Shown here in pieces: positions 1-64,000 of a stretch of DNA of 64,000 nucleotides (the first letter of the stretch is position 1; each line of letters starts with the position of its first letter). The notes under the pieces are model-generated. The model searched no databases and was not told the DNA's origin. It saw only the letters and a list, made by a program, of their open reading frames with translations. Source of the DNA: an uncultured Parvularculaceae bacterium (GTDB taxonomy: Bacteria; Pseudomonadota; Alphaproteobacteria; Caulobacterales; Parvularculaceae); contig CAMYLZ010000022.1 in the NCBI GenBank assembly GCA_947259375.1, positions 62,001 through 126,000 on the forward strand. The letters are read 5' to 3'. The translations under genes were made by a program, and so were the position numbers.

Positions 1-120
1 CATGTTCAAGGGGCGGCGCGCAGGCCGTCGATCACAAGACTGTCGCCAGGCGCCGCTGAGCGTTGCCCGGCGCCCGGGATCGAGGACATACTGGATCGGG
101 GCGCATTAGGGACGAACTCC
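1..120. other. Left edge, no assignable gene
   Basis: Three plus-strand frames are partly open here but none gives a recognisable protein. The frame of the downstream M20 peptidase is also open upstream of its start, so a longer N terminus cannot be excluded, but the peptidase signal anchor begins right at the GTG at 121, with a purine-rich AGGGA about 9 bases upstream. Nothing else is supported. Confidence 0.4.
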
Positions 121-1590
121 GTGAAAAAAATTCTTGCAGGCGCAGCCGGCGCCATTCTTCTGCTCTTTCTTTTGCTCATTGCCGTCATCATCATCCGCAC
201 GGCGCTGTTGCCTGGCCCGGCAAGCATAGCCGCAACGCGCGCTGCGCCGCCCGCTTATGACGGCCCGGCCATCGCCGCGCGCCTGAGCGACGCCATCGCC
301 ATACGGACCATTTCCTGGAATCTCGACACGCCGCCCGACGGCAAAGCATTCGCCGATTTCGCTGACCTTCTTGAGCACGCCTATCCGGCGGCGCACGCCG
401 CCATGCAGCGCGAGGTCGTCAGCGAGCATTCTCTTGTCTATCGCTGGCGCGGCGGCGGCGAGCAACGACCCATCGCCCTCATCGCCCATATCGACATCGT
501 CCCGGTCGAGGCGGGCACGCAGAACCAATGGACCCGGCCACCTTTTTCCGGCGCCATCCATGACGGCGCGGTGTGGGGGCGCGGCGCACTCGACAATAAA
601 GGCCAGATCATCGCCATCATGGAGGCCGCCGAGCGCCTTGCAGCACAAGGCTTCGCCCCGTCGCGCGACATCTATTTTCTGTTCGGCCATGATGAAGAAC
701 TTGGCGGCGAAAACGGTGCGGGCGAAATTGCGGCCATGCTCAAAAGACGCGGCGTGCAACTCGCCTGGACCCTCAATGAAGGCTCCGGCCTCGTGCAGGA
801 CATTATTCCCGGCGTTTCAAGCCCTGTCGCGCTCATCTCAACCGGCGAAAAGGGCTCGACCACTTTGCGTTTTACGGCCCATGCGCCGGGCGGGCATTCC
901 TCTGCGCCGGGCGACGACACGGCCGTCAGCCTTGCCGCCCGCGCGGTTGTCGCCGTCATGGAAAATCCGTATCCGATGGAACTCGACGATAACGTCGTTG
1001 CGTTCCTGCACGCCATTGCGCCTGAACTGCCCTTCGCGCAGCGCGCAGCGCTCGCCAATCTTTGGCTGACAGGCTCCATCATCAAAGCGCAGCTTGCGAG
1101 CGACCCGACCACGGCCGCGGCGCTCAGAACCACCACAGCGGCGACGATTATCGAGGGCGGAACCAAGGTGAACGTCCTGCCGCAACGGGCCGCCGCACTC
1201 GTCAATTACCGCATCCATCCGCGCGACAATGTCGCCGCCTTGCGCGAGCGCGCCATCCGCCTGATCGATGACCAACGCGTCGCCGTCGAAGCGGTCGGCG
1301 GGCGCGAGCCAAGCCCGTCCGCCTCGACCGCCGCGGAAGGTTATGCGGCCATCGCCTCGGCGACCGCCGCCATTTTCGGCCCGGTCCCTTCCGCGCCGTC
1401 GCTGACGCTGCAAGGTACTGATACGCGTCACTATATTGGGATCGCTGATGACAATTACCGCTTCACGCCCTTCATCTATCGCAAGGACGACCTCGCCCGA
1501 ATTCATGGTACGGATGAACGCGTCCTGATCGACGATCTGGCGCGCGCCGCCGCATGGTATGAAACGCTGCTGCGGGAGACAGCGGATTGA
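121..1590 (+). CDS. M20 family metallopeptidase (PM20D1/CPS1-like)
   Basis: Zinc-dependent M20 peptidase or aminoacylase, 489 residues, probably hydrolysing peptide or N-acyl amino acid bonds outside the cytoplasmic membrane. Residues 7-30 form one hydrophobic segment (signal anchor). The M20 signature is complete: AHID at 122-125 (H123, D125), GRGALDNKG around 153-161 with bridging D158, the DEELGG acid pair at 191-196 (E192 as general base), a TLNEGSG site, and a late DTRHYIG histidine. Length and membrane anchor match the PM20D1/carboxypeptidase S subgroup. The start is GTG with AGGGA about 9 bases upstream. It stands alone, convergent with the MOSC gene. Substrate is unknown. Confidence 0.85.
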   Translation: MKKILAGAAGAILLLFLLLIAVIIIRTALLPGPASIAATRAAPPAYDGPAIAARLSDAIAIRTISWNLDTPPDGKAFADFADLLEHAYPAAHAAMQREVVSEHSLVYRWRGGGEQRPIALIAHIDIVPVEAGTQNQWTRPPFSGAIHDGAVWGRGALDNKGQIIAIMEAAERLAAQGFAPSRDIYFLFGHDEELGGENGAGEIAAMLKRRGVQLAWTLNEGSGLVQDIIPGVSSPVALISTGEKGSTTLRFTAHAPGGHSSAPGDDTAVSLAARAVVAVMENPYPMELDDNVVAFLHAIAPELPFAQRAALANLWLTGSIIKAQLASDPTTAAALRTTTAATIIEGGTKVNVLPQRAAALVNYRIHPRDNVAALRERAIRLIDDQRVAVEAVGGREPSPSASTAAEGYAAIASATAAIFGPVPSAPSLTLQGTDTRHYIGIADDNYRFTPFIYRKDDLARIHGTDERVLIDDLARAAAWYETLLRETAD

Positions 1591-1665
1591 CCGGGAGCGG
1601 CGTTTCATGACAGCCGTCCCTATAGCAAACCCACAAAGCCATTAAACGATCACCGCCGCAAGCGA

Positions 1666-2508
1666 TTAACGGCTTTGCAGCGGCCAGCCCTCGGCGCGAT
1701 GCTCGATAATGGCGACATCATCGCCCGCTTTGATCTCGCCGGTCGTGCGCGGAATTGCGTTCCAGCCAAATAGGACGCCGGCAACATCCGGATGCGCAGA
1801 GGTGCGAATCCTGCTGAGCGTTTTTAGCGGTTCGCGCCCAGTCTTTTCGCCGGACGCCTGATCGATTGTCGTCACCAGGCAGCGATCACAAGGCTTTACG
1901 AGGTCATAGACCACGCCGCCGATCTGGATCGCCCGCCAACGGTCTTCCGCCCAGGGCTGGCCCCCTTCGATAACCACATTCGGCCGGAACCGCTCCATGG
2001 GAACGGGCGCGCCGCCTGACGACGTGATTTCTTCGTTCAAGGCGCCGAGCGATGCGGCGGTTGCAATCAACAGCGGATAGGCGTCGGCGAAGCTGACCGG
2101 CGCCGCCGGCGCCCATCGGCCCGATGTCAAGCGCGCCGCATCGTCATCCATATAGAAAAGGCGCGCCTTGCGACCGAGCGCCGAAAACAGCCACGCCGCC
2201 GCCTCCTCGCCGGCAAACATCGCCTCAACACGGTCATTCCAGACCGCGACCGCTCGCCGATCCGCGCCAGCCGGCGTTTCAACATCGATAATGGCGGCGC
2301 CGAATTCCATATGCAGGCCGTGATCGCTAACCCGCACCGTCAGGCGCGCCAGCCCCGCGCATTCCCGCTGGGTGATGAAACGGTTGGCCTCATCCGTGAC
2401 GAGCCAGCGGCGATCATGGTCAAGACCGCGCGCGGTTACCTGTGCGGCATTACAGGCGACGGCCCGCGCGCCCTTGACCGGATGGATGTGTAGTGACGCA
2501 ACGCGCAT
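1666..2508 (-). CDS. MOSC domain-containing protein (YcbX-like)
   Basis: 280-residue cytosolic protein with an N-terminal MOSC beta-barrel (about 1-115, containing HPVKGARAV) and a C-terminal MOSC domain. The domain carries the molybdenum-ligand cysteine context VKPCDRCLVTTIDQ near 205-218 and the RFRPNVVI segment before it. The mARC/YcbX family uses a Mo cofactor to reduce N-hydroxylated compounds, with electrons from a separate or fused ferredoxin domain; no ferredoxin domain is fused here. It precedes no obvious redox partner and is followed closely upstream by a short-chain dehydrogenase in the same direction (29-base gap), which suggests but does not prove co-transcription. Confidence 0.82.
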   Translation of the reverse strand: MRVASLHIHPVKGARAVACNAAQVTARGLDHDRRWLVTDEANRFITQRECAGLARLTVRVSDHGLHMEFGAAIIDVETPAGADRRAVAVWNDRVEAMFAGEEAAAWLFSALGRKARLFYMDDDAARLTSGRWAPAAPVSFADAYPLLIATAASLGALNEEITSSGGAPVPMERFRPNVVIEGGQPWAEDRWRAIQIGGVVYDLVKPCDRCLVTTIDQASGEKTGREPLKTLSRIRTSAHPDVAGVLFGWNAIPRTTGEIKAGDDVAIIEHRAEGWPLQSR

Positions 2509-2537
2509 TTCGATCAGGCTTTTCGGCTGGCTTGTTC

Positions 2538-3413
2538 TCAGGCGCCGCTCATCAGCGTTTCTGCAACGCCCGGCGGCGGTGTTGAAGCATCCGGCACAAA
2601 AAAATCAACCACCAGTTTTTTCGACGGATCGACGCGATATTTTTCGAAATCGGTTACGCCGTTTTCAAACAGAAACGTATCATCGATGATGAAATTGCCG
2701 GTGAAGTCTTTCGCCGGCTTGGTGAAGATTAAGTGCGCCGCGTCGGCGAGAATATCGACCGTGCGCGAGGCCTGCATCATCGCCTCGCCGCCGAGAGCGA
2801 ATTTCACCGCCGCCGTTGCAATCGCCGTGCGCGGCCACAAGGCGTTAAACGCGACCCCCGCATTTTTGAACTCCGCCGCCATGCCGAGAACGCACATGGA
2901 CATGCCGTATTTCGCCATGGTGTAGGCCGTGTGCCCAGCGAACCATTTCGGACTCATGTCAAGCGGCGGCGACAACATCAGGACATGCGGGTTATCCGCT
3001 TTTTTCAGATGCGGGATGCATGCCTTCGACGTCAGGAATGTGCCGCGCGCATTGATCTGGTGCATTAGATCCCAGCGCTTCATTTCCGTCGCTTCCGTAC
3101 CCGTAAGGCTGATTGCGGAAGCATTATTGACGCAAATGTCGATGCCGCCGAACCTGCTGACCGTTTCATCAACCGCCGCCTGCACCTGATCTTCATGACG
3201 AATATCGCAAACGAGCGGCAGCGCCTTTCCGCCAGCCGCCTCGATCTCCTCCGCCGCCGTATAGATCGTACCCGGAAGATGCTTGTGCGGTTCAGCAGAT
3301 TTAGCCGCTATCGCGACTTTAGCGCCGTCTTTCGCAGCTCTCAGCGCAATAGCGAGCCCTATGCCGCGCGATGCGCCGGTGATGAATAGCGTTTTGTCCT
3401 TCAGCTCTGCCAC
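2538..3413 (-). CDS. SDR family NAD(P)-dependent oxidoreductase (HSDL2-like)
   Basis: 291-residue classical short-chain dehydrogenase. The nucleotide-binding TGASRGIG is at 12-19, NNAS lies near 92-95 and the catalytic YTMAK pair follows the LMLSPPLDMSPKWF stretch. The proline-rich LSPP and the preceding KKADNPHVLML resemble HSDL2-type SDRs, which in eukaryotes carry an extra SCP2 sterol carrier domain; here there is only the dehydrogenase plus a short C-terminal tail ending near PDASTPPPGVAETL. Probably oxidises or reduces a fatty or sterol-like alcohol, but the substrate cannot be read from the sequence. Same strand as and 29 bases from the MOSC gene. Confidence 0.85.
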   Translation of the reverse strand: MAELKDKTLFITGASRGIGLAIALRAAKDGAKVAIAAKSAEPHKHLPGTIYTAAEEIEAAGGKALPLVCDIRHEDQVQAAVDETVSRFGGIDICVNNASAISLTGTEATEMKRWDLMHQINARGTFLTSKACIPHLKKADNPHVLMLSPPLDMSPKWFAGHTAYTMAKYGMSMCVLGMAAEFKNAGVAFNALWPRTAIATAAVKFALGGEAMMQASRTVDILADAAHLIFTKPAKDFTGNFIIDDTFLFENGVTDFEKYRVDPSKKLVVDFFVPDASTPPPGVAETLMSGA

Positions 3414-3487
3414 AGGCTCCTCCTTTTTGCGCCATCATCAGACCTTGCCCGGCCGGCGGCAAGAGGCGCGCACAGCGGTTACGCGAG

Positions 3488-3703
3488 TTATTTCAACTCA
3501 TCGCAGGTGCAACCGATCACCTGGCGGGCCTCATCAAACGACTTCAGGCGCCTGACCTCGCTCGCGAGCCCGGCGCCGGAAATACGATCATCGCCAATAT
3601 TGACAGCCACGTGATCGCCTAAAACCGCGCAACCAATACCATGCGCGTCCAGGTGATTTTTTATCAAATATAGTTTTTGTGACGACTCACGCTTTTCTAG
3701 CAC
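3488..3703 (-). CDS. Small DUF2007-like protein, GTG start
   Basis: Read from the GTG at 3703 this encodes 71 residues (starting VLEKRESSQKLYLIKNHLDA). An AAGGGGGCGG ribosome-binding site sits directly upstream, which argues for this start over the in-frame ATGs at 3721, 3730 or 3787. The pattern of a helix with KNHLDAHGI, then beta strands CAVLGDHVAVNIG and a C-terminal helix SFDEARQVIG, resembles DUF2007 'putative signal transducing protein' folds, which are usually 65-90 residues. A CTC motif with two cysteines lies near the C terminus. Function unknown; assignment is by fold pattern only. Confidence 0.55.
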   Translation of the reverse strand: MLEKRESSQKLYLIKNHLDAHGIGCAVLGDHVAVNIGDDRISGAGLASEVRRLKSFDEARQVIGCTCDELK

Positions 3704-4054
3704 TTCCGCCCCCTTTTTCATGCACAGCATACGACTAATGCACCAATCGACTGGTGGGAGGATGCATTCGGTTTGCACGCAATGCAACAGGAGGTTAAGC
3801 GAATGTGGAAATTTTTTCTGTATAAAGATTGATTAAAATTTTATCTGTCTCACGCCCCGCAAGAAGGGCAAACACCCTGAAAGCCGCACAAATGGCGACC
3901 TCCGCCCGCCAAAGCGGAGCGCCGTCCCGCGCCCCGCTCAAAACAAAACGCCCTCTTGCGGCCAGTGTTCCCTAGCGGGACAGCCCCGGCATGCGCCGCA
4001 AAACATTAACGACGCGGCTGCGCGCCAGACCCAAAAAATTGTCGCTGGCCGTGA
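3704..4054. other. Intergenic region, AT-rich patch and GC-rich hairpin
   Basis: About 350 bases without a convincing gene. Around 3805-3850 the base composition drops to strongly AT-rich, a likely promoter area for the small minus-strand gene ending at 3488. At 3900-3919 CTCCGC pairs with GCGGAG across an 8-base loop; there is no T-run, so terminator function for the dipeptidase gene is only possible. No RNA gene recognised. Confidence 0.4.
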
Positions 4055-5260
4055 TTACCAACGACGTTTGCGCCGCGCGTCTTCCACCTCTTCCCAGACG
4101 CGCAATGCATTCGCACCAAGGATTTTCTCAATTGAAGCGTCATCATAGCCGCGCCTAATCAGGCCATCAACAAGCGCGGGATAAGACGACGCATCTTTAA
4201 GATCCACCGGAAGCGAGTCGCCAACCCCGTCATAATCCGTACCAAGACCGACATGATCGACGCCCGAAATTTCGACGGCCCGATCGATATGATCGAGCAC
4301 ATCCTCAAGCGTTGCGAAGGGATAAGGATGCGCCTCGCGCCAGTCGGCATCAAACGCCTCGCGTTCGGCCTCGGTCATCTTTCGGCCCATTTCCACTTCT
4401 TTCGCCTCGCGTGCGGCGTCGCGCGGCACGCCATACTTGTTCGCCGCTTCGGTCAGGAAAGCCGATCCGTAATTGATCATGATGACGCCGCCATTAGCGC
4501 CCACCTTCCGGGCGAGTTCGTCCGAAAGGTTACGCTCAAATCCCGGCGTGAAATGCCGCATTGACGAATGCGACGCGATCACCGGCGCGCGCGTCGTCGC
4601 CAGCACGTCCTCAATGGCGGCATCCGATAAATGGCTGACATCCACCATGATTCCAAGATCATTCATGGCGCGCACCATTTCAAACCCGAAAGGCGAAAGC
4701 CCGTCCCAACGCTTGTCGCTATCATAGGACGAGTCCGAAATATGGTTCGCCTTGGAATGCGCCAGCGTGATGTAGCGAATGCCGCGATCGTAAAAATGTT
4801 TTAGGTTGGCGAGGTCGCCTTCGACGGGCGAGCCGTTTTCCATGCCGAGCGGCAAGGCGATTTTGCCCGCTTCATGCGCCTTGCGCACATCCTTTGGCGA
4901 ATAGGCGATGGTGAATTTGTCGGGATATTGCGCCGCCACGCCCTCCATGAGGCCGATCAAAATGTTGGCGCGGGCTTTCGCGCCGCCCAGCTTTTCGTAA
5001 TCGGCCGCGACATAGATCGACATGAACGGCGCGTCGAGCCCGCCGGCTTTCGCGCGAATGTAATCGAAATCGACCGCCTTGGCGCCGCTTGCCATGTCGG
5101 CGCCGTCATTCGCGATGGTCGATGGCGCGTCTACATGGCCGTCAATAATGATAAACGACTTGGCAAGCGCGACAGCACGCTCAGACGGCTCGGCGACGAC
5201 GAACGACGGCGCGAGCGACGCGACGAGCGCGAATGACGATAAGGCGATATATTTATTCAT
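4055..5260 (-). CDS. M19 membrane (renal) dipeptidase family, secreted
   Basis: 401-residue zinc dipeptidase of the amidohydrolase-fold M19 family. The start at 5260 is chosen because it opens a typical signal peptide (MNKYIALSSFALVASLAPSF, cleavage near VVA-EP at 23) and has GGGG 8 bases upstream; the frame is open further upstream but without family similarity. HVD at 42-44 supplies first-site zinc ligands, ENGSPV a bridging glutamate, VSHLS and ASHSS the later histidines, and VGLGTDYDG the C-terminal signature. Known members cleave dipeptides, including those with D-residues at the C-terminal position. It stands alone between the small protein and the cco operon. Confidence 0.88.
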   Translation of the reverse strand: MNKYIALSSFALVASLAPSFVVAEPSERAVALAKSFIIIDGHVDAPSTIANDGADMASGAKAVDFDYIRAKAGGLDAPFMSIYVAADYEKLGGAKARANILIGLMEGVAAQYPDKFTIAYSPKDVRKAHEAGKIALPLGMENGSPVEGDLANLKHFYDRGIRYITLAHSKANHISDSSYDSDKRWDGLSPFGFEMVRAMNDLGIMVDVSHLSDAAIEDVLATTRAPVIASHSSMRHFTPGFERNLSDELARKVGANGGVIMINYGSAFLTEAANKYGVPRDAAREAKEVEMGRKMTEAEREAFDADWREAHPYPFATLEDVLDHIDRAVEISGVDHVGLGTDYDGVGDSLPVDLKDASSYPALVDGLIRRGYDDASIEKILGANALRVWEEVEDARRKRRW

Positions 5261-5354
5261 GAACATGACCCCGAAACGATTGCTTGCTACGTTTTTGTCA
5301 AAGGAAACAGATTCCCACAAGCGATGGTCGAATAATGCGCGCCACGGCGCCAAA

Positions 5355-5516
5355 TCAGCGAGTTTCAGCTTCTTCCTCGTCATCATCGAGAAGAATGCGC
5401 TCAGCGGCGCCATCGAGGTCTTCATATTGCCCGGACCGCACCGACCAGAAAAACGCCGCAAGCCCCAAGGCGCCAAGGCCCAGCGCGATCGGGATCAGGA
5501 AAAGCAGCGCTGTCAT
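5355..5516 (-). CDS. ccoS: cbb3 oxidase maturation protein CcoS
   Basis: 53-residue single-span protein: a hydrophobic segment MTALLFLIPIALGLGALGLA followed by the family FFWSVRSGQYEDLDG motif and an acidic tail. CcoS is needed for cofactor insertion into cbb3 oxidase. Its ATG overlaps the ccoI stop as ATGA, the usual last position of a ccoGHIS operon. The frame is open further upstream, but the overlap and family length fix the start at 5516. Confidence 0.9.
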   Translation of the reverse strand: MTALLFLIPIALGLGALGLAAFFWSVRSGQYEDLDGAAERILLDDDEEEAETR

Positions 5517-7756
5517 CGCGCGCCGCCCCCGCCCGGTCGCGACAGGCGAAGGGCGTTCAAGGTGACGACGATCGACGAGCCGGACATGGCGAGCGCCGCG
5601 ACCAGTGGCGTAACGAACCCAAAGACCGCGAGCGGGACCGCGCAAGCATTGTAAAGCGCGGCAAAAGCGAAATTCTCGAGCACCCGCCGACGCGCCTTTT
5701 TCGACACATCATGCGCGGTCAAAACGGATCTGAGATCCTCGCCCTGAAAAACAAAATCGGCTGCCGCCTGGCTCGCATCAGCCGCCGTTCCGGGCGACAA
5801 CGAAGCATGCGCGGCCGCAAGCGCCGGCGCATCATTAAGACCGTCGCCAACCATGGCGACTTTCACGCCCTCTTTTGCGAGCAACTGCAACCGGCCGATT
5901 TTCTCCGCCGGCGTCATTTCCGCCCGCCAAATGTCAATTTCCGCCGCCGCGGCGATCCGGCGCGCCGGCCCTTCGCGATCTCCGGACAGCATCTCCACTG
6001 ACAGGCCCGTCGCATCTAGCGCGCGGACCGTCTCCTTGGCGCCGGGCCGTAGCTGGTCTTCGAAAACAAACCGTACTGGCGGCGCGCCCTCGCGCGCGAA
6101 CCAGGCCGCACTGGACGCTCCGGCGGCGTCTTCAGCGCCAACCCAATCGGCCCGCCCGAATCGCGCCCGTGCGCCATCGATCACCCCTTCGACACCGCAA
6201 CCAGCGACCTCGTTGATTGCTTCGGCGAGCGGCCCCGCCCCCGCTTCAGCAACGATGGCGCGGGCAAGGGGGTGGCGGCTCGCACGCGCGAGCATCGCCG
6301 CACCCGCCAAGGACTGCACGTCTATTTGTTCACGATTGGCGATGCGCAGCCTGCCGAGTGTCAGCGTGCCGGTCTTGTCAAAGACAATTCCGTCGACCTC
6401 CGCCAGACGTTCGAGCGCATCGCCGGATTTCACCAGCACGCCTTGTTTGAAAAGCCGCCCTGTCGCGACGATCTGCACCGCCGGCGCCGCAAGCCCGAGC
6501 GCACATGGACAGGTAATGATGAGAACAGCGACGGCATTCAACACCGCAACGCGCGCTCCCGCATCGCCAATGAAAAACCAGCCGAGAAATGTCGCCAGCG
6601 CCAACGAGTGGACGAGCGGCACATAAAGCGCGGCCGCGCGGTCGGCGAGACGGATATATTTGCTTTTGCCTTGTTCGCCCGCCTCGATCAGGCGCGTCAG
6701 GTCGGCGACGAGCGAATCTTCAGCGCGCGCGCTCGCCTGCATGAGAAGACGCGAGGAAATGTTCAAAACGCCGGCATAAATCGTGTCGCCCGATTTCAAA
6801 TTCGCCGGCGCGCTTTCGCCCGTCACCAGCGACACGTCAACATCCGAAGCGCCGTCTTCAATGACGCCGTTCACCGGCGCGCGGTCGCCCGGCGACAGCA
6901 CGATGCGATCGCCAGGCTCAACAAGGCTTGCCGAAACCGCCTCAACATGATTGTCCGCCGTCAACCGGTTCGCGGTCGTCGCCCTCAAGGACAACAACTC
7001 CTGCGCCGCCGAGCGGGCGCGCGCCCGCAGGCGATGGTCGAGATAGCGTCCGATCAGCAGGAAAAAGAGCAGCATCACCGCCGCATCAAAATAAGCGTCG
7101 CGGCCGTGATTGAGCGTTTCGAAAATACTAACGCCAAGCGCAAGGATGACGGCCAGCGATATCGGCACGTCCATATTGGCGTGCCCGCCTTTGAGCGCGT
7201 TCCATGCGGAACGGTAAAACGGCCGCCCGGCAAACGCCGCCGCAGGCAAGGCGATCAGCGCCGAGACCCAATGCATCATGGCGCGCGCCGCGGGCCCCAT
7301 CTCGCCATCATGCCCCGCCCAGATAGCGACGGACAGCAACATGATGTTCGCGGATGCAAAGCCGGCGACCGCCAGGCACACAAGCAGGAAGCGGCCTTCC
7401 TTGTCTTCTTCGGTTTTCGCCGCCTCTGGATCGAACGGCGCGGCGCGATAGCCAAGGTCCGAGAGTTTTTGGGTGATCGCCACCGGCGCGATGGCGCCGG
7501 GCGCCCAGGCGATTGCGAGTTTGCCGGTGGACAGATTGAGGCGCGCCGATTCAATTCCCGCCAGCTTTTTCAATCCGCCCTCTATTTTCGCAATGCACCC
7601 GCCGCAATGCGCGCCGTGCACGGACAGGTCGAGGCGGGCGACACCTTTACCGTCGATACGCACAAAAGGCGCCGGGTCAACAACGCTGGCGTCGATTGCC
7701 GGCTCTAAATGGCTGGGACAGCCCGGCGCTGATGTTATGGTGTCTGAAGCGCTCAT
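5513..7756 (-). CDS. ccoI: Copper-transporting P1B-type ATPase CcoI/FixI
   Basis: 747-residue heavy-metal P-type ATPase that delivers copper for the binuclear heme-copper site of cbb3 oxidase. In order: an N-terminal HMA domain with CGGC at 51-54, paired membrane helices, the VSLVTGESAP actuator motif, the TCPCALGLAAP copper-site helix near 415, phosphorylation DKTGTLT near 460, the SRHPLARAI nucleotide-domain motif and GDGLNDAPAL before the last two helices. An extra Cys (GCPSH) sits near residue 13. Both ends overlap neighbours by ATGA (ccoH stop and ccoS start), indicating translational coupling. Confidence 0.96.
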   Translation of the reverse strand: MSASDTITSAPGCPSHLEPAIDASVVDPAPFVRIDGKGVARLDLSVHGAHCGGCIAKIEGGLKKLAGIESARLNLSTGKLAIAWAPGAIAPVAITQKLSDLGYRAAPFDPEAAKTEEDKEGRFLLVCLAVAGFASANIMLLSVAIWAGHDGEMGPAARAMMHWVSALIALPAAAFAGRPFYRSAWNALKGGHANMDVPISLAVILALGVSIFETLNHGRDAYFDAAVMLLFFLLIGRYLDHRLRARARSAAQELLSLRATTANRLTADNHVEAVSASLVEPGDRIVLSPGDRAPVNGVIEDGASDVDVSLVTGESAPANLKSGDTIYAGVLNISSRLLMQASARAEDSLVADLTRLIEAGEQGKSKYIRLADRAAALYVPLVHSLALATFLGWFFIGDAGARVAVLNAVAVLIITCPCALGLAAPAVQIVATGRLFKQGVLVKSGDALERLAEVDGIVFDKTGTLTLGRLRIANREQIDVQSLAGAAMLARASRHPLARAIVAEAGAGPLAEAINEVAGCGVEGVIDGARARFGRADWVGAEDAAGASSAAWFAREGAPPVRFVFEDQLRPGAKETVRALDATGLSVEMLSGDREGPARRIAAAAEIDIWRAEMTPAEKIGRLQLLAKEGVKVAMVGDGLNDAPALAAAHASLSPGTAADASQAAADFVFQGEDLRSVLTAHDVSKKARRRVLENFAFAALYNACAVPLAVFGFVTPLVAALAMSGSSIVVTLNALRLSRPGGGGAR

Positions 7757-8244
7757 TCCACGAAAATGCGCGACGAAATATCAAAGCGCTCGCCCGTCGC
7801 GCTTTCGGCGCGCGCGTTAAAATCCCAGGCGCCGGCGTCAAGAACCGCCGCTTTGGCCTGATACACGCCGCCGCCCATAGCAACGAAAACAAGCGCGACG
7901 TCGTCGCCTGCATAAGTAGGCCGTTTCAACACGCCGTCAATGGCCAGTCCGGGCAGCGCGCGCCCCTCCGCATCGAACAGGCGCATCTCGATCAGGCCGC
8001 CATTTTCAGTGCGCTCGGCCCGCGTGATTTGGGCTTGCCAGCCGAGCGCCGCCTGGCTGGCGCGCTCAATCAGCACCTCGTTGTAATTAAGCCCTTGCAT
8101 ATAGGACTTTTCTTCCGCTTCGCCGGGAAAACTCTTCACCGCCAGCGTGATGAAAATCGCATTGGCGACAAAAATGACACCGAAGAAGCCAATCAGCATC
8201 AGCAGAACATGCCGCCCGGTAATGCCTTGGGTCTTCACCATCAT
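7753..8244 (-). CDS. ccoH: FixH/CcoH family protein
   Basis: 163-residue membrane protein with one N-terminal helix (GRHVLLMLIGFFGVIFVANAIFITLAV) shown here only by its position, residues 9-35, and a periplasmic beta-rich domain containing the FixH hallmark SYMQGLNYNE around 55-64. CcoH associates with CcoP/CcoO during cbb3 assembly. ATGA overlaps on both sides bind it to ccoG and ccoI. Confidence 0.92.
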   Translation of the reverse strand: MMVKTQGITGRHVLLMLIGFFGVIFVANAIFITLAVKSFPGEAEEKSYMQGLNYNEVLIERASQAALGWQAQITRAERTENGGLIEMRLFDAEGRALPGLAIDGVLKRPTYAGDDVALVFVAMGGGVYQAKAAVLDAGAWDFNARAESATGERFDISSRIFVE

Positions 8245-9713
8245 CGGCCCTCCGCGAGGAAAACGGTCGGATTGACGGCCTGCTCGCCGGTTACGGTATC
8301 CGTTACCGAAACGCTGATCGGCGAGGACGCGCCGGCGATCGCCGACGCGGGAAGCGTCACAAAAAGCCTGACCGAACGCACCGCGTCGCCTCCCGCTGTC
8401 ACCAGGCGGCGCGCGCCGTCAAACGCTTCTCCGCTGGCGGAGACGACAAGCCCGTCCGGACCGTCAATATCCAGCCGGAAGGTACGTTCGGCATTGGCGC
8501 GGTTGACGATCTTCACCGTATAGGCGTTGCGCACCGACCCATCTGAAAGCGTCACATAGGGCGGCGTGCGATCGCGAATGACGTTGAGATTGACGGTCGC
8601 ACGCGTCGTCAGCGCAAAGAGCATGATCGACGCGACAAGAACGAGCATCGATCCATAAACGACGGTTCGCGGCCGCATGAAATTGACCCTCAGCTTCTCA
8701 CCTTTCAGGCGGCGCGCGATATTGGCGTCAGTATCATAACCGATCAGTCCGCGCGGGCGGCCGACCTTGTCCATAATTGAGTCGCATGCATCGATACACA
8801 GCGCGCAATTGATGCATTCGAGCTGCGGCCCCTCGCGAATATCGATGCCCATGGGACATGAAACAACGCAGGCCCGGCAGGATACGCAATCGCCGCGCCC
8901 CTCCCAGCTATCGCCTTTTTTGTGCGGCCCGCGCGGCTCGCCGCGATCATATTTATACGTCACCTGAAGCGTATCCGCATCGGTGAGCGAAGCCTGAATG
9001 CGCGGCCACGGGCACATATAAGTGCAAACCTGTTCACGCATTGAGCCCGCGAAAATATAGGTCGTCAGCGTCAACAGCGCACAATAGAAATAAGCGGTGA
9101 ACGGCGCCTGGCCCAGGAAAAACTCACGCGCAATAGTCGGCGCGTCATGAAAATACAAAATCCACGCGCCGCCCGTCGCCATGCCGATGAACAGCCAGAT
9201 CACATGCTTGGTGACCTTTTTCCTGATCTTGTCGGCGGTCCAGGGCGCGTTGGCGAGTTTGATGCGTTTGTTGCGGTCGCCCTCGACCATGCGTTCGACA
9301 GCAACAAACAAATCCGTCCACACTGTTTGCGGACAGGTATAGCCGCACCACACCCGCCCGAAAAGCGCCGTCGCCAAGAACAGGCCAAGCGATGCGAGGA
9401 TCAGCAATCCGGTGACATAATAAAGCTCGTCCGGCCAGATTTCGATCATGAAGAAATAAAATCGCGACCCGGCGAAATCCACAAGAATCGCCTGGTCCGG
9501 CTCACCCGGGCCGCGCGTCCAGCGCACCCAGGGCAAGAGGTAGTAAACGCCCAGCGTCGCGACCATTACTTGCCATTTGAGACGGCGAAACGCGCCCTTT
9601 ACGCGTTTTGGATGGATCGGCTCGCGCGCTTTGTAGAGTGTGCGTTTGGCCGGCGCATTGACCGCCTCAACGTCGTGCCGTTCAACATCACCGGTAAGTT
9701 CGTTTACTGACAT
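8241..9713 (-). CDS. ccoG: cbb3 oxidase accessory protein CcoG/FixG
   Basis: 490-residue membrane ferredoxin-like protein. Several helices in the N-terminal half, the CGYTCPQ motif at 123-129 and CTYMCPWPR near 230-238, two 4Fe-4S clusters (C276, C279, C282, C286 and C300, C303, C306, C310), another helix near 345-365 and a periplasmic immunoglobulin-like C-terminal domain. Family members reduce Cu(II) for cbb3 assembly. An AGG lies 8 bases before the ATG. An 81-base gap separates it from ccoP, so it may be read through from ccoNOQP or have its own start. Confidence 0.95.
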   Translation of the reverse strand: MSVNELTGDVERHDVEAVNAPAKRTLYKAREPIHPKRVKGAFRRLKWQVMVATLGVYYLLPWVRWTRGPGEPDQAILVDFAGSRFYFFMIEIWPDELYYVTGLLILASLGLFLATALFGRVWCGYTCPQTVWTDLFVAVERMVEGDRNKRIKLANAPWTADKIRKKVTKHVIWLFIGMATGGAWILYFHDAPTIAREFFLGQAPFTAYFYCALLTLTTYIFAGSMREQVCTYMCPWPRIQASLTDADTLQVTYKYDRGEPRGPHKKGDSWEGRGDCVSCRACVVSCPMGIDIREGPQLECINCALCIDACDSIMDKVGRPRGLIGYDTDANIARRLKGEKLRVNFMRPRTVVYGSMLVLVASIMLFALTTRATVNLNVIRDRTPPYVTLSDGSVRNAYTVKIVNRANAERTFRLDIDGPDGLVVSASGEAFDGARRLVTAGGDAVRSVRLFVTLPASAIAGASSPISVSVTDTVTGEQAVNPTVFLAEGR

Positions 9714-9794
9714 AGAACCTAACGTTTCAATGATAGAGAGGCTGGCGGTTCAGCACAGGTCATCGCTCTTCCGCCAGTCCCGCCTGCGACGGCG

Positions 9795-10664
9795 TTATTC
9801 GCCGCCGCCAAGAGAGTGCACGTAAACTGAAAGCGCCAGGATCGCTTCATCCGACAGCCGGCCTTCCCAGGCGGGCATGACGCCGGCGCGGCCATTCCAG
9901 AGGGTTTCATAAATGGACGCGCGATCGCCGCCATAAAGCCAAATCACGTCAGTCAGGTTCGGCGCGCCTTGCGTCCGGTCGCCGGTTCCCGCTGCGCCAT
10001 GACAGGCGGCGCATTGCTGAGCAAACAGGGGCGCCGCCCGCTCCGCGGCCGCATCGTCATGTTCCTGTCTCGAAAGGTCCAGCACATAATGCGTCAGATC
10101 CGAGATTTGATCGCGCGACAGGATGCCGTCGCGCCCATAGGCCAGCATGACCGTATTGGTGGTTTCAGGATGGTCCGACCGGCGGCCATAAGCAATCGTC
10201 CGCCGAATATCGTCGAGCCCGCCGCCCCACAACCAGGCATCGTCATTGAGGTTGGGATACCCCTTGAACCCCTGCCCGCCGGCGCCGTGACAGGTCGCGC
10301 AATTATCGCCGAACAGCGACGCGCCGGCCGCCATGGCGAACTGGTGCAGCCCGGGATCGTTTTCAATCGCCTGCATGGACGGCGCTTCAAGCAGCCGCCG
10401 CGTATCATCCGCACGAGCGGCTTCAAGCGCGGTTATCTGTTCCGCAACATTTTCTCGCTCCGAATGGTTGCGCAAACCCTTGGTGTAGCCGCTGATCCCA
10501 GGCCAGGCCGGCATGAGCACCCAATAGGCGATCGACCAGACAACGGAAATATAGAATACGATCAGCCACCAGCGCGGGAGCGGATTATTGAGCTCCTTGA
10601 TGCCGTCCCAGGCGTGGCCGGTCGTCTCGACGCCGGAATGCGCATCAACGTCCTTGTCAGCCAT
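9795..10664 (-). CDS. ccoP: cbb3 oxidase diheme subunit CcoP
   Basis: 289-residue membrane-anchored diheme cytochrome c that passes electrons to CcoO. The helix spans about 32-52 (FixP_N region with PLPRWW), then heme motifs CATCH at 122-126 and CAACH at 218-222 with Met ligands in the following MLAYG and VMPAW stretches. The start at 10664 is fixed by an 8-base overlap with the ccoQ stop and a purine-rich leader; an upstream in-frame ATG at 10685 would lie inside ccoQ. Third gene downstream of ccoN. Confidence 0.96.
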   Translation of the reverse strand: MADKDVDAHSGVETTGHAWDGIKELNNPLPRWWLIVFYISVVWSIAYWVLMPAWPGISGYTKGLRNHSERENVAEQITALEAARADDTRRLLEAPSMQAIENDPGLHQFAMAAGASLFGDNCATCHGAGGQGFKGYPNLNDDAWLWGGGLDDIRRTIAYGRRSDHPETTNTVMLAYGRDGILSRDQISDLTHYVLDLSRQEHDDAAAERAAPLFAQQCAACHGAAGTGDRTQGAPNLTDVIWLYGGDRASIYETLWNGRAGVMPAWEGRLSDEAILALSVYVHSLGGGE

Positions 10665-10818
10665 TATCTTCATCCTCGTCGTCAAGCGGCATGCGGCCGG
10701 CCTTTTTGAATCGGTCCTTGGCGCCGGGGTTAAGGGCGTAAATCAGCACCAGGATGAATGCGAAAACAAAGAGGAGAAGTCCCCAGGTTTGCGCAAGCGA
10801 CGCCAGAAGTTCATACAT
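10657..10818 (-). CDS. ccoQ: cbb3 oxidase small subunit CcoQ
   Basis: 53-residue protein found by reading the gap between ccoO and ccoP: MYELLASLAQTW, a single hydrophobic span ending in LIYALNPGAK, and a charged tail RFKKAGRMPLDDEDEDNG. This matches CcoQ length, topology and position; CcoQ stabilises the CcoP-core interaction. An AGGAGG site overlaps the ccoO stop codon just upstream of its ATG, and its TGA overlaps the start of ccoP. Confidence 0.93.
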   Translation of the reverse strand: MYELLASLAQTWGLLLFVFAFILVLIYALNPGAKDRFKKAGRMPLDDEDEDNG

Positions 10819-10828
10819 TTACGGCCTC

Positions 10829-11557
10829 CTAGCGATAATTTTCTTCAGCCTTGTAGGTCTCGAAATCGACCAGTGTGCCGAGCATCTGCAAATAGGCGAT
10901 CAGCGCATCCATCTCAGAAATCATGCGCGGATCGCCATCGAAATCGCGGATCTGCGCTTTTGGATATCGCGCAATAAACGCGTCGTAATCTTCGGAAAAC
11001 GGATCAAGCTGCGCGCGCAAATCCGAAGTCGCATTCTCTACCATCTTATCCGTATAGGGCACGCCGACGGCGCGATTGGCTTTCAGCCAGTTTTCGACCT
11101 GACTGTAGTCGAGCTGGGTTTCCGCAAGGAATTTGTAAGGCGGCATGATCGATTCCGGCACCAGCTTGCGCGGGTCGATCATATGTTCGCGGTGCCATTC
11201 GTCGGAATATTTGCCGCCGAGCCGAGCAAGATCCGGCCCTGTGCGTTTCGATCCCCACTGAAACGGATGATCATACATGCTTTCGGCCGCCAGCGAATAA
11301 TGGCCGTAGCGCTCGACTTCATCGCGCAGCGGACGCACCTGCTGGCTGTGGCATGTATAACAGCCCTCACGAACATAGATGTTGCGCCCGGCGAGTTCGA
11401 GCGGCGAATAGGGCCTGACCCCTTCGACTTCTTCAATCGTACTTTCGAGATAAAACAGCGGGGCGATTTCAATGACGCCGCCAATCGCCACGGTGATCAA
11501 AATTCCGATCGAGAGGATAAGGCCGTTTTTTTCGAGAAATCCATGCTTGTCGAGCAT
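10829..11557 (-). CDS. ccoO: cbb3 oxidase monoheme subunit CcoO
   Basis: 242-residue membrane-anchored monoheme cytochrome c. One N-terminal helix at about 12-34, the heme motif CYTCH at 66-70 inside [16 protein letters not shown], and the conserved [20 protein letters not shown] family stretch follows directly (given here as 20 residues). PESIMPPY supplies the Met ligand. Separated from ccoN by 14 bases with GGGAGGG as ribosome-binding site. Confidence 0.96.
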
Positions 11558-11571
11558 TGCCTGCGCCCTCC

Positions 11572-13218
11572 CTATTCAGCCGGCACGGCGTGCGCCGTCG
11601 CAGGTTGTTTTTCCGTCGCGCGAATATCGCCGCGCGCCGTTCGCCACAAATTATAGGCCATGATCAGCGAGCCAATCAGGAACAGCGAGCCGCCAAGCGC
11701 GCGAATGATGTAATAAGGATGCAAATGCGCGACGGTTTCGACGAATGACCAGTTAAGGAAACCAAACTCGTTATATTCTCTCCACTCCAGGCCTTGCGTG
11801 ACGCCGGCGACCCACATCGATGTGATGTAAAGCACAATGCCGATGGTCGATATCCAGAAATGCCACTCGACCAGCGCATTCGAATAAAGCTGCTTGCGTT
11901 TCCACAGCCACGGCACGAGGCAGTAAAGCGCGCCAAAGGAGATATAGCCGACCCATCCCAGCGCGCCGGAATGCACGTGACCGATGGTCCAGTCCGTATA
12001 GTGAGAAAGCGCATTGACGGCGCGCACCGACATCAACGGGCCTTCGAATGTCGACATGCCATAAAACGCGACAGAGACGACCATCATCCGCAAGACGGGA
12101 TCGGTACGCAGCTTGTCCCAGGCGCCGGACAGCGTCATCAGGCCGTTGATCATGCCGCCCCAGGACGGCATCCACAGCATGATCGAGAAAGTCATGCCGA
12201 GGGTCTGGGCCCATTCGGGCAGGGCCGTGTAATGCAAATGGTGCGGACCGGCCCAGATATAGATGAAGATAAGCGACCAGAAATGCACGATCGACAAGCG
12301 GTAGGAATAGACCGGGCGCTGAGCGCGTTTCGGTATGAAATAATACATGATGGCGAGAAAGCCGGTCGTCAGGAAAAAGCCGACCGCATTATGCCCGTAC
12401 CACCATTGCGTCAGCGCATCCTGCACGCCGGCGAATAGCGAGTAGCTTTTCGAGCCGGCGATTGAAACCGGCACCGCCAGATTATTGACGATGTGCAGCA
12501 TCGCAATGGTGATGATAAATGACAGATAAAACCAGTTCGCCACGTAAATGTGGGCTTCCTTGCGCTTCCAGATAGTGCCGAGGAAGACCAGCAGATAAAC
12601 GACCCAGACAATCGTCAACCAAAGATCCGCATACCATTCAGGTTCTGCATATTCGCGCGACTGGGTGACGCCTGCGAGATAGCCGGTGGCGGCGATGACG
12701 ATGAAAAGCTGGTAGCCCCAGAAAACGAACCATGGCGCCAGCCCGCCGGCAAGCCGCGCGCGGCAGGTGCGCTGCACCACATAAAAGGATGTCGCGATCA
12801 GGACGTTGCCGCCAAACGCAAAGATCACCGCCGATGTATGCAGCGGCCTCAACCGCCCGAAATTTGTCCATGCAAGATCATCAAAATAGAGAAGGTCGGG
12901 AAAGGCGAGCTGAAAAGCGATGACCACGCCCACAAGAAACCCGACAACACCCCAGAACATCGACGCGAAGACGCCTGCCTTCACCACCGCGGTCTGGTAG
13001 CCGCTTTCATCGACCGGCGCAGGGTTTGTCGCTCTTACGATGAGCGCGAACATCCCGGCGATGAAGGCCGACAGGAAAACATAAGCGTGGAACCCCATCA
13101 GCGGGTCCACCGCTCTCGCGGCAATGAACAGCGCATAAATCGCGCCAAGCGCGAGGAAGCCGCCAATGATCGTGGCGTCCGCGCCCATTCCGGGGGTTTT
13201 TGCCTGAAGGTTGCGCAT
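11572..13218 (-). CDS. ccoN: cbb3 oxidase catalytic subunit CcoN
   Basis: 548-residue heme-copper oxidase subunit I of the cbb3 class with about 12 membrane helices. [16 protein letters not shown] carries a low-spin heme His, [12 protein letters not shown] and [13 protein letters not shown] carry the copper-B histidines and [16 protein letters not shown] the late heme ligands. Start [12 protein letters not shown] at 13218 is chosen because the upstream open stretch has no family similarity and would cover the promoter; GGGGA lies about 10 bases upstream. A perfect FNR box lies 74 bases before the start, so low oxygen control is expected. Confidence 0.95.
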
Positions 13219-13285
13219 ATCGGTTCGGTCCCCGCTTTCAATGCATGGCTTTACGCGGTACTGACGCAATTCCGGTGGCCGCTTT

Positions 13286-13299
13286 TTGACGTGGATCAA
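13286..13299. promoter_or_regulatory. FNR/FixK box between ccoN and a divergent small gene
   Basis: TTGACGTGGATCAA, which matches the FNR/FixK consensus TTGAY-N4-ATCAA in full. Its centre is 74 bases from the ccoN start and 67 bases from the divergent ATG at 13360. With a class II position (-41.5) transcription would start near 13251 for ccoN and near 13334 for the plus-strand gene, both leaving sensible leaders. An FNR-type regulator with the matching ETLSR recognition helix is encoded next door. Confidence 0.85.
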
Positions 13300-13359
13300 A
13301 ACGCAGCGCCGAATCCGGGCGATGATCCATATGTCGCAGGCGGAATCAACGCACTCAAA

Positions 13360-13686
13360 ATGGGACCATATCGCAACTTGCAGCGGATTTCGCCTTGCGC
13401 GCGCAGGCCGGTGAGGCGACGCCGCACGCATCGACGCCGGTTAGCGCTGGCGAGTGCGCTCGGCGCTTATCTGACAGTGTCAGCCGCCGGCGCGTTCTCA
13501 GCACATGCGAGTGAGGATAGCGGCTCGATGATCCCGATCTGCGCCAATGGCCAACTACGTTTTATCGAAATGCCGTATGACGGCGGCGGTGCGCCGCGTC
13601 CCGCGCCGGAGAAATCTCCGGCAGCCTGTCACGGCCCTTGCCTGTCCGACCGCAAGCGTGTGCTGCTTGCCCGCCTGGCTGGCTAG
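13360..13686 (+). CDS. Small secreted Cys-containing protein divergent from ccoN
   Basis: 108 residues from the ATG at 13360 (GTG at 13411 is an alternative that gives a shorter signal peptide). A basic N-terminal run rich in Arg precedes a hydrophobic core [19 protein letters not shown] and a probable cleavage site AHA-SE. The mature part has three cysteines, in PICANG and in AACHGPC near the C terminus, where CHGPC could bind metal. This layout faintly recalls DUF2946-type small proteins. It shares an FNR box with ccoN and its TAG stop overlaps the fnr stop tail to tail. Function unknown; a role in copper or oxidase maturation is a guess from context. Confidence 0.6.
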
Positions 13687-14405
13687 AATTTGAGGCTCAC
13701 ATGGTGGCGGCTGATCGATCTGATCGCGCCGCTTTTTTTCAGGGCCGCCAGCGTGCGGCTCAAAGTTTCAAGCCGCAATCCCAGATAATCGGCGATATCC
13801 TGTCGCGACATAGGCAGCGGCGTTTCAATAGCGCTGTCCTCTCCCGGCGTCCCGATTACGCTCGCCAATTGCGACAGGAAGCTGCGCACGCGCTCTTCCG
13901 CCGTTTTCTTGCCGAGCAGCACAATATGTTCCTGCGCACAGTGATATTCCGTCTGCCCGCGCGCAATCAGCCGGTCCTTAACGCCGGGCGAGGATTTCGC
14001 GGCTTCGTCGAGAAACTGGTGGGAGAACGCGCATACATGACTGTCTTCGAGCGCTTCTGCGGTATAGGCCGCTTGCGCCGTCGCCCGCACGCCGATGAAA
14101 TCGCCCTTGAACAAAAAACCCGTAACCTGACGGCGACCGTCTTCGAGATATTTTATCAGCCTGAAACTACCGCCGACGACGATATAAAGATTTTGGTTCG
14201 GCTCGCCTTCGGAAACGATGGCGGCGTTTTTCGCGATCGACCGGCGCGCCATGGTTTTTTCAACCCGCGCCATCTCGCGCGGATTGAGGTCAGCGCATAC
14301 GGAGCGTTCGCGCACGTCGCAAAGCGCGCAGAAAGGCGACCCCAGATCACCCGCATGGCAGGCGCCGCCGCCCGCTGTTTCCGTTATTTCCGAAATCTTC
14401 GACAA
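13683..14405 (-). CDS. fnr: Crp/Fnr family oxygen-sensing regulator with Fe-S cysteines
   Basis: 240-residue FNR-type activator. N-terminal cysteines C16, C26, C29 and C37 plus C125 in the cAMP-like domain can ligate an oxygen-labile 4Fe-4S cluster; the beta-roll domain spans about 45-135, the dimer helix 150-180 and the winged HTH 195-235. The recognition helix ETLSR at 213-217 corresponds to the E-x-x-S-R residues that read TTGAT in FNR. Perfect target boxes lie upstream of ccoN and hemN on either side. No box was seen in its own 99-base upstream gap. It ends convergently, sharing the CTAG at 13683-13686 with the small secreted protein. Confidence 0.92.
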   Translation of the reverse strand: MSKISEITETAGGGACHAGDLGSPFCALCDVRERSVCADLNPREMARVEKTMARRSIAKNAAIVSEGEPNQNLYIVVGGSFRLIKYLEDGRRQVTGFLFKGDFIGVRATAQAAYTAEALEDSHVCAFSHQFLDEAAKSSPGVKDRLIARGQTEYHCAQEHIVLLGKKTAEERVRSFLSQLASVIGTPGEDSAIETPLPMSRQDIADYLGLRLETLSRTLAALKKSGAIRSISRHHVSLKF

Positions 14406-14504
14406 GAGCCGTCCTTGTCCTTCCTGCAGGGCGGAACTTAGGCAAGCCGCATCGTAAAAACCACTCTTGCGAGGGGTGCGGCGCCTGCGGCGAAATAGCG
14501 GCGG

Positions 14505-15845
14505 CTAAACCGTCGGCGCGCCTTTTTGGGCGGCGTTGAAATAAGGATCGATGGCCGCCGCGACGACGCGCGAAAGACTTCGCGCCTCGCTACTGATCTC
14601 GATCACTTGGTCATGACGGCGAATTACGCCGTCGCGTTCAAGCCGGTCGAGCGATCCGTCTATTTGCGCGCGTTCGTCAGGAGACATGAATCTCGCAAGC
14701 GGCGCCAGGTCAGCCTCAAGGGCGCATAAAAGCCGGCTGATCGTTGCGGCATATTGCTGATCGCGCCCGCTTCGCACGACGCCGCGCGCCACCGGCAAGG
14801 CGCCAGCGTCCACCTTGTGACGATAGGACTTGATATCCTTGTGGTTTTGCACATAAACGCCGCCGGCATAGCTGACCGCCGAGGCGCCGAAACCGATGGT
14901 CGTTTCGGCGATATCATCGGTAAAGCCCTGAAAATTACGCCGCAACCGGCCTTCACGCATGGCGATCGCGAGCGCGTTATCCGGGCGGGCATAGTGATCA
15001 AATCCGATGGCGGCATAACCCGCCGCAACGAACCGGTCGCAAGCCATTTCCGCCAGCGCAGCGCGCGATTGCGGATCCGGCAGGTCTTCCTGCTTGATCA
15101 TTTGCTGGCGCGGCAGGGCCGCGGGCAGATGCGCGTAACCGAAAACCGCAAACCGGTCCGGCGACAATGACAACGCCATGTCGAGGGTCTCAGAAAAGCT
15201 GTCGCGGGTCTGTTTCGGGAGCCCGTAAAGCAAATCGAACGAGACATCTTCAACACCCGCCTCGCGCATTTCGGCGATTGAGGCCTCAACAATTTCAAAT
15301 CGTTGCAGCCGGTTGATCGCCCATTGCACCCTGACATCGAAATCCTGAACGCCGAGGCTCATGCGGGAAAAACCGAGATCGGCGAGCAGGCGAATATCGC
15401 CCGGCCGCACCAGGCGCGGATCAAGCTCAATCGCCAGACACGCGTCGTCAGTCAGCCCGAACCGATCTTCAATGGCGTCGAGAATGCATCCGAGCTCGCC
15501 GGCGGGCAGCATGTTCGGGGTGCCGCCCCCGAAATGCACGCTGGCGACCCGACCATTGCCGGCAAGCCGCTCGCCGACCGCGTTAATCTCGCGCAGCAGC
15601 GAATCCACATAAGCGCGCATCCGCTCGGGACGATTCTCCACCCGCATATTGCAGCCGCAGTACCAGCAAAGCTGCTTGCAATAAGGGATGTGGACGTAAA
15701 TCGAGACGGGCTCATATTGCCCGACGCCGCGCAGCTTTTCTTCGTAAAGCTGCGCATCGACCTCTTCCCCGAAACGCAAGGCCGACGGATAGCTGGTGTA
15801 GCGCGGCGCGGGAGCGCTCAAATATTTCAGCCACTCTTCCTTCAT
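14505..15845 (-). CDS. hemN: Oxygen-independent coproporphyrinogen III oxidase (radical SAM)
   Basis: 446-residue radical SAM enzyme that decarboxylates coproporphyrinogen III without oxygen in heme synthesis. The cluster motif C56-x3-C60-x2-C63 plus C65 (YCKQLCWYCGC), HFGGGTPNMLP, LDPRLV and the C-terminal HemN region YAGGVYVQNHK are present. The family N terminus PAPRYTSYP supports the ATG at 15845, which has no Shine-Dalgarno sequence. Its FNR box lies so close to the ATG that the mRNA is probably leaderless. It supplies heme for the adjacent cbb3 oxidase when oxygen is low. Confidence 0.95.
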   Translation of the reverse strand: MKEEWLKYLSAPAPRYTSYPSALRFGEEVDAQLYEEKLRGVGQYEPVSIYVHIPYCKQLCWYCGCNMRVENRPERMRAYVDSLLREINAVGERLAGNGRVASVHFGGGTPNMLPAGELGCILDAIEDRFGLTDDACLAIELDPRLVRPGDIRLLADLGFSRMSLGVQDFDVRVQWAINRLQRFEIVEASIAEMREAGVEDVSFDLLYGLPKQTRDSFSETLDMALSLSPDRFAVFGYAHLPAALPRQQMIKQEDLPDPQSRAALAEMACDRFVAAGYAAIGFDHYARPDNALAIAMREGRLRRNFQGFTDDIAETTIGFGASAVSYAGGVYVQNHKDIKSYRHKVDAGALPVARGVVRSGRDQQYAATISRLLCALEADLAPLARFMSPDERAQIDGSLDRLERDGVIRRHDQVIEISSEARSLSRVVAAAIDPYFNAAQKGAPTV

Positions 15846-15894
15846 GGCTGTGGACTATGAGCGCTCTGGCATCGCCCGTCTTGATATAGATCAA
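15846..15894 (-). promoter_or_regulatory. FNR box and class II promoter of hemN
   Basis: On the minus strand TTGATCTATATCAA (15894-15881) is a perfect FNR site centred at 15887.5. A CATAGT -10-like hexamer lies at 15859-15854. A class II geometry (-41.5) puts the transcript start at about 15846, immediately next to the hemN ATG at 15845. The bases before the ATG contain no ribosome-binding site, consistent with a leaderless or nearly leaderless message. Confidence 0.75.
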
Positions 15895-15937
15895 GCGCCG
15901 CAGCAAAGCCAAAGGCAATTCATCCGACGATTTGCCG

Positions 15938-16564
15938 CTAAGACTTCATAGAGGCGGCGCGCCGGGCGTTTGCTTCAATTGCCGCCCAATCACCGCCGGA
16001 AACCATTGCTTTGGTTGCAATCCATGATCCGCCGACGCAAGCGACATTGGCGAGCGAAAGATATTCCGGCGCCTTATCGGCGCTGATCCCGCCCGTCGGA
16101 CAGAAGACAATGCCCGGCAACGGCCCGCCGAGCGATTTCAGATAAGCGAGCCCGCCCGCCGGTTCGGCAGGAAAGAACTTCATGGCGGCAAAGCCCGCCT
16201 CATACGCCGTCATCGCTTCGCTTGCCGTCGCAACGCCCGGCAGCGCCGGTGCGCCGCAATCCGCCAGTGCAGACAGCAACCGCGCACTCGTTCCCGGCGT
16301 CACCAGAAATTCCGCGCCGGCGGCGATTGACTGCTCAATATCGCCGACATTCCGCACCGTGCCCATGCCAACGATCAAATCCGGCGCGGCGTCTTTCATC
16401 GCCTTGACCGCGTCGAGCGCGCAATCAGTGCGTAGCGTCAACTCGATGACCCGGAGCCCGCCAGCAGCAAGCGCCTTCGCCAAGGGCGCCGCCTGATCGA
16501 GCGCCGCCACTTCCAGCACCGGTATGACGCTCGCCGCGTCAAGAATGTCGTTAATCGTTTTCAT
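15938..16564 (-). CDS. eda: KDPG/KHG aldolase
   Basis: 208-residue class I aldolase of the bifunctional 4-hydroxy-2-oxoglutarate / 2-dehydro-3-deoxyphosphogluconate type, last step of the Entner-Doudoroff pathway. ELTLRTDCALDAV near 41-53 has the catalytic Glu and phosphate-binding Arg, LVTPGTS the substrate loop, MKFFPAEPAGG near 133 the Schiff-base Lys, and CPTGGIS the phosphate site. Length matches the family (about 210). It stands between hemN and the Lrp gene with 76-base and 92-base flanks and no other Entner-Doudoroff gene, so it could also serve hydroxyproline or related aldol cleavage. Confidence 0.9.
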   Translation of the reverse strand: MKTINDILDAASVIPVLEVAALDQAAPLAKALAAGGLRVIELTLRTDCALDAVKAMKDAAPDLIVGMGTVRNVGDIEQSIAAGAEFLVTPGTSARLLSALADCGAPALPGVATASEAMTAYEAGFAAMKFFPAEPAGGLAYLKSLGGPLPGIVFCPTGGISADKAPEYLSLANVACVGGSWIATKAMVSGGDWAAIEANARRAASMKS

Positions 16565-16641
16565 GGTCGCAATCCGTTTACACTTACCGCCGGGCGCTTA
16601 GCATCAAACGCCCCGATCGCGAAACGGCCTTCCCGACTTAT

Positions 16642-17106
16642 TCAAATTGGCAATTCAGCGGTGTGCTTGATTTCGCGCAGGGCGATGCTGGACCGCACCT
16701 GCCCTACGCCCGGAAGGCGAAACAGAAAATTTTCGAGGAAGTTATCGTAATCCTCGATGTCCTTGGCCACCACCCGCAAAGTGAAGTCGGAATCCCCGGT
16801 GGTCGCATAACATTCGAGCACTTCCGGTCGCTTGGCGATTTGCACCGCGACATCCTCGACGACTTCCGAATAGCGCCGATCGATTGACACATGAACAAAC
16901 GCGCAAAGCGTATAGCCAAGCGCATGCCGGTCGAGCTTGGCGGAATATTCCTTGATCAGCCCGCGCTCCTCGAGCGCTTTCATTCGCCGCCAGCAGGTTG
17001 CAGACGACATGCCGGCTTCTTCGGCCAATTCCTGCGACGAGCCGCGACAGCGTTTTTGCAACACCCTCAACAGCTTGAGATCGGATGCGTCGAGCCGGTT
17101 TTGCAT
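16642..17106 (-). CDS. Lrp/AsnC family transcriptional regulator (BkdR-like)
   Basis: 154-residue feast/famine regulator: an N-terminal HTH (LRVLQKRCRGSSQELAEEAG then SSATCWRRMKALEERGLI, about 13-50) and a C-terminal RAM ligand domain with the GDSDFTLRVVAKD effector turn near 104-116. Lrp-type BkdR proteins activate branched-chain 2-oxoacid dehydrogenase operons in response to branched-chain amino acids, and this gene is divergent from such an operon. Two palindromes lie in the 160-base gap between them, consistent with local control of both directions. Confidence 0.9.
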   Translation of the reverse strand: MQNRLDASDLKLLRVLQKRCRGSSQELAEEAGMSSATCWRRMKALEERGLIKEYSAKLDRHALGYTLCAFVHVSIDRRYSEVVEDVAVQIAKRPEVLECYATTGDSDFTLRVVAKDIEDYDNFLENFLFRLPGVGQVRSSIALREIKHTAELPI

Positions 17107-17116
17107 TTTTCACCTT

Positions 17117-17130
17117 TTCGCAATTGCGAA
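17117..17130. promoter_or_regulatory. 14-bp perfect palindrome upstream of the Lrp gene
   Basis: TTCGCAATTGCGAA reads the same on both strands and lies 11 bases from the Lrp start codon, a position suited to autoregulation. Lrp/AsnC dimers bind such short palindromes. The binding protein is inferred from proximity only. Confidence 0.5.
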
Positions 17131-17158
17131 CCACCATATATCATTTGAACGACATACT

Positions 17159-17174
17159 TGAAATAAATATTTCA
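17159..17174. promoter_or_regulatory. AT-rich inverted repeat in the Lrp/E1 gap
   Basis: TGAAATA and TATTTCA are exact inverted arms around AA, in the middle of the divergent gap and 92 bases before the E1 start. AT-rich TGAAAT-type arms are typical of Lrp-class sites. Likely operator or activator site for the 2-oxoacid dehydrogenase promoter; not proven. Confidence 0.5.
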
Positions 17175-17266
17175 TTACTGGAGATATCACAGCCCAAAAT
17201 TGAAATACAATCCCTGCGGGAAGTGATTATGCTTCAGCGAAACCACACCTTGAGGGGATGATCGCA

Positions 17267-19381
17267 ATGCCGAAAACCGCCGCCCATGCGCCTGATAGCG
17301 CCTTTGACGCGCAATCGGGCGCGATCGCTTCGAATGCAATCGATCCGTCAATCGATTGGCGACGGGTCGCATATCTGACGCAATTGTCGCGTGCTCTCGA
17401 TGCATTGGAAGAAACCAGGCTGGTTCCCGAAAAAAAAGTGCTCTACCAGTTTTCCGCGCGCGGCCACGATATGGCGCAAGTGCTGCTCGGCACGCTCCTC
17501 ACCCACAAGCATGACGCGATCTGCGGCTATTACCGCTCACGCCCGATCCTGTTGTCGCTCGGCGTCGACCTCGTCGAGGCGCTCGGCTCGTCGCTCGCCC
17601 GCGCCGGGGGCTATTCCGACGGGCGCGATATTGGGGTGGTCTTCAACTATCCGAACCCGGACGGCCCGTCCGCGCTTCCTATGTGCGGCGGCGTCGGCGC
17701 ACAATACACTCCCACCGCCGGCTGGGCGCAGGCAATAAAATTCCGCACCGAGACATTAAGCGATCCCGACTATAAAAGCGCGATCGGCGTCGTCCTTGGC
17801 GGCGAAGCTTCGGTCGCCACCAACGGGTTCTGGTCAGCGCTGACCATAGCGACGACCCTGAAACTGCCGATGCTGTTTTACGTCGAAGACAATGGATATG
17901 GCATTTCCGTGCCGTCGTATTTCCAGACGCCGGGACAGAATATCGCCGCGAATTTGAAGAGTTTTAAAAACCTCACAGTCCTCGACGGCGACGGAACCGA
18001 TCCGGTCGAAGCCGCGGCGCTCATCAAGGAAGGCGTCAGCGCCGTGCGCGACGGCGACGGTCCTTGCCTGTTGCGGCTCCGGGTGCCGCGCCTGCAGGGT
18101 CATTCATTTCAGGACACGCAAACCTACAAATCCGAAGAGCGCGTCGAAGAAGAATGGGCGCGCGACCCGCTGCCGAAGCTCAAAGCCCACCTCGTTCCAG
18201 CGCTGATGAATGAGACCGAATGGGCGGAGATCGAGCAGCGCGCCAGCGCCGATGTGGAAGCGGCGCGCGAGACAGCCGAAAGCCTGCCGGTCGCCGACCC
18301 GCAGACCGTCATGCGTCATGTGTTTTCCGATGAAGAGCCGCAAGCGATGGGCGGTCTGCGCGGCTCCTATGACGCGCACGAGGGCGACGCGACGCCGCGG
18401 CCGGAGGGCGCGCGCATCAACATGGTCACGGCCATCCGCAAAACCCTCGACCGCGAGCTTTCCCTCAACGAGAAAATGGTCGTCTTTGGCGAGGATGTGG
18501 GCCCGAAAGGCGGCGTTCACGCCGTAACGCTCGGCCTTCAGGACAAATATGGCGCGGACCGGGTGTTCGACACCTCCTTGTCGGAAGAAGGCATCATCGG
18601 CCGCGCCGTCGGCATGGCGCTCAACGGCCTGTTGCCGGTGCCGGAAATCCAGTTCCGAAAATATGCAGAACCGGCGGTCGAACAGATCAGCGATTGCGGC
18701 TCCATGCGCTGGCGTACGAACAACCGCTTCGCCGCGCCCATGGTGGTGCGCATGCCGGTGGGCTTTTTCAAATGCGGCGATCCCTGGCACAGCCAGACCA
18801 ATGAAGTGCAATTCGTCCATACGCCTGGTTGGAAAGTCGCCGTTCCTTCCAACGCCGAAGATGCGGTCGGTCTGTTGCGCGCCGCCTTGCGCGGCGATGA
18901 CCCAGTGATGTTTCTTGAACATCGCGCCATGCTGGACGCCGCCTCAGCGCGGCGCGCCTATCCCGGCAATGACTTCATACTGCCATTTGGCGAGGCGAAG
19001 ACGACCATGGAAGGCGACGATATTACAATCGTCACCTGGGGCGCGATGGTCGAGCGTTGCGAAAAAGCCGCCGCAGCCTCAAGTCGCAGCGTCGAAGTGA
19101 TCGACTTGCGCACACTGGCGCCGTGGGACAAGGAAACAGTCCTCGCCTCCATCGCTCGGACCCATCGCTGCCTGATCGTGCATGAGGATTTGCAAACCGG
19201 CGGCTTTGGCGGCGAAATCGCGGCCATCGTCGCCGATGAGGCGTTCCTTGATCTCGATGCGCCAGTCGCCAGGATGACGATGCCGGATGTGCCGAGCCCG
19301 CACAATCCGGCGCTCTTGAACGCCGTTGTTCCCGATGCGGAGCAGATCGGCGCAAAGATTGAAGAACTCTGCAACTTTTGA
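17267..19381 (+). CDS. Fused 2-oxoacid dehydrogenase E1 alpha-beta (branched-chain type)
   Basis: 704-residue thiamine diphosphate enzyme joining E1 alpha (about 30-365) and E1 beta (about 385-704) in one chain; it decarboxylates 2-oxo acids and loads the acyl group on E2 lipoate. The alpha half has FSARGHDMAQV, the ThDP region GGEASVATNGFWSAL and VEDNGYGIS; the beta half has FGEDVGPKGGVH, SEEGIIGRAVGMA, EIQFRKYAEPA and the C-terminal HEDLQTGGFGGE. The usual GDG metal motif reads GEA. The ATG at 17267 is preferred because GAGGGG lies 9 bases before it; the ATG at 17258 touches that site. First gene of an E1-E2-aminotransferase unit opposite an Lrp regulator. Confidence 0.92.
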   Translation: MPKTAAHAPDSAFDAQSGAIASNAIDPSIDWRRVAYLTQLSRALDALEETRLVPEKKVLYQFSARGHDMAQVLLGTLLTHKHDAICGYYRSRPILLSLGVDLVEALGSSLARAGGYSDGRDIGVVFNYPNPDGPSALPMCGGVGAQYTPTAGWAQAIKFRTETLSDPDYKSAIGVVLGGEASVATNGFWSALTIATTLKLPMLFYVEDNGYGISVPSYFQTPGQNIAANLKSFKNLTVLDGDGTDPVEAAALIKEGVSAVRDGDGPCLLRLRVPRLQGHSFQDTQTYKSEERVEEEWARDPLPKLKAHLVPALMNETEWAEIEQRASADVEAARETAESLPVADPQTVMRHVFSDEEPQAMGGLRGSYDAHEGDATPRPEGARINMVTAIRKTLDRELSLNEKMVVFGEDVGPKGGVHAVTLGLQDKYGADRVFDTSLSEEGIIGRAVGMALNGLLPVPEIQFRKYAEPAVEQISDCGSMRWRTNNRFAAPMVVRMPVGFFKCGDPWHSQTNEVQFVHTPGWKVAVPSNAEDAVGLLRAALRGDDPVMFLEHRAMLDAASARRAYPGNDFILPFGEAKTTMEGDDITIVTWGAMVERCEKAAAASSRSVEVIDLRTLAPWDKETVLASIARTHRCLIVHEDLQTGGFGGEIAAIVADEAFLDLDAPVARMTMPDVPSPHNPALLNAVVPDAEQIGAKIEELCNF

Positions 19382-19396
19382 TGACGAGCGGAATTT

Positions 19397-20632
19397 ATGA
19401 CCAGAGAAATTGACGTTCTCGCGCCGGTCGAACAGGAAGGCACGCAAGCCATTGTCCGTTCGTGGCTGAAAAAAGTCGGCGAGCCTGTCGCCGAGGGCGA
19501 TCCGATTGTCGAGCTCGAAACCGACAAGGTCGCCGTCGAGGTCCCCTCGCCCGCGAGCGGCGTCCTCAAGGAAATCATCATTTTCGAAGACGGCGCCGCC
19601 ACACCGGGCGCCGTGCTGGGCCGCATCGGTGAAGGCGGCGAGGCAGCCAGCGCCGAAACCGACCCAACGCCACAACCGGTGCAAGCTGCGCCTGCGCAAT
19701 CAACGTCCAAACCCAACGGCGCAGCAGCGATCGCGGCGGCCGCCGTCGCCGACCGCGAGCACCGCCTTTCGCCGGCCGTGCGCCGGCTGGTGCTCGAAAA
19801 CGATCTCGATCCGGCGCAGATCAGCGGCACCGGCAAGGACGGACGGCTCACCCGTGCGGATATTGTCGCGTTCCTGAAAGATAGCCGCGCGCCCGCGACG
19901 CCATCATCCGCTGCGCGCGGCCCGCAAGGCGCCCCGTCGCAAAAAGTCCCCCATGACCGCATGCGCCGGCGCATCGCCGAACACATGGCGCACTCCGTTG
20001 CGACAGCGCCCCATGTTACGGCCGTGTTCGAAGCCGATTTTACAGCGATCATCGCCCATCGCGCGAAGAACAAGGAAGAATTCGCCCGGCGCGGCGTCAA
20101 CCTGACCTATACGGCCTATTTTCTCGCCGCGTGCGTCGAGGCCATGAGCGTGTCGCCGACCGTCAACAGTCAATGGCATGATGATTATCTGGAAGTTTTT
20201 GAAGACATCAATACCGGCGTCGGCACGGCGCTTGGCGATAAAGGGCTAATCGTGCCAGTTGTGCAACAGGTGCAGCGCCGGTCGCTTTTTGATATCGCCA
20301 GCGAATTGCAGCGCCTCACGGAAAGGGCGCGACAGGGCTCGCTAGCACCGGAAGATGTGCGCGGCGGCACATTTTCTATTTCAAATCACGGCACATCCGG
20401 TTCGCTTGTCGCCTCGCCGATCATCATCAATCAACCGCAATCGGCGATCCTTGGCGTCGGCAAGCTTGAAAAACGCGTCATCATCAAGACCATTGACGGC
20501 GTCGACAGCATGCAGATCCGCCCGATGGCCTATGTGACACTGACCATCGACCACCGCGTGCTTGACGGCGCGCAGACAAACGCCTGGTTATCGCGGTTTG
20601 TCGAAATGATAGAAAACTGGCCGCAGCGATAA
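19397..20632 (+). CDS. 2-oxoacid dehydrogenase dihydrolipoyl acyltransferase (E2)
   Basis: 411-residue E2 core component. A single N-terminal lipoyl domain (about 3-80) carries the lipoylated K44 in ETDKVAVEVPS, a linker rich in Ala/Pro follows, then an E3-binding domain (SPAVRRLVLENDLDP, GTGKDGRLTRADI, about 124-160) and the acyltransferase domain with the DHRVLDG catalytic histidine near the C terminus. It transfers the acyl group to CoA. One lipoyl domain and context suggest the branched-chain type rather than pyruvate. Fifteen bases follow E1. No E3 (lipoamide dehydrogenase) gene is nearby, so a shared E3 must come from elsewhere. Confidence 0.93.
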   Translation: MTREIDVLAPVEQEGTQAIVRSWLKKVGEPVAEGDPIVELETDKVAVEVPSPASGVLKEIIIFEDGAATPGAVLGRIGEGGEAASAETDPTPQPVQAAPAQSTSKPNGAAAIAAAAVADREHRLSPAVRRLVLENDLDPAQISGTGKDGRLTRADIVAFLKDSRAPATPSSAARGPQGAPSQKVPHDRMRRRIAEHMAHSVATAPHVTAVFEADFTAIIAHRAKNKEEFARRGVNLTYTAYFLAACVEAMSVSPTVNSQWHDDYLEVFEDINTGVGTALGDKGLIVPVVQQVQRRSLFDIASELQRLTERARQGSLAPEDVRGGTFSISNHGTSGSLVASPIIINQPQSAILGVGKLEKRVIIKTIDGVDSMQIRPMAYVTLTIDHRVLDGAQTNAWLSRFVEMIENWPQR

Positions 20633-20659
20633 CGCAAACAATGAAAGGGCCGCGCCCCG

Positions 20660-21853
20660 ATGTTCTCCGACCTGAAACTGTTGCCATCCGATTCGATCCT
20701 CGGCCTTACGGCGGCATTCAATGCCGATCCGCGCAAGGAGAAAATCGACCTTGGCGTCGGCGTCTTTCGAACGCCTGACAACATAACGCCCGTTATGAAA
20801 GCGGTCGCGCGCGCACAAAGAGACCTTGTCGAAAACGAAAACACCAAGGCGTATCTGCCGCCGGAAGGCGCGCCGGGATTCGGCCTGGCGATTGTCGATT
20901 TGCTGATTGGCGCGGATCATCCGGCTACCAAGGGCGGCCGCGCTATCGCCATCCAAACGCCGGGCGGTTGCGGCGCGTTGCGGATCGGCGGCGAGCTGGC
21001 GAAGCGCGCTGGCGCGAAGGCCGTTTACGCGGGCGCGCCGACCTGGGCCAATCACAAGCCGCTGCTTGAAGCCGCCGGGCTTCAAGTCAATCTGCTGCCG
21101 TTTTACAATCAGGAAAAATGCGCGATTGATTTCGACGATTATATCGATGCGGTATCGAAGCTCGGTCGCGACGACGTCTTGCTGCTGCACGGATGCTGCC
21201 ATAATCCGACGGGCGCGGATCTCAACCGCGCCGAAATCGACGCGGTTTTTGACGCGGCAGAAAAACAGGGCTTCGCGGTTTTTATCGACACGGCCTATCA
21301 TGGCTTCGCGGAAGGGCTTGAGGCCGATGCTTACATGGCGCGTGAAGCAGCTCGGCGCCTGCCTTCGGCCTTGATCTCATATTCCTGTTCCAAGAATTTC
21401 GGCCTTTATCGGGAGCGCGCCGGCGCCCTTATCGCCATTGGCGAGAACGCCGGACACGCCAAGGCGCTTGTCAGTCATATCATCTCGCTGGCGCGCGGCT
21501 CCTATTCCATGCCGCCGGCCCATGGCGGCCTGATTGTGTCAAAAATCCTTCACGATGCAGAATTACGCGCACTCTGGGAACACGAACTGACGGAGATGCG
21601 CGACACGCTCAACGGCAATCGCCGCCTGATTGCCGAAACCGCGCGTGAATATCAGCTCGGCGACAGCCTCGACTACATTGACGGCCAGCGCGGCATGTTT
21701 TCGCTTCTGCCGGTAAGCCAGGATCAGGCTGGCCGGTTCAAGAAAGACCACGGCATCTATATGACCGGCAATGGCCGCATCAATATTTGCGGCGTCAACG
21801 CCGGCAATGTGAAAACGCTCATCACCGCTTTCAAACAAGTCACAAGCGCCTGA
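20660..21853 (+). CDS. Aromatic/branched-type class I aminotransferase (AspC/TyrB family)
   Basis: 397-residue PLP aminotransferase of fold type I, subgroup I-alpha. DKIDLGVGVF-like N terminus (KEKIDLGVGVFRTPD), GGCGALRIGGELA, HGCCHNPTGADL, and the PLP lysine in SYSCSKNFGLYRERAGA near 246. AspC/TyrB enzymes move amino groups between aspartate or aromatic amino acids and 2-oxoglutarate. Here, 27 bases after E2, it could produce the 2-oxo acid that E1 oxidises, so an aromatic or branched-chain amino acid substrate is plausible. Substrate choice is not readable. Confidence 0.9.
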   Translation: MFSDLKLLPSDSILGLTAAFNADPRKEKIDLGVGVFRTPDNITPVMKAVARAQRDLVENENTKAYLPPEGAPGFGLAIVDLLIGADHPATKGGRAIAIQTPGGCGALRIGGELAKRAGAKAVYAGAPTWANHKPLLEAAGLQVNLLPFYNQEKCAIDFDDYIDAVSKLGRDDVLLLHGCCHNPTGADLNRAEIDAVFDAAEKQGFAVFIDTAYHGFAEGLEADAYMAREAARRLPSALISYSCSKNFGLYRERAGALIAIGENAGHAKALVSHIISLARGSYSMPPAHGGLIVSKILHDAELRALWEHELTEMRDTLNGNRRLIAETAREYQLGDSLDYIDGQRGMFSLLPVSQDQAGRFKKDHGIYMTGNGRINICGVNAGNVKTLITAFKQVTSA

Positions 21854-21991
21854 TTTCGCCTATAATCCGCTATGAAGACCCGCAAAAGGTTTTCATGGAC
21901 ATTTCAGTTGCGATCTGTTTAATACGCTCCCCCTTTTCATGCGTTTGCCATGACAAGAAACAAAAAATGACGCGGGAGGCGGCGCCGTTCG

Positions 21992-23308
21992 ATGCGGATC
22001 GCAGAAATTATCCGGAAAAAGCGCGACGGCGGCGCGTTAAACGACGCCGAGATCGACCGGTTTGTGTCCGCGCTGGCAAGCGACGCCTTGCCGCCGGAGC
22101 AGGCCGCGGCCTTCGCCATGGCGGTGTTTTTCCGCTCAATGACCGCAGATGAGATCAGCACGCTGACGCTCGCCATGGCGCGTTCCGGCGATGTCATTGA
22201 CTGGCGTAATGAAAGCCTGCCCGGTCCGATTGTGGACAAGCATTCCACCGGCGGCGTCGGCGACAAGGTGAGTTTCGCCCTGGCCCCGATCGCAGCCGCG
22301 TGCGGTTGTTTCGTGCCGATGATCTCCGGTCGCGGCCTCGGCCATTCAGGCGGCACGCTCGACAAGATTGAAAGCATTCCGGGTTATCGCGTGCAGCCCG
22401 ATACGGAAACATTCAAGCGCGTCGTTCGCGATGTCGGTTGCGCCATCATCGGCCAGACCGGGAGCCTCGCACCGGCCGACCGTCGCCTTTACGCCATTCG
22501 CGATGTAACGGCCACGGTGGAATCGATCCCGCTGATCACCGCATCGATCCTTTCCAAGAAGATCGCGGCGGGCAATCATGCGCTGGTGATGGACATCAAG
22601 ACCGGATCGGGCGCGTTCATGCCGTCGCTCGAAGCGGCGGTTGCCCTGGCGCAAAGCATCGTCTCGACGGGCAACAAGGCCAATTTGAAAACCCGGGCGC
22701 TCATTACCGATATGGCGGAGCCGTTGGGGCTGACCGCAGGGAACGCCGTCGAAATTGCCGAGATCGTCGACTATCTGACCGGCGCGCGCCGGGAACCGCG
22801 CCTGCACGGCGTCGTTAAATCGCTCTGTATGGAAATGTTGCTGATGACCGGCATCGAAAAAGACGCCGATGTCGCGGCCGAACGTATAGAAAACGCCCTT
22901 GCCTCTGGACGCGCCGCGGAAAAATTCGGCCAGATGATCGCCGCGCTTGGCGGCCCGGCGGATTTTATGGAAAAGTCCGAAACCTACCTGCCAGCCGCGA
23001 CCTGCTCCGCCCCCATCATGGCAGAGCAGGAAGGATATCTCAGCGCTATCGACACGCGCCGCGTCGGGCTCGCGATTGTCGATCTCGGTGGCGGACGGGC
23101 GCGCGTCGACGATACGCTCGACCTTTCCGTCGGCTTTACCGAGATCGCCCCGATCGGCGCCGCTATTGGATTAGACCGGCCGCTGGCGATTGCGCATGCC
23201 GCAGACGAAGCGACGCTTGCGAGGGCGGTAAACGCCTATCTGGGCGCGGCGACGATCTCGGACGAAAAACCGGATGCGCGCCCGCTGATTTACCAATCCG
23301 TCAGCTGA
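21992..23308 (+). CDS. deoA: Thymidine phosphorylase
   Basis: 438-residue pyrimidine nucleoside phosphorylase that splits thymidine or deoxyuridine with phosphate into base and deoxyribose-1-phosphate. The family signature KHSTGGVGDK is at 83-92, with SGRGLGHSGGTLDKIESIPG downstream in the phosphate and base site and MDIKTGSGAFM near 205. Length matches E. coli DeoA (440). GGGAGG lies 12 bases before the ATG. It opens a five-gene deoxyribonucleoside operon; a 138-base gap with no clear operator separates it from the aminotransferase. Confidence 0.95.
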   Translation: MRIAEIIRKKRDGGALNDAEIDRFVSALASDALPPEQAAAFAMAVFFRSMTADEISTLTLAMARSGDVIDWRNESLPGPIVDKHSTGGVGDKVSFALAPIAAACGCFVPMISGRGLGHSGGTLDKIESIPGYRVQPDTETFKRVVRDVGCAIIGQTGSLAPADRRLYAIRDVTATVESIPLITASILSKKIAAGNHALVMDIKTGSGAFMPSLEAAVALAQSIVSTGNKANLKTRALITDMAEPLGLTAGNAVEIAEIVDYLTGARREPRLHGVVKSLCMEMLLMTGIEKDADVAAERIENALASGRAAEKFGQMIAALGGPADFMEKSETYLPAATCSAPIMAEQEGYLSAIDTRRVGLAIVDLGGGRARVDDTLDLSVGFTEIAPIGAAIGLDRPLAIAHAADEATLARAVNAYLGAATISDEKPDARPLIYQSVS

Positions 23309-23327
23309 CGCAAAGGAACCGCTGACC

Positions 23328-23729
23328 ATGCCCTATGCTGATGACATGTTGATTGATCACGCGCTCGCAGCGCGCGAGCGCGCTTACGCCCCTTATTCGA
23401 AATTCAAGGTCGGCGCCGCCATCATTGATGAAAACGGGAAAATACATACCGGCTGCAATGTCGAGAATGCGGCCTATCCGCTCGGCAACTGCGCCGAAGC
23501 GTCCGCAATATCCGCCATGGTCGCAGCGGGCAGCCGCCGCATCACCAAGATCGCCATCGCCGGCGGGGCGGAACGGATCGAAGACTGCACCCCTTGCGGC
23601 GGCTGCCGGCAAGCCATTGCCGAATTCGCCAAGCCCGATACGATCATCCTCCTGAGAAAAGCCGATGGGTCGGTAAGCCGCTATGCAATGACGGAATTAT
23701 TACCGCACGCCTTCCGCCTGGAGCCGTAA
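23328..23729 (+). CDS. cdd: Cytidine deaminase
   Basis: 133-residue zinc enzyme converting cytidine or deoxycytidine to uridine or deoxyuridine, which DeoA and related phosphorylases then cleave. Zinc ligands C55 (in NCAE with catalytic E57), C90 and C93 (PCGGCRQ) are all present, and the length is that of the homotetrameric class. Nineteen bases follow deoA. A 173-base gap without a gene follows before deoB. Confidence 0.94.
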   Translation: MPYADDMLIDHALAARERAYAPYSKFKVGAAIIDENGKIHTGCNVENAAYPLGNCAEASAISAMVAAGSRRITKIAIAGGAERIEDCTPCGGCRQAIAEFAKPDTIILLRKADGSVSRYAMTELLPHAFRLEP

Positions 23730-23902
23730 TCCTAAATGAAAGCAGGTTTATTCTCCGATGGGAAATTGCTAGATTGGCGTATGGAAACCTCCGTCAATTC
23801 ATTGAAATTCAGCCTTTTGCGCAACATGGGGCGGCGACCAAAGCCCGCGTCATCCGCGCAAAGCGCTGTGGGCGAATCTTTTCGGCATGAATTAAAGGTG
23901 AT

Positions 23903-25129
23903 TTGAATTTGGCGCGCGCACTTATCGGCATTCTGGATTCATTTGGCGTCGGCGCATCCGAAGATGCGAACCGTTTTGGCGACGCCGGCGCCAACACTTT
24001 TGCACATATTGCGCAAGCGTGCGCCGCCGGCGAGGCGGACAAGCCGGGCTTGCGTTCAGGGTCGCTCAACATTCCGAACTTGATGCGCCTTGGGCTGGGG
24101 GCGCTTGCCCGCGACGCGACTGGCGCGAAAATACCAGTGGCCGAACCCGGCGAGATTACCGGCGTTTACGGTTATGCGGCAGAAAAGAGTTTCGGCAAGG
24201 ATACGCCAAGCGGGCATTGGGAAATGATGGGCCTGCCCGTCGAGTTCGACTGGGGCATGTTCGACAAAGGCCCGCCGAGCTTTCCGAAAGAACTGCTTGA
24301 AGCGCTGATCGATGAAGGCGGTCTGCCGGGCGTCCTTGGCGACAAACACGCTTCCGGAACGGTCATCATTGACGAACTTGGCGAGGAACACATTAAAACC
24401 GGCAAGCCAATCGTCTACACCTCGGCGGACTCGGTGTTCCAGATCGCCGCGCATGAGACACATTTCGGCCTCGATCGTCTTTACGAGGTTTGCCTCATCG
24501 CCCGCAAACTCGTCGACAGATACAATGTCGGGCGCGTCATCGCCCGCCCATTTACCGGCGAGCGAAAGGATGAGTTTGAACGCACCGGCAATCGGCGTGA
24601 CTATGCAACGCCGCCGCACGCGCAAACGCTTCTCGATCTTTATGCTGAACAAGGCCGCCCGGTTATCGGTATTGGCAAAATTAGCGACATCTTCGCCGGC
24701 AGCGGCGTCACCAGGTCCGTAAAGGCAAACGGAAATGATGCTATTTTTGACGCCTGGCTAAAGGAAATCGAGACCGCGCCGGATGATGCGATCATCTTCG
24801 CCAATTTCGTTGATTTTGACTCGCTTTACGGCCATCGCCGCAATGTGGCGGGCTATGCCGCAGCGCTCGAAACGTTCGACAAGCGCATACCGGAACTTGA
24901 AGCCGCGCTGCGACCGGACGATGTCGTGATCCTGAGCGCCGATCATGGCTGCGATCCGACCTGGCCGGGCTCTGACCACACGCGCGAGTTCATTCCGGTT
25001 ATCGCATTTGGTGAAAAGCTCGGGCGCGGGTCAATCGGGCGGCGCGATACATTTGCCGATATCGGGCAGTCGCTGGCGGCGCATCTCGGCGTGGGGCCGC
25101 TGCGCACCGGCGCGTCATTTCTGGATTAA
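23903..25129 (+). CDS. deoB: Phosphopentomutase
   Basis: 408-residue alkaline-phosphatase-fold mutase that converts (deoxy)ribose-1-phosphate to the 5-phosphate using bound metal ions and a phosphothreonine. [11 protein letters not shown] gives the first metal aspartate, [12 protein letters not shown] the catalytic Thr, and [18 protein letters not shown] the second metal site. The start is TTG at 23903 or 23909; AAAGG sits 4 or 10 bases upstream respectively, and no ATG fits the family N terminus. It links DeoA and the PNP reactions to DeoC. Confidence 0.94.
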
Positions 25130-25151
25130 TGGTGGAAGGGGTTTTTCGAAA

Positions 25152-26168
25152 ATGACCCAGACGAATGTTATGGATCTCGACAAGCGTCGCAAAAAAGATG
25201 CGGGTGCGGCGGATACGGATATTACACGCAACCCCGGCACGCCGCTCAATGCAGACTGGATCGACGCTGTACGCGTCAATCTCTCCGCCGCAGAGCGTCG
25301 CATTACGACACTGTCCGGGCGGCGCACGGTCAAAAAAGATTGGCAGGCGGCGTGGCTGCTCAAAGCCATCTCGCTCATGGACCTGACGACGCTGGCAGGC
25401 GACGACACTGACGGCCGGGTGCGGCGATTATGCGCCAAAGCGCTGCGTCCGGTGCGGCCCGACTTGTTAAAAGATTTGGGTGCGGATAACCTCAATCTGA
25501 CCGTTGGCGCCGTCTGCGTCTATCATGCTTTCGTCAAGACCGCCGTCGAGGCGTTGAGAGGCTCGCCGGTCGAAATCGCCGCCGTCTCTACCGGATTTCC
25601 CGCCGGCCATGCGCCGTTTGAAACGCGACTCAAAGAGATCGAAGCATCCGTCGCCGACGGCGCTACGGAAATCGACATTGTCGTCAGCCGGCGGCATGTT
25701 CTGACCGCCAATTGGCGCGCGCTTTATGACGAAGTCAAAGCCTTCCGCGAGGCTTGCGGGCCCGCGCATCTCAAAGCCATTCTCGCCACCGGCGAACTCG
25801 GCTCCATCAGCAAAGTCGGCAAGGCCTCCATGGTCGCGATGATGGCCGGCGCGGATTTTATCAAGACCTCGACTGGCATGGAATCGATAAACGCCACCCT
25901 GCCCGTCAGCCTAGTGATGATGCGCGCCATCCGCGATTATCATGACGCAACCGGCTTCAAAGTCGGCTTTAAACCGGCCGGCGGCATTTCCAACGCCAAG
26001 ACCGCGCTGCAATATCTGGTTCTGGTAAAAGAAGAACTGGGCGATGAATGGCTGAGCCCCAAACTCTTCCGCTTCGGCGCCTCGCGTCTGCTCGGCGACA
26101 TTGAACGCCAGCTCGAACATCATGCGACCGGACGTTACTCGGCCGCCAACCGCCACCCGATGGGATAG
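25152..26168 (+). CDS. deoC: Deoxyribose-phosphate aldolase, long form
   Basis: 338-residue class I aldolase splitting 2-deoxyribose-5-phosphate into glyceraldehyde-3-phosphate and acetaldehyde. Schiff-base K238 lies in DFIKTSTG and the second catalytic K274 in GFKPAGGI. The N-terminal extension of about 60 residues makes it resemble the longer eukaryotic DERA type rather than E. coli DeoC (259). GGAAGGGG lies about 11 bases before the ATG. Only 7 bases separate its stop from the aldehyde dehydrogenase that can remove the acetaldehyde. Confidence 0.94.
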   Translation: MTQTNVMDLDKRRKKDAGAADTDITRNPGTPLNADWIDAVRVNLSAAERRITTLSGRRTVKKDWQAAWLLKAISLMDLTTLAGDDTDGRVRRLCAKALRPVRPDLLKDLGADNLNLTVGAVCVYHAFVKTAVEALRGSPVEIAAVSTGFPAGHAPFETRLKEIEASVADGATEIDIVVSRRHVLTANWRALYDEVKAFREACGPAHLKAILATGELGSISKVGKASMVAMMAGADFIKTSTGMESINATLPVSLVMMRAIRDYHDATGFKVGFKPAGGISNAKTALQYLVLVKEELGDEWLSPKLFRFGASRLLGDIERQLEHHATGRYSAANRHPMG

Positions 26169-26175
26169 ATCATCC

Positions 26176-28554
26176 ATGTCAAATGTTGCAGAAATTTTCG
26201 AGACCATGGAATACGGCCCGGCGCCGGAAGATGCGAGCTATGTGCGCGACTGGTTGAAAGCAAAATCCGCCGGCTTTGAGCATTTCATCAATGGCGGTTT
26301 CACCCGCGGCGGCGCCGATCAGCCTATGATCGAAAGCCACAACCCAGCGACCGGCGACAAGCTCGCCGCCTTTCCCGCCGCTGGCGAAGCTGAAGTGAAC
26401 GCCGCCGTCGATGCGGCCAAGGCTGCGTTCCCGAAATGGTCGAAACTTTCGGGCCACCAGCGCGCCAAATATCTCTATGCGCTGGCGCGTCTTATCCAGA
26501 AAAATTCGCGTTTTCTCGCCATCCTCGAAACGCTCGACAATGGCAAGCCGGTCCGCGAGACCCGCGATATCGACATTCCGCTCGTCGCACGCCACTTCTA
26601 CCATCATGCCGGCTGGGCGCAGCTTCAGGAAACGGAATTCTCTGACTACGAACCATTAGGGCCGGTCGGGCAAATCATCCCGTGGAATTTTCCGCTTTTG
26701 ATGCTTGCGTGGAAGATCGCGCCAGCGATCGCCATGGGCAACACGGTGGTCCTTAAGCCGGCTGAATATACGAGCCTGACGGCGCTCTATTTCGCCGAGC
26801 TGTGCAAGGAAGCGCAATTGCCGCCGGGCGTCGTCAACATCATCACCGGCGCGGGCGAAACCGGAAGCCTTATCGTCAACCATCCGGACATCGCCAAGAT
26901 CGCCTTCACCGGATCGACCGATGTCGGCCGCATCATCCGCCGCCAGACAGCCGGTTCCGGCAAAAAGCTCTCGCTAGAGCTTGGCGGCAAATCGCCCTTC
27001 ATCATTTTTGAAGACGCCGATCTCGACGGCGCGGTCGAAGGTCTTGTCGACGCCATCTGGTTTAATCAGGGCCAAGTTTGCTGCGCCGGCTCGCGCCTTC
27101 TCGTTGAGGAAAGCGTCGCCGACAAAGTAACGGAGAAAATCAAGCGCCGCCTGGAAGCATTCCGCATTGGCGATCCGCTCGACAAAGCGGTCGATATGGG
27201 CGCGATTGTCGATCCCGTCCAGCGCGACCGCATTCAGGAACTCGTCAAACAAGGGGAAAAGGAAGGCGGCGAGGTCTGGTGTCCGGACCTCAAAATGCCG
27301 GAAATCGGCTGCTTCTATCCGCCGACGCTGATCTCAGGCGTTTCGCCCAGCAACGTCGTTGCGCGCGAAGAGATTTTCGGACCAGTCCTCACATCCATGT
27401 CGTTCCGCACCCTGAAAGAAGCGATTGATCTCGCCAATAATTCGCGCTACGGCCTTGCCGCGACGATCTGGTCTGAAAATGTCAACCGTGCGCTTGAAGC
27501 CGCGGCGATGGTGAAAGCCGGCGTCGTCTGGATCAACACCACTAACGGCTTTGACGCCGCATGCGGCTTCGGCGGCTATCGCGAATCCGGTTTCGGCCGC
27601 GAAGGCGGGCGCGAAGGCGTTTATGAATATGTGAAGCTGAAAAAAGAATGGGGCGAGGTCGAAACGCCGCCGCCCGCTGTCGAGGTTACTGGCGCGCCTA
27701 GCGTCGTTGAAATCGACCAGACGCCCAAGCAATTCATCGGCGGCAAGCAAAAACGCCCGGACTGGGCGCGCACCATGCCCGTCGCCGCTCATGACGGCTC
27801 TTATGCGGGGCGCGTTTCCCTCGGCAATCGCAAGGATATTCGCGACGCCGTTGAAGCCGCCTTCAAGGCCGAGAGCTGGGGCGCGACCACCGGCCATGCG
27901 CGCGCGCAAATTCTCTATTTCATCGCCGAGAATTTTTCCAAGCGCGCTGACGAGTTCACCAAACGCTTGATGCAGCTCACTGGCGCGACGCGCGGCAAGG
28001 CCCGCGCCGAAGTTGACGCGACCGTCTCGCGGCTCTTCGCCTACGGCGCCTGGGCCGACAAATATGACGGCCTCGCCCATTCGCCGCCGCAACGCAATGT
28101 GGTGCTCGCCATGAACGAGCCGATCGGCATCATCGGCGTCGTCTGCCCCGACGCATCGCCGCTTCTTTCCTTCGTTTCCATGTGGGCCCCTGCGGTCGCC
28201 ATGGGCAACCGCGTCGTGGTCGTGCCGTCAGAACGCCATGCGCTCCTCGCAACGGACTTCTACCAGGTGCTCGAAACCTCGGATGTCCCCGCCGGCGTCG
28301 TCAACATCGTCACCGGCGAGCGTGCGCCGCTGGTCAAAACGCTCGCAGAGCATGATCAGGTCGAAGCGATCTGGCATCACGGGGCCCCAGAGGAATCGCA
28401 ATTTGTCGAGGCGGCCTCAGCCGACAATCTGAAACGCGTGTGGACCAATCAGGGCCGCGCCCGCGACTGGAAATCGCCGCATGCCGGCGAAGGCCGCGAG
28501 TTTTTGCGGCATGCTTCCGAGGTCAAGAATATCTGGCTGCCCTATGGGGATTAG
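26176..28554 (+). CDS. ALDH16-type two-domain aldehyde dehydrogenase
   Basis: 792 residues holding two ALDH modules. The first (about 40-505) is complete: [11 protein letters not shown] near 170-180, the NAD loop FTGSTDVG, catalytic E268 in LELGGKSP and nucleophile C302 in GQVCCAGS. The second (about 530-792) keeps the Rossmann-like part ([17 protein letters not shown], then [10 protein letters not shown]) but has no LELGGK glutamate and no GQxC cysteine, and ends with [10 protein letters not shown] and IWLPYGD. That layout is the ALDH16 family, whose physiological substrate is unsettled. The position 7 bases after deoC points to acetaldehyde oxidation to acetate or another product of deoxyribose breakdown. 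Confidence 0.88.
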
Positions 28555-28649
28555 GGCGTGTAAAGGGGCGGGCTCATCAAAGAAAAATCAACCGTCTTCA
28601 TTGCAGGCCTGACCCGCAACCCAACGGCAACCTCGGTGATTGCCGTCGG

Positions 28650-28670
28650 ATCCTGAATCAAGTTCAGGAT
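28650..28670. repeat. Short inverted repeat after the deo operon
   Basis: ATCCTGAA and TTCAGGAT are exact 8-base arms around TCAAG, followed by GACG. This 'CTGAA-CAAG-TTCAG' sequence is, from memory, common in intergenic gaps of alphaproteobacterial genomes, so it may be a dispersed palindromic repeat. Its place about 95 bases after the ALDH stop would also suit transcript-end formation. There is no T-run. Confidence 0.5.
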
Positions 28671-28708
28671 GACGCTTTGGATTTGAAAAGCCGAAACTCG
28701 CTCTTTTC

Positions 28709-29065
28709 TCAATCATTAGATTGTTGAGGCAAATTCAAACGCGCGCTGCGGCCATCGACCCGTAGCCAAAGCGCGAGCACCAGCCATGCAAATAGCGTGA
28801 AGCATATTATGATGCCCGATATTCGACTGGATTGTTCCCAGCTAAAAGAATGCTCGCTAAAAATGACTGGGCCTAACACCCCAAAAATGAGAATGTTCTG
28901 AACAACCGCCAACGCAACAGCAACCGCAGTAACCAGCTGTTCTTCGAAAACTGTTTTGTCGGGAAATAAGCTTGAGAAACTATTCACCAGCGCAGCACGC
29001 ATTACCACCGGCCAAAACAGAAACCATCCACCCAACAGGCTGCTTTCCAAAATGTTAGAAACCAT
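28709..29065 (-). CDS. Hypothetical small membrane protein
   Basis: 118 residues with three predicted helices (about 10-25, 45-70 and 80-103) and short charged ends; the C terminus RVDGRSARLNLPQQSND is probably cytoplasmic. I recognise no family. Codon use looks less GC-rich than the neighbouring genes, with many A/T third positions, which may mark later acquisition. It is placed just downstream (11 bases) of the allantoicase stop on the same strand, so it could be the last gene of the alc-uraD-puuE operon. Confidence 0.5.
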   Translation of the reverse strand: MVSNILESSLLGGWFLFWPVVMRAALVNSFSSLFPDKTVFEEQLVTAVAVALAVVQNILIFGVLGPVIFSEHSFSWEQSSRISGIIICFTLFAWLVLALWLRVDGRSARLNLPQQSND

Positions 29066-29076
29066 TAAACAGCACC

Positions 29077-30060
29077 TTACCTCACTTTTCGCCCAAACAA
29101 CCGCAACCGGCTGACCCCGCCATCGGGAATGATATTGAGGCGGACGAAACGCACGGCCTCGTGTTTCTCGATTTCTGACGCGAACACATGCTTGGCGTCC
29201 GCCTTCAATTTTTGTTCCGGCAAGATCACCGGCCAGTTCTCAGCGCCGGCCAGCGCTTCTTCGTCGCTTAATTCATCGCCGCAGGCCTGAATGAAGCAGC
29301 GGTCCGGGTAATTGCCCTTGAAGTGCGCGGTGTCGACGATGATCTTCTCGATGACGCCGGGATGGCCGAGTTTTAACACCGCCCAGTCATGGCCAGGCTC
29401 GCGCCGGCGGCGCGTTTCCCAGCCATCGCCCATATTCACGCCGCGCCCTGGCGCGATCATGTTGGCGACGCGCCCGAAATGCTCGTCATTAGCGCCGAGC
29501 CCGCGCCCGCCCCACTCCATGGCGGCCAGATCGATCACTTCATCGGCGCCGACACTCGACCAGTCAATGTCGACGGTTCCATAAACCCGTAAGCGCGCGA
29601 CGCCGCCATCGGGAAAAATGTTGAGCCGCACATGGGTCCAGACTTGATTATTCTCAATAGCGATGAACCTGCGATCGTCGCCCTTTAGGTCTGTCCGTTC
29701 AACAAGCGGCGTCCAGGACATGCCCCCCGCCGGAACGTCATCACTGCAGTTGCAAACCTCAATCGATGCCGCCGGCGGATAATTGCCGGTAAAATGGCGC
29801 GTGTCGATTTCGAGACCGGCGATGCGGCCCGGCCAGCCCAGCTTCACGACGCACCAGTCATGGCCGGGCGTTCGTTTACGTCGGCTTTCCCAGCCATCCA
29901 TCCATTTTCCGTGCTCGTCATATTTATCCGGAATGAAGATGGGATCGGCGGGCGAGATCAACCGCGATTTGTCCGCAAAAAAATCATCCGTCGCGTAAAC
30001 AACCTCGCCTCCAAGCCGCGGCTGGGCGAGATCGACAAGTTTCGAAAAATCAGACGACAT
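29077..30060 (-). CDS. alc: Allantoicase
   Basis: 327-residue enzyme hydrolysing allantoate to ureidoglycolate and urea. The protein is an internal duplication: DDFFADKSRLISP, GWESRRKRTPGHDW and DTRHFTGNYP in the first half are echoed by DEHFGRVANMIAPG, GWETRRRREPGHDW and DTAHFKGNYP in the second, as in known allantoicases. The ATG at 30060 overlaps the uraD stop (TGATG); a TTG one codon earlier is also possible. Third gene of puuE-uraD-alc. Confidence 0.95.
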   Translation of the reverse strand: MSSDFSKLVDLAQPRLGGEVVYATDDFFADKSRLISPADPIFIPDKYDEHGKWMDGWESRRKRTPGHDWCVVKLGWPGRIAGLEIDTRHFTGNYPPAASIEVCNCSDDVPAGGMSWTPLVERTDLKGDDRRFIAIENNQVWTHVRLNIFPDGGVARLRVYGTVDIDWSSVGADEVIDLAAMEWGGRGLGANDEHFGRVANMIAPGRGVNMGDGWETRRRREPGHDWAVLKLGHPGVIEKIIVDTAHFKGNYPDRCFIQACGDELSDEEALAGAENWPVILPEQKLKADAKHVFASEIEKHEAVRFVRLNIIPDGGVSRLRLFGRKVR

Positions 30061-30584
30061 CAATTGATACCTGCTATGACGGAAAGGCGAATGGCGGCAA
30101 TGCGATGAATCTGTTCAATCGCTGCTGCAAATTCCTTATCTGCGTCATTGTCAATGCGCTGGCGAAACGCCAGCAAGATACTTTTGCGGTCATGACCCTT
30201 GACCGCAATGATGAATGGAAAGCCGAATTTTTCGTTGTAGCGTTCATTCAAGGTCATGAACTCGGCGAATTCCTCCGGGCTGCATTGATCGAGCCCGGCG
30301 CCTTTTTGTTCGGAATTCGATTCATCCGTCATCTCACCGGCGATGGCGGCGCGACCGGCGAGTTCGGGGTGTGCGCGGATCAGCGCCAATTGCCTTTCGC
30401 TGCCCGCCTCGTCAACGGCGGCACGCATCAACGCCCGCAAGGCGGAGAGCTCATCCGCTTCGGCTTTTTGCACGCGCGGCCAGACGGCATCGGCGACCCA
30501 TGGCGAAGCCTCGTAAACGCCGCCAAATATATCGAGAAACTGCTGCTTGTTCATGGCGCTCGGCGCCGGATTGAATTTCGTCAT
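30060..30584 (-). CDS. uraD: OHCU decarboxylase
   Basis: 174-residue 2-oxo-4-hydroxy-4-carboxy-5-ureidoimidazoline decarboxylase, which makes (S)-allantoin in urate breakdown. The family signature AHPELAG with the catalytic His region, NERYNEKFGFPFI and the C-terminal EIQ/IEQIHRIAAIRL helix are present. The ATG at 30584 overlaps the puuE stop as ATGA and the stop overlaps the alc start, so the three are translationally coupled. HiuH, which makes its substrate, is encoded divergently 1 kb away rather than fused. Confidence 0.94.
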   Translation of the reverse strand: MTKFNPAPSAMNKQQFLDIFGGVYEASPWVADAVWPRVQKAEADELSALRALMRAAVDEAGSERQLALIRAHPELAGRAAIAGEMTDESNSEQKGAGLDQCSPEEFAEFMTLNERYNEKFGFPFIIAVKGHDRKSILLAFRQRIDNDADKEFAAAIEQIHRIAAIRLSVIAGIN

Positions 30585-31504
30585 GATGTTGATTGAGACG
30601 CCGGGTGATGTTTCATCCAGTGATTGGCGATATCGATGCGGCGGCAAAACCAGACATCCGGCTTGTCCGCAACATATCTTACAAACCGCTCTAGCGCCGC
30701 AAAGCGTCCTGGCCGCCCGATGATGCGGCCATGCAGCCCGATGGACATCATTTTCGGCGCCGTCTCGCCTTCTGCATAAAGAACGTCAAACGAGTCTCGC
30801 AAATAGGCGAAAAACTGATCGCCCGAATTAAACCCTTGCGCCGTCGCAAACCGCATATCGTTGGCGTCGAGCGTATAAGGAACAATAAGATGGTCCTTGC
30901 CCTCGACCCTGGCCCAGAATGGCAAATCGTCGCTATAGTCATCCGCGTCATAGGCAAAGCCGCCATGCTCGACCACCAACCGGCGCGTATTGGGACTGGT
31001 GCGCCCGGTATACCACCCAAGCGGGGCCGCGCCGGTCAGCGACTTGATGATCTGCACCGCTTCAGCGATATGCGCGTGCTCCATGTCTTCAGGCACATGC
31101 TGGTAATTGATCCATTTGAGCCCGTGCGAACAGATTTCATGCCCGTCCAACAAAAACTCATCCACAACGCACGGATTGCGCTCCAGCGCGGTTGCGACCG
31201 CGAACACGGTTATCGGAATCCGGAAGTCCCGAAACAGCTTGATCAATCGCCAAACGCCCGCACGTGAGCCATATTCATAGATCGACTCCATACTCATATG
31301 GCGCGCGCCCTTGACCTCCGGCGCATTAATAATCTCAGACAGAAACGTCTCCGCCCCCGCATCGCCATGCAACACGGCGTTCTCGCCGCCTTCTTCGTAA
31401 TTGACGACAAATTGCACAGCGATTTTCGCACCGCCCGGCCAGCCCGCATGCGGCGGCGCGCCTTTGTAGCCGGCAAGGTCTCTCGGATAGCTGTCGTCGG
31501 TCAT
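30581..31504 (-). CDS. puuE: Allantoinase PuuE (polysaccharide deacetylase fold)
   Basis: 307-residue metal-independent-type allantoinase of the NodB/polysaccharide-deacetylase superfamily, opening allantoin to allantoate. YPRDLAGYKGAPPHAGWPGG at the start, NYEEGGE, SMESIYEYGSRAGVWR, EICSHGLKWI, GWYTGRTSPNTRRL and YDADDYSDDLPFW are the PuuE hallmarks. It differs from dihydroorotase-type AllB allantoinases. First gene of the minus-strand operon, facing hiuH across a 112-base gap. Confidence 0.94.
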   Translation of the reverse strand: MTDDSYPRDLAGYKGAPPHAGWPGGAKIAVQFVVNYEEGGENAVLHGDAGAETFLSEIINAPEVKGARHMSMESIYEYGSRAGVWRLIKLFRDFRIPITVFAVATALERNPCVVDEFLLDGHEICSHGLKWINYQHVPEDMEHAHIAEAVQIIKSLTGAAPLGWYTGRTSPNTRRLVVEHGGFAYDADDYSDDLPFWARVEGKDHLIVPYTLDANDMRFATAQGFNSGDQFFAYLRDSFDVLYAEGETAPKMMSIGLHGRIIGRPGRFAALERFVRYVADKPDVWFCRRIDIANHWMKHHPASQSTS

Positions 31505-31571
31505 GGCGCCATCAAAATCGCGTAAACACTCAAAAATTTGGAAGCAACTGTTATGGCGGGCGCCGGCTATT

Positions 31572-31581
31572 TTGTCTACAA
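31572..31581. promoter_or_regulatory. GntR-like operator candidate in the puuE/hiuH gap
   Basis: TTGTCTACAA is an imperfect palindrome (TTGT and ACAA arms around CT) of the form used by FCD-class GntR repressors. It lies 67 bases from puuE and 35 bases from hiuH, so one repressor could control both purine operons. No purine regulator gene is in the window; the match is a short one and may be chance. Confidence 0.4.
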
Positions 31582-31616
31582 TATCCGGCTAACGATAAGA
31601 AACGCGCGATGGAAAA

Positions 31617-31973
31617 ATGGCCGGCCTGACAACGCATATTCTCGACCTGACGCATGGCGTCCCCGCCGCAGGCGTGCGCATCGTTCTGAGCGCTGAAGAG
31701 GCCCCGGGCGGTTTTGCGCCCATCAAGGAAATCACCACCAATGAGGACGGGCGCGCGCCAGCACCGCTGATTGACGCCGCCGATGTCAAAGCCGGCGCCT
31801 ACCGGCTCGATTTCCACATTGGCGACTATTTTCGGCGCAAGGGAATCGTCCTCGACGAACCGGCCTTTCTGGACATTATTCCCATCGCCTTCGCCATCGC
31901 CGATCCGCAAGCACACTATCACGTGCCGTTGCTTGTATCGCCCTATGGCTACAGCACATATAGAGGAAGCTGA
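31617..31973 (+). CDS. hiuH: 5-hydroxyisourate hydrolase (transthyretin-like)
   Basis: 118-residue enzyme that hydrolyses 5-hydroxyisourate, the product of urate oxidation, to OHCU. The N-terminal LTTHILDLTHG has catalytic H7, a mid Arg lies in the NEDGRAP segment, and the protein ends in the diagnostic YRGS tetrapeptide (115-118) that separates HIU hydrolases from transthyretin. No signal peptide, so it is cytosolic. It opens the plus-strand purine operon, 3 bases before xdhA. Confidence 0.95.
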   Translation: MAGLTTHILDLTHGVPAAGVRIVLSAEEAPGGFAPIKEITTNEDGRAPAPLIDAADVKAGAYRLDFHIGDYFRRKGIVLDEPAFLDIIPIAFAIADPQAHYHVPLLVSPYGYSTYRGS

Positions 31974-31976
31974 AGT

Positions 31977-33443
31977 TTGAACGACTGCGTCCAATTTGTA
32001 CTCGACGGAAAGATTGTCGAAGCCCGAAACGTCGACCCGACGACAACTGTCCTGCAATATCTGCGGCGCGAATTGCGCCGGACCGGAACCAAAGAAGGCT
32101 GCGCAGAAGGCGATTGCGGCGCTTGCACGGTTGCGATCGGCGAACTGAAAAACGAGGAGATCGAATATCGCGCTATCAATGCCTGTATTGTATTCCTGCC
32201 GACGCTGAACGGGAAAGAGTTGGTGACGGTCGAAAGCCTCTCGAAAGACGGCGTTCTGCACCCGGCGCAACAGGCAATGGTTGATTGCCATGGCTCTCAA
32301 TGCGGCTTTTGCACGCCCGGTTTCATCATGTCGCTGTTCGTCCAATATGAAAAAGGCGCGCGGAGCGATCGCAATTCCCTATGCGATGCGCTTGCGGGAA
32401 ATTTGTGCCGCTGCACTGGCTATGGGCCAATTCTCGATGCCGGCCGGAGCATGAGCGAATTGCCTGCGGCGCCCCTGCGTCACGCGCAGGCGGAGACGAT
32501 CCGATTGCTGACCAATATTTCCCGGCATGACGGTCTTGCGCTGCCTTACGGCAACGAAGGTCAAATCTACCATTATCATGCGCCCAAGACGCTCGATGCG
32601 CTGTTGCAGCTTCGGGCCGAATACCTCGACGCAGTGCTTGTCGCCGGCGCGACGGATGTCGGGTTGTGGGTGACAAAACAACACCGCAAACTCGGGACTG
32701 TCATTGCCTTGAACGAGGTTTCCGATCTCAAATTTGTCGACGAAACCGCCGACGGCCTCGAAATCGGCGCCATGACGCCTTATGCGGACGCTCATAAAGC
32801 GCTCGCGCAATGGCATCCCGATTTCGGAGAAGTCGTGCGGCGCCTTGGCTCTGCCCAGATCAGGAACAGCGGCACTATCGGCGGCAATATCGCCAACGGC
32901 TCTCCCATTGGCGACACCATGCCCTTGCTCATCGCTGGCGGCGCACGCCTCCGTTTGCGCAGCATCCGCGGAGCACGCGACATTCCGCTTGAGGATTTTT
33001 TCATCGCTTACGGCGAGCAGGACCTTCGCGACGACGAGATTGTGGAGCGCATTTTCCTGCCGCACCTCGCCAAAGGCGCGCATTTCCGCGCATACAAGAT
33101 ATCGAAACGCTTCGATCAGGATATCTCCGCCCTTTGCGCAGCATTCAACTTCACAATCGACGATGGGCGCGTTAGCGCGGTGCGCGTCGCGTTTGGCGGC
33201 ATGGCGGCGACGCCAAAGCGAGCAATCAAATGCGAAGCGGCGCTCAAGGGCGCCGAATGGTCGCGTGCGTCTATAGAAACAGCCGCAGCTGTGCTCAGCG
33301 AAGATTTCGTACCGATTACCGACATGCGCGCCTCTGCGGATTATCGGATGACGGCGGCGGAGAACCTGTTGCGCAAGGCTTTTCTGGAATTTGACGGCGC
33401 CGAAGCACGCGTTCTGAAGCCGGTGGCGGTCGCGCATGGATAA
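31977..33443 (+). CDS. xdhA: Xanthine dehydrogenase small subunit (Fe-S/FAD)
   Basis: 488-residue electron-transfer subunit. Plant-type 2Fe-2S cysteines C42, C47, C50 and C70 come first, then the second 2Fe-2S domain with C109, C112, C144 and C146 (CGFC, CRCTGYG), then a FAD domain from about 190 with IRNSGTIGGNIANGSPIGD. Electrons from purine hydroxylation pass through it to NAD+. Start TTG at 31977 with GAGGAAG upstream; no ATG fits. It overlaps xdhB by 8 bases. Confidence 0.95.
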   Translation: MNDCVQFVLDGKIVEARNVDPTTTVLQYLRRELRRTGTKEGCAEGDCGACTVAIGELKNEEIEYRAINACIVFLPTLNGKELVTVESLSKDGVLHPAQQAMVDCHGSQCGFCTPGFIMSLFVQYEKGARSDRNSLCDALAGNLCRCTGYGPILDAGRSMSELPAAPLRHAQAETIRLLTNISRHDGLALPYGNEGQIYHYHAPKTLDALLQLRAEYLDAVLVAGATDVGLWVTKQHRKLGTVIALNEVSDLKFVDETADGLEIGAMTPYADAHKALAQWHPDFGEVVRRLGSAQIRNSGTIGGNIANGSPIGDTMPLLIAGGARLRLRSIRGARDIPLEDFFIAYGEQDLRDDEIVERIFLPHLAKGAHFRAYKISKRFDQDISALCAAFNFTIDDGRVSAVRVAFGGMAATPKRAIKCEAALKGAEWSRASIETAAAVLSEDFVPITDMRASADYRMTAAENLLRKAFLEFDGAEARVLKPVAVAHG

Positions 33444-35778
33444 GCCCCTCGACATCATTGCACCGGAAGGTCGTATCAAGGGCGATGTCAGCCTATCTGT
33501 TCCGCATGACAGCGCCGAAAAGCATGTCACGGGCGCCGCGCTCTATACGGATGACATTCCTGAATTTTCAAACCAGTTGCACATCTATATCGCCAAGAGC
33601 AATGTCGCCCGCGGGCGTATTTCGACGTTTGACCTTGCGCCGGTCCGTGCTGCGCCTGGTGTTGCCGCTGTCCTGACGGCGGACGATATTCCGGGCGTCA
33701 ATGATTACAGCCCGATCGCCGGCGACGACCCCCTTTTCGCTGAAGGCGAGGTTTTTTACGCCGGCCAGCCTCTCTTCGCCGTCGCCGCCGAAAGCCTTGC
33801 CCAAGCGCGCGCCGCCGCCGCGCTGGCCGTGGTTGCATATGACAAAATGCAACCACTTGTCACAATAGCCGACGCACGCGAAGCCGGCGCGCATTTAGAC
33901 TTGGCCGCGCCCATGCGCCTCGGCGACGCAGGCAGTGCGCTTGCAACCGCCGCCCTTCATGCAACCGGCTGGCGCAAGATCGGCGGGCAGGATCATTTCT
34001 ACCTCGAAGGACAAGCTGCATTCGCCATTCCAAAGGAAGGCGGCGACGTTCATGTCTACTCGTCCACGCAAAACCCAACCGAGGGGCAGCATGTGATCGC
34101 CCGCGTGCTCGGCGTTCCGCAAAATGCGGTGACGGTGGAATTGCGGCGCATGGGCGGCGGATTTGGCGGCAAGGAAACGCAACCCTCGCTATTCGCCGCC
34201 ATCGCCGCGCTAACCGCGGTCAAGACCGGACGCCCGGCGAAAGTCACCCTTGACCGTGACGACGATATGATCATGACCGGCAAGCGGCATGATTTCGAAG
34301 TGACTTACGATGTCGGCTTTGACAGCGAAGGCGTTATCGAAGGCGCGAAGTTTAATTTCGAATCGCGCTGCGGTTATTCGGCAGATCTGTCCGCCGCAAT
34401 CAATGACCGCGCGATGTTCCATGCGGACAACGCTTATTTTCTGAAAAACGCAGAGATCGTTTCACACCGCTACCGTACCGACACCGTGTCGAATACGGCG
34501 TTTCGCGGGTTTGGCGGCCCACAAGGCATGATCGCCATTGAGTGCGCGATGGACGAGGCGGCGTTTGCACTTGGCCTCGACCCTTTCGATATCCGAATCC
34601 GGAATATCTACGCCGCGATTGACCGAAACGAGACGCCTTACGGTCAAAAAGTCGAAGACTCCATCGCTCGAGAATTGATGGAAACGCTGGCGGAACAGGC
34701 TGATTATCGCGCCCGGCGCCGTCAAATTGATGACTTCAACAAAGCGAACGACATCCTCAAAAAAGGCATCGCCCTCACCCCAGTCAAGTTCGGCATTTCC
34801 TTCACGACGACGCACCTGAATCAGGCCGGCGCGCTCATCCATATCTATACGGATGGTAGCATCTTTTTGAACCATGGCGGCACAGAGATGGGCCAGGGCC
34901 TGATGACAAAGGTGGCGCAAATCGTCGCCCATGAATTTCAGGTTGATATTGATCGCATCAAGATCAGCGCCACCGCCACCGACAAAGTGCCGAACACATC
35001 GGCGACCGCCGCGTCATCGGGTTCCGACATTAACGGCATGGCGGCGCGCGCCGCCGCGATTACGATCAAGAAGCGTCTGATGTCGTTTGCCTCTGAAACT
35101 TACGGCTGTTCACCGGCAAGCGTCGTTTTCGACAATAACAAGGTCCATGCGGGCGGCGAAGTCATCGATTTTGCCGATCTCGTGAAAGCCGCCTATTTCG
35201 CCCGGGTTTCCCTTTCATCGACCGGCTATTATCGCACGCCGAAAATCCATTATGACAAGGCAAAACAAAAAGGCAGGCCATTTTATTATTTTGCTTATGG
35301 CGCATGCGTAAGCGAAGTCGTTATCGATACGCTGACCGGCGAGAACCGCGTCTTACGCGCTGACATCCTCCATGATGTCGGCCGACCTTTGAACCCGGCG
35401 GTCGATTATGGTCAGATCGAAGGCGGGTTCATGCAAGGCCTCGGCTGGCTGACCACGGAAGAAATCGTTTACGATGAGGCCGGCAACCTCAAGACCCATG
35501 CTCCGTCTACATATAAAATACCGACTGCGAGCGACCGGCCGGAAATCCTGAATATCGCGATATGGAAACACGGTGAGAACCGCGAGGACACAATCCACAA
35601 ATCGAAAGCCGTGGGCGAGCCGCCGCTGATGCTTGCGATCTCCGCCTTCTCGGCGCTTGGCCAGGCGGTGACGGCGGCGGCGGACCATAAGGCATGCGCG
35701 CGGCTGAACGCCCCGGCAACGCCCGAAGAAATTCTTCGCGCAATCAAGGAAGCGCGCCAGCGCGCGGCGCAAGCCTAG
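33436..35778 (+). CDS. xdhB: Xanthine dehydrogenase molybdenum subunit
   Basis: 780-residue Mo-cofactor subunit converting hypoxanthine to xanthine to urate. RMGGGFGGKETQPS near 236-250, AFRGFGGPQG, the Moco-binding NHGGTEMGQGL, GSDINGMAARAA and the catalytic glutamate in VGEPPLMLA near the C terminus are all in place. It lies between xdhA (8-base overlap) and xdhC (2-base gap). Size matches bacterial XdhB (about 770-780). Confidence 0.96.
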   Translation: MDKPLDIIAPEGRIKGDVSLSVPHDSAEKHVTGAALYTDDIPEFSNQLHIYIAKSNVARGRISTFDLAPVRAAPGVAAVLTADDIPGVNDYSPIAGDDPLFAEGEVFYAGQPLFAVAAESLAQARAAAALAVVAYDKMQPLVTIADAREAGAHLDLAAPMRLGDAGSALATAALHATGWRKIGGQDHFYLEGQAAFAIPKEGGDVHVYSSTQNPTEGQHVIARVLGVPQNAVTVELRRMGGGFGGKETQPSLFAAIAALTAVKTGRPAKVTLDRDDDMIMTGKRHDFEVTYDVGFDSEGVIEGAKFNFESRCGYSADLSAAINDRAMFHADNAYFLKNAEIVSHRYRTDTVSNTAFRGFGGPQGMIAIECAMDEAAFALGLDPFDIRIRNIYAAIDRNETPYGQKVEDSIARELMETLAEQADYRARRRQIDDFNKANDILKKGIALTPVKFGISFTTTHLNQAGALIHIYTDGSIFLNHGGTEMGQGLMTKVAQIVAHEFQVDIDRIKISATATDKVPNTSATAASSGSDINGMAARAAAITIKKRLMSFASETYGCSPASVVFDNNKVHAGGEVIDFADLVKAAYFARVSLSSTGYYRTPKIHYDKAKQKGRPFYYFAYGACVSEVVIDTLTGENRVLRADILHDVGRPLNPAVDYGQIEGGFMQGLGWLTTEEIVYDEAGNLKTHAPSTYKIPTASDRPEILNIAIWKHGENREDTIHKSKAVGEPPLMLAISAFSALGQAVTAAADHKACARLNAPATPEEILRAIKEARQRAAQA

Positions 35779-35780
35779 TC

Positions 35781-36809
35781 ATGACTGTCGACTGGATAGG
35801 ACGCGCCATCACGCTGATCGGCAAGGGTCAGCCCGTTGCGGTGATCACGGTCTGCGCCGTCGAAGGATCAGCGCCGCGCGAGCCGGGCGCAAAGATGATC
35901 ATTTCGCGGGATGCGCAATGGGGCACGATCGGCGGCGGCGCTCTGGAGCACTTGGCGAGCATGCGCGCAGGTGCGCTGCTCAAAGAAACGCCCGGCATTA
36001 TCCGTTTTGAGGAATTCCCGCTTGGCCCCGCCCTCGGCCAATGCTGCGGCGGGCGGGTTGTTGTCAGTTACGAGTTTCTCTGCGAACGGGACCTCGATTG
36101 GCTTGGCAAGGCGCAAACGGCGATAGCGTGCAACGGCAAGGTCACCCTTGAGCGAAACATTCCTGATGGGCCGTGGCGCATTGTCGAGGGAGCCGACGGT
36201 AAAGCCGATGCGCCGCTTTCGTTTTTTGCCGCGGATGACACGGCTCTCAGCGAGCGGCGCCCGGTCCCGGAGAGTATCGCACGAGTTCGCGAACACGTCC
36301 GCGACCGGCGCACGCCGGTGTTCCTTTTCGGCGCCGGACATGTCGGCAAGGAGATCGCCCGCTGTCTAGCCCCCTTGCCTGTCACGCTTTCATGGATCGA
36401 CCGGCGGGATGGCGTATTTCCGGATAGCGCCGGCGCAATGGTCCAGTATCTCCAAACTGACGACGAGACTGGCCTTGTCGCATCAGCACCGGCGGGCGCA
36501 TGTTTTTTCGTGATGACGCACAGCCATCAACTCGACTTCAATCTCGTCCGGGAAATTCTAAAACGCGGCGACAGCGCCTATTGCGGGCTTATCGGGTCGG
36601 CAACCAAACGCGCACGCTTCAGGCGGCGGCTGATACGCGCGGGCGCCAGCGACGCGCAAATCGAGCATTTGTGCTGCCCCATCGGCGCAGACGGGTTGAA
36701 CAGCAAGCTGCCTGCGGTCATTGCTCTTTCTGCCGTGCATGAGATGTTGCTCGCGGATCAATCATTCCGAACACAATCAACAAAAAAGGCGGACAATGAT
36801 CGACATTGA
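35781..36809 (+). CDS. xdhC: Xanthine dehydrogenase accessory protein XdhC
   Basis: 342-residue chaperone that binds and sulfurates the Mo cofactor and inserts it into XdhB. The N-terminal XdhC/CoxI domain has EGSAPREPGAKM and TIGGGALEH; the C-terminal Rossmann part has VFLFGAGHVGKEIAR and THSHQLDFNLVREIL, GLIGSATKRARFRRRL. The ATG at 35781 follows the xdhB stop by 2 bases; the C-terminal 14 bases overlap puuD. Confidence 0.94.
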   Translation: MTVDWIGRAITLIGKGQPVAVITVCAVEGSAPREPGAKMIISRDAQWGTIGGGALEHLASMRAGALLKETPGIIRFEEFPLGPALGQCCGGRVVVSYEFLCERDLDWLGKAQTAIACNGKVTLERNIPDGPWRIVEGADGKADAPLSFFAADDTALSERRPVPESIARVREHVRDRRTPVFLFGAGHVGKEIARCLAPLPVTLSWIDRRDGVFPDSAGAMVQYLQTDDETGLVASAPAGACFFVMTHSHQLDFNLVREILKRGDSAYCGLIGSATKRARFRRRLIRAGASDAQIEHLCCPIGADGLNSKLPAVIALSAVHEMLLADQSFRTQSTKKADNDRH

Positions 36810-37995
36810 TTTTTTAGCCTGGGCGAATATGGGCGTGCGATGGCTGCATTTTATCGCCGGCATCGCATGGATCGGCGCCTCGTTTTACTTTGTCTGGCTC
36901 GATAATTCGCTGCGGGCCAATGACCGGCTCGCGCCGGGCGTTGCCGGCGACCTTTGGGCTGTTCATGGCGGCGGCTTTTATCATAATGAAAAGTTTCTGG
37001 TGGCGCCGCCCCAATTGCCCAAAGAGCTGCACTGGTTCAAATGGGAAGCCTACACGACGTGGCTGTCCGGCTTCGCGCTGTTGATCATCATCTATTATGT
37101 GGGTGCGGAAACTTATCTTATTGACCGTTCCAAACTCGACATCGGGCAAGGCGCGGCAATCCTGATCGGCCTCGCTGCACTGGCCGGCGGCTGGATCATG
37201 TACGATCTGTTGTGCAAGTCCCCGCTGGCGAGGAACCAGGCTTTGCTTAGCGGCGCCTGGTTTGCGCTGCTGATCGCCGCAACCGCTTTTCTGACGCGTG
37301 TTTTCACCGACAAAGGCGCATTCATGCATGTTGGCGCGATTATCGGCACGGTGATGGTCGCGAATGTTTTTTTCGTTATTATTCCAAATCAGAAAAAGAC
37401 AGTCGCCGCGATGATCGCCGGCGAAGCCCCCGATGCGGCGCTTGGCGCCGCCGCAAAACAGCGATCCGTCCACAATAATTACATGACCCTGCCTGTGCTG
37501 TTGATCATGATCTCCGGCCATTACCCGCTGCTCGTCAGTCATCAATATAACTGGTTATTGCTGGCCGGATTTTCCGTTGCGGCGGTCATGATCCGCCATT
37601 TCTTTAACTTGAAACACAAAGGCGCGATGCAACCGGCCCTCGCCGCCGGCGCTGCAACGGTCTTTCTGGCGACAATTCTCGCCGCCTCGGTCAAGCCGAC
37701 CGCCGCCATCGCCGTCGCGCCTGATGAGAAAGTCGAGGACAGCGTTATCAGCGTCATGATGAACCGACACTGCGTTTCCTGCCATGCGGCAGAACCCGTC
37801 GACCCGCTATTCGCGGCGCCGCCGGGCGGCCTGTCGCTCGAGACCCTTGAAGCTGCGCGCAAAAACGCCTTCGGCATTCGCTTGCAGGCGGTTGACGGCG
37901 ATATCATGCCGCTTGGCAACGCAACCGGCATGACACAGGAAGAGCGCGCCATGCTTGGCGCCTGGCTCGATCAGCAAGCGGATGATACGCCATGA
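36796..37995 (+). CDS. puuD: Membrane urate oxidase PuuD with C-terminal cytochrome c
   Basis: 399-residue urate hydroxylase of the PuuD (DUF989) class. About 8 helices span residues 1-310, starting with DFLAWANMGVRWLHFIAGIA (20 residues), and carry FHNEKF-like HGGGFYHNEKF; a C-terminal domain of about 75 residues has one heme c site CVSCH followed by DGDIMPLGNATGMT with the Met ligand. PuuD replaces oxygen-dependent uricase: it oxidises urate and passes electrons into the respiratory chain. It overlaps xdhC by 14 bases and allA by 4 (ATGA). Confidence 0.94.
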   Translation: MIDIDFLAWANMGVRWLHFIAGIAWIGASFYFVWLDNSLRANDRLAPGVAGDLWAVHGGGFYHNEKFLVAPPQLPKELHWFKWEAYTTWLSGFALLIIIYYVGAETYLIDRSKLDIGQGAAILIGLAALAGGWIMYDLLCKSPLARNQALLSGAWFALLIAATAFLTRVFTDKGAFMHVGAIIGTVMVANVFFVIIPNQKKTVAAMIAGEAPDAALGAAAKQRSVHNNYMTLPVLLIMISGHYPLLVSHQYNWLLLAGFSVAAVMIRHFFNLKHKGAMQPALAAGAATVFLATILAASVKPTAAIAVAPDEKVEDSVISVMMNRHCVSCHAAEPVDPLFAAPPGGLSLETLEAARKNAFGIRLQAVDGDIMPLGNATGMTQEERAMLGAWLDQQADDTP

Positions 37996-38495
37996 GCGCA
38001 CAACGCATCATTCGCCCTGAGCCGCTGAGCGCGGCAGCATTCGCGCCCTTTGGCGACATTATCGATGTCGCCAATGCAAAGCGCCAGGTCCCCATAAATC
38101 AAGGCTATACGACCCGGTTTCACGACCTCGCCAACATTGACGTGTCCGACAAAGGCGGCGAAACATGCGTTTCCATCTTTCGCTCCACGCCCATGGATCC
38201 GGTGACCATACGGCTGATGGAACGTCATCCGCTAGGCAGCCAGGCATTCATCCCCTTGGAACGCCGTCCTTATCTCGTCGTCGTAGCGCCGCCAGGCGAT
38301 CTTGTTCCTGACAACATCAAAGTTTTCCGCGCCCGCGGCGATTTAGGCGTCAATTATGCAAAAGGCGTCTGGCATCATTTTTCGCTAGCGCTCAGCCAGC
38401 CTAGCGACTTCCTGGTGATTGACCGCGCCGGGCCCGGCGATAATCTCGACGAGATTGAACTCGCTGACCATCAACAATTCACAATTGAACCATAA
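37992..38495 (+). CDS. allA: Ureidoglycolate lyase
   Basis: 167-residue cupin-fold enzyme releasing glyoxylate and urea from ureidoglycolate, the last step after allantoicase. FAPFGDII near the start, RLMERHPLGSQAFIPL, GVNYAKGVWHHFSLAL with the metal-binding His pair, and FLVIDRAGPGDNLDE are family features. Its start overlaps the puuD stop. No urease genes are in the window, so urea may be exported or used through a distant locus. Confidence 0.93.
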   Translation: MSAQRIIRPEPLSAAAFAPFGDIIDVANAKRQVPINQGYTTRFHDLANIDVSDKGGETCVSIFRSTPMDPVTIRLMERHPLGSQAFIPLERRPYLVVVAPPGDLVPDNIKVFRARGDLGVNYAKGVWHHFSLALSQPSDFLVIDRAGPGDNLDEIELADHQQFTIEP

Positions 38496-38509
38496 CCGTT
38501 AGATTCCGC

Positions 38510-39820
38510 ATGCCGTTTAATGCTTACCGCTCGCAAATCCTCACCATGTCCGGCGATCCGCGCATTGCCGGCGAGGAAAACGCTGTTCAGTATTTCGAAG
38601 ACGGCCTGCTGCTGGTCGATGGCGAACATATCGTCGATGTCGGCGCCTATGACGCGCTTGCGCCGGCCCTGCCGGAAGACGTCTCGCCGGTTCACTTCGA
38701 GAACGCGCTTTTAACGCCCGGCTTTATTGACACCCATATTCATTTTCCGCAAACGGACATTATCGGCGCTTATGGCGCGCAGCTCCTGGACTGGCTGGAA
38801 ACCTACACTTACCCAGCCGAAGCGGCCTTCGCCGATCCTCTCCACGCTCGCGATACGGCGCATTTTTTCGTTCGCGAACTGTTGCGGAACGGAACGACAA
38901 GCGCGCTGGTGTTCGCAACCAGCCACGCTGATTCCGTCGACGCCATATTTGAGGCAGCGCTTGAGAAAAACATGCGCCTGCTTTCCGGCAAAGTGCTGAT
39001 GGACCGTAACGCCGATGCGGCGCTATGCGATGGTGACGATCTCGGCCGGGCGGACACGCTGGCGCTCATCGGTAAATGGCGCGGCAAGGGCCGGCTCGGC
39101 TATGCCGTGACGCCGCGTTTCGCGCTGACCAGCTCGCCTGCGCAATTGCAAATGGCCGGCGAGATTTTGCGCGACCATCCGGATGTCTACATGCAGACCC
39201 ATTTGTCGGAGAACCGCGCAGAAATCGAAATGGCAGGAAAACTGTTTCCGGGTGCGGATGACTATCTCGACATCTACGAACAGCATGGACTAGTTACTGA
39301 CCGTTCCGTCTTCGCCCACGCGCTACATATGGATGAATGCGCATTCGGTCGGATCAAGGATGCGAACGCCGCCATCTCATTTTGCCCCTCTTCCAATCTG
39401 TTCCTCGGTAGCGGCCTGTTTCCTCTTGATACGGCACAGGCCGCGGGCGTGGATGTCTCCCTCGGCAGCGATGTAGGCGCGGGAGCCAGTTTTTCCATGT
39501 TGCAGATCATGCGCAGCGCCTACAAAGTCGGCCAACTCGGCGGCCACAGCCTTGATCCGTTCACATCCTTTTACCTCGCAACGCTTGGCGGTGCGTGCGC
39601 ACTCAACCTCTCGGATAAGATTGGCCGCCTCGCGCCCGGTGCGGAAGCCGATTTCGTCGTGCTTGATTATGCCGCAACCCCGCTCATCGACCGGCGCATG
39701 CGCGCCGCACGCAGCTTGAAAGAACGGCTGTTCGCCCTCATGATTCTCGGTGATGATCGCGTCATTTCCAAAACGTTCGTCGCCGGCGCTCTTGTTCATG
39801 AAAGGGGCGAAAACGGATGA
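38510..39820 (+). CDS. guaD: Guanine deaminase
   Basis: 436-residue zinc amidohydrolase converting guanine to xanthine. TPGFIDTHIHFPQTDIIGAY gives the metal HxH and the guanine-deaminase PQTD motif, followed by LLDWLETYTYPAE; THLSENRAEI, FAHALHMDE and SLGSDVGAG supply the remaining metal and catalytic residues. It feeds XdhAB alongside the PNP and adenosine branches. It follows allA by 14 bases and overlaps add by 4 (ATGA). Confidence 0.95.
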   Translation: MPFNAYRSQILTMSGDPRIAGEENAVQYFEDGLLLVDGEHIVDVGAYDALAPALPEDVSPVHFENALLTPGFIDTHIHFPQTDIIGAYGAQLLDWLETYTYPAEAAFADPLHARDTAHFFVRELLRNGTTSALVFATSHADSVDAIFEAALEKNMRLLSGKVLMDRNADAALCDGDDLGRADTLALIGKWRGKGRLGYAVTPRFALTSSPAQLQMAGEILRDHPDVYMQTHLSENRAEIEMAGKLFPGADDYLDIYEQHGLVTDRSVFAHALHMDECAFGRIKDANAAISFCPSSNLFLGSGLFPLDTAQAAGVDVSLGSDVGAGASFSMLQIMRSAYKVGQLGGHSLDPFTSFYLATLGGACALNLSDKIGRLAPGAEADFVVLDYAATPLIDRRMRAARSLKERLFALMILGDDRVISKTFVAGALVHERGENG

Positions 39821-40812
39821 CGAAGACACCTCGCCTCCCTGTCGCCGAACTCCATTGCCATATCGAAGCGACCGTTTCGCCCGCCGATGCGCGCCGGCTC
39901 GCCGCGCGCCATGGGCTTGATATATCGCATGCCTTTAACGGCGCCGGCAGCTATCGCTGGTCGACATTCAACGAGTTTCTCGAAATCTATGATGCGGTGA
40001 GCGAAGCGATCCGTACGCCGGAGGACTATGCGGAAATCACCGCCCACTATTTCGAACGCATGGCTGCGAAAGGCCTTATTTACGGCGAGCTGATCGTCTC
40101 GCCCGCGCATGCGGAACGTTTCGGCGTCCATTATGCAGAGCTGATGGACGCCATCGCTGGCGCGATGCGCGAAGCCGAGGCCAGTCACGGAATCACCGGG
40201 CGCATCATTGCGACAGCCGTGCGCCATTATGGGCCGGAAAACGCAGAAAAAGCGGCAAGGGCCGCCGCCGCATCCCCGCACCCCTTCGTTACGGGCTTTG
40301 GCATGGCGGGCGATGAAGCATTCGGCGAGATGCGGGATTACCAACGCGCCTTCGACATCGCCAGGGACGCCGGACTTCGCCTCACCGTGCATGCGGGGGA
40401 AATCCTCGGTCCCGACAGCGTCGCACAAGCAATCAGCCTGTTCAACGTTTCGCGCATCGGTCACGGCGTGCGCGCGCTCGAAAACAAACGGCTGGTCGAT
40501 GAAATCAGAGAACGCGAGATTACGCTTGAAGTGTGCCCAACCTCCAACGTCGCCATCGGTCTCTTCCCGTCCATCGCCGCCCATCCGGTGCGCCGATTAC
40601 ATGAAGCGGGGCTGAAAGTGACATTGAACTCCGACGATCCGGCGTTTTTCAACACCGACCCGGTCAAAGAATATGCGCTTTGCGCCGATGCGCACGGGTT
40701 TAGCCATGCGGAGCTTGTCGGATTCACGCACAACGCCATTGACGCCGCATTCTGCGATGATGCTACAAAGCGCCGCCTTCGCGACCGCATCAACACTTCA
40801 AAAAAGACCTAA
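39817..40812 (+). CDS. add: Adenosine deaminase
   Basis: 331-residue zinc enzyme turning adenosine (or deoxyadenosine) into inosine. The metal pair is in ELHCHIEATV, substrate and metal His in LTVHAGEILGP, SRIGHGVRALE, LEVCPTSNVAIG, and the catalytic Asp pair in LNSDDPAFFNT. Adenosine rather than adenine deaminase is favoured by the neighbouring nucleoside phosphorylase, but the two subfamilies are close and adenine activity is not excluded. Confidence 0.88.
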   Translation: MTKTPRLPVAELHCHIEATVSPADARRLAARHGLDISHAFNGAGSYRWSTFNEFLEIYDAVSEAIRTPEDYAEITAHYFERMAAKGLIYGELIVSPAHAERFGVHYAELMDAIAGAMREAEASHGITGRIIATAVRHYGPENAEKAARAAAASPHPFVTGFGMAGDEAFGEMRDYQRAFDIARDAGLRLTVHAGEILGPDSVAQAISLFNVSRIGHGVRALENKRLVDEIREREITLEVCPTSNVAIGLFPSIAAHPVRRLHEAGLKVTLNSDDPAFFNTDPVKEYALCADAHGFSHAELVGFTHNAIDAAFCDDATKRRLRDRINTSKKT

Positions 40813-40822
40813 GGACAACGCC

Positions 40823-41647
40823 ATGCAAAACGCGATCAAAGCCGCCGCCGACGCCATCAGGAAGAAGCATGAAGGTGCATTTCCCAAAACCATTCTTGTT
40901 CTCGGCAGCGGCCTTGGCGGCTTTGGCGAGCGTATCGAAACAAAGACCACCATTCCTTATGGTGATATACCCGGCTTCCCCATCTCCACCGTGCCCGGAC
41001 ATTCCGGACAGCTCCTGATCGGTGAAGCCGCAGGCGCACCAATCGCCTGCATGCAAGGGCGCCTGCATGTCTATGAAGGCCATCCAATACAGCAGGTCGC
41101 GTTGCCGATTCGGACTTATCGCGCGCTGGGCGCCGAAGTCCTGGTCGTCACCAACGCCGCCGGCAGCCTGAGGGAGGAAATGGGGCCTGGCTCGCTCATG
41201 GTGATTGACGACCATATTAACCATTCGGGCCGCAACCCGTTGATCGGCGCCAATGACGAGGAAATCGGACCGCGCTTTCCGGATATGAGCGAGGTGTATT
41301 CAGGCGAGCTGCGCGAGAAGCTTTTCGCCGCGGGAAAGGCAGAAGGTATCGATCTTGAGCGTGGCGTCTACCTCTATACTACCGGCCCAAGCTTTGAAAC
41401 GCCGGCGGAAATTCGCATGTTTGCGAAATGGGGCGCTGACGCAGTCGGCATGTCGACCGTGCCTGAGGCGACCGCCGCGGTGCATTGCGGGATGCGTGTC
41501 GCCGGCATGTCGCTGATCACCAACCACGCGGCCGGCATCGCGGCGCATAAGATCACGCATGACGAGACCCTCGCCGTCGGCGCGCAGTCATTCGACAAAA
41601 TGAGCCGATTGATGCTGCGCTTCCTGCCGACGGTCAGCCAGTCATAG
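40823..41647 (+). CDS. punA: Purine nucleoside phosphorylase (trimeric, class I PNP/PunA)
   Basis: 274-residue phosphorylase that splits inosine, guanosine or their deoxy forms with phosphate. VLGSGLGGFGE, IPGFPISTVPGHSGQL, GRLHVYEGH (phosphate His), VVTNAAGSL and TTGPSFETPAEIRM match the trimeric mammalian-type PNP of about 270-290 residues, not hexameric DeoD. It connects the deo genes (sugar phosphate) with the xdh branch (bases). The start at 40823 is chosen for the family N terminus. Last gene of the plus-strand purine operon, convergent with the DUF1302 gene only 2 bases away. Confidence 0.94.
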   Translation: MQNAIKAAADAIRKKHEGAFPKTILVLGSGLGGFGERIETKTTIPYGDIPGFPISTVPGHSGQLLIGEAAGAPIACMQGRLHVYEGHPIQQVALPIRTYRALGAEVLVVTNAAGSLREEMGPGSLMVIDDHINHSGRNPLIGANDEEIGPRFPDMSEVYSGELREKLFAAGKAEGIDLERGVYLYTTGPSFETPAEIRMFAKWGADAVGMSTVPEATAAVHCGMRVAGMSLITNHAAGIAAHKITHDETLAVGAQSFDKMSRLMLRFLPTVSQS

Positions 41648-41649
41648 CC

Positions 41650-43041
41650 CTAAAAGCCGCGCTCAATCCCGAAGATCAGCCGGTCCGCCTTGTCGAACTG
41701 GCCGAACAACCCGTCCCGGTTTCCGATAAAAAGATCGGCGCCGGCGGTGAGGCGCGTGTCGCCGGTAAGATCGTAGCTGACCTCGACTTGCACCAAGCCA
41801 TCGCCATCATTGACATTGTGAAGATACAAGACTTTCGCTTCGATCGTATCGTTGCGAAATTCGCGGCGTGCGAGGAAGCTGAAAGTCGCGTCAAGCCGGT
41901 CGCGCGCCGCCCCCGCCGGCACATGCGCCAACGCGCTTTGGAAAAGCTGCGCGCTCAAAATCGTGTCCGCGTCATGCTGGTAATCGAGACCGAGGACATA
42001 GGCGAATTCACCCGTTGCAAAAACGCCGTCCGCGTCACGTAAATCGCTGGTCAAATATTGCTTGGCGGTTTCATATCCGGCTTCAGCGCGCAACGTGAAC
42101 TTTCCGAACGCGTTCGACGCCGATCCGCCTACCAAATGGCTGCGCTCAAAGGCGGGCGCAATCTCAATATCGCCATTGTTGAGGACGTTGCGCGCCGGTG
42201 CCGGACTGTCCCCATAATGAAACAGATAGTTGACCGACCAATCCCAGCCGCCGGAAAAACCGGAAAGCCTGACGCCGTAATCATCATCACGGATCAGCCG
42301 GTCAGGCCGGTCCGCCGGCGCGAAGAGAACCGCGCCGGCAAACCCCGTCGGCGCTTGCGGAACAACGCGCCGCGAAGAGAAGGCATACACCGCTCCCAGC
42401 TCGGGCGTCTCGTTAAAGGTGTGATCCGGGATCCATAAAAATTGCACTGTCGCGCCGGCAATCGGCGCTTCGACATTCGCCATCCATAACGGGATCCGCC
42501 GATCCTCGAATTCCGGCAAGATAAACTCGCGAAAATTGAGGGGGTTGACGACGTCAAGGACGCGCAGCCCGTCAGCCTGGCCCCATACAACCTGTTGCTT
42601 TCCGAGCCGCAAGAACGCTGCGCCAATGGCTGCATCGGCGTAAAACTCGCGCAGCTCAAAATCTCCCCTATCGCCGACAAACCAGCGCCGGGAAACCACT
42701 GATCGCGATTGCGCCTGACCAGGCGGCGCACTTGGTTCCAGCTTGTCCACCGGGTCAAAGCGCAATCGGCCAATGGCGGTGACCCGGATCGAATCGCCGA
42801 GGTCGAAGGTCAATTCCGGCTCAAACTCAATATCGGCTTTTTGCAAACCGTCCGCGGAAAGGTTGACCGCCAGCTCGCTTTTCAGGACGCCGCGCAAATC
42901 TGCGTTTGCCGGCGCCAGGCTTTGCGAAAAAACCTCGCCCGGCTGAATACTCAGCCAGGCGAGGAGTAAGACGGCGAATGCACGGGGAGAAACCCTTGTA
43001 CAAGGGCGCAGCGTCCGCCACCGATTCGGCTGTATACGCAT
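41650..43041 (-). CDS. DUF1302-like outer-membrane protein
   Basis: 463-residue exported protein with an N-terminal signal region (RAFAVLLLAWLSIQPGEVFS, about 20-39) and alternating beta-strand texture ending in GIERGF with a terminal Phe, typical of an outer-membrane barrel. The LGKQQVVWGQADGLRVLDVVNP segment (22 residues; key residues G-K-Q, W-G-Q near 150-170) and NPLNFREF are characteristic of DUF1302-type proteins found beside RND/MMPL exporters. Likely the outer-membrane arm of the export unit encoded upstream by the MMPL and LolA-like genes. Function not demonstrated. Confidence 0.75.
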   Translation of the reverse strand: MRIQPNRWRTLRPCTRVSPRAFAVLLLAWLSIQPGEVFSQSLAPANADLRGVLKSELAVNLSADGLQKADIEFEPELTFDLGDSIRVTAIGRLRFDPVDKLEPSAPPGQAQSRSVVSRRWFVGDRGDFELREFYADAAIGAAFLRLGKQQVVWGQADGLRVLDVVNPLNFREFILPEFEDRRIPLWMANVEAPIAGATVQFLWIPDHTFNETPELGAVYAFSSRRVVPQAPTGFAGAVLFAPADRPDRLIRDDDYGVRLSGFSGGWDWSVNYLFHYGDSPAPARNVLNNGDIEIAPAFERSHLVGGSASNAFGKFTLRAEAGYETAKQYLTSDLRDADGVFATGEFAYVLGLDYQHDADTILSAQLFQSALAHVPAGAARDRLDATFSFLARREFRNDTIEAKVLYLHNVNDGDGLVQVEVSYDLTGDTRLTAGADLFIGNRDGLFGQFDKADRLIFGIERGF

Positions 43042-43047
43042 CAGGCC

Positions 43048-43869
43048 TTAAAGCCCCCGGCGCAAACGCGCCTGGGAGAACAGTCTTTCGTCCACCTCCG
43101 CTTCGTAATCGACATCGATTGAGGTGAACCGGGTCGAATGTCCTGTTTTATGGTTCTCAACAAAAAGACCTGTCGCGGTGACAATTCCGTCTATGGTCTC
43201 CACGTTTTCAAGCGTGATCGTTTTCAGTTGATTTCCGTTGAGGTCATAATAATCGCTACGACGCGACATCCTGATTGCCGGATCAATGCGCCAGACAACC
43301 CGCGAATAGCCAAGCTCTTTGGCTACGTCTTCGCTAACCGGCGTCCCTTCAACGATATGCGCCGCAACGCCGTCAACCGTTTCTTCGCCGGTACGGGTAA
43401 AATCATAGTCGGAAAGTTCGACCTTTTGTTCCTTCTTGACTTCCTCATAAGTGAAGTCTGTACCGAGAAAATAATCTCCCCGATCAGACGCCGATATGCG
43501 GCGCACCTTGCGAAGCGCCGGCAAGTAAAGCCACTGGTCATCATCGGCCGCCGGGTCGGGATAATCGAATGTCAGGAAGCCGGTGCCGCGAATATTGGTC
43601 GGCTCGGTATAAAATATGATCGTGCGTTTTTCATCGCCAAAATACCGGCGATAACCCACAGTCTCTTCAATTCTGGTTTTCCCACGCCGGTCCGTCAATT
43701 CAAAACGAATGCGGCGCGACACCTGATCGCCGTCTTCGCGGGCATTGACCGCTTGCATGATGTCAAGCCCGGTTGGGGCCGCTTCTTGCGCCTCCGCGAC
43801 CGTAATGGCCGCTGCCGCCGCCCAAGCCGCTGCCGCCGCCTTAGCCCATTTTCGAAGAAGCTTCGCCAT
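43048..43869 (-). CDS. Outer-membrane lipoprotein-sorting-like periplasmic protein
   Basis: 273-residue secreted protein: basic start and Ala-rich hydrophobic segment (residues 3-27, cleaved near VAEAQ), then a LolA/LolB-like beta domain with YFTEPTNIRGTGFLTFDY-like strands, DDQWLYLPALRKVRRIS, SDRGDYFLGTDFTYEE and WRIDPAIRMSRRSDYYD. This protein class is annotated as outer membrane lipoprotein-sorting protein and usually sits next to an MMPL permease. AGGAGA 6 bases upstream fixes the ATG, which lies 29 bases inside the MMPL gene. Confidence 0.78.
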   Translation of the reverse strand: MAKLLRKWAKAAAAAWAAAAAITVAEAQEAAPTGLDIMQAVNAREDGDQVSRRIRFELTDRRGKTRIEETVGYRRYFGDEKRTIIFYTEPTNIRGTGFLTFDYPDPAADDDQWLYLPALRKVRRISASDRGDYFLGTDFTYEEVKKEQKVELSDYDFTRTGEETVDGVAAHIVEGTPVSEDVAKELGYSRVVWRIDPAIRMSRRSDYYDLNGNQLKTITLENVETIDGIVTATGLFVENHKTGHSTRFTSIDVDYEAEVDERLFSQARLRRGL

Positions 43870-46252
43870 AAGACGTCTCCTGAGTTTTCTTTGAAAGAAG
43901 AAATCGCGGCCGCAGAACTTTCACCAGCGCAGGCAGCACGGTCATGGACGCCATGAAAGCAACACTGACCGCGATCGCCACAAGCGATCCAAACTTCACC
44001 AACGGCGGAACATCGCTCGTCATCAAGACGCCGAATCCGCCGCCAACCGCAATGAAATTAAAGAAAAGCGCCCGCCCGGTTGTCGGATAAAGCTCCAGCA
44101 GCGCCGCGTCATCGAAACCTTTCGCGCGCACAATGTCGCGCAAGCGGTCGAGCGTGTGGATCGAGAAATCAATGCTGAGGCCGATCGCGATGGCCGAAAA
44201 CATGGACGTGCCAATGCCTAGCGGAATGCCCGTAAAACCCATGACTGCGTAGACGAACAAGACCGCAATCCCGACGGGCGCAGCGGCAATCAACCCTCCA
44301 ACAAATGATCGAAATACGACGATTGCGGTAATCAACACGGCCGTAAAGGATAATGCGACTGCCAGCATGGTGCTCTCTTCAATGCTGCGCAGCCAGTGAT
44401 AGTTGACATTCACGCGTCCCGTAACCGTGCCTGTAATGTCAGGCGAATTGAAGTGCTCGGCGATATACGCCTCGAGCGCCGGTACGATGATTTTATTATT
44501 CGTATACCGATCCGTGTCGGCAAAGCTGCGGACCAATGCCTGTCGATAATCATAATCGACTTCTTCTTCGAAATCCGTCGGATCGCCTGATGCATTATAC
44601 AGGAAAAATAGTTGGGCGATGAGATCTTTGTCATCTGGAATGACATAAGCCTCATCACGGCCTTCATTCACCGATTTATTCAATTGTTTCACATAGTCAA
44701 CAATTGAGACGGACCCATTGACATGCGGCAGGGTCTCCATGAATTCTTGCAAAGCTTCAATCCGACGCAAATTTTCCGGCAGATAGAGCCCGCCGGCGCC
44801 GGACGCTTCGACCAGCACATCGAGATAATAAGCGCCGTCCATCGTCTCATTGATCGCGATATCCGCTTTGTAGATCGGCTCCGTAGACTTGAAGTTCTCA
44901 ATCCGCGCGTCGTCCACCACAAGCTGCATGGCGCCAAGCAGGCCGACCGCGACGGCTGCAGCAGCAACGCTTAGCACGATCTGCGGCCGCGCTAACACGC
45001 CGCGACCGGAAAACCGCATCAGCCGCGCCGACAGATTGTCTTCGACATCGCCATTCTTCCGGATACGGAATGGCCATGCAATCCGTCTCGTTGGCCAAAG
45101 CGTCAAAAGGGCCGGCAACAATGTCATGGAATAGACAAGCGCAATCGCAACGCCAAGAGCGCCGAACAAGCCGAATGCACGCACAGGCGGCATCACGCTT
45201 GACGCCGCAAGCGCGAGGAACCCGGCGATTGTCGTAACGGTCGTCAGCGTCACAGGCCGCCACATGCGCGCCATTGCGGCCGCCACGGCCTCGCGCTTGC
45301 TCGCTTTAGGACGCGAACGCAGGACGTCATAATATTCGCTGACGATATGAATGGAGTCGGCGACGGCAATGCCGATGAGGTTGACCACCAGACCATTTGT
45401 GATGACGTAAAAACTCGTGCCGGAGGCCGCCATCGCGCCAAATGCACCGATAACGGAGGCAAGAACGACAAGGTTTGGAAGGATCGCGCCGCGCAGGCTC
45501 ATAAAGGCGACGGCCAGCACAATGGTGATGATAACGGCCGCCATTGGATTGAGGCGGCGCGCGTCCTGGTCAATATATGCCGACAGATACCCCGAAACAG
45601 CGCCCTCGCCGGCCACGTGCAACTCTACGGCGTTCGGCGTTTCAGCACCGGCGACAATGTCCATGATCGCATTATAGGCTTCAAGCTCCAAGGAATCGTC
45701 GATCAGCTCGGCGACGATGAGGGTCGCCGATCCATCGCGCGCCACGAGCATCCCCTGATACAAGGGAAATCTGTCAATGGCCGCCTTGATCTCGGCTGCC
45801 CGCGCCTCAGTTCCTATTGCAGCTTGGAAGTATTCCGCATCCCGATCAAGAAAACCGTCAACAATGATCCCGTCAATGACGCCGGCGATGTTGTTTTCGG
45901 TGGCAAGGCTGGTAACTCGCTCAGGGTCTACATATTCAAGGGCGCTGATTTCAGCCGTGAGGCGCTCGACTAGCGCCAGCGTCTCGGGATTGAAAACACC
46001 CCCGTCTCGCCTGTCGATAACCGCGAGCACGATCGGATCGCGCAGGCCGAAACTCTCCTCGACGCGCGCGCGATAAATCAAGGCTGGTGATGCCGGATCG
46101 ATGAATGCGTCGGCGGTCGTGTCCTTTGTCAATTTAGGCAAGAACGCCCCGGATATAACGATCAACACCGCAGAGACCGCAACAATCACCCAGTTGTACC
46201 GCAAAAATGACGCGAAGATTTTTTCCGCCGTCGGTTTCATCATGGCCGGCAC
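43841..46252 (-). CDS. MMPL/RND-type exporter with two SSD-like halves
   Basis: About 803-residue RND superfamily permease with 12 helices in two repeats, each an N-terminal helix, a periplasmic domain and five helices (for example NPMAAVIITIVLAVAFMSLR near 250 and IAAAPVGIAVLFVYAVMGF near 670). The GISVADSIH- and GLSIDFSIH-type helix-4 motifs (ADSIHIVSEYYD, IDFSIHTLDRL) carry proton-relay acids. GTG at 46252 is preferred because AGGAA lies 6 bases upstream; ATGs at 46282, 46243 and 46240 are alternatives. Family members move lipids or hydrophobic compounds. Divergent from a MarR gene. Confidence 0.85.
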   Translation of the reverse strand: MPAMMKPTAEKIFASFLRYNWVIVAVSAVLIVISGAFLPKLTKDTTADAFIDPASPALIYRARVEESFGLRDPIVLAVIDRRDGGVFNPETLALVERLTAEISALEYVDPERVTSLATENNIAGVIDGIIVDGFLDRDAEYFQAAIGTEARAAEIKAAIDRFPLYQGMLVARDGSATLIVAELIDDSLELEAYNAIMDIVAGAETPNAVELHVAGEGAVSGYLSAYIDQDARRLNPMAAVIITIVLAVAFMSLRGAILPNLVVLASVIGAFGAMAASGTSFYVITNGLVVNLIGIAVADSIHIVSEYYDVLRSRPKASKREAVAAAMARMWRPVTLTTVTTIAGFLALAASSVMPPVRAFGLFGALGVAIALVYSMTLLPALLTLWPTRRIAWPFRIRKNGDVEDNLSARLMRFSGRGVLARPQIVLSVAAAAVAVGLLGAMQLVVDDARIENFKSTEPIYKADIAINETMDGAYYLDVLVEASGAGGLYLPENLRRIEALQEFMETLPHVNGSVSIVDYVKQLNKSVNEGRDEAYVIPDDKDLIAQLFFLYNASGDPTDFEEEVDYDYRQALVRSFADTDRYTNNKIIVPALEAYIAEHFNSPDITGTVTGRVNVNYHWLRSIEESTMLAVALSFTAVLITAIVVFRSFVGGLIAAAPVGIAVLFVYAVMGFTGIPLGIGTSMFSAIAIGLSIDFSIHTLDRLRDIVRAKGFDDAALLELYPTTGRALFFNFIAVGGGFGVLMTSDVPPLVKFGSLVAIAVSVAFMASMTVLPALVKVLRPRFLLSKKTQETSYGEASSKMG

Positions 46253-46290
46253 GCTTTCTTCCTGCCAGGTCGGTAAGACCATTCGTTACT

Positions 46291-46302
46291 ACGATATATC
46301 GT
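46291..46302. promoter_or_regulatory. 12-bp palindrome in the MMPL/marR gap
   Basis: ACGATATATCGT is a perfect palindrome 39 bases upstream of the MMPL start. Its position between the divergent genes makes it a MarR operator candidate for the MMPL promoter. Confidence 0.5.
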
Positions 46303-46426
46303 GTATATGCACTTTGCTGAACTGGTCAAGTCTGATACTCTCGGAGGTGATGAAGCGGAAGCGCATCAAATCCCGGCGCGAGGCCGGGCAAACTATTGTA
46401 AATACGTGATTTTGATGTATATGCAC
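46302..46426. repeat. Direct repeat TGTATATGCAC flanking the MMPL/marR promoters
   Basis: The 11-mer TGTATATGCAC occurs twice in the same orientation, at 46302-46312 and 46416-46426, one copy near each divergent gene. The downstream copy is part of a larger inverted repeat at 46419-46432. Two copies of one sequence near each start fit recognition by the same MarR dimer at both promoters. Confidence 0.55.
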
Positions 46427-46432
46427 GCATAT
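46419..46432. promoter_or_regulatory. MarR operator candidate overlapping the marR start
   Basis: ATATGC and GCATAT are exact arms around AC, and the site ends inside the marR start codon (ATG at 46431). Binding there would block translation-proximal transcription, the usual MarR autorepression arrangement. Confidence 0.6.
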
Positions 46433-46880
46433 GAAAGCTGATGAGATTTACGAGGATGTGATCGGGCGCTGCACGGCTGTCCGCACATTGAGAGCCGCGC
46501 GCGTCGTGACGCGGCTTTACGAAGACGCATTGCGCGAAGTTGATCTCACCATCACGCAATTCACGCTGCTGGTTACTATCGGCCGGGCCAAACCAGAATC
46601 CATCTCAAAAATCGGCGAATATTTGTCTATCGACCGCACGACGCTGTCGCGAAACCTCAAGCCCCTTGAGAAAGCCGGTTTCGTTACCCGCGGCGCGGAG
46701 GGTGAAGGGCGGCGGCGCGAAGTACGGCTCACGCGCGCCGGCCTGACGAAGCTGAAACAGGCCTATCCGGTGTGGCTAACGGTTCAAAATCGCGTCGAAA
46801 AAGAGCTCGGCGGTGACGAGGTCGATGATATCGCCGTCGCGCTTCACCGCCTGCACTCTGTAGAAAGCATTCTGCATTAG
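46431..46880 (+). CDS. MarR family transcriptional regulator
   Basis: 149-residue winged-helix repressor. A dimerisation helix (RTLRAARVVTRLYEDALRE), the HTH with SISKIGEYLSIDRTTLSRNL near 60-80, the wing GAEGEGRRREVRLTRAG and C-terminal dimer helices match MarR throughout. Ligand unknown, but the divergent MMPL exporter suggests sensing a hydrophobic or phenolic compound that the exporter removes. No Shine-Dalgarno is apparent; the upstream region is taken up by the palindrome. Confidence 0.9.
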   Translation: MKADEIYEDVIGRCTAVRTLRAARVVTRLYEDALREVDLTITQFTLLVTIGRAKPESISKIGEYLSIDRTTLSRNLKPLEKAGFVTRGAEGEGRRREVRLTRAGLTKLKQAYPVWLTVQNRVEKELGGDEVDDIAVALHRLHSVESILH

Positions 46881-47077
46881 TTCGATTTTTTTGTCACACT
46901 CCCCTGTCTTCCCATCGCTCAAACCACGCCGGCGCAGCCGACCACCCGCTCTATTTCGACCAGCGCGACGGCGTCTGACGCGCGCGCCGCTACTCTGTCG
47001 GCTATGGTCCTGCGTCTAATCGAAACAGATAATCCGCGCTCCGCATGCGCCGGAACGGCCGCCGCAAATAGCGTTGT

Positions 47078-47974
47078 TTAACCGCTGATTGCGTCTTTGT
47101 TGCTCAAGAACGCGTCAATCAACGCCCGTAGCATCGGCGTCATTCGATCATGTCGCCAGACGAGGTCCAGCATTGGCGCATGCCCGAAGCCATTGACGGG
47201 CCGCATTACCAAGCCCGCCGGCAGCTCGCCAACTGCATAGGATACTGACAGGCAAAGCCCAATGCCGTTTGCCGCCAGTTCGACGCCAATCATTGGATCT
47301 TGCGTGTGATAGGCGATCTCCGCGCGCTGCGCCCCCGCCTCGATCGCACTGATGATTGCGTCATAAAGTTCCGGATTTAAACGCCGTACAAAGAATATTA
47401 ATGGGTCATCGCCGAGGTCCGCCGGCGTCAGATCGCCCTTAGCGGCGAGCCGATGACCTTCAGGCATGATCAACATCCAATGCCCGCGCCGAAACGCTCT
47501 CGCAACGAGATTTTGTTCCGTAACCGGAACGCGTGCGACGCCTAGGTCAATTTTTCCATCCGCCACTGCGCCAGCCGTTTCAAAGGTGTTTACTTCGACC
47601 ATGCTGACTTTCGCTTGCGGATGTTGCGCGCGCATGGCCGCCAGGACGCTCAGAAGGAATGATCGGAAAAAGAACTCCGGCATGCCGAGACGGATATGGT
47701 CTTCGGCCGCGCGTTGCGCTTCGCGAAACTCGGCCTCGAGTTCAACCGACGCATCAATCAGCGCCCGCGCCCGGTCCATACAGGCGACCGTCGCCGATGT
47801 CGGTTCGACCCCGTGGGCTTCCCGCCGAAACAGGGCCACGCCCAAGCGCGCTTCAAGATCCTGAATCTGCTTGGTCAGCGCTGGCTGGCTAATACTCAGC
47901 CGTTTGGCCGCGCGCCGGAAATTCAGCTCTTCCGCCAGGGCGAGGAACGAGCGCCATAATCGAAGTTCTATCAT
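47078..47974 (-). CDS. LysR family transcriptional regulator
   Basis: 298-residue LTTR. The N-terminal HTH (LRLWRSFLALAEELNFRRAA, SQPALTKQIQDLEARLGVAL, about 3-58) and a C-terminal periplasmic-binding-like effector domain are complete. It is divergent from the RND pump operon across 162 bases, like MexT beside MexEF-OprN, and a perfect T-N11-A palindrome abuts its start. It probably activates the pump in response to an aromatic or electrophilic compound; the inducer is unknown. Confidence 0.92.
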   Translation of the reverse strand: MIELRLWRSFLALAEELNFRRAAKRLSISQPALTKQIQDLEARLGVALFRREAHGVEPTSATVACMDRARALIDASVELEAEFREAQRAAEDHIRLGMPEFFFRSFLLSVLAAMRAQHPQAKVSMVEVNTFETAGAVADGKIDLGVARVPVTEQNLVARAFRRGHWMLIMPEGHRLAAKGDLTPADLGDDPLIFFVRRLNPELYDAIISAIEAGAQRAEIAYHTQDPMIGVELAANGIGLCLSVSYAVGELPAGLVMRPVNGFGHAPMLDLVWRHDRMTPMLRALIDAFLSNKDAISG

Positions 47975-47976
47975 CG

Positions 47977-47997
47977 GCGATAACCTACCGTTATCGC
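47977..47997. promoter_or_regulatory. LysR-type operator in the lysR/RND gap
   Basis: GCGATAA-N7-TTATCGC, with perfect 7-base arms, contains the LTTR core T-N11-A (T at 47981, A at 47993). It lies 3 bases upstream of the lysR start codon and 140 bases before the RND adaptor start, the standard recognition-site position for autoregulation and divergent activation. Confidence 0.75.
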
Positions 47998-48136
47998 AAC
48001 ATCACAAGCAACGATTAGAAAACCGGCGCCCTGCGGTCGATATATGTCGCAATGCAACATGCCCGGGGGTTCCCTGCCGCGACGATCAACGCCCGCCTCG
48101 CCCCGTCCCCGCCGCAACCGTTTGAGAAAATACGTT

Positions 48137-49348
48137 ATGAGTCTTTCGAAAGAGAAATCCACCGCCCCCCGGCTCCGTGTTGTGCTGTTGGCCGCCACGG
48201 CCTTTGTGTTTGTCGCTGCCGGCGCCGGCCGCTTCATGACAACAGATGCGGCCGAGGCTGGCTCAAATCAAGACGCGCCGCCCGCCCCGATTGTGACAGT
48301 CGCCAATCCAGCGGTGAACCGGATTATCGAATGGGACGAATTCACGGGCCGTTTCGCGGCGGTCGATGACGTAGAGGTTCGAGCGCGCGTTTCCGGATAT
48401 CTCGAAGAGGTCGCGTTCGAGGACGGTAAGATTGTTAAAAAGGGTGACCTCCTATTCCGGATCGATCCGCGGCCTTTCGAGGCGGCGCTTGCCGCTGCAA
48501 AAGCAGATCTCGCCGGCGCCGAAGCGGAATTGATAAACGCCATCGCCGAGAACGAACGCGGTCAACGCTTATTGGCGCGCTCGGCGCTAAGCCAGGAAGA
48601 CGCGGACCGGCGCACCCGCGCGCTTGGCCAGGCACGCGCCGCGCAAGCCGCCGCCAAAGCGCGCGTCGATCGAGCGGCGCTCGACGTCGAGTTTACGGAA
48701 ATTCGCGCGCCGATCACCGGCCGCATCAGCGACAATTTCGTCAGTCACGGCAATTTGATCGTTGGCGGCGCGCAAGGCGGCTCCGTTCTGACCACCATTG
48801 TTTCGCTTGATCCGATCTATTTCGATTTCACTGCAAGCGAAGCGGACTACCTGAAATATATTCGTATTACCGACAAAGGCGCCCAAGCCGGCCTGCAAGG
48901 CAGCGCAAGCCCCGTCTTCGCGAAACTGATCGACGAAGACGCGTTCGCTCGCGAAGGCGCATTGAGTTTTGTCGATAACCGCCTTGATCCTTCGACCGGC
49001 ACCATGCGAGGCCGTGCGACCTTTGCAAATCCGGACGGGGTCTTGTCGCCGGGCATGTTCGGCCGGCTGAAGATCGCCGCTTCGGGCGAATACGAGGCGC
49101 TGATAATTCCGGACAGCGCCGTGCAGACAGATCAGGGCGAAAAATTCGTCTGGGTGGCAAGCAAAGGCAATATCGCCGAGCGGCGTGTCGTTGATCTCGG
49201 GCCAATCATGAAAACCGGGCGCGTTGTGCGTTCGGGGCTCGCCGCCAGTGACAAAGTCATCGTCAGCGGCGGACAATTTGTGATGGCCGGTGCGCCAGTC
49301 GCGCCGCAAGGCGTAGGTGATCGCATCGCGCAACTCACCAATCAGTAG
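48137..49348 (+). CDS. RND efflux periplasmic adaptor (MexE/AcrA type)
   Basis: 403-residue membrane fusion protein. Residues 12-35 form the signal or anchor segment, then barrel-sandwich (lipoyl) halves around a coiled-coil hairpin (about 110-185, rich in Ala, Glu and Arg), beta-barrel and membrane-proximal domains. SGYLEEVAFEDGKIVKKGD and FRIDPRPFEAALAAAKADL mark the first lipoyl half. The ATG at 48137 is chosen for the hydrophobic N terminus, with GAGA about 11 bases upstream; the frame is open further upstream. No lipobox cysteine is seen. It is followed by the pump gene after 33 bases. Confidence 0.92.
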   Translation: MSLSKEKSTAPRLRVVLLAATAFVFVAAGAGRFMTTDAAEAGSNQDAPPAPIVTVANPAVNRIIEWDEFTGRFAAVDDVEVRARVSGYLEEVAFEDGKIVKKGDLLFRIDPRPFEAALAAAKADLAGAEAELINAIAENERGQRLLARSALSQEDADRRTRALGQARAAQAAAKARVDRAALDVEFTEIRAPITGRISDNFVSHGNLIVGGAQGGSVLTTIVSLDPIYFDFTASEADYLKYIRITDKGAQAGLQGSASPVFAKLIDEDAFAREGALSFVDNRLDPSTGTMRGRATFANPDGVLSPGMFGRLKIAASGEYEALIIPDSAVQTDQGEKFVWVASKGNIAERRVVDLGPIMKTGRVVRSGLAASDKVIVSGGQFVMAGAPVAPQGVGDRIAQLTNQ

Positions 49349-49381
49349 CGCGCCAGGCCGGCCAAAGGGGGAACCCGAGCC

Positions 49382-52300
49382 ATGAAATTCTCTCACTATT
49401 TCATCGAACGCCCGATATTCGCCGCCGTCATCTGGACGATCGTGGTGCTCGTTGGTGCATTGTCTTTTTCTTCGCTGCCCGTCGCTCAGTATCCGGATAT
49501 TGCGCCCCCAACCGTACAAGTTAGCGCTACCTATCCCGGCGCCTCGGCGGAAACCGTTGCGGAGACCGTCGCCGCGACAATCGAAGAGGAAATCAACGGC
49601 GTGGAGGGGATGCTTTATATCACCTCGCAGTCGACATCCGCCGGAACCGCGACGATCACCGTCACCTTTGAACCGGGCACGGATCTCGACACCGCCCAGG
49701 TGCTCGTCCAGAATCGCGTCGCCCTTGCCGAACCGCGCCTGCCCGAACAGGTGCGCCGCCTCGGCGTTTCAACCATCAAGGCCAACCCCGACGCGCTGAT
49801 GGTTGTCCATCTTTATTCGCCCAATGACAGCCGCGACCAGCTTTACATTTCCAACTATGCCCGTTTGCAGATGCGCGATCAGCTGCAACGCATTGAAGGC
49901 GTCGGCCAAATCCAGATGTTCGGCTTTCGTGAATACGCCATGCGGGTTTGGATCGACCCCGAGCGCGCGGCAAGTTTCAACCTGACTGGCGGCGACATCG
50001 TTCGCGCGTTGCGCGGCCAAAACGTCGAAGTCGCTGGCGGCGTACTCGACCAGCCCCCGGGAGACGCGCAAGGCGCGTTTGAAATCAGCGTCAGGACGCT
50101 TGGCCGCCTGAGCGAGCCTTCGGAATTCGAAGACATCATCGTCAAAACTGGCGAAGACGGCGGCCAGGTCCGCATCCGGGATGTGGCGCGCGTTGAGCTC
50201 GGCGCGCGCGATTATTCAACCACGGCCAAGCTCGACGGCAGACCGGCGCTCGCCATGCTGTTCAACCAACAGCCTGGATCGAACGCGCTCGAGACAGCTG
50301 AAAACGTCAAATCCGCAATCGAGGAAATGTCGCGCGCCTTTCCGAAAGGCCTTGCTTACGACATTATTTGGAACCCGACCGAATATATTTCAGAATCCAT
50401 CCACGAAGTCGAGAAGACCATCCTTGAAGCGGTCATTCTGGTGTCGCTGGTGGTGTTTGTTTTCATGCAAAGTCTGCGGGCGTCGCTTATCCCGATCGTC
50501 GCCATTCCGATTTCGCTGATCGGCGCCTTTGCGGTAATGCAGGCGCTTGGCTTTTCCATAAACACGCTGTCAATGTTCGGCCTTGTGCTGGCCATCGGCA
50601 TTGTCGTCGACGACGCCATTGTCGTGGTCGAAAATGTCGAACGGAAAATCCACGAAGGGCTGACGCCGAGAGACGCCGCCCACGCAACCATGGACGAGGT
50701 CGGCGGCGCGCTCATTTCGATCGCGCTGGTCCTATCAGCGGTATTTATCCCGACCGCATTCCTTGAAGGCATTTCTGGCGAATTTTATCGCCAGTTCGCC
50801 GTCACCGTCGCCTCGGCGACTATTATCTCCGCAGGGGTTTCGCTGACATTGTCGCCCGCGCTGGCCGCGCTTTTGCTGAAGCCGAAAAAGAACGCTGGCG
50901 CTCTCAAGCCATGGGAACGCCCGTTAGCAGTCTTTTTCAGGAAGTTCGACGCCGGGTTTACTGCTGTTTCCAGCAGCTATGCCAGCCTTGTGCGGCGCCT
51001 CGGGCGCATGACCGCGATTGTCATTGCGGTCTATGCCGGCCTGACCGGCCTTGCATTGTTCGAATTCAACGCCGCACCGAAAGGGTTCATCCCGCCGGTC
51101 GACCAGAATTACGTCATCACGGTCATTCAACTTCCGCCCGGCGCTTCGTTGACCCGGACGGAAGAGGTGATGGATCGTGTAATTAAACAGGGCCTTGCCC
51201 ACCCGCATGTTCGCCACGCCGCCGCTTTTGCCGGCCTCAACGGCGCCACTTTCACCACTGCATCCAATTCTGCAGCTGTCTTCTTTCCGCTAACGGATGT
51301 AAAAGAGCGCCTCAAAAAAGGCTATGACGTCAATCGCGTCTTGGGCGATTTGCGCCAGACCTTCGCCGCCAATCGCGACGCATTCATTCTCGTGGTCCCG
51401 CCGCCGCCAGTGCGCGGCATCGGCAATGCGGGCGGCTTCAAAGGCTATGTGCAGGACCGTGCGGGGCTCGGCTATCAAGCGCTTGAAGGACAGACCTGGG
51501 CGCTAGCCGGCACCGCCAATCTGGATCCGGCCGCGACCTCCGTGTTTACAATTTTCGACACCAAGACCCCGCAACTTTTCACCGACATCGACCGGGTGAA
51601 AGCCGAGCAGCTTGGCGTCTCCGTCGATGATGTATTCGAAACACTGGAGGTCTATCTGGGCTCCGCCTATGTCAACGACTTCAACGCATTCGGCCGCACC
51701 TTCCGTGTGACCGCGCAAGCTGACGAAAAATATCGCAAAACGCCGGATGATATTGCGCGCTTGCGCGCCCGCAATGTCCACGGCGATATGACGCCTCTCG
51801 GCTCTATCGCGACATTTGAAAACATCACGGGCCCGAATCGCGTCGCCCGCTACAATCTCTATCCTGCGGCCGCGCTGCAAGGCGATATTACGCTAGGCCA
51901 TTCGACAGGCGAGGCGCTGGATGCCGTTGAAGAACTCGCGGACGGTATGCTCGCGCCCGGCTTCGGCTTTGAATGGACGGAACTCTCCTTGCAGGAACGA
52001 TTGGCGACCGGCACAGCGACGATCGCGTTCATTCTCGCGGTTGTGTTCGTATTCCTCCTTCTGGCCGCGCAATATGAAAGCTTCACGCTGCCGCTGGCCG
52101 TTATTTTGATCGTGCCGATGTCCTTGTTTGCCTCGATCACCGGCGTCCTGATGCGCGGTTTCGATGTAAACATTCTCGTTCAGATCGGGTTTGTGGTGCT
52201 TATCGGTCTCGCCGCCAAAAACGCGATCTTGATCGTTGAGTTTGCAAAGCAACGCCATGACGCCGGAAAGTCCCTTCACGAGGCAGCCGTAGAAGCTGCG

Positions 52301-52564
52301 CAATTGCGTTTGCGCCCGATCGTGATGACATCGTTTGCTTTCATTTCCGGCGTTGTGCCGCTGATGATCGCTTCCGGCGCGGGCTATGAGATGCGCCAGT
52401 CGCTCGGGACAGCCGTTTTCTTTGGCATGCTCGGCGTGACTCTATTCGGCCTACTCTTCACACCAGTCTTTTACATTGCCGTCGGCGCGTCTGGTGAAAA
52501 GCTTCGCACGCTTTTCACAAACCGATCCGCATCCGGCAAAGCCGAATTGACAGAGGGGAAATAG
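49382..52564 (+). CDS. RND multidrug efflux permease (HAE1, MexF/OqxB type)
   Basis: 1060-residue inner-membrane proton antiporter with 12 helices and two large periplasmic loops. FIERPIFAAVIWTIVVLVGA at the N terminus, PVAQYPDIAPPTVQVSATYP, the helix-4 acids in GIVVDDAIVVVENVER, and the C-terminal AAKNAILIVEFAKQRHD are HAE1 family marks. The sequence PVRGIGNAGGFKGYVQDR is of the MexF/OqxB branch, whose members export chloramphenicol, quinolones and similar compounds. Substrates here are inferred from family only. Gap to the outer-membrane gene is 2 bases. Confidence 0.95.
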   Translation: MKFSHYFIERPIFAAVIWTIVVLVGALSFSSLPVAQYPDIAPPTVQVSATYPGASAETVAETVAATIEEEINGVEGMLYITSQSTSAGTATITVTFEPGTDLDTAQVLVQNRVALAEPRLPEQVRRLGVSTIKANPDALMVVHLYSPNDSRDQLYISNYARLQMRDQLQRIEGVGQIQMFGFREYAMRVWIDPERAASFNLTGGDIVRALRGQNVEVAGGVLDQPPGDAQGAFEISVRTLGRLSEPSEFEDIIVKTGEDGGQVRIRDVARVELGARDYSTTAKLDGRPALAMLFNQQPGSNALETAENVKSAIEEMSRAFPKGLAYDIIWNPTEYISESIHEVEKTILEAVILVSLVVFVFMQSLRASLIPIVAIPISLIGAFAVMQALGFSINTLSMFGLVLAIGIVVDDAIVVVENVERKIHEGLTPRDAAHATMDEVGGALISIALVLSAVFIPTAFLEGISGEFYRQFAVTVASATIISAGVSLTLSPALAALLLKPKKNAGALKPWERPLAVFFRKFDAGFTAVSSSYASLVRRLGRMTAIVIAVYAGLTGLALFEFNAAPKGFIPPVDQNYVITVIQLPPGASLTRTEEVMDRVIKQGLAHPHVRHAAAFAGLNGATFTTASNSAAVFFPLTDVKERLKKGYDVNRVLGDLRQTFAANRDAFILVVPPPPVRGIGNAGGFKGYVQDRAGLGYQALEGQTWALAGTANLDPAATSVFTIFDTKTPQLFTDIDRVKAEQLGVSVDDVFETLEVYLGSAYVNDFNAFGRTFRVTAQADEKYRKTPDDIARLRARNVHGDMTPLGSIATFENITGPNRVARYNLYPAAALQGDITLGHSTGEALDAVEELADGMLAPGFGFEWTELSLQERLATGTATIAFILAVVFVFLLLAAQYESFTLPLAVILIVPMSLFASITGVLMRGFDVNILVQIGFVVLIGLAAKNAILIVEFAKQRHDAGKSLHEAAVEAAQLRLRPIVMTSFAFISGVVPLMIASGAGYEMRQSLGTAVFFGMLGVTLFGLLFTPVFYIAVGASGEKLRTLFTNRSASGKAELTEGK

Positions 52565-52566
52565 CC

Positions 52567-54048
52567 ATGTTCGTGATACGCAAGCTCGTCGCATCGGCGT
52601 CATCCCTGGCGCTCGCCGCCTGCGCAACCGTCGGACCTGACTATGAACCGCCAGCGACGGATGAATTCGTCAGCACAGCGCTTCAGGGAGACCCGGCGTT
52701 CAACGCTGAAACGGCGGAACCCTCCCACCATTGGTGGGCAGCCTTTAACGACGAGACCTTGAACGAACTGGTTGAAACAGCATTCCAGGAGAACCGCGAT
52801 CTGCGCCGCGCCGCCGCCAATGTGGAAGCCGCGCGCGCGGCGCTGGCGCTCGAGCGCTCCAATCTGCACCCTGCCGTCGAGGCGAACGCCGATTATCAGC
52901 GACGGCGGCTGGCGGGCGCGTCATTTGGCGTGGATGGGGCGGATTTTGAAGGAACCGACTTTTTTGACATTGGCCTTGACGCCGCCTGGGAGCTGGACTT
53001 TTTCGGCCGCGTCAAACGCAATAGTCAGGCCGCATTCGCCGATGCTCAGGCGGCGGAGTATCTTCGCCGTGATGCAAAGGCCCTCGTCGCGGCTGAAACC
53101 GCGCGAGCCTATATAGGTTATCGCGGCGCGCAAGCCCGGCTGGCCGTTGCGAAGCGCAATCTTGATATCCAACAAAAAACGCTTGAACTGACGCAAGTGC
53201 GATATGAAGAAGGGCTCGGCTCTCGTCTTGATGTGGCGCGCGCGCAGGCTCAAGCCGAAGGAACCGCCGCGTCCATCCCGCCTTTGGAATCCTCGCGTGC
53301 GGCAGCCGCAAACCGGCTCGCGACGCTGACCGGAACGCCCGCACCAGACATCGCAGCGTTGCTGCAATCGAAAAGCACCGCCCTGCCGACGCCGCCAGAG
53401 ACGCTGGCGATCGGCAATGTCGGAAACCTGCTGCAAAGGCGCGCCGACATTCGCGCCGCGGAACGCGCGCTCGCGGCCGCCACCGCTCGTATCGGCACTG
53501 CAAAAGCCAATTACTTCCCGCGCGTCACATTGCTCGGATCACTCAGCGCCTCAGCGCAGAGCCTGTCCGGCGTCGGCTCTTACGGATCGTTCGGCTATGG
53601 AATTGGCCCGTCAATCGCCTGGTCCGGATTTGACCTGCCGCGTATACGCGCGCAAGTGAAAGCCGCCGACGCGCGCGCCGACGCTGCTTTCGCTGCGTAT
53701 GAGCAAACGGTTTTGATCGCGCTTGAGGAGACGCAAACGGCGCTTATCGATTTCGGGCGGGAGCGCGCCCGTTTCAGTTCGTTAAATGGGGCTGCCGTAA
53801 TGGCGCGCGAAGCAGCCGCGTTAGCGAGAAACCGGTTTGATGCCGGCGCAGATGATTTCATAGATGTCCTAGACGCGGAAAGCCGCCAGCTCGAAGCAGA
53901 TGCAGCGTTGACTGACGCTCAAATCTCGGTCGCCGAGAAATTTGTCAAAATTTATTTGAGCCTTGGCGCAGGATGGGGCGCCGGATGGGGCGCGGCCTCG
54001 CACGCAGACCAAGGCGCCGGCGCCACGGAAGATGACCCGGCGGCGTAA
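52567..54048 (+). CDS. RND outer-membrane factor lipoprotein (NodT/OprM family)
   Basis: 493-residue TolC-like channel. The signal peptide ends in the lipobox LAAC (C19), followed by the family ATVGPDYEPP. Two OEP repeats have long coiled-coil helices (FQENRDLRRAAANVEAARAA and later EQTVLIALEETQTALIDFGR). It completes the tripartite pump with the two genes upstream. C-terminal Gly/Asp-rich tail after residue 460 is unusual but short. A strong stem-loop lies about 30 bases downstream. Confidence 0.93.
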   Translation: MFVIRKLVASASSLALAACATVGPDYEPPATDEFVSTALQGDPAFNAETAEPSHHWWAAFNDETLNELVETAFQENRDLRRAAANVEAARAALALERSNLHPAVEANADYQRRRLAGASFGVDGADFEGTDFFDIGLDAAWELDFFGRVKRNSQAAFADAQAAEYLRRDAKALVAAETARAYIGYRGAQARLAVAKRNLDIQQKTLELTQVRYEEGLGSRLDVARAQAQAEGTAASIPPLESSRAAAANRLATLTGTPAPDIAALLQSKSTALPTPPETLAIGNVGNLLQRRADIRAAERALAAATARIGTAKANYFPRVTLLGSLSASAQSLSGVGSYGSFGYGIGPSIAWSGFDLPRIRAQVKAADARADAAFAAYEQTVLIALEETQTALIDFGRERARFSSLNGAAVMAREAAALARNRFDAGADDFIDVLDAESRQLEADAALTDAQISVAEKFVKIYLSLGAGWGAGWGAASHADQGAGATEDDPAA

Positions 54049-54054
54049 CAGAAC

Positions 54055-54074
54055 AAGCGGCCTTAGCGCCGCTT
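54055..54074 (+). terminator. Hairpin after the RND operon
   Basis: AAGCGGC (54055-54061) pairs with GCCGCTT (54068-54074) across a 6-base loop, followed only by TG rather than a T-run. It sits 7 bases after the OMF stop and directly before a larger stem-loop, so the two may act together at the transcript end. Confidence 0.45.
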
Positions 54075-54075
54075 T

Positions 54076-54119
54076 GCGACAGGCGCATGGCCCCCTCCCC
54101 TGCCTCATGCGCCTGTCGC
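54076..54119 (+). terminator. Long perfect stem-loop after the RND operon
   Basis: GCGACAGGCGCATG (54076-54089) and CATGCGCCTGTCGC (54106-54119) are exact 14-base arms with a 16-base C-rich loop, extended by one G-T pair. TGTTTT follows about 5 bases later and a longer T-rich patch near 54140. Probably the main terminator of the pump operon; a repeat or attenuator role is possible. Confidence 0.65.
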
Positions 54120-54230
54120 CTCACTGTTTTCGGGACTTTATTTTTTCGCGCGAAATTGCCAGCATGCGCGTCTGCGGACCTGCAGCGTCGGCATCCAGAA
54201 TCGGCGCGCAAGCAAGTCCCCGGAGGAAGC

Positions 54231-54665
54231 ATGAGTTTGAAAGGCTGTGAAAAGAACGGAACCATCGTTCAGTGCCTGATGAAGTACTGGATGAAAGCGC
54301 TCGATGAAGCCGGCCGAACGGATTCATGCCGTCACATGCAATCCGTATTCGCCGAGGGCCTGGGCGCTATCGACGTTCGTAACGAAGCCTTTGGCCAGGT
54401 GATCACGGCAACTGATTTTCCAACCCTGGAAGCGCAATGGGAAGCCGTGACCGAAAATATCGAGACCATGCGCTTCGAGCAGATTGGCGAAATGTCGGTC
54501 GACGTCACGCCAGAACGGGTCGTCATCCGTTTTGAACTGGTCGCAGACGGAGAAATGGCGGACGGATCGCCGATCACCCCCCAACCACACTGGCGCGGGG
54601 AGCATGAGTGGCGGCAATTTGACGGTGAATGGCGAATTGTCTGTGAGCGTCTGAAGTCGCTTTGA
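54231..54665 (+). CDS. Hypothetical NTF2-like protein
   Basis: 144 residues with GGAGGAAGC directly before the ATG, a strong ribosome-binding site. The layout (helices KYWMKALDEAGR and HMQSVFAEGLGAIDV, then beta strands ending WRQFDGEWRIVCERL) is that of the SnoaL/NTF2-like fold, often small-molecule enzymes or immunity and stress proteins, but I recognise no family. Stands alone after the RND terminator; a gap of about 420 bases follows. Confidence 0.65.
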   Translation: MSLKGCEKNGTIVQCLMKYWMKALDEAGRTDSCRHMQSVFAEGLGAIDVRNEAFGQVITATDFPTLEAQWEAVTENIETMRFEQIGEMSVDVTPERVVIRFELVADGEMADGSPITPQPHWRGEHEWRQFDGEWRIVCERLKSL

Positions 54666-55084
54666 TGCCGGTCTGGGGCCACGCGTGAATCCGGCGCGAG
54701 CGGCGCGAAGCTGTTTTTCATGGACCTCTATGCATCCGCCATTGTGGCGGCTTTCTTGATCAGCGACGCCACGCTCGACAGAATTTAGCGCCCACCACCA
54801 TTACGGGTCGACTCGTGATACGCTTCGCTTCCGGTTCAGTGCGGGAATTTAGGCGCGGAAAACTCGTTTCCGTTGTTGAATCTTGTAGAAACAAAATCCA
54901 TTCGGATGCCAGTTCCTGACCTGGCCACGCCTTTGCCGCCCGATACCTTACCTCCACGCCCATAAGGCGCGATTAGACGCTTCGAGCGCCGACATGCCAG
55001 CAAGGCGCGCATGAAGCCGAAACCGCCCGCCCGGTGTGGCCGGCATGTTTCGGCTAGAGGTTAGTCGCGTTGCCGGCGTAATCG
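54666..55084. other. Intergenic region with no recognised feature
   Basis: About 420 bases. A 67-codon minus-strand frame at 54760-54963 exists but its product shows no family and no ribosome-binding site. Composition is lower in GC than the surroundings around 54780-54900. No RNA or repeat recognised. It could hold remnants of a lost gene. Confidence 0.4.
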
Positions 55085-56125
55085 CTAATTCGCTGTCGCT
55101 TCCATCAAATAGGAAATAAGCGCTTCACGCTCTTCCGCATTCGGAATACCGGCGGGGAACACCTGCGCCATGCGATTGCCAGGAATGAGCCCATCGACAT
55201 TGATCAGGTGCGCATCCATGGTTTGCGCCGTCCAGGTGATGTTGGCATTGGCCATCGCTGGTGAAAAGGCAAACCCTTCCGCCGCGCCTGCTTTGCGCCC
55301 GAAAACACCGGCGAGCGACGGGCCTACGCCATGCTGGCCTTGCGTCAGGCTGTGACACGCCTGACAGCGCACGAATACATCTTCGCCCGATATGCCGGCC
55401 TCTTCAGCGGACGCCATTGAAGTCATGCCGCCCTCGGCAGTGTCCAGCGCAGCTTCTCTGGCCGGGGCGCTTGCAACGGCTTCCGCCCCCAGCGCCGGAT
55501 AGGCGTAGACATAAGTCCAGTCGGTCTCCTGAGCGGGCACGTGGCAATCGCGACAGTCCTTTTTGAAATCTGTTGCAACCTGCACGCCCGGATTGTCGCC
55601 GTTGAACAGCGCCCAACCCCACCCTTCGGCCCAAAGCGGATTATCCGGAAAACGGCCTTGCGTGTCCTTGATCATCATAAACCAGACCTGGACGTCCTCC
55701 ACCCAGTGGGCGTCGCCGGTTGTATGCGCCGCGCCGCGGGCGCCGCGTACTTCCTTGACCATCATCGCGCCATCTGGGAATTCGCCATGCTCGCGGTAAT
55801 ATTCGATGTCGCTTTTCGGCGCATAGACATTATGCATACCCGCAACATCGCCATCTTCAGCGACGGCCCAGGAACCTAAATGCGCCCAATCAAGTGCGAA
55901 ATTTTCCGGCAGCGAAATGGCGCCGTTTTCGTCGACATAAAGGTCATAAGCGCTGGCGGGCTTCATTGCGTTCTCTGCTTGCTCCATCGGAGCCGCTTCC
56001 ACACTGGGATGCGCCGCCGGCGCCGGCTCTGTCTCAGCCCGTTCCGCCGGCGCCTGTTGCGAACATGCCGTCGCTGCGGAAAGGGCGAGCGCTAGCGCCC
56101 CGGAAAGAAAAATTGATTTATTCAT
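55085..56125 (-). CDS. Cytochrome P460 / cytochrome c fusion, probable lipoprotein
   Basis: 346 residues: signal segment (2-20) ending in a Cys at 21 (ATAC, a weak lipobox), a disordered Ala/Glu/Pro linker to about 55, a cytochrome P460 domain (about 58-212) with DGAMMVKEVRG, WFMMIKDTQGRFPDNPLW and heme motif CRDCH at 191-195, then a class I cytochrome c domain with CQACH at 254-258 and Met ligand in PGNRMAQVFP. P460 proteins oxidise hydroxylamine or bind NO; whether the crosslinking Lys is present cannot be decided by eye. Upstream of it is an ECF sigma gene in the opposite direction. Confidence 0.85.
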   Translation of the reverse strand: MNKSIFLSGALALALSAATACSQQAPAERAETEPAPAAHPSVEAAPMEQAENAMKPASAYDLYVDENGAISLPENFALDWAHLGSWAVAEDGDVAGMHNVYAPKSDIEYYREHGEFPDGAMMVKEVRGARGAAHTTGDAHWVEDVQVWFMMIKDTQGRFPDNPLWAEGWGWALFNGDNPGVQVATDFKKDCRDCHVPAQETDWTYVYAYPALGAEAVASAPAREAALDTAEGGMTSMASAEEAGISGEDVFVRCQACHSLTQGQHGVGPSLAGVFGRKAGAAEGFAFSPAMANANITWTAQTMDAHLINVDGLIPGNRMAQVFPAGIPNAEEREALISYLMEATAN

Positions 56126-56522
56126 TGTCGCCGCTCCAAAAATGATTCATCGCAAAATGCGCCGGTCAGGCGCTGAATACTGATGCCGCCATCCGGCGAC
56201 AGGCTATGAACAGCTATTCGCCCGGGCGGCGCAGACTGCGCCTTCGCGGGTTTTCACAAGATCATAGTATTGTTTTTGATGCTCGCTGCGAGAATTGGTT
56301 ACGCAGCTAATGGAAAAAACTGCATGCTCATCTTCACCGTCGAGTGAGCGGCGCTGGGACAGGGATCGCAGTCCCTTGGGCCGAGCGAACTTTCATGATA
56401 GCCGTGCGCGGCGAGCGGCGCGCAGAGGTCCAAACAGCAGCCCCACTGGCGCAATAAATGACAGCGGACCAAGCGGCCAAACCATGACGGAGAGCGCGAC
56501 ATCTAAAAGGCGCCGGGCGAAT
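56126..56522. other. Divergent gap with nested hairpin
   Basis: Nearly 400 bases between the P460 and sigma genes. A nested stem at 56221-56250 (outer CCCG/CGGG, inner GGCGCA/TGCGCC around GAC) is followed by TTTT on the plus strand, terminator-like although no plus-strand gene ends before it; on the minus strand it would lie in the P460 leader. The sigma frame is open upstream to 56295, so the true start of that gene may be inside this region. Confidence 0.4.
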
Positions 56523-57149
56523 ATGGAGCGGATCGGAATTATCCAAGGCCACAATGCGCGTCATTGTGCGGACATTGAGCTGGCAAAACGTATTTGCGCT
56601 GGCGACCAGGCCAGCGAGGCCCAGTTCGTCAAAGAGCACATCGCCTGGATGAGAAAACTCGCCCGCCAGCTCGTGATCAACGCAACCTGCGCCGATGACG
56701 CCGTTCAGGACGCCTTTGCGAATGCCTTCCGGGCGCTGCCAAAATATGAAGGCCGCTCGTCCCTCAAAACCTGGCTGCATCGCATCACCGTCAACGCCGC
56801 CTTGATGAAGCGGCGCAAATCCAGGCAGTTGCGAGAATGCGATATCGATGCGTTGATGCCGGAATATGATCGCTATGGGCTTCGCGTTGAAACGCCCTGG
56901 CCGGCCACAGAGACGCCAGAGGATATCGTCACACGGCGTGAATTGAGACAGGCCGTGATCGCCGGCATTGCGCGACTCCCGGAAAACTATCGCAACATAT
57001 TGCATCTTCGAGATATAGAAGGACTGGATACGGCAACGGTCGCGGCCCAGCTCAGCATCAGCGAAAGCAATGTGAAGGTCCGGTTACATCGCGCGCGATC
57101 AGCACTGAAGAAACTTTTGGAATCGACGGCCCAGGAGCTCGTGTCATGA
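56523..57149 (+). CDS. ECF sigma-70 factor
   Basis: 208-residue extracytoplasmic-function sigma factor. Region 2 (about 25-100) holds DDAVQDAFANAFRALPKY and RSSLKTWLHRITVN; region 4 (about 150-205) holds LPENYRNILHLRDIEGLDTA and the HTH SISESNVKVRLHRARSALKK. The ATG at 56523 gives the usual ECF length; ATG at 56484 or further upstream are possible. Its stop overlaps the next ORF (ATGA), a zinc-finger anti-sigma, so activity is probably controlled by that partner. Confidence 0.9.
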   Translation: MERIGIIQGHNARHCADIELAKRICAGDQASEAQFVKEHIAWMRKLARQLVINATCADDAVQDAFANAFRALPKYEGRSSLKTWLHRITVNAALMKRRKSRQLRECDIDALMPEYDRYGLRVETPWPATETPEDIVTRRELRQAVIAGIARLPENYRNILHLRDIEGLDTATVAAQLSISESNVKVRLHRARSALKKLLESTAQELVS

Positions 57150-57484
57150 ATGTGACATTCTGGAAACGGGTTGCCGCCGAGGCTACGCGCCTATGGGAAG
57201 GCGCCCTGTTCAAATTCCACCCGCGGATGATCACCTGCCGGGAATTTGACTCGTTCGTCGTTGATTATCTTGATGACAAATTACCGATTGCACAAAGGCG
57301 TAAGTTCGAGCTTCATCTCAAGACTTGTGAGAGCTGCAGGGATTACCTGACAGCATACGAAAAAACCGTTGAGATCGGACAGGCCCTGCTAATATCAGAA
57401 AGCGACAATCCGCCCGCTGATGCTCCAGAAGATCTCGTCAAGGCGATTCTCGACGCCCGGCGAAGCGCGCAAGGTTCAAATTAA
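57146..57484 (+). CDS. Zinc-finger anti-sigma factor (zf-HC2)
   Basis: 112-residue cytoplasmic anti-sigma. ITCREFDSFVVDYLDDKLP and the H-x3-C-x2-C centre in HLKTCESCRDYL form a zf-HC2/ASD domain at about 28-68; the short C-terminal part lacks a membrane helix, so signal input may be cytosolic, as in soluble redox-sensing members. ATGA overlap with the sigma gene couples their expression. Confidence 0.88.
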   Translation: MNVTFWKRVAAEATRLWEGALFKFHPRMITCREFDSFVVDYLDDKLPIAQRRKFELHLKTCESCRDYLTAYEKTVEIGQALLISESDNPPADAPEDLVKAILDARRSAQGSN

Positions 57485-57527
57485 CCTAGAGTGCTTTCCG
57501 GCATCTCTTGGCGCCCGCCAAAGGACA

Positions 57528-58397
57528 CTACGGCAGGTCTGCGCCTAGCGCCGCTTGCAACACGCCATACCATTCCCGGCGTGTCAGACTAACGCTTTGC
57601 GCATCCACCGCATCTTTCAAGCGGTCCGGCTTCTTCGTGCCGATAATCGGAACCGGACGGCTTGGATGCGCCATAATGAAAGCGAGCGCCGCGGCAACAA
57701 TACCGACATTATGGACTGCGCCAATATTCTCGAGCGCGGCGCGAATACGCCCCGCCCGCTCTCCGCGCGCATGCAGCAACGCACCGCCGCCCAGCGGCGA
57801 CCACGCAAAAACCCGCAAACGCAGCGCCATCGCCTGATCAAAAGCGCCGTCGAAAATGGGCGCTGTATGCAAAGCAGAAAATTCCACTTGATGCGCGCTT
57901 ACGGGCGCCTTCAGATATTTGCTCAATGCGTCCACTTGCGCAGGGCTATAGTTGGAAACGCCGATCGCAGCTGCTTTGCCCGCCGCAATAACAGCATCAA
58001 GCGCGCCCGCGACTTCTTCGGGGTGCGCAAGAATATCCGGCCGGTGAATGTAGAACAGGCCGACCTGCTCCACGCCCATGCGCGCCAGAGACGCATCCAC
58101 GGCATTTTGAATATATTCCGCTGACGAGTTATAGGGCGTGCCGAATTCAACCCCAGCCTTGGTCGCGATTTCGACGCCGTCGAACAAGGACGGCGCCGCC
58201 CGCCGAGCATCACCCAACAACAATTCGACATCGCCGAACCCCGATTCCCCGTAACAGTCAGCAGCATCGAAATGGGTGATGCCGGCTTCTCGAGCTGCTT
58301 CAACCATTGCAATGGCGGTATCTTTCTCATCACGAGAATACCGCCAGAATCCATACGCGATCCAGTTATTTAGCATGTTCAGGTTTTCACCGACCAT
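57528..58397 (-). CDS. Aldo/keto reductase
   Basis: 289-residue NADPH-dependent TIM-barrel reductase (YdhF-like subgroup). HFDAADCYGESGFGDVE carries Asp and Tyr of the tetrad, then FYIHRPDILAHPEEV with the His, GVSNYSPAQVD, and the cofactor loop PSRPVPIIGTKKPDRLKDAV. ATG at 58397 and 58376 are both usable; GGTGA before the second is slightly better. Probably reduces a sugar or keto compound; the neighbouring sugar genes make a sugar-derived substrate plausible. Confidence 0.88.
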   Translation of the reverse strand: MVGENLNMLNNWIAYGFWRYSRDEKDTAIAMVEAAREAGITHFDAADCYGESGFGDVELLLGDARRAAPSLFDGVEIATKAGVEFGTPYNSSAEYIQNAVDASLARMGVEQVGLFYIHRPDILAHPEEVAGALDAVIAAGKAAAIGVSNYSPAQVDALSKYLKAPVSAHQVEFSALHTAPIFDGAFDQAMALRLRVFAWSPLGGGALLHARGERAGRIRAALENIGAVHNVGIVAAALAFIMAHPSRPVPIIGTKKPDRLKDAVDAQSVSLTRREWYGVLQAALGADLP

Positions 58398-58433
58398 CGG
58401 GGCGCCGTTACAGATCGGCGCCCTTTCGCTGTC

Positions 58434-59996
58434 TCACCAATAAAACGCGTAGAGGAAGATCAGGACCGCCGCGACAATGGCCGCGCCAAGATTAAATCCC
58501 GCGCCTGTCTTGAACGAAAGCCCGCCCAAATTGACAACCCTGTCTTCGCCAGCCGGGCGTTGCAGGAACGACAGCACGACGCCCAGCGCGAGGCACAACA
58601 CGAAGACAATGCCAACGCGGTCAATAAACGGCATTCCCGGGGCCCAGGCTTTGAAGCCGAGCGACAGAGCAAAAGAACCGATGACCGCGGCGATCGCGCC
58701 AATTTCCGTCGCCCGTTTCCAGAACATGCCGAGGACGAAAATCGCGACAATGCCGGGGGTGAAAAAGCCGGTATATTCCTGGATCACCTGGAACACCTGA
58801 TCCGCGCCCGCGAGCAATGGCCGCGCCGCAAGCACGGCAATAATAAGCGCTGCAAGGCTCGTCATCCGGCCGACCCCGACAAGCTGGCGTTCCGTTTTGC
58901 CGGCGCCGAAAAACGGCCGGTAAAGGTCCATAGTGAAGATCGTGGAAATCGAATTCATCATTGACCCAAGAGAAGAAACGATCGCCGCGATCAGCGCTGC
59001 AAAGATGAGACCGCGCACGCCGGTCGGCACGAGCTTCATCATTTCCGGATAGGCCTGATCGGGCTTGGCAAGGTCTGGCGCCAATGCGATCGCCGCGATG
59101 CCCGGCACGACAATGATGAATGGCATGACCAATTTCAGGAAGGCGGCGAACATGATGCCTTTTTGCGCTTCGTTAACATCCTTTGCGCCCAGCGCGCGCT
59201 GAATAATGTATTGGTTGAAGCCCCAATAGGAAAAATGCATCACCCACATGCCGCCAAGGATTACGCCGAGGCCGGGAAGGTTTTGATATTGCGGATTGTC
59301 TTTCGACAAGATCATATCAAAGCGCTCGGGAAATTCCGCGGCGAGCCGCTGGTAACCGCCCCAGACCGATCCGTCGCCGACCTGCGAAAGGGTGATATGG
59401 GTGATGAGGGCGCCGCCCAAAATCAAAAGCGTTACCTGGATGATATCGGTGAGCGCCACCGCCTTGAGCCCGCCATAGAGTGAATATGCAGCCGCAAACA
59501 TCGCCAGCAGCACCATCCCGAGCATCATGTCGGCGCCGGTCAGCGAGTTAATCGCCGTCGCGCCGAGCCACAGGATCGTCGTCAAATTGACGAATGTGTA
59601 GATACCCAGCCAGAACACCGACATCACATATTTGACGCCGGCGCCGAAACGCTGCTCGAGAAATTGCGGCATGGTGTAAATGCCGCGCTTCAGGAAGATT
59701 GGCAGGAAGAACTTGCCAACGATGATCAGCGTCACCGCCGCCAGCCATTCATATGACGCGATGGCAAGGCCGATCGCATAGCCTGACCCTGACATGCCGA
59801 TAATCTGTTCGGCCGAAATATTCGCAGCAATAAGCGAAGCGCCAATCGCCCACCAGGGCAGCGCCTTGCCAGCCAGGAAATAATCTTCCGTATCCTTCTT
59901 ATGCCCCGCCTTTTCACGACTGACGAGCGTCGCGATGCCGATTAGAGCGAAGGCATAACCGACAACAATGACAATATCGATGAGTTCAAGCGACAC
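58434..59996 (-). CDS. Sodium:solute symporter (SSS family, sugar type)
   Basis: 520-residue sodium-coupled transporter with about 14 helices. The N-terminal DIVIVVGYAFALIGIATLVS, NISAEQIIGMSGSGYAIGLA and the SGLT-like GSMMNSISTIFTMDLYRPFF are SSS signatures. It begins 5 bases after the GH97 gene stop on the same strand, so it probably imports the glucose or maltooligosaccharide released by the glycosidases. Sugar specificity is inferred from position. Confidence 0.92.
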   Translation of the reverse strand: MSLELIDIVIVVGYAFALIGIATLVSREKAGHKKDTEDYFLAGKALPWWAIGASLIAANISAEQIIGMSGSGYAIGLAIASYEWLAAVTLIIVGKFFLPIFLKRGIYTMPQFLEQRFGAGVKYVMSVFWLGIYTFVNLTTILWLGATAINSLTGADMMLGMVLLAMFAAAYSLYGGLKAVALTDIIQVTLLILGGALITHITLSQVGDGSVWGGYQRLAAEFPERFDMILSKDNPQYQNLPGLGVILGGMWVMHFSYWGFNQYIIQRALGAKDVNEAQKGIMFAAFLKLVMPFIIVVPGIAAIALAPDLAKPDQAYPEMMKLVPTGVRGLIFAALIAAIVSSLGSMMNSISTIFTMDLYRPFFGAGKTERQLVGVGRMTSLAALIIAVLAARPLLAGADQVFQVIQEYTGFFTPGIVAIFVLGMFWKRATEIGAIAAVIGSFALSLGFKAWAPGMPFIDRVGIVFVLCLALGVVLSFLQRPAGEDRVVNLGGLSFKTGAGFNLGAAIVAAVLIFLYAFYW

Positions 59997-60001
59997 TGCG
60001 C

Positions 60002-62077
60002 CTACTCCGCCAACGTGAAACGAATGGCCGCACCGCCCGACGCGCCAAGCGGCAAGGTCAATGTCTCGGCGCTCGTCACTTCACGCTTATAGATCTTGAT
60101 ATCGTATGGGTTCGTATCCCAATGCGCATTTTCGCCATCGCGGTAGAATTCCGCCATATAGGTCTTGCCGGCATCGAGGAACTCAAGCGGAACCTCAAGC
60201 GTTCGCGGCTCCTCATTGGTCAGCGCGCCGAGATACCAGTCCTCCCCGCCCCGCTCTTTGCGAGCGAAAGTCACGAACTCGCCGACCGCGCCATCAAGGG
60301 CGATGCTTTCTTCCCAATCCGTCGGAACATCCTTGATGAACTGGAAGGCGTCCATACGTTCTTCATAATTTTCCGGCAGGTCCGCCGCCATCTGGATCGG
60401 CGAGTAAAGGACCACATAGAGCGCAAGCTGTTTGGCGAGCGTCGTTTGCGGCCGGTTCGACGGATCCGAGCGCTGCATGTCCTCGCGCACCGGCGGGTTT
60501 TCATTCGGTGTCAGGTCGAAGATGCCGGGTGTAAAATCCATCGGCCCTGACAGCATGCGCGTGAATGGCAGAATCGCCGTATGTGACGGCGGGTTGGGCG
60601 GCGAGCCCCAGGCGTTAAACTCCTGTCCGCGCGCGCCTTCACGGGCGATCCAATTCGGATAGGTTCGACGCAAACCGGTGTCTTTGACCGGCTCATGCGC
60701 ATTGATGGCGATTTTGCGCTTCGCCGCTTCCGTCACCACTCGCAAATGGTGATCCACCATCACCTGCCCGTCATGCCACTCATACCGCTTGATTCCGCTG
60801 CCATCGATCCGTTCAATATTGCCGGCGTCAGCGACATAGCCTGTTTTGACGGCGCGCACGCCGACGGATTCATATAGATCCAGCGCATCGGCCAACTGGT
60901 TTTCATAATTGGAAATATTGCCGGACGTTTCATGATGACCGATCAGCCGCACGCCTTTTGATTGCGCATATTCGCCGAGCTCTTCAATATCGAAATCAGG
61001 ATATGTTTCAGCAAACCGGAATAGCTCGCCATTGTTGAACCAGTCGCCGTCCCAGCCAATATTCCAGCCCTCAACCAGCACCCCGATAAAGCCGTGCTCG
61101 GCCGCAAAATCGATATAACGCTTGGTTTCTTCCGTGGTTGCGCCATGAATTCCGTCGCGTCCCCAAGTCCGTTCGCGAATATGCATCGCCCACCAGATGC
61201 CGACATATTTGCCGGCCTCAACCCAGGACACGTCGCCAAGCTTGTTCGGCTCATTCAGATTCAAAATCAAATCCGAATTTAAAAGGCCCTTGGCGTCTGG
61301 CGATATCTGGATTGTCCGCCACGGCGTCTTGAACGGCGCCGTGGTTTTCACAAGCACGCCGTCCGCGTGCGGAGAGAGCTTCGCTTTGAAGTTTCCGGGA
61401 CGCAAACGCTGCAGCGACATGCCGGAATAGTCCGCCAAAGCCGCCTCGTGAATGCTGAGATGAACGCCGTCTTCTGTCCTGAAGGTTATCGGCGTGTGGG
61501 CGTCCTGCACTTCGCCGGCCGTGCTCTCATTGTAGATATATTCATAGCGGTTGAACTCGCCACTCGGAATCCACCAAGCCGTTGCGCGTTCGCCGATGGC
61601 GAATTCCGTCAGCTCGTCGGTGATTTCGAGATCCTTATACCCGCGCTGTTTCGGAAATTCGTAACGGAAGCCGATCCCGTCATCGAAGACCCGGAAGCGC
61701 ACGGTCATGCGGCGCGCAGGCCCGTCCGTGGCGGTGAATTCGACCGCCAGCTCATTATGGTGATCACGAACGATTCGGCGTTCACCCCAGGGCTGCTCCC
61801 AAGTTACGTCGACATTCGCCGTATCGCTGGATGCGATCTCAAGGTCGCGCTCAATTCCATGTTGGTCTTTGAACAGGAGACCAAGCCGCGACCGCCCGAC
61901 GACCGTTTCTCCGTTAAAGGAAACACTATATTGCGCACGCCCGCCGTCATCATTGACCGTAACGGCGATAGCGCCGTCCGGCGACGTCACCGTCGCCTCA
62001 CCCGCGACCGCTAAAGTTGCAAAACACGCCGCAATGGCGACGCCAAAAACAAACGGGACAGAACCGCGAATCGGCAT
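60002..62077 (-). CDS. GH97 family alpha-glucosidase (SusB-like)
   Basis: 691-residue secreted glycoside hydrolase. ATG at 62077 has GGAGG 5 bases upstream and opens a signal peptide (to about VAG at 27). GH97 N domain to about 250, catalytic barrel about 260-560 with GVLVEGWNIGWDGDW, GHHETSGNISNYENQ, AINAHEPVKDTGLRRTYPN and the acid-containing AREGARGQEFNAWG, then the C-terminal all-beta domain from about 570. The Glu-based inverting SusB arrangement is kept. Substrate likely alpha-glucans. First gene of the minus-strand unit with the symporter. Confidence 0.93.
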   Translation of the reverse strand: MPIRGSVPFVFGVAIAACFATLAVAGEATVTSPDGAIAVTVNDDGGRAQYSVSFNGETVVGRSRLGLLFKDQHGIERDLEIASSDTANVDVTWEQPWGERRIVRDHHNELAVEFTATDGPARRMTVRFRVFDDGIGFRYEFPKQRGYKDLEITDELTEFAIGERATAWWIPSGEFNRYEYIYNESTAGEVQDAHTPITFRTEDGVHLSIHEAALADYSGMSLQRLRPGNFKAKLSPHADGVLVKTTAPFKTPWRTIQISPDAKGLLNSDLILNLNEPNKLGDVSWVEAGKYVGIWWAMHIRERTWGRDGIHGATTEETKRYIDFAAEHGFIGVLVEGWNIGWDGDWFNNGELFRFAETYPDFDIEELGEYAQSKGVRLIGHHETSGNISNYENQLADALDLYESVGVRAVKTGYVADAGNIERIDGSGIKRYEWHDGQVMVDHHLRVVTEAAKRKIAINAHEPVKDTGLRRTYPNWIAREGARGQEFNAWGSPPNPPSHTAILPFTRMLSGPMDFTPGIFDLTPNENPPVREDMQRSDPSNRPQTTLAKQLALYVVLYSPIQMAADLPENYEERMDAFQFIKDVPTDWEESIALDGAVGEFVTFARKERGGEDWYLGALTNEEPRTLEVPLEFLDAGKTYMAEFYRDGENAHWDTNPYDIKIYKREVTSAETLTLPLGASGGAAIRFTLAE

Positions 62078-62204
62078 GTATACCTCCGGAAACTTCAGGC
62101 CGGCATTCAGGCGGAGCACCGAGCCGCTTTGTAATTTTTTGCAAATCCGACCGCCACTTTCAATTGACTAACATATTTTTCGCTGGATTTTCTATGGATT
62201 TTTA

Positions 62205-62217
62205 TGCAAAAGTTGCA
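62205..62217. promoter_or_regulatory. TGCAA-type inverted repeat in the GH97/GH13 gap
   Basis: TGCAA and TTGCA are inverted arms around AAG, 24 bases before the GH13 start. LacI-type sugar regulators use TTGCAA-like arms and a similar half occurs at 62139-62145. A TTGACT -35-like element lies at 62164-62169 but the -10 match is poor. Tentative. Confidence 0.3.
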
Positions 62218-62240
62218 AAAAAATCTTCTGGAGGAACCGA

Positions 62241-63644
62241 ATGCGCCATACGCTCCACGCTATTTTCAGTCTGGGACTTACCGTCGCGCTTGCCGCCTGC
62301 AATGCGCCGGCTGATGCGGAAAGGCAAAGCGTCGTTGCGCCATCGCCTCATGAGCCAGCGCCTTATGTTAAGCTGGATCACCCCGAATGGAGCCGCGACG
62401 CCGTGCTCTACGAACTCAACGTGCGCCAGTTTACCGACGAAGGCACCTTCGACGCCGCACGCGCCCACTTGCCGCGGCTGAAAGAGCTTGGCGCCGACAT
62501 TATCTGGTTGATGCCCATTCACCCGATCGGCCAGAAAAACCGCAAAGGCGGGCTCGGCAGCTACTACGCGGTGAAGGATTACTACGGCGTCAATCCGGAA
62601 TTCGGAACGCTTGATGACCTGAAAGAATTTATCGACGCCGCACATGCGCTCGATATGCACGTCATACTGGATTGGGTGGCGAATCACACAGCCTGGGACA
62701 ATGCTCTCGTTACGGAACACCCTGACTGGTATGATCGCGACTGGAAAGGCGATTTTCGCCCAACCCCATGGTGGGACTGGTCAGACATTATCGACCTTGA
62801 TTATTCGAAGCCGCAAGTGCGCGAATATATGAGCGCCGCCATGAAATACTGGGTCGAGGAAGTCGGCGTCGATGGATTCCGATGCGATGTCGCAGGTTAC
62901 GTGCCGCTTGAATTCTGGAACAATGTTCGCCGCGAGCTCGACGCGGTAAAGCCTGTCTTCATGCTTGCCGAATGGGAAACGCGCGACCTCCACGCCCATG
63001 CTTTTGACGCCACCTATGCGTGGTCCCTCAGCAACGCAATGCAATCCATCGCGCACGGCGAAGGCGATGTGGGCGGCCTGTTCGGTTATTATTCAGGCAA
63101 TGAGAGCGCTTGGCCGCGCGACGCATATCGCATGGCTTATACGTCAAACCATGACTACAACTCCTGGCACGGAACCGATGAAGAGCTTTACGGCGATGCC
63201 TTGCATGCAGCCATGGTCCTGACATTCGTTGGCGAAGGCATGCCGCTGATCTATAGCGGCCAGGAAGCCGGCAACCCCAAACGGCTCGAATTCTTCGAAA
63301 AAGACACGATTGAATGGCGCGACCACCCGAATGACGCCTTGCTTAAAAAGCTGACGGCGCTGAAGCATGAGACGAAAGCCCTGTGGAACGGTTCCGCCGG
63401 CGCGCGAATGGTCTCCGTCGTCAATTCCGAACCCTCAAAAGTCCTGAGTTTCGTTCGCTTCGGTAAGACGGATGGCGTCTTCGCGGTAATCAATTTCACT
63501 GGCGAATCGCAAAACACATCATTTCCACAATCCCTTCATCACGGTCGGTACATCGACTATTTCTCAGGCGAGGAAACGACGTTTGACGAGAGCACAGGGC
63601 TATCGTTGACGCCATGGGAATATCGCATTTACGTGAAGCAGTGA
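62241..63644 (+). CDS. Secreted GH13 alpha-amylase-family lipoprotein
   Basis: 467-residue exported enzyme. Signal peptide with lipobox LAAC (C20), then a GH13 TIM barrel: DIIWLMPIHPIG near 86-97, VILDWVANHT near 141-150, nucleophile D216 in GFRCDVAGY, acid/base E244 in LAEWE and the transition-state Asp in TSNHDYNSW, followed by a C-terminal beta domain ending in EYRIYVKQ. GGAGGAACCGA precedes the ATG. Likely degrades alpha-glucan at the cell surface, feeding the GH97 enzyme and symporter across the divergent gap. Confidence 0.93.
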   Translation: MRHTLHAIFSLGLTVALAACNAPADAERQSVVAPSPHEPAPYVKLDHPEWSRDAVLYELNVRQFTDEGTFDAARAHLPRLKELGADIIWLMPIHPIGQKNRKGGLGSYYAVKDYYGVNPEFGTLDDLKEFIDAAHALDMHVILDWVANHTAWDNALVTEHPDWYDRDWKGDFRPTPWWDWSDIIDLDYSKPQVREYMSAAMKYWVEEVGVDGFRCDVAGYVPLEFWNNVRRELDAVKPVFMLAEWETRDLHAHAFDATYAWSLSNAMQSIAHGEGDVGGLFGYYSGNESAWPRDAYRMAYTSNHDYNSWHGTDEELYGDALHAAMVLTFVGEGMPLIYSGQEAGNPKRLEFFEKDTIEWRDHPNDALLKKLTALKHETKALWNGSAGARMVSVVNSEPSKVLSFVRFGKTDGVFAVINFTGESQNTSFPQSLHHGRYIDYFSGEETTFDESTGLSLTPWEYRIYVKQ

Positions 63645-64000
63645 GCACCAGCATTCGACAGGACGGAAAACCATTTCGCATCGTCGTGGTCGGCGGCGGC
63701 ACTGCCGGGTGGATGGCGGCCAACCTCTTGGCGCGCGCTTGGCGGAACCGGAATGTTGAGATAACCGTAATCGAGGCGCCGGATATCGGCATTATTGGGG
63801 TCGGCGAAGGCTCTACGCCACAACTAAAGGCCTTCTTTGACTATCTCAACATTCCTGAGACAACCTGGATGCCGAATTGCAACGCAACTTACAAGAACGG
63901 CATCAGCTTTTTAGGGTGGTCGGATAAGCCGGAGTATCCGGGATATTTTCACCCCTTCCCGGCGCCCATCGACGGGCATACCGCGCCAGCCTTTACATTT
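63641..64000 (+). CDS. Tryptophan-halogenase-like flavoprotein (truncated by window end)
   Basis: First 120 residues of a flavin-dependent protein of the tryptophan 7-halogenase (PrnA/PltA-like) family: GTG start at 63641 overlapping the GH13 stop as GTGA, then RIVVVGGGTAGWMAANLLAR (FAD-binding GxGxxG, residues 12-31) and ITVIEAPDIGIIGVGEGSTP with the halogenase GEGSTP motif. The catalytic WxWxIP region is beyond the window. Such genes recur in TonB-receptor and sugar-use clusters of Caulobacterales-type bacteria, where the role is unclear. Continues to the right. Confidence 0.8.
   Translation, partial: MSTSIRQDGKPFRIVVVGGGTAGWMAANLLARAWRNRNVEITVIEAPDIGIIGVGEGSTPQLKAFFDYLNIPETTWMPNCNATYKNGISFLGWSDKPEYPGYFHPFPAPIDGHTAPAFTF

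Follow-up and report, generated by a model that had tools for sequence, protein, structure and literature searches.

The ALDH16 gene of the window (by which we mean the whole 64,000-nucleotide stretch of Parvularculaceae DNA that was analysed) directly follows deoC, and this neighbourhood recurs among its relatives in other phyla and in two different gene arrangements. From the linkage to deoC and the conservation of catalytic residues, we infer that ALDH16 is quite likely an NAD-dependent, non-acylating acetaldehyde dehydrogenase dedicated to the breakdown of deoxynucleosides, with acetaldehyde as the presumed substrate.

The ALDH16 gene and its operon

The original prediction had described a two-domain aldehyde dehydrogenase (ALDH) gene placed 7 bases past deoC in a deoA-cdd-deoB-deoC operon, and here the coordinates agree, with each of the four neighbours scoring above its curated NCBIfam cut-off (Table 1). 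All five genes form a single same-strand run, which by gene content can be read as a putative deo operon. By its TIGR00126 score, the deoC product is a deoxyribose-phosphate aldolase; its start is inferred to be the ATG at 25152 (GGAAGG lies upstream), and its stop codon occupies 26166-26168. Around the operon, promoter and terminator patterns did not exceed their frequency in shuffled sequences.

Table 1. Coordinates of the deo operon genes and of the parts of ALDH16 in the window.
Feature	Position	Strand	Evidence
deoA, thymidine phosphorylase	21992..23308	+	TIGR02643, 634.5 bits (cut-off 570.7)
cdd, cytidine deaminase	23328..23729	+	TIGR01354, 148.7 bits (cut-off 113.65)
deoB, phosphopentomutase	23903..25129	+	TIGR01696, 484.7 bits (cut-off 341.2)
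deoC, long ALDH16-linked subfamily, 338 aa	25152..26168	+	TIGR00126, 155.6 bits (cut-off 117.3)
deoC stop-to-ALDH16 start gap, 7 bases	26169..26175	+	
ALDH16, 792 aa	26176..28554	+	Open frame, ATG start; full-length match to 6mvr
Active ALDH part, about residues 1-500	26176..27675 (boundary approximate)	+	PF00171 at residues 50-489; N171, K194, E268, C302, E399
C-terminal pseudo-ALDH domain, NAD-binding-domain-like	27691..28551 (boundary approximate)	+	PF00171 14-237 only; without Cys region

The window protein was compared with the sequences in the PDB, and this confirmed the predicted ALDH16 architecture, as residues 3-791 of 792 aligned with the ALDH16 of Loktanella (6mvr) at 929 bits. Among the matches listed (60 of 153), every one apart from two Loktanella sequences aligned with the ALDH part alone. 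The full first module was likewise found as predicted, with the catalytic Glu and Cys at exactly E268 and C302, and N171, K194 and E399 are also present. Judged by sequence, the protein thus appears to combine the two hallmarks of ALDH16, namely an N-terminal ALDH part that carries Cys and Glu, and an extra NAD-binding-like C-terminal domain that lacks the catalytic part; over its full length, the protein has 6mvr as its best match. As for the second module, which had been said to have lost both catalytic residues, it is correct that the Cys region is absent and that Asn takes the Glu position in a pairwise alignment, but it is not a whole ALDH with two losses. Rather, PF00171 is matched only over 14-237 of 461 and most of the catalytic domain is missing, which rules out a complete ALDH with two point losses.

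The top NCBIfam models for the ALDH part are those of phenylacetaldehyde, aminobutyraldehyde and betaine-aldehyde dehydrogenases, and because all of these fall under their cut-offs, acetaldehyde cannot be named as the substrate from sequence alone. The model of the acetaldehyde dehydrogenase ExaC gave 468.3 bits and did not reach its cut-off of 900.

Behind the deo operon lies a near-complete purine catabolism cluster (window 28700-41650) that encodes allantoicase, OHCU decarboxylase, allantoinase PuuE, HIUase, a member of the urate oxidase N-terminal family, ureidoglycolate lyase, an amidohydrolase, adenosine deaminase and a nucleoside phosphorylase, along with xanthine dehydrogenase genes that were recognised by eye. 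Since this cluster is downstream of ALDH16, purine and pyrimidine deoxynucleosides could both feed DeoC at the locus. Between ALDH16 and the allantoicase gene there is a minus-strand ORF (28709-29065, 118 aa), membrane-like by eye, for which no Pfam match was found at E 1e-5. Genes for DUF1302, LolA-like/DUF1329 and MMPL proteins make up a single minus-strand run at 41650-46282.

Linkage of ALDH16 to deoC

A contig scan found at least 589 relatives, and the best 80 of these were kept, a set skewed to close relatives. Among these best 80 of at least 589, which span eight named phyla, 76 loci have deoC, always upstream and on the strand of the ALDH match, and in 72 of the 76 no more than 600 bases separate the two. 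By phylum, this best-80 set has deoC in 39/40 Pseudomonadota, 17/17 Bacteroidota, 5/8 Chloroflexota, 4/4 Myxococcota, 3/3 Acidobacteriota, 2/2 Gemmatimonadota, 1/1 Rhodothermota, 1/1 Bdellovibrionota and 4/4 unranked loci. Its four loci without deoC are L005, L017, L023 and L049, three of which have a contig end less than 2 kb upstream; DeoC is encoded elsewhere in three of the four genomes. The other nucleoside genes are near few of the same best 80 loci (deoB 16/80, deoA 15/80 and cdd 7/80), so the tie is to deoC specifically, and a tie to nucleoside genes in general could be rejected.

To escape the bias towards close relatives, a second set of evenly drawn genomes (887 from five phyla, with phylum names taken from the locus used as centre) was searched with a profile of the ALDH16 C-terminal domain built from 30 sequences. 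The cut in the window's phylum was 279 bits, where the next ALDH scored 136, and in the other four phyla it was E 1e-45, which takes in the stronger members only. With these cuts, 146 of the 887 genomes were positive: 23/249 in the window's phylum (Pseudomonadota, as judged from its nearest relatives), 42/198 Bacteroidota, 52/151 Chloroflexota, 10/149 Acidobacteriota and 19/140 Myxococcota. It had been put forward as a refuting outcome that ALDH16 genes elsewhere show no tie to deoC, and the opposite was found. DeoC (TIGR00126) is encoded in 145 of the 146 positives (23/23, 42/42, 52/52, 10/10 and 18/19, in the same order), and 129 of the 146 have deoC upstream on the same strand within the stretch examined (22/23, 39/42, 40/52, 10/10 and 18/19). 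As background, with every sampled genome searched in both phyla, DeoC occurs in 61/249 genomes of the window's phylum and in 142/198 Bacteroidota; the association of DeoC with the C-terminal domain has a Fisher p of 2e-16 in the former and 1e-7 in the latter, with relatedness considered to genus level only, and of 3e-9 when the window's phylum is counted by genus.

The 17 positives without a same-strand upstream deoC in the stretch comprise G055, where the DeoC and ALDH16 genes are both at contig ends, three Bacteroidota, one Myxococcota and 12 Chloroflexota. In the Chloroflexota, deoC is up to 5.2 kb upstream in some genomes, on the opposite strand in two and outside the stretch in ten, one of which is a contig edge; at L161 and L158, DeoC lies roughly 14 and 30 kb away along the contig. 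Six Chloroflexota (L197-L202) carry a fused ALDH16 with no deoC in 5.5-6.9 kb of upstream sequence, and have DeoC elsewhere in the genome. No DeoC was found in the sampled genome G819 or, from the first scan, in the metagenome-assembled genome G249 (L005), and both of these loci are less than 2 kb from a contig end. Conversely, 38 of the 61 DeoC genomes in the window's phylum and 100 of the 142 in Bacteroidota are without the C-terminal domain, and because so many do without, ALDH16 is dispensable for the DeoC pathway. Gemmatimonadota, a sixth sampled phylum, have the top share of the C-terminal domain (101/150 genomes, with split-like scores and frames in 11 of the 101); deoC adjacency in this phylum rests on two loci from the first scan, L066 and L068, as the 20 sampled loci have a flank of only about 1.5 kb.

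As a control, we took genomes without the ALDH16 C-terminal domain and examined the surrounding 8-14 kb at 60 of their DeoC sites, comprising all 39 sites of 38 genomes from the window's phylum and a single site from each of 21 of 100 Bacteroidota (hand-picked down the score list). In phmmer searches with the window's ALDH part as query, an ALDH was found at 0/60 of these sites at E 1e-8 or better. Elsewhere this query retrieved other ALDHs down to 169 bits, so it should pick up most ALDHs, though distant acylating types might escape it. The phylum sampling and the 60 sites together rule out a neighbourhood by chance.

Split ALDH16 and the linked DeoC subfamily

An unexpected result of the sampling was that ALDH16 is split in 77 genomes, where an active ALDH of about 500 aa is encoded next to a stand-alone C-terminal pseudo-domain of about 290 aa. 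The remaining positives among the 146 have a fused gene (65), a broken fused gene (1) or the C-terminal domain alone (3); these counts include the centres L018, L039, L053 and L061, and 18 of the 23 fused genes in the window's phylum were called by frame length. Split pairs occur in 36 Bacteroidota, 6 Acidobacteriota, 17 Myxococcota and 18 Chloroflexota, and deoC is upstream on the same strand in 72 of the 77 (36/36, 6/6, 16/17 and 14/18, respectively). Among the 42 positive Bacteroidota, 39 have a separate C-terminal domain gene, and 36 of these 39 show the order deoC, ALDH, C-terminal domain. Wherever a sampled genome has the C-terminal domain as a separate gene, that gene adjoins its ALDH, with three exceptions. 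These three orphans (L107 3934-4893, L115 7606-8478 and L117 7747-8619) belong to closely related Bacteroidota and have neither ALDH nor deoC in the stretch, with DeoC on another contig. The split-form domain is homologous to that of Loktanella and not to other ALDHs, as judged for L084 by its PDB match (6mvu, 231.8 bits in all and 168.8 over residues 500-766, with other ALDHs at 109.1 or less) and for the others by profile A2.

In a tree of the ALDH part, the split and fused proteins are sister clades with SH-aLRT values of 99 and 99 (52 thinned rows, quick tree search, rooted on other ALDHs with long outgroup branches), while in the C-terminal domain tree one branch parts fused from split (100; unrooted, 29 rows). 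In the DeoC tree, DeoC of the fused loci is a clade (100), beside which stands DeoC of the split loci, 10 of 11 in a weaker fork (81), and all ALDH16-linked DeoC are set apart from control DeoC with a value of 88, which is not strong, long branches being present. Because the fused form is separated in each of the three trees (DeoC, ALDH and C-terminal domain), the genes appear to have been co-inherited since before the fusion or fission. L173 was considered as a true split form and rejected, since all three trees place it with the fused loci and a frame break is its simplest explanation. In a Gemmatimonadota sequence (L273 1-2343) with a fused-type score, one in-frame stop lies between the ALDH part and the C-terminal domain, which may reflect a recent re-split or else an error.

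The linked DeoC also differ in sequence from the controls. On comparing 106 fused-locus, 73 split-locus and 60 control DeoC, we noticed that residues such as K96, R180, D316 and Q320 (338-aa frame; K80, R164, D300 and Q304 if counted from base 25200) are near-invariant in both linked groups and rare in controls. A strict pattern of what we take to be the Schiff-base motif is present in 177/180 linked and 46/60 control DeoC.

One locus in the Myxococcota genome G846 (L154 6181-8822) joins DeoC and ALDH in one 635-aa frame beside a stand-alone C-terminal domain gene, which comes directly after the fusion frame or slightly overlaps it. Among loci showing both genes, this is the only one with DeoC and ALDH16 in one frame; of the other long frames in high-GC genomes, the three inspected (L066, L032 and L043) gave no support for a fusion, as their genes lie in different overlapping frames. 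The ALDH of the L154 fusion keeps Cys and Glu and is probably inactive, judging from the missing catalytic-domain stretch that includes E399 and from the Asp at the Asn position. Being one case in one assembly, L154 is no more than suggestive of a physical tie between DeoC and ALDH, and for a stable DeoC-ALDH16 complex this fusion and the gene linkage speak only indirectly.

Proposed function and alternative readings

In the scheme that we propose, DeoA (or purine nucleoside phosphorylase) and DeoB would supply 2-deoxyribose-5-phosphate, which the distinct long DeoC would cleave to glyceraldehyde-3-phosphate and acetaldehyde. ALDH16 would then oxidise acetaldehyde to acetate by means of C302 and E268, with the C-terminal pseudo-domain serving as a structural partner of the ALDH. 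Removal of acetaldehyde would presumably pull the aldolase forward, its reaction being described as reversible in the part of PMC8346489 consulted, and would hold a toxic aldehyde low. Acetyl-CoA synthetase would convert the acetate to acetyl-CoA; because this enzyme (Acs, 1001 bits, cut-off 725) is encoded in the window's genome, acetate can enter metabolism there. The presence of E268 argues for hydrolysis to the acid and not for CoA transfer, a reading made from sequence, and ALDH6 is recorded as having Asn at this position (PMC10650815, in part). Moreover, in L045 and L072, two loci from Paraburkholderia, a gene that by eye resembles a PfkB-type sugar kinase comes after deoC-ALDH16, which is fitting for deoxyribose use; growth of Paraburkholderia on deoxyribose was attributed partly to a kinase/aldolase route (Price et al., 2019; PMC6365646). 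Within the portion of that article's text consulted, the phrase 'aldehyde dehydrogenase' is absent, and its Fig. 4C may show the gene.

The linkage to deoC would fit equally well if the substrate were glyceraldehyde-3-phosphate (ALDH16 being a non-phosphorylating dehydrogenase) or deoxyribose or deoxyribose-5-phosphate. The ALDH superfamily includes glyceraldehyde and glyceraldehyde-3-phosphate dehydrogenases, and the D-glyceraldehyde dehydrogenase model does match the window protein, under its cut-off (367.7 of 760 bits). However, this match is exceeded by ExaC (468.3 bits) and by phenylacetaldehyde dehydrogenase (525.4 bits), although bits are only roughly comparable across models, and it is textbook knowledge that glyceraldehyde-3-phosphate enters glycolysis directly and needs no dedicated enzyme; such substrates therefore strike us as quite improbable. 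Still less can be said for a general aldehyde detoxification gene merely located in nucleoside operons, which we hold to be barely credible. ALDHs are often broad and Aldedh is matched 14 times in the genome, across 12 open frames, but a single-gene tie that persists across phyla and in both arrangements, with no other ALDH at the 60 control sites, speaks against it.

Alternatively, ALDH16 might be mainly structural, its C-terminal domain docking on DeoC to channel or regulate, with ALDH activity secondary. Several observations lean this way: the C-terminal domain accompanies DeoC in fused and split forms, the adjoining DeoC is a separate subfamily with near-invariant residues of its own, the DeoC-ALDH fusion of L154 has a decayed ALDH without E399, and human ALDH16A1 is presented as a pseudoenzyme with a suggested protein-binding role (PMC8160307 and PMC10650815, in part). 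Set against these, all 201 related bacterial loci checked retain C302 and E268 (at least one contig, L032/L137, being counted twice), and because of this the activity seems to be under selection, so that we think a mainly structural role improbable. Our preferred reading thus stays with an active acetaldehyde dehydrogenase.

Relation to known systems and significance

The pairing proposed here for DeoC and ALDH16 resembles that of DmpFG, in which an acetaldehyde-releasing aldolase is paired with an acetaldehyde-using dehydrogenase, though DmpF is CoA-acylating and of an unrelated fold. The deo operons without ALDH16, which we take to be of the E. coli type, are similar to the window in that DeoC has deoA, deoB or cdd nearby in 29 of the 60 control stretches, but they differ in having no ALDH in the stretch and a DeoC outside the ALDH16-linked subfamily. 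Among the closest known systems is the ALDH16 of Loktanella sp. (6mvr, 6mvs, 6mvt and 6mvu), which matches the window protein at full length, with an active ALDH part and the C-terminal domain; we came across no role or gene context for it, and the deoC context is what the present analysis adds. The Loktanella enzyme is described as a unique dimer resembling the tetramer of classical ALDHs (PMC8160307, in part). Among the titles and abstract openings listed in searches of the open-licence literature (40 of 182 papers in one case), we found no report of the ALDH16-deoC tie or of the split form.

Human ALDH16A1, here compared by description only, shares the family with the window protein by published naming. 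In the parts of the two sources consulted, it is a pseudoenzyme linked with gout (PMC8160307, PMC10650815), its substrate is listed as unknown, and it is without the catalytic triad (PMC10650815), whereas the bacterial ALDH16 have their catalytic residues. The human protein may descend from the bacterial deoC-ALDH16 module. A more far-reaching proposal, which we advance as speculation and consider unlikely, is that DeoC, ALDH and the pseudo-domain constitute an ancient acetaldehyde-passing module in which the pseudo-domain docks the specialised DeoC, and that human ALDH16A1 is a leftover scaffold acting on DERA and deoxynucleoside breakdown. If true, this could explain the reported gout link of ALDH16A1, as purine nucleoside phosphorylase makes deoxyribose-1-phosphate together with bases that become urate.

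For the family as a whole, the tie to deoC, which recurs in several phyla and under two gene arrangements, gives ALDH16 a concrete pathway and, with the substrate as inferred, would assign in many bacteria the step of deoxynucleoside catabolism that deals with acetaldehyde. Moreover, the split form explains the extra ALDH16 domain as a separable part, and the bacterial tie to deoC suggests where the role of the human pseudoenzyme ALDH16A1 might be sought.
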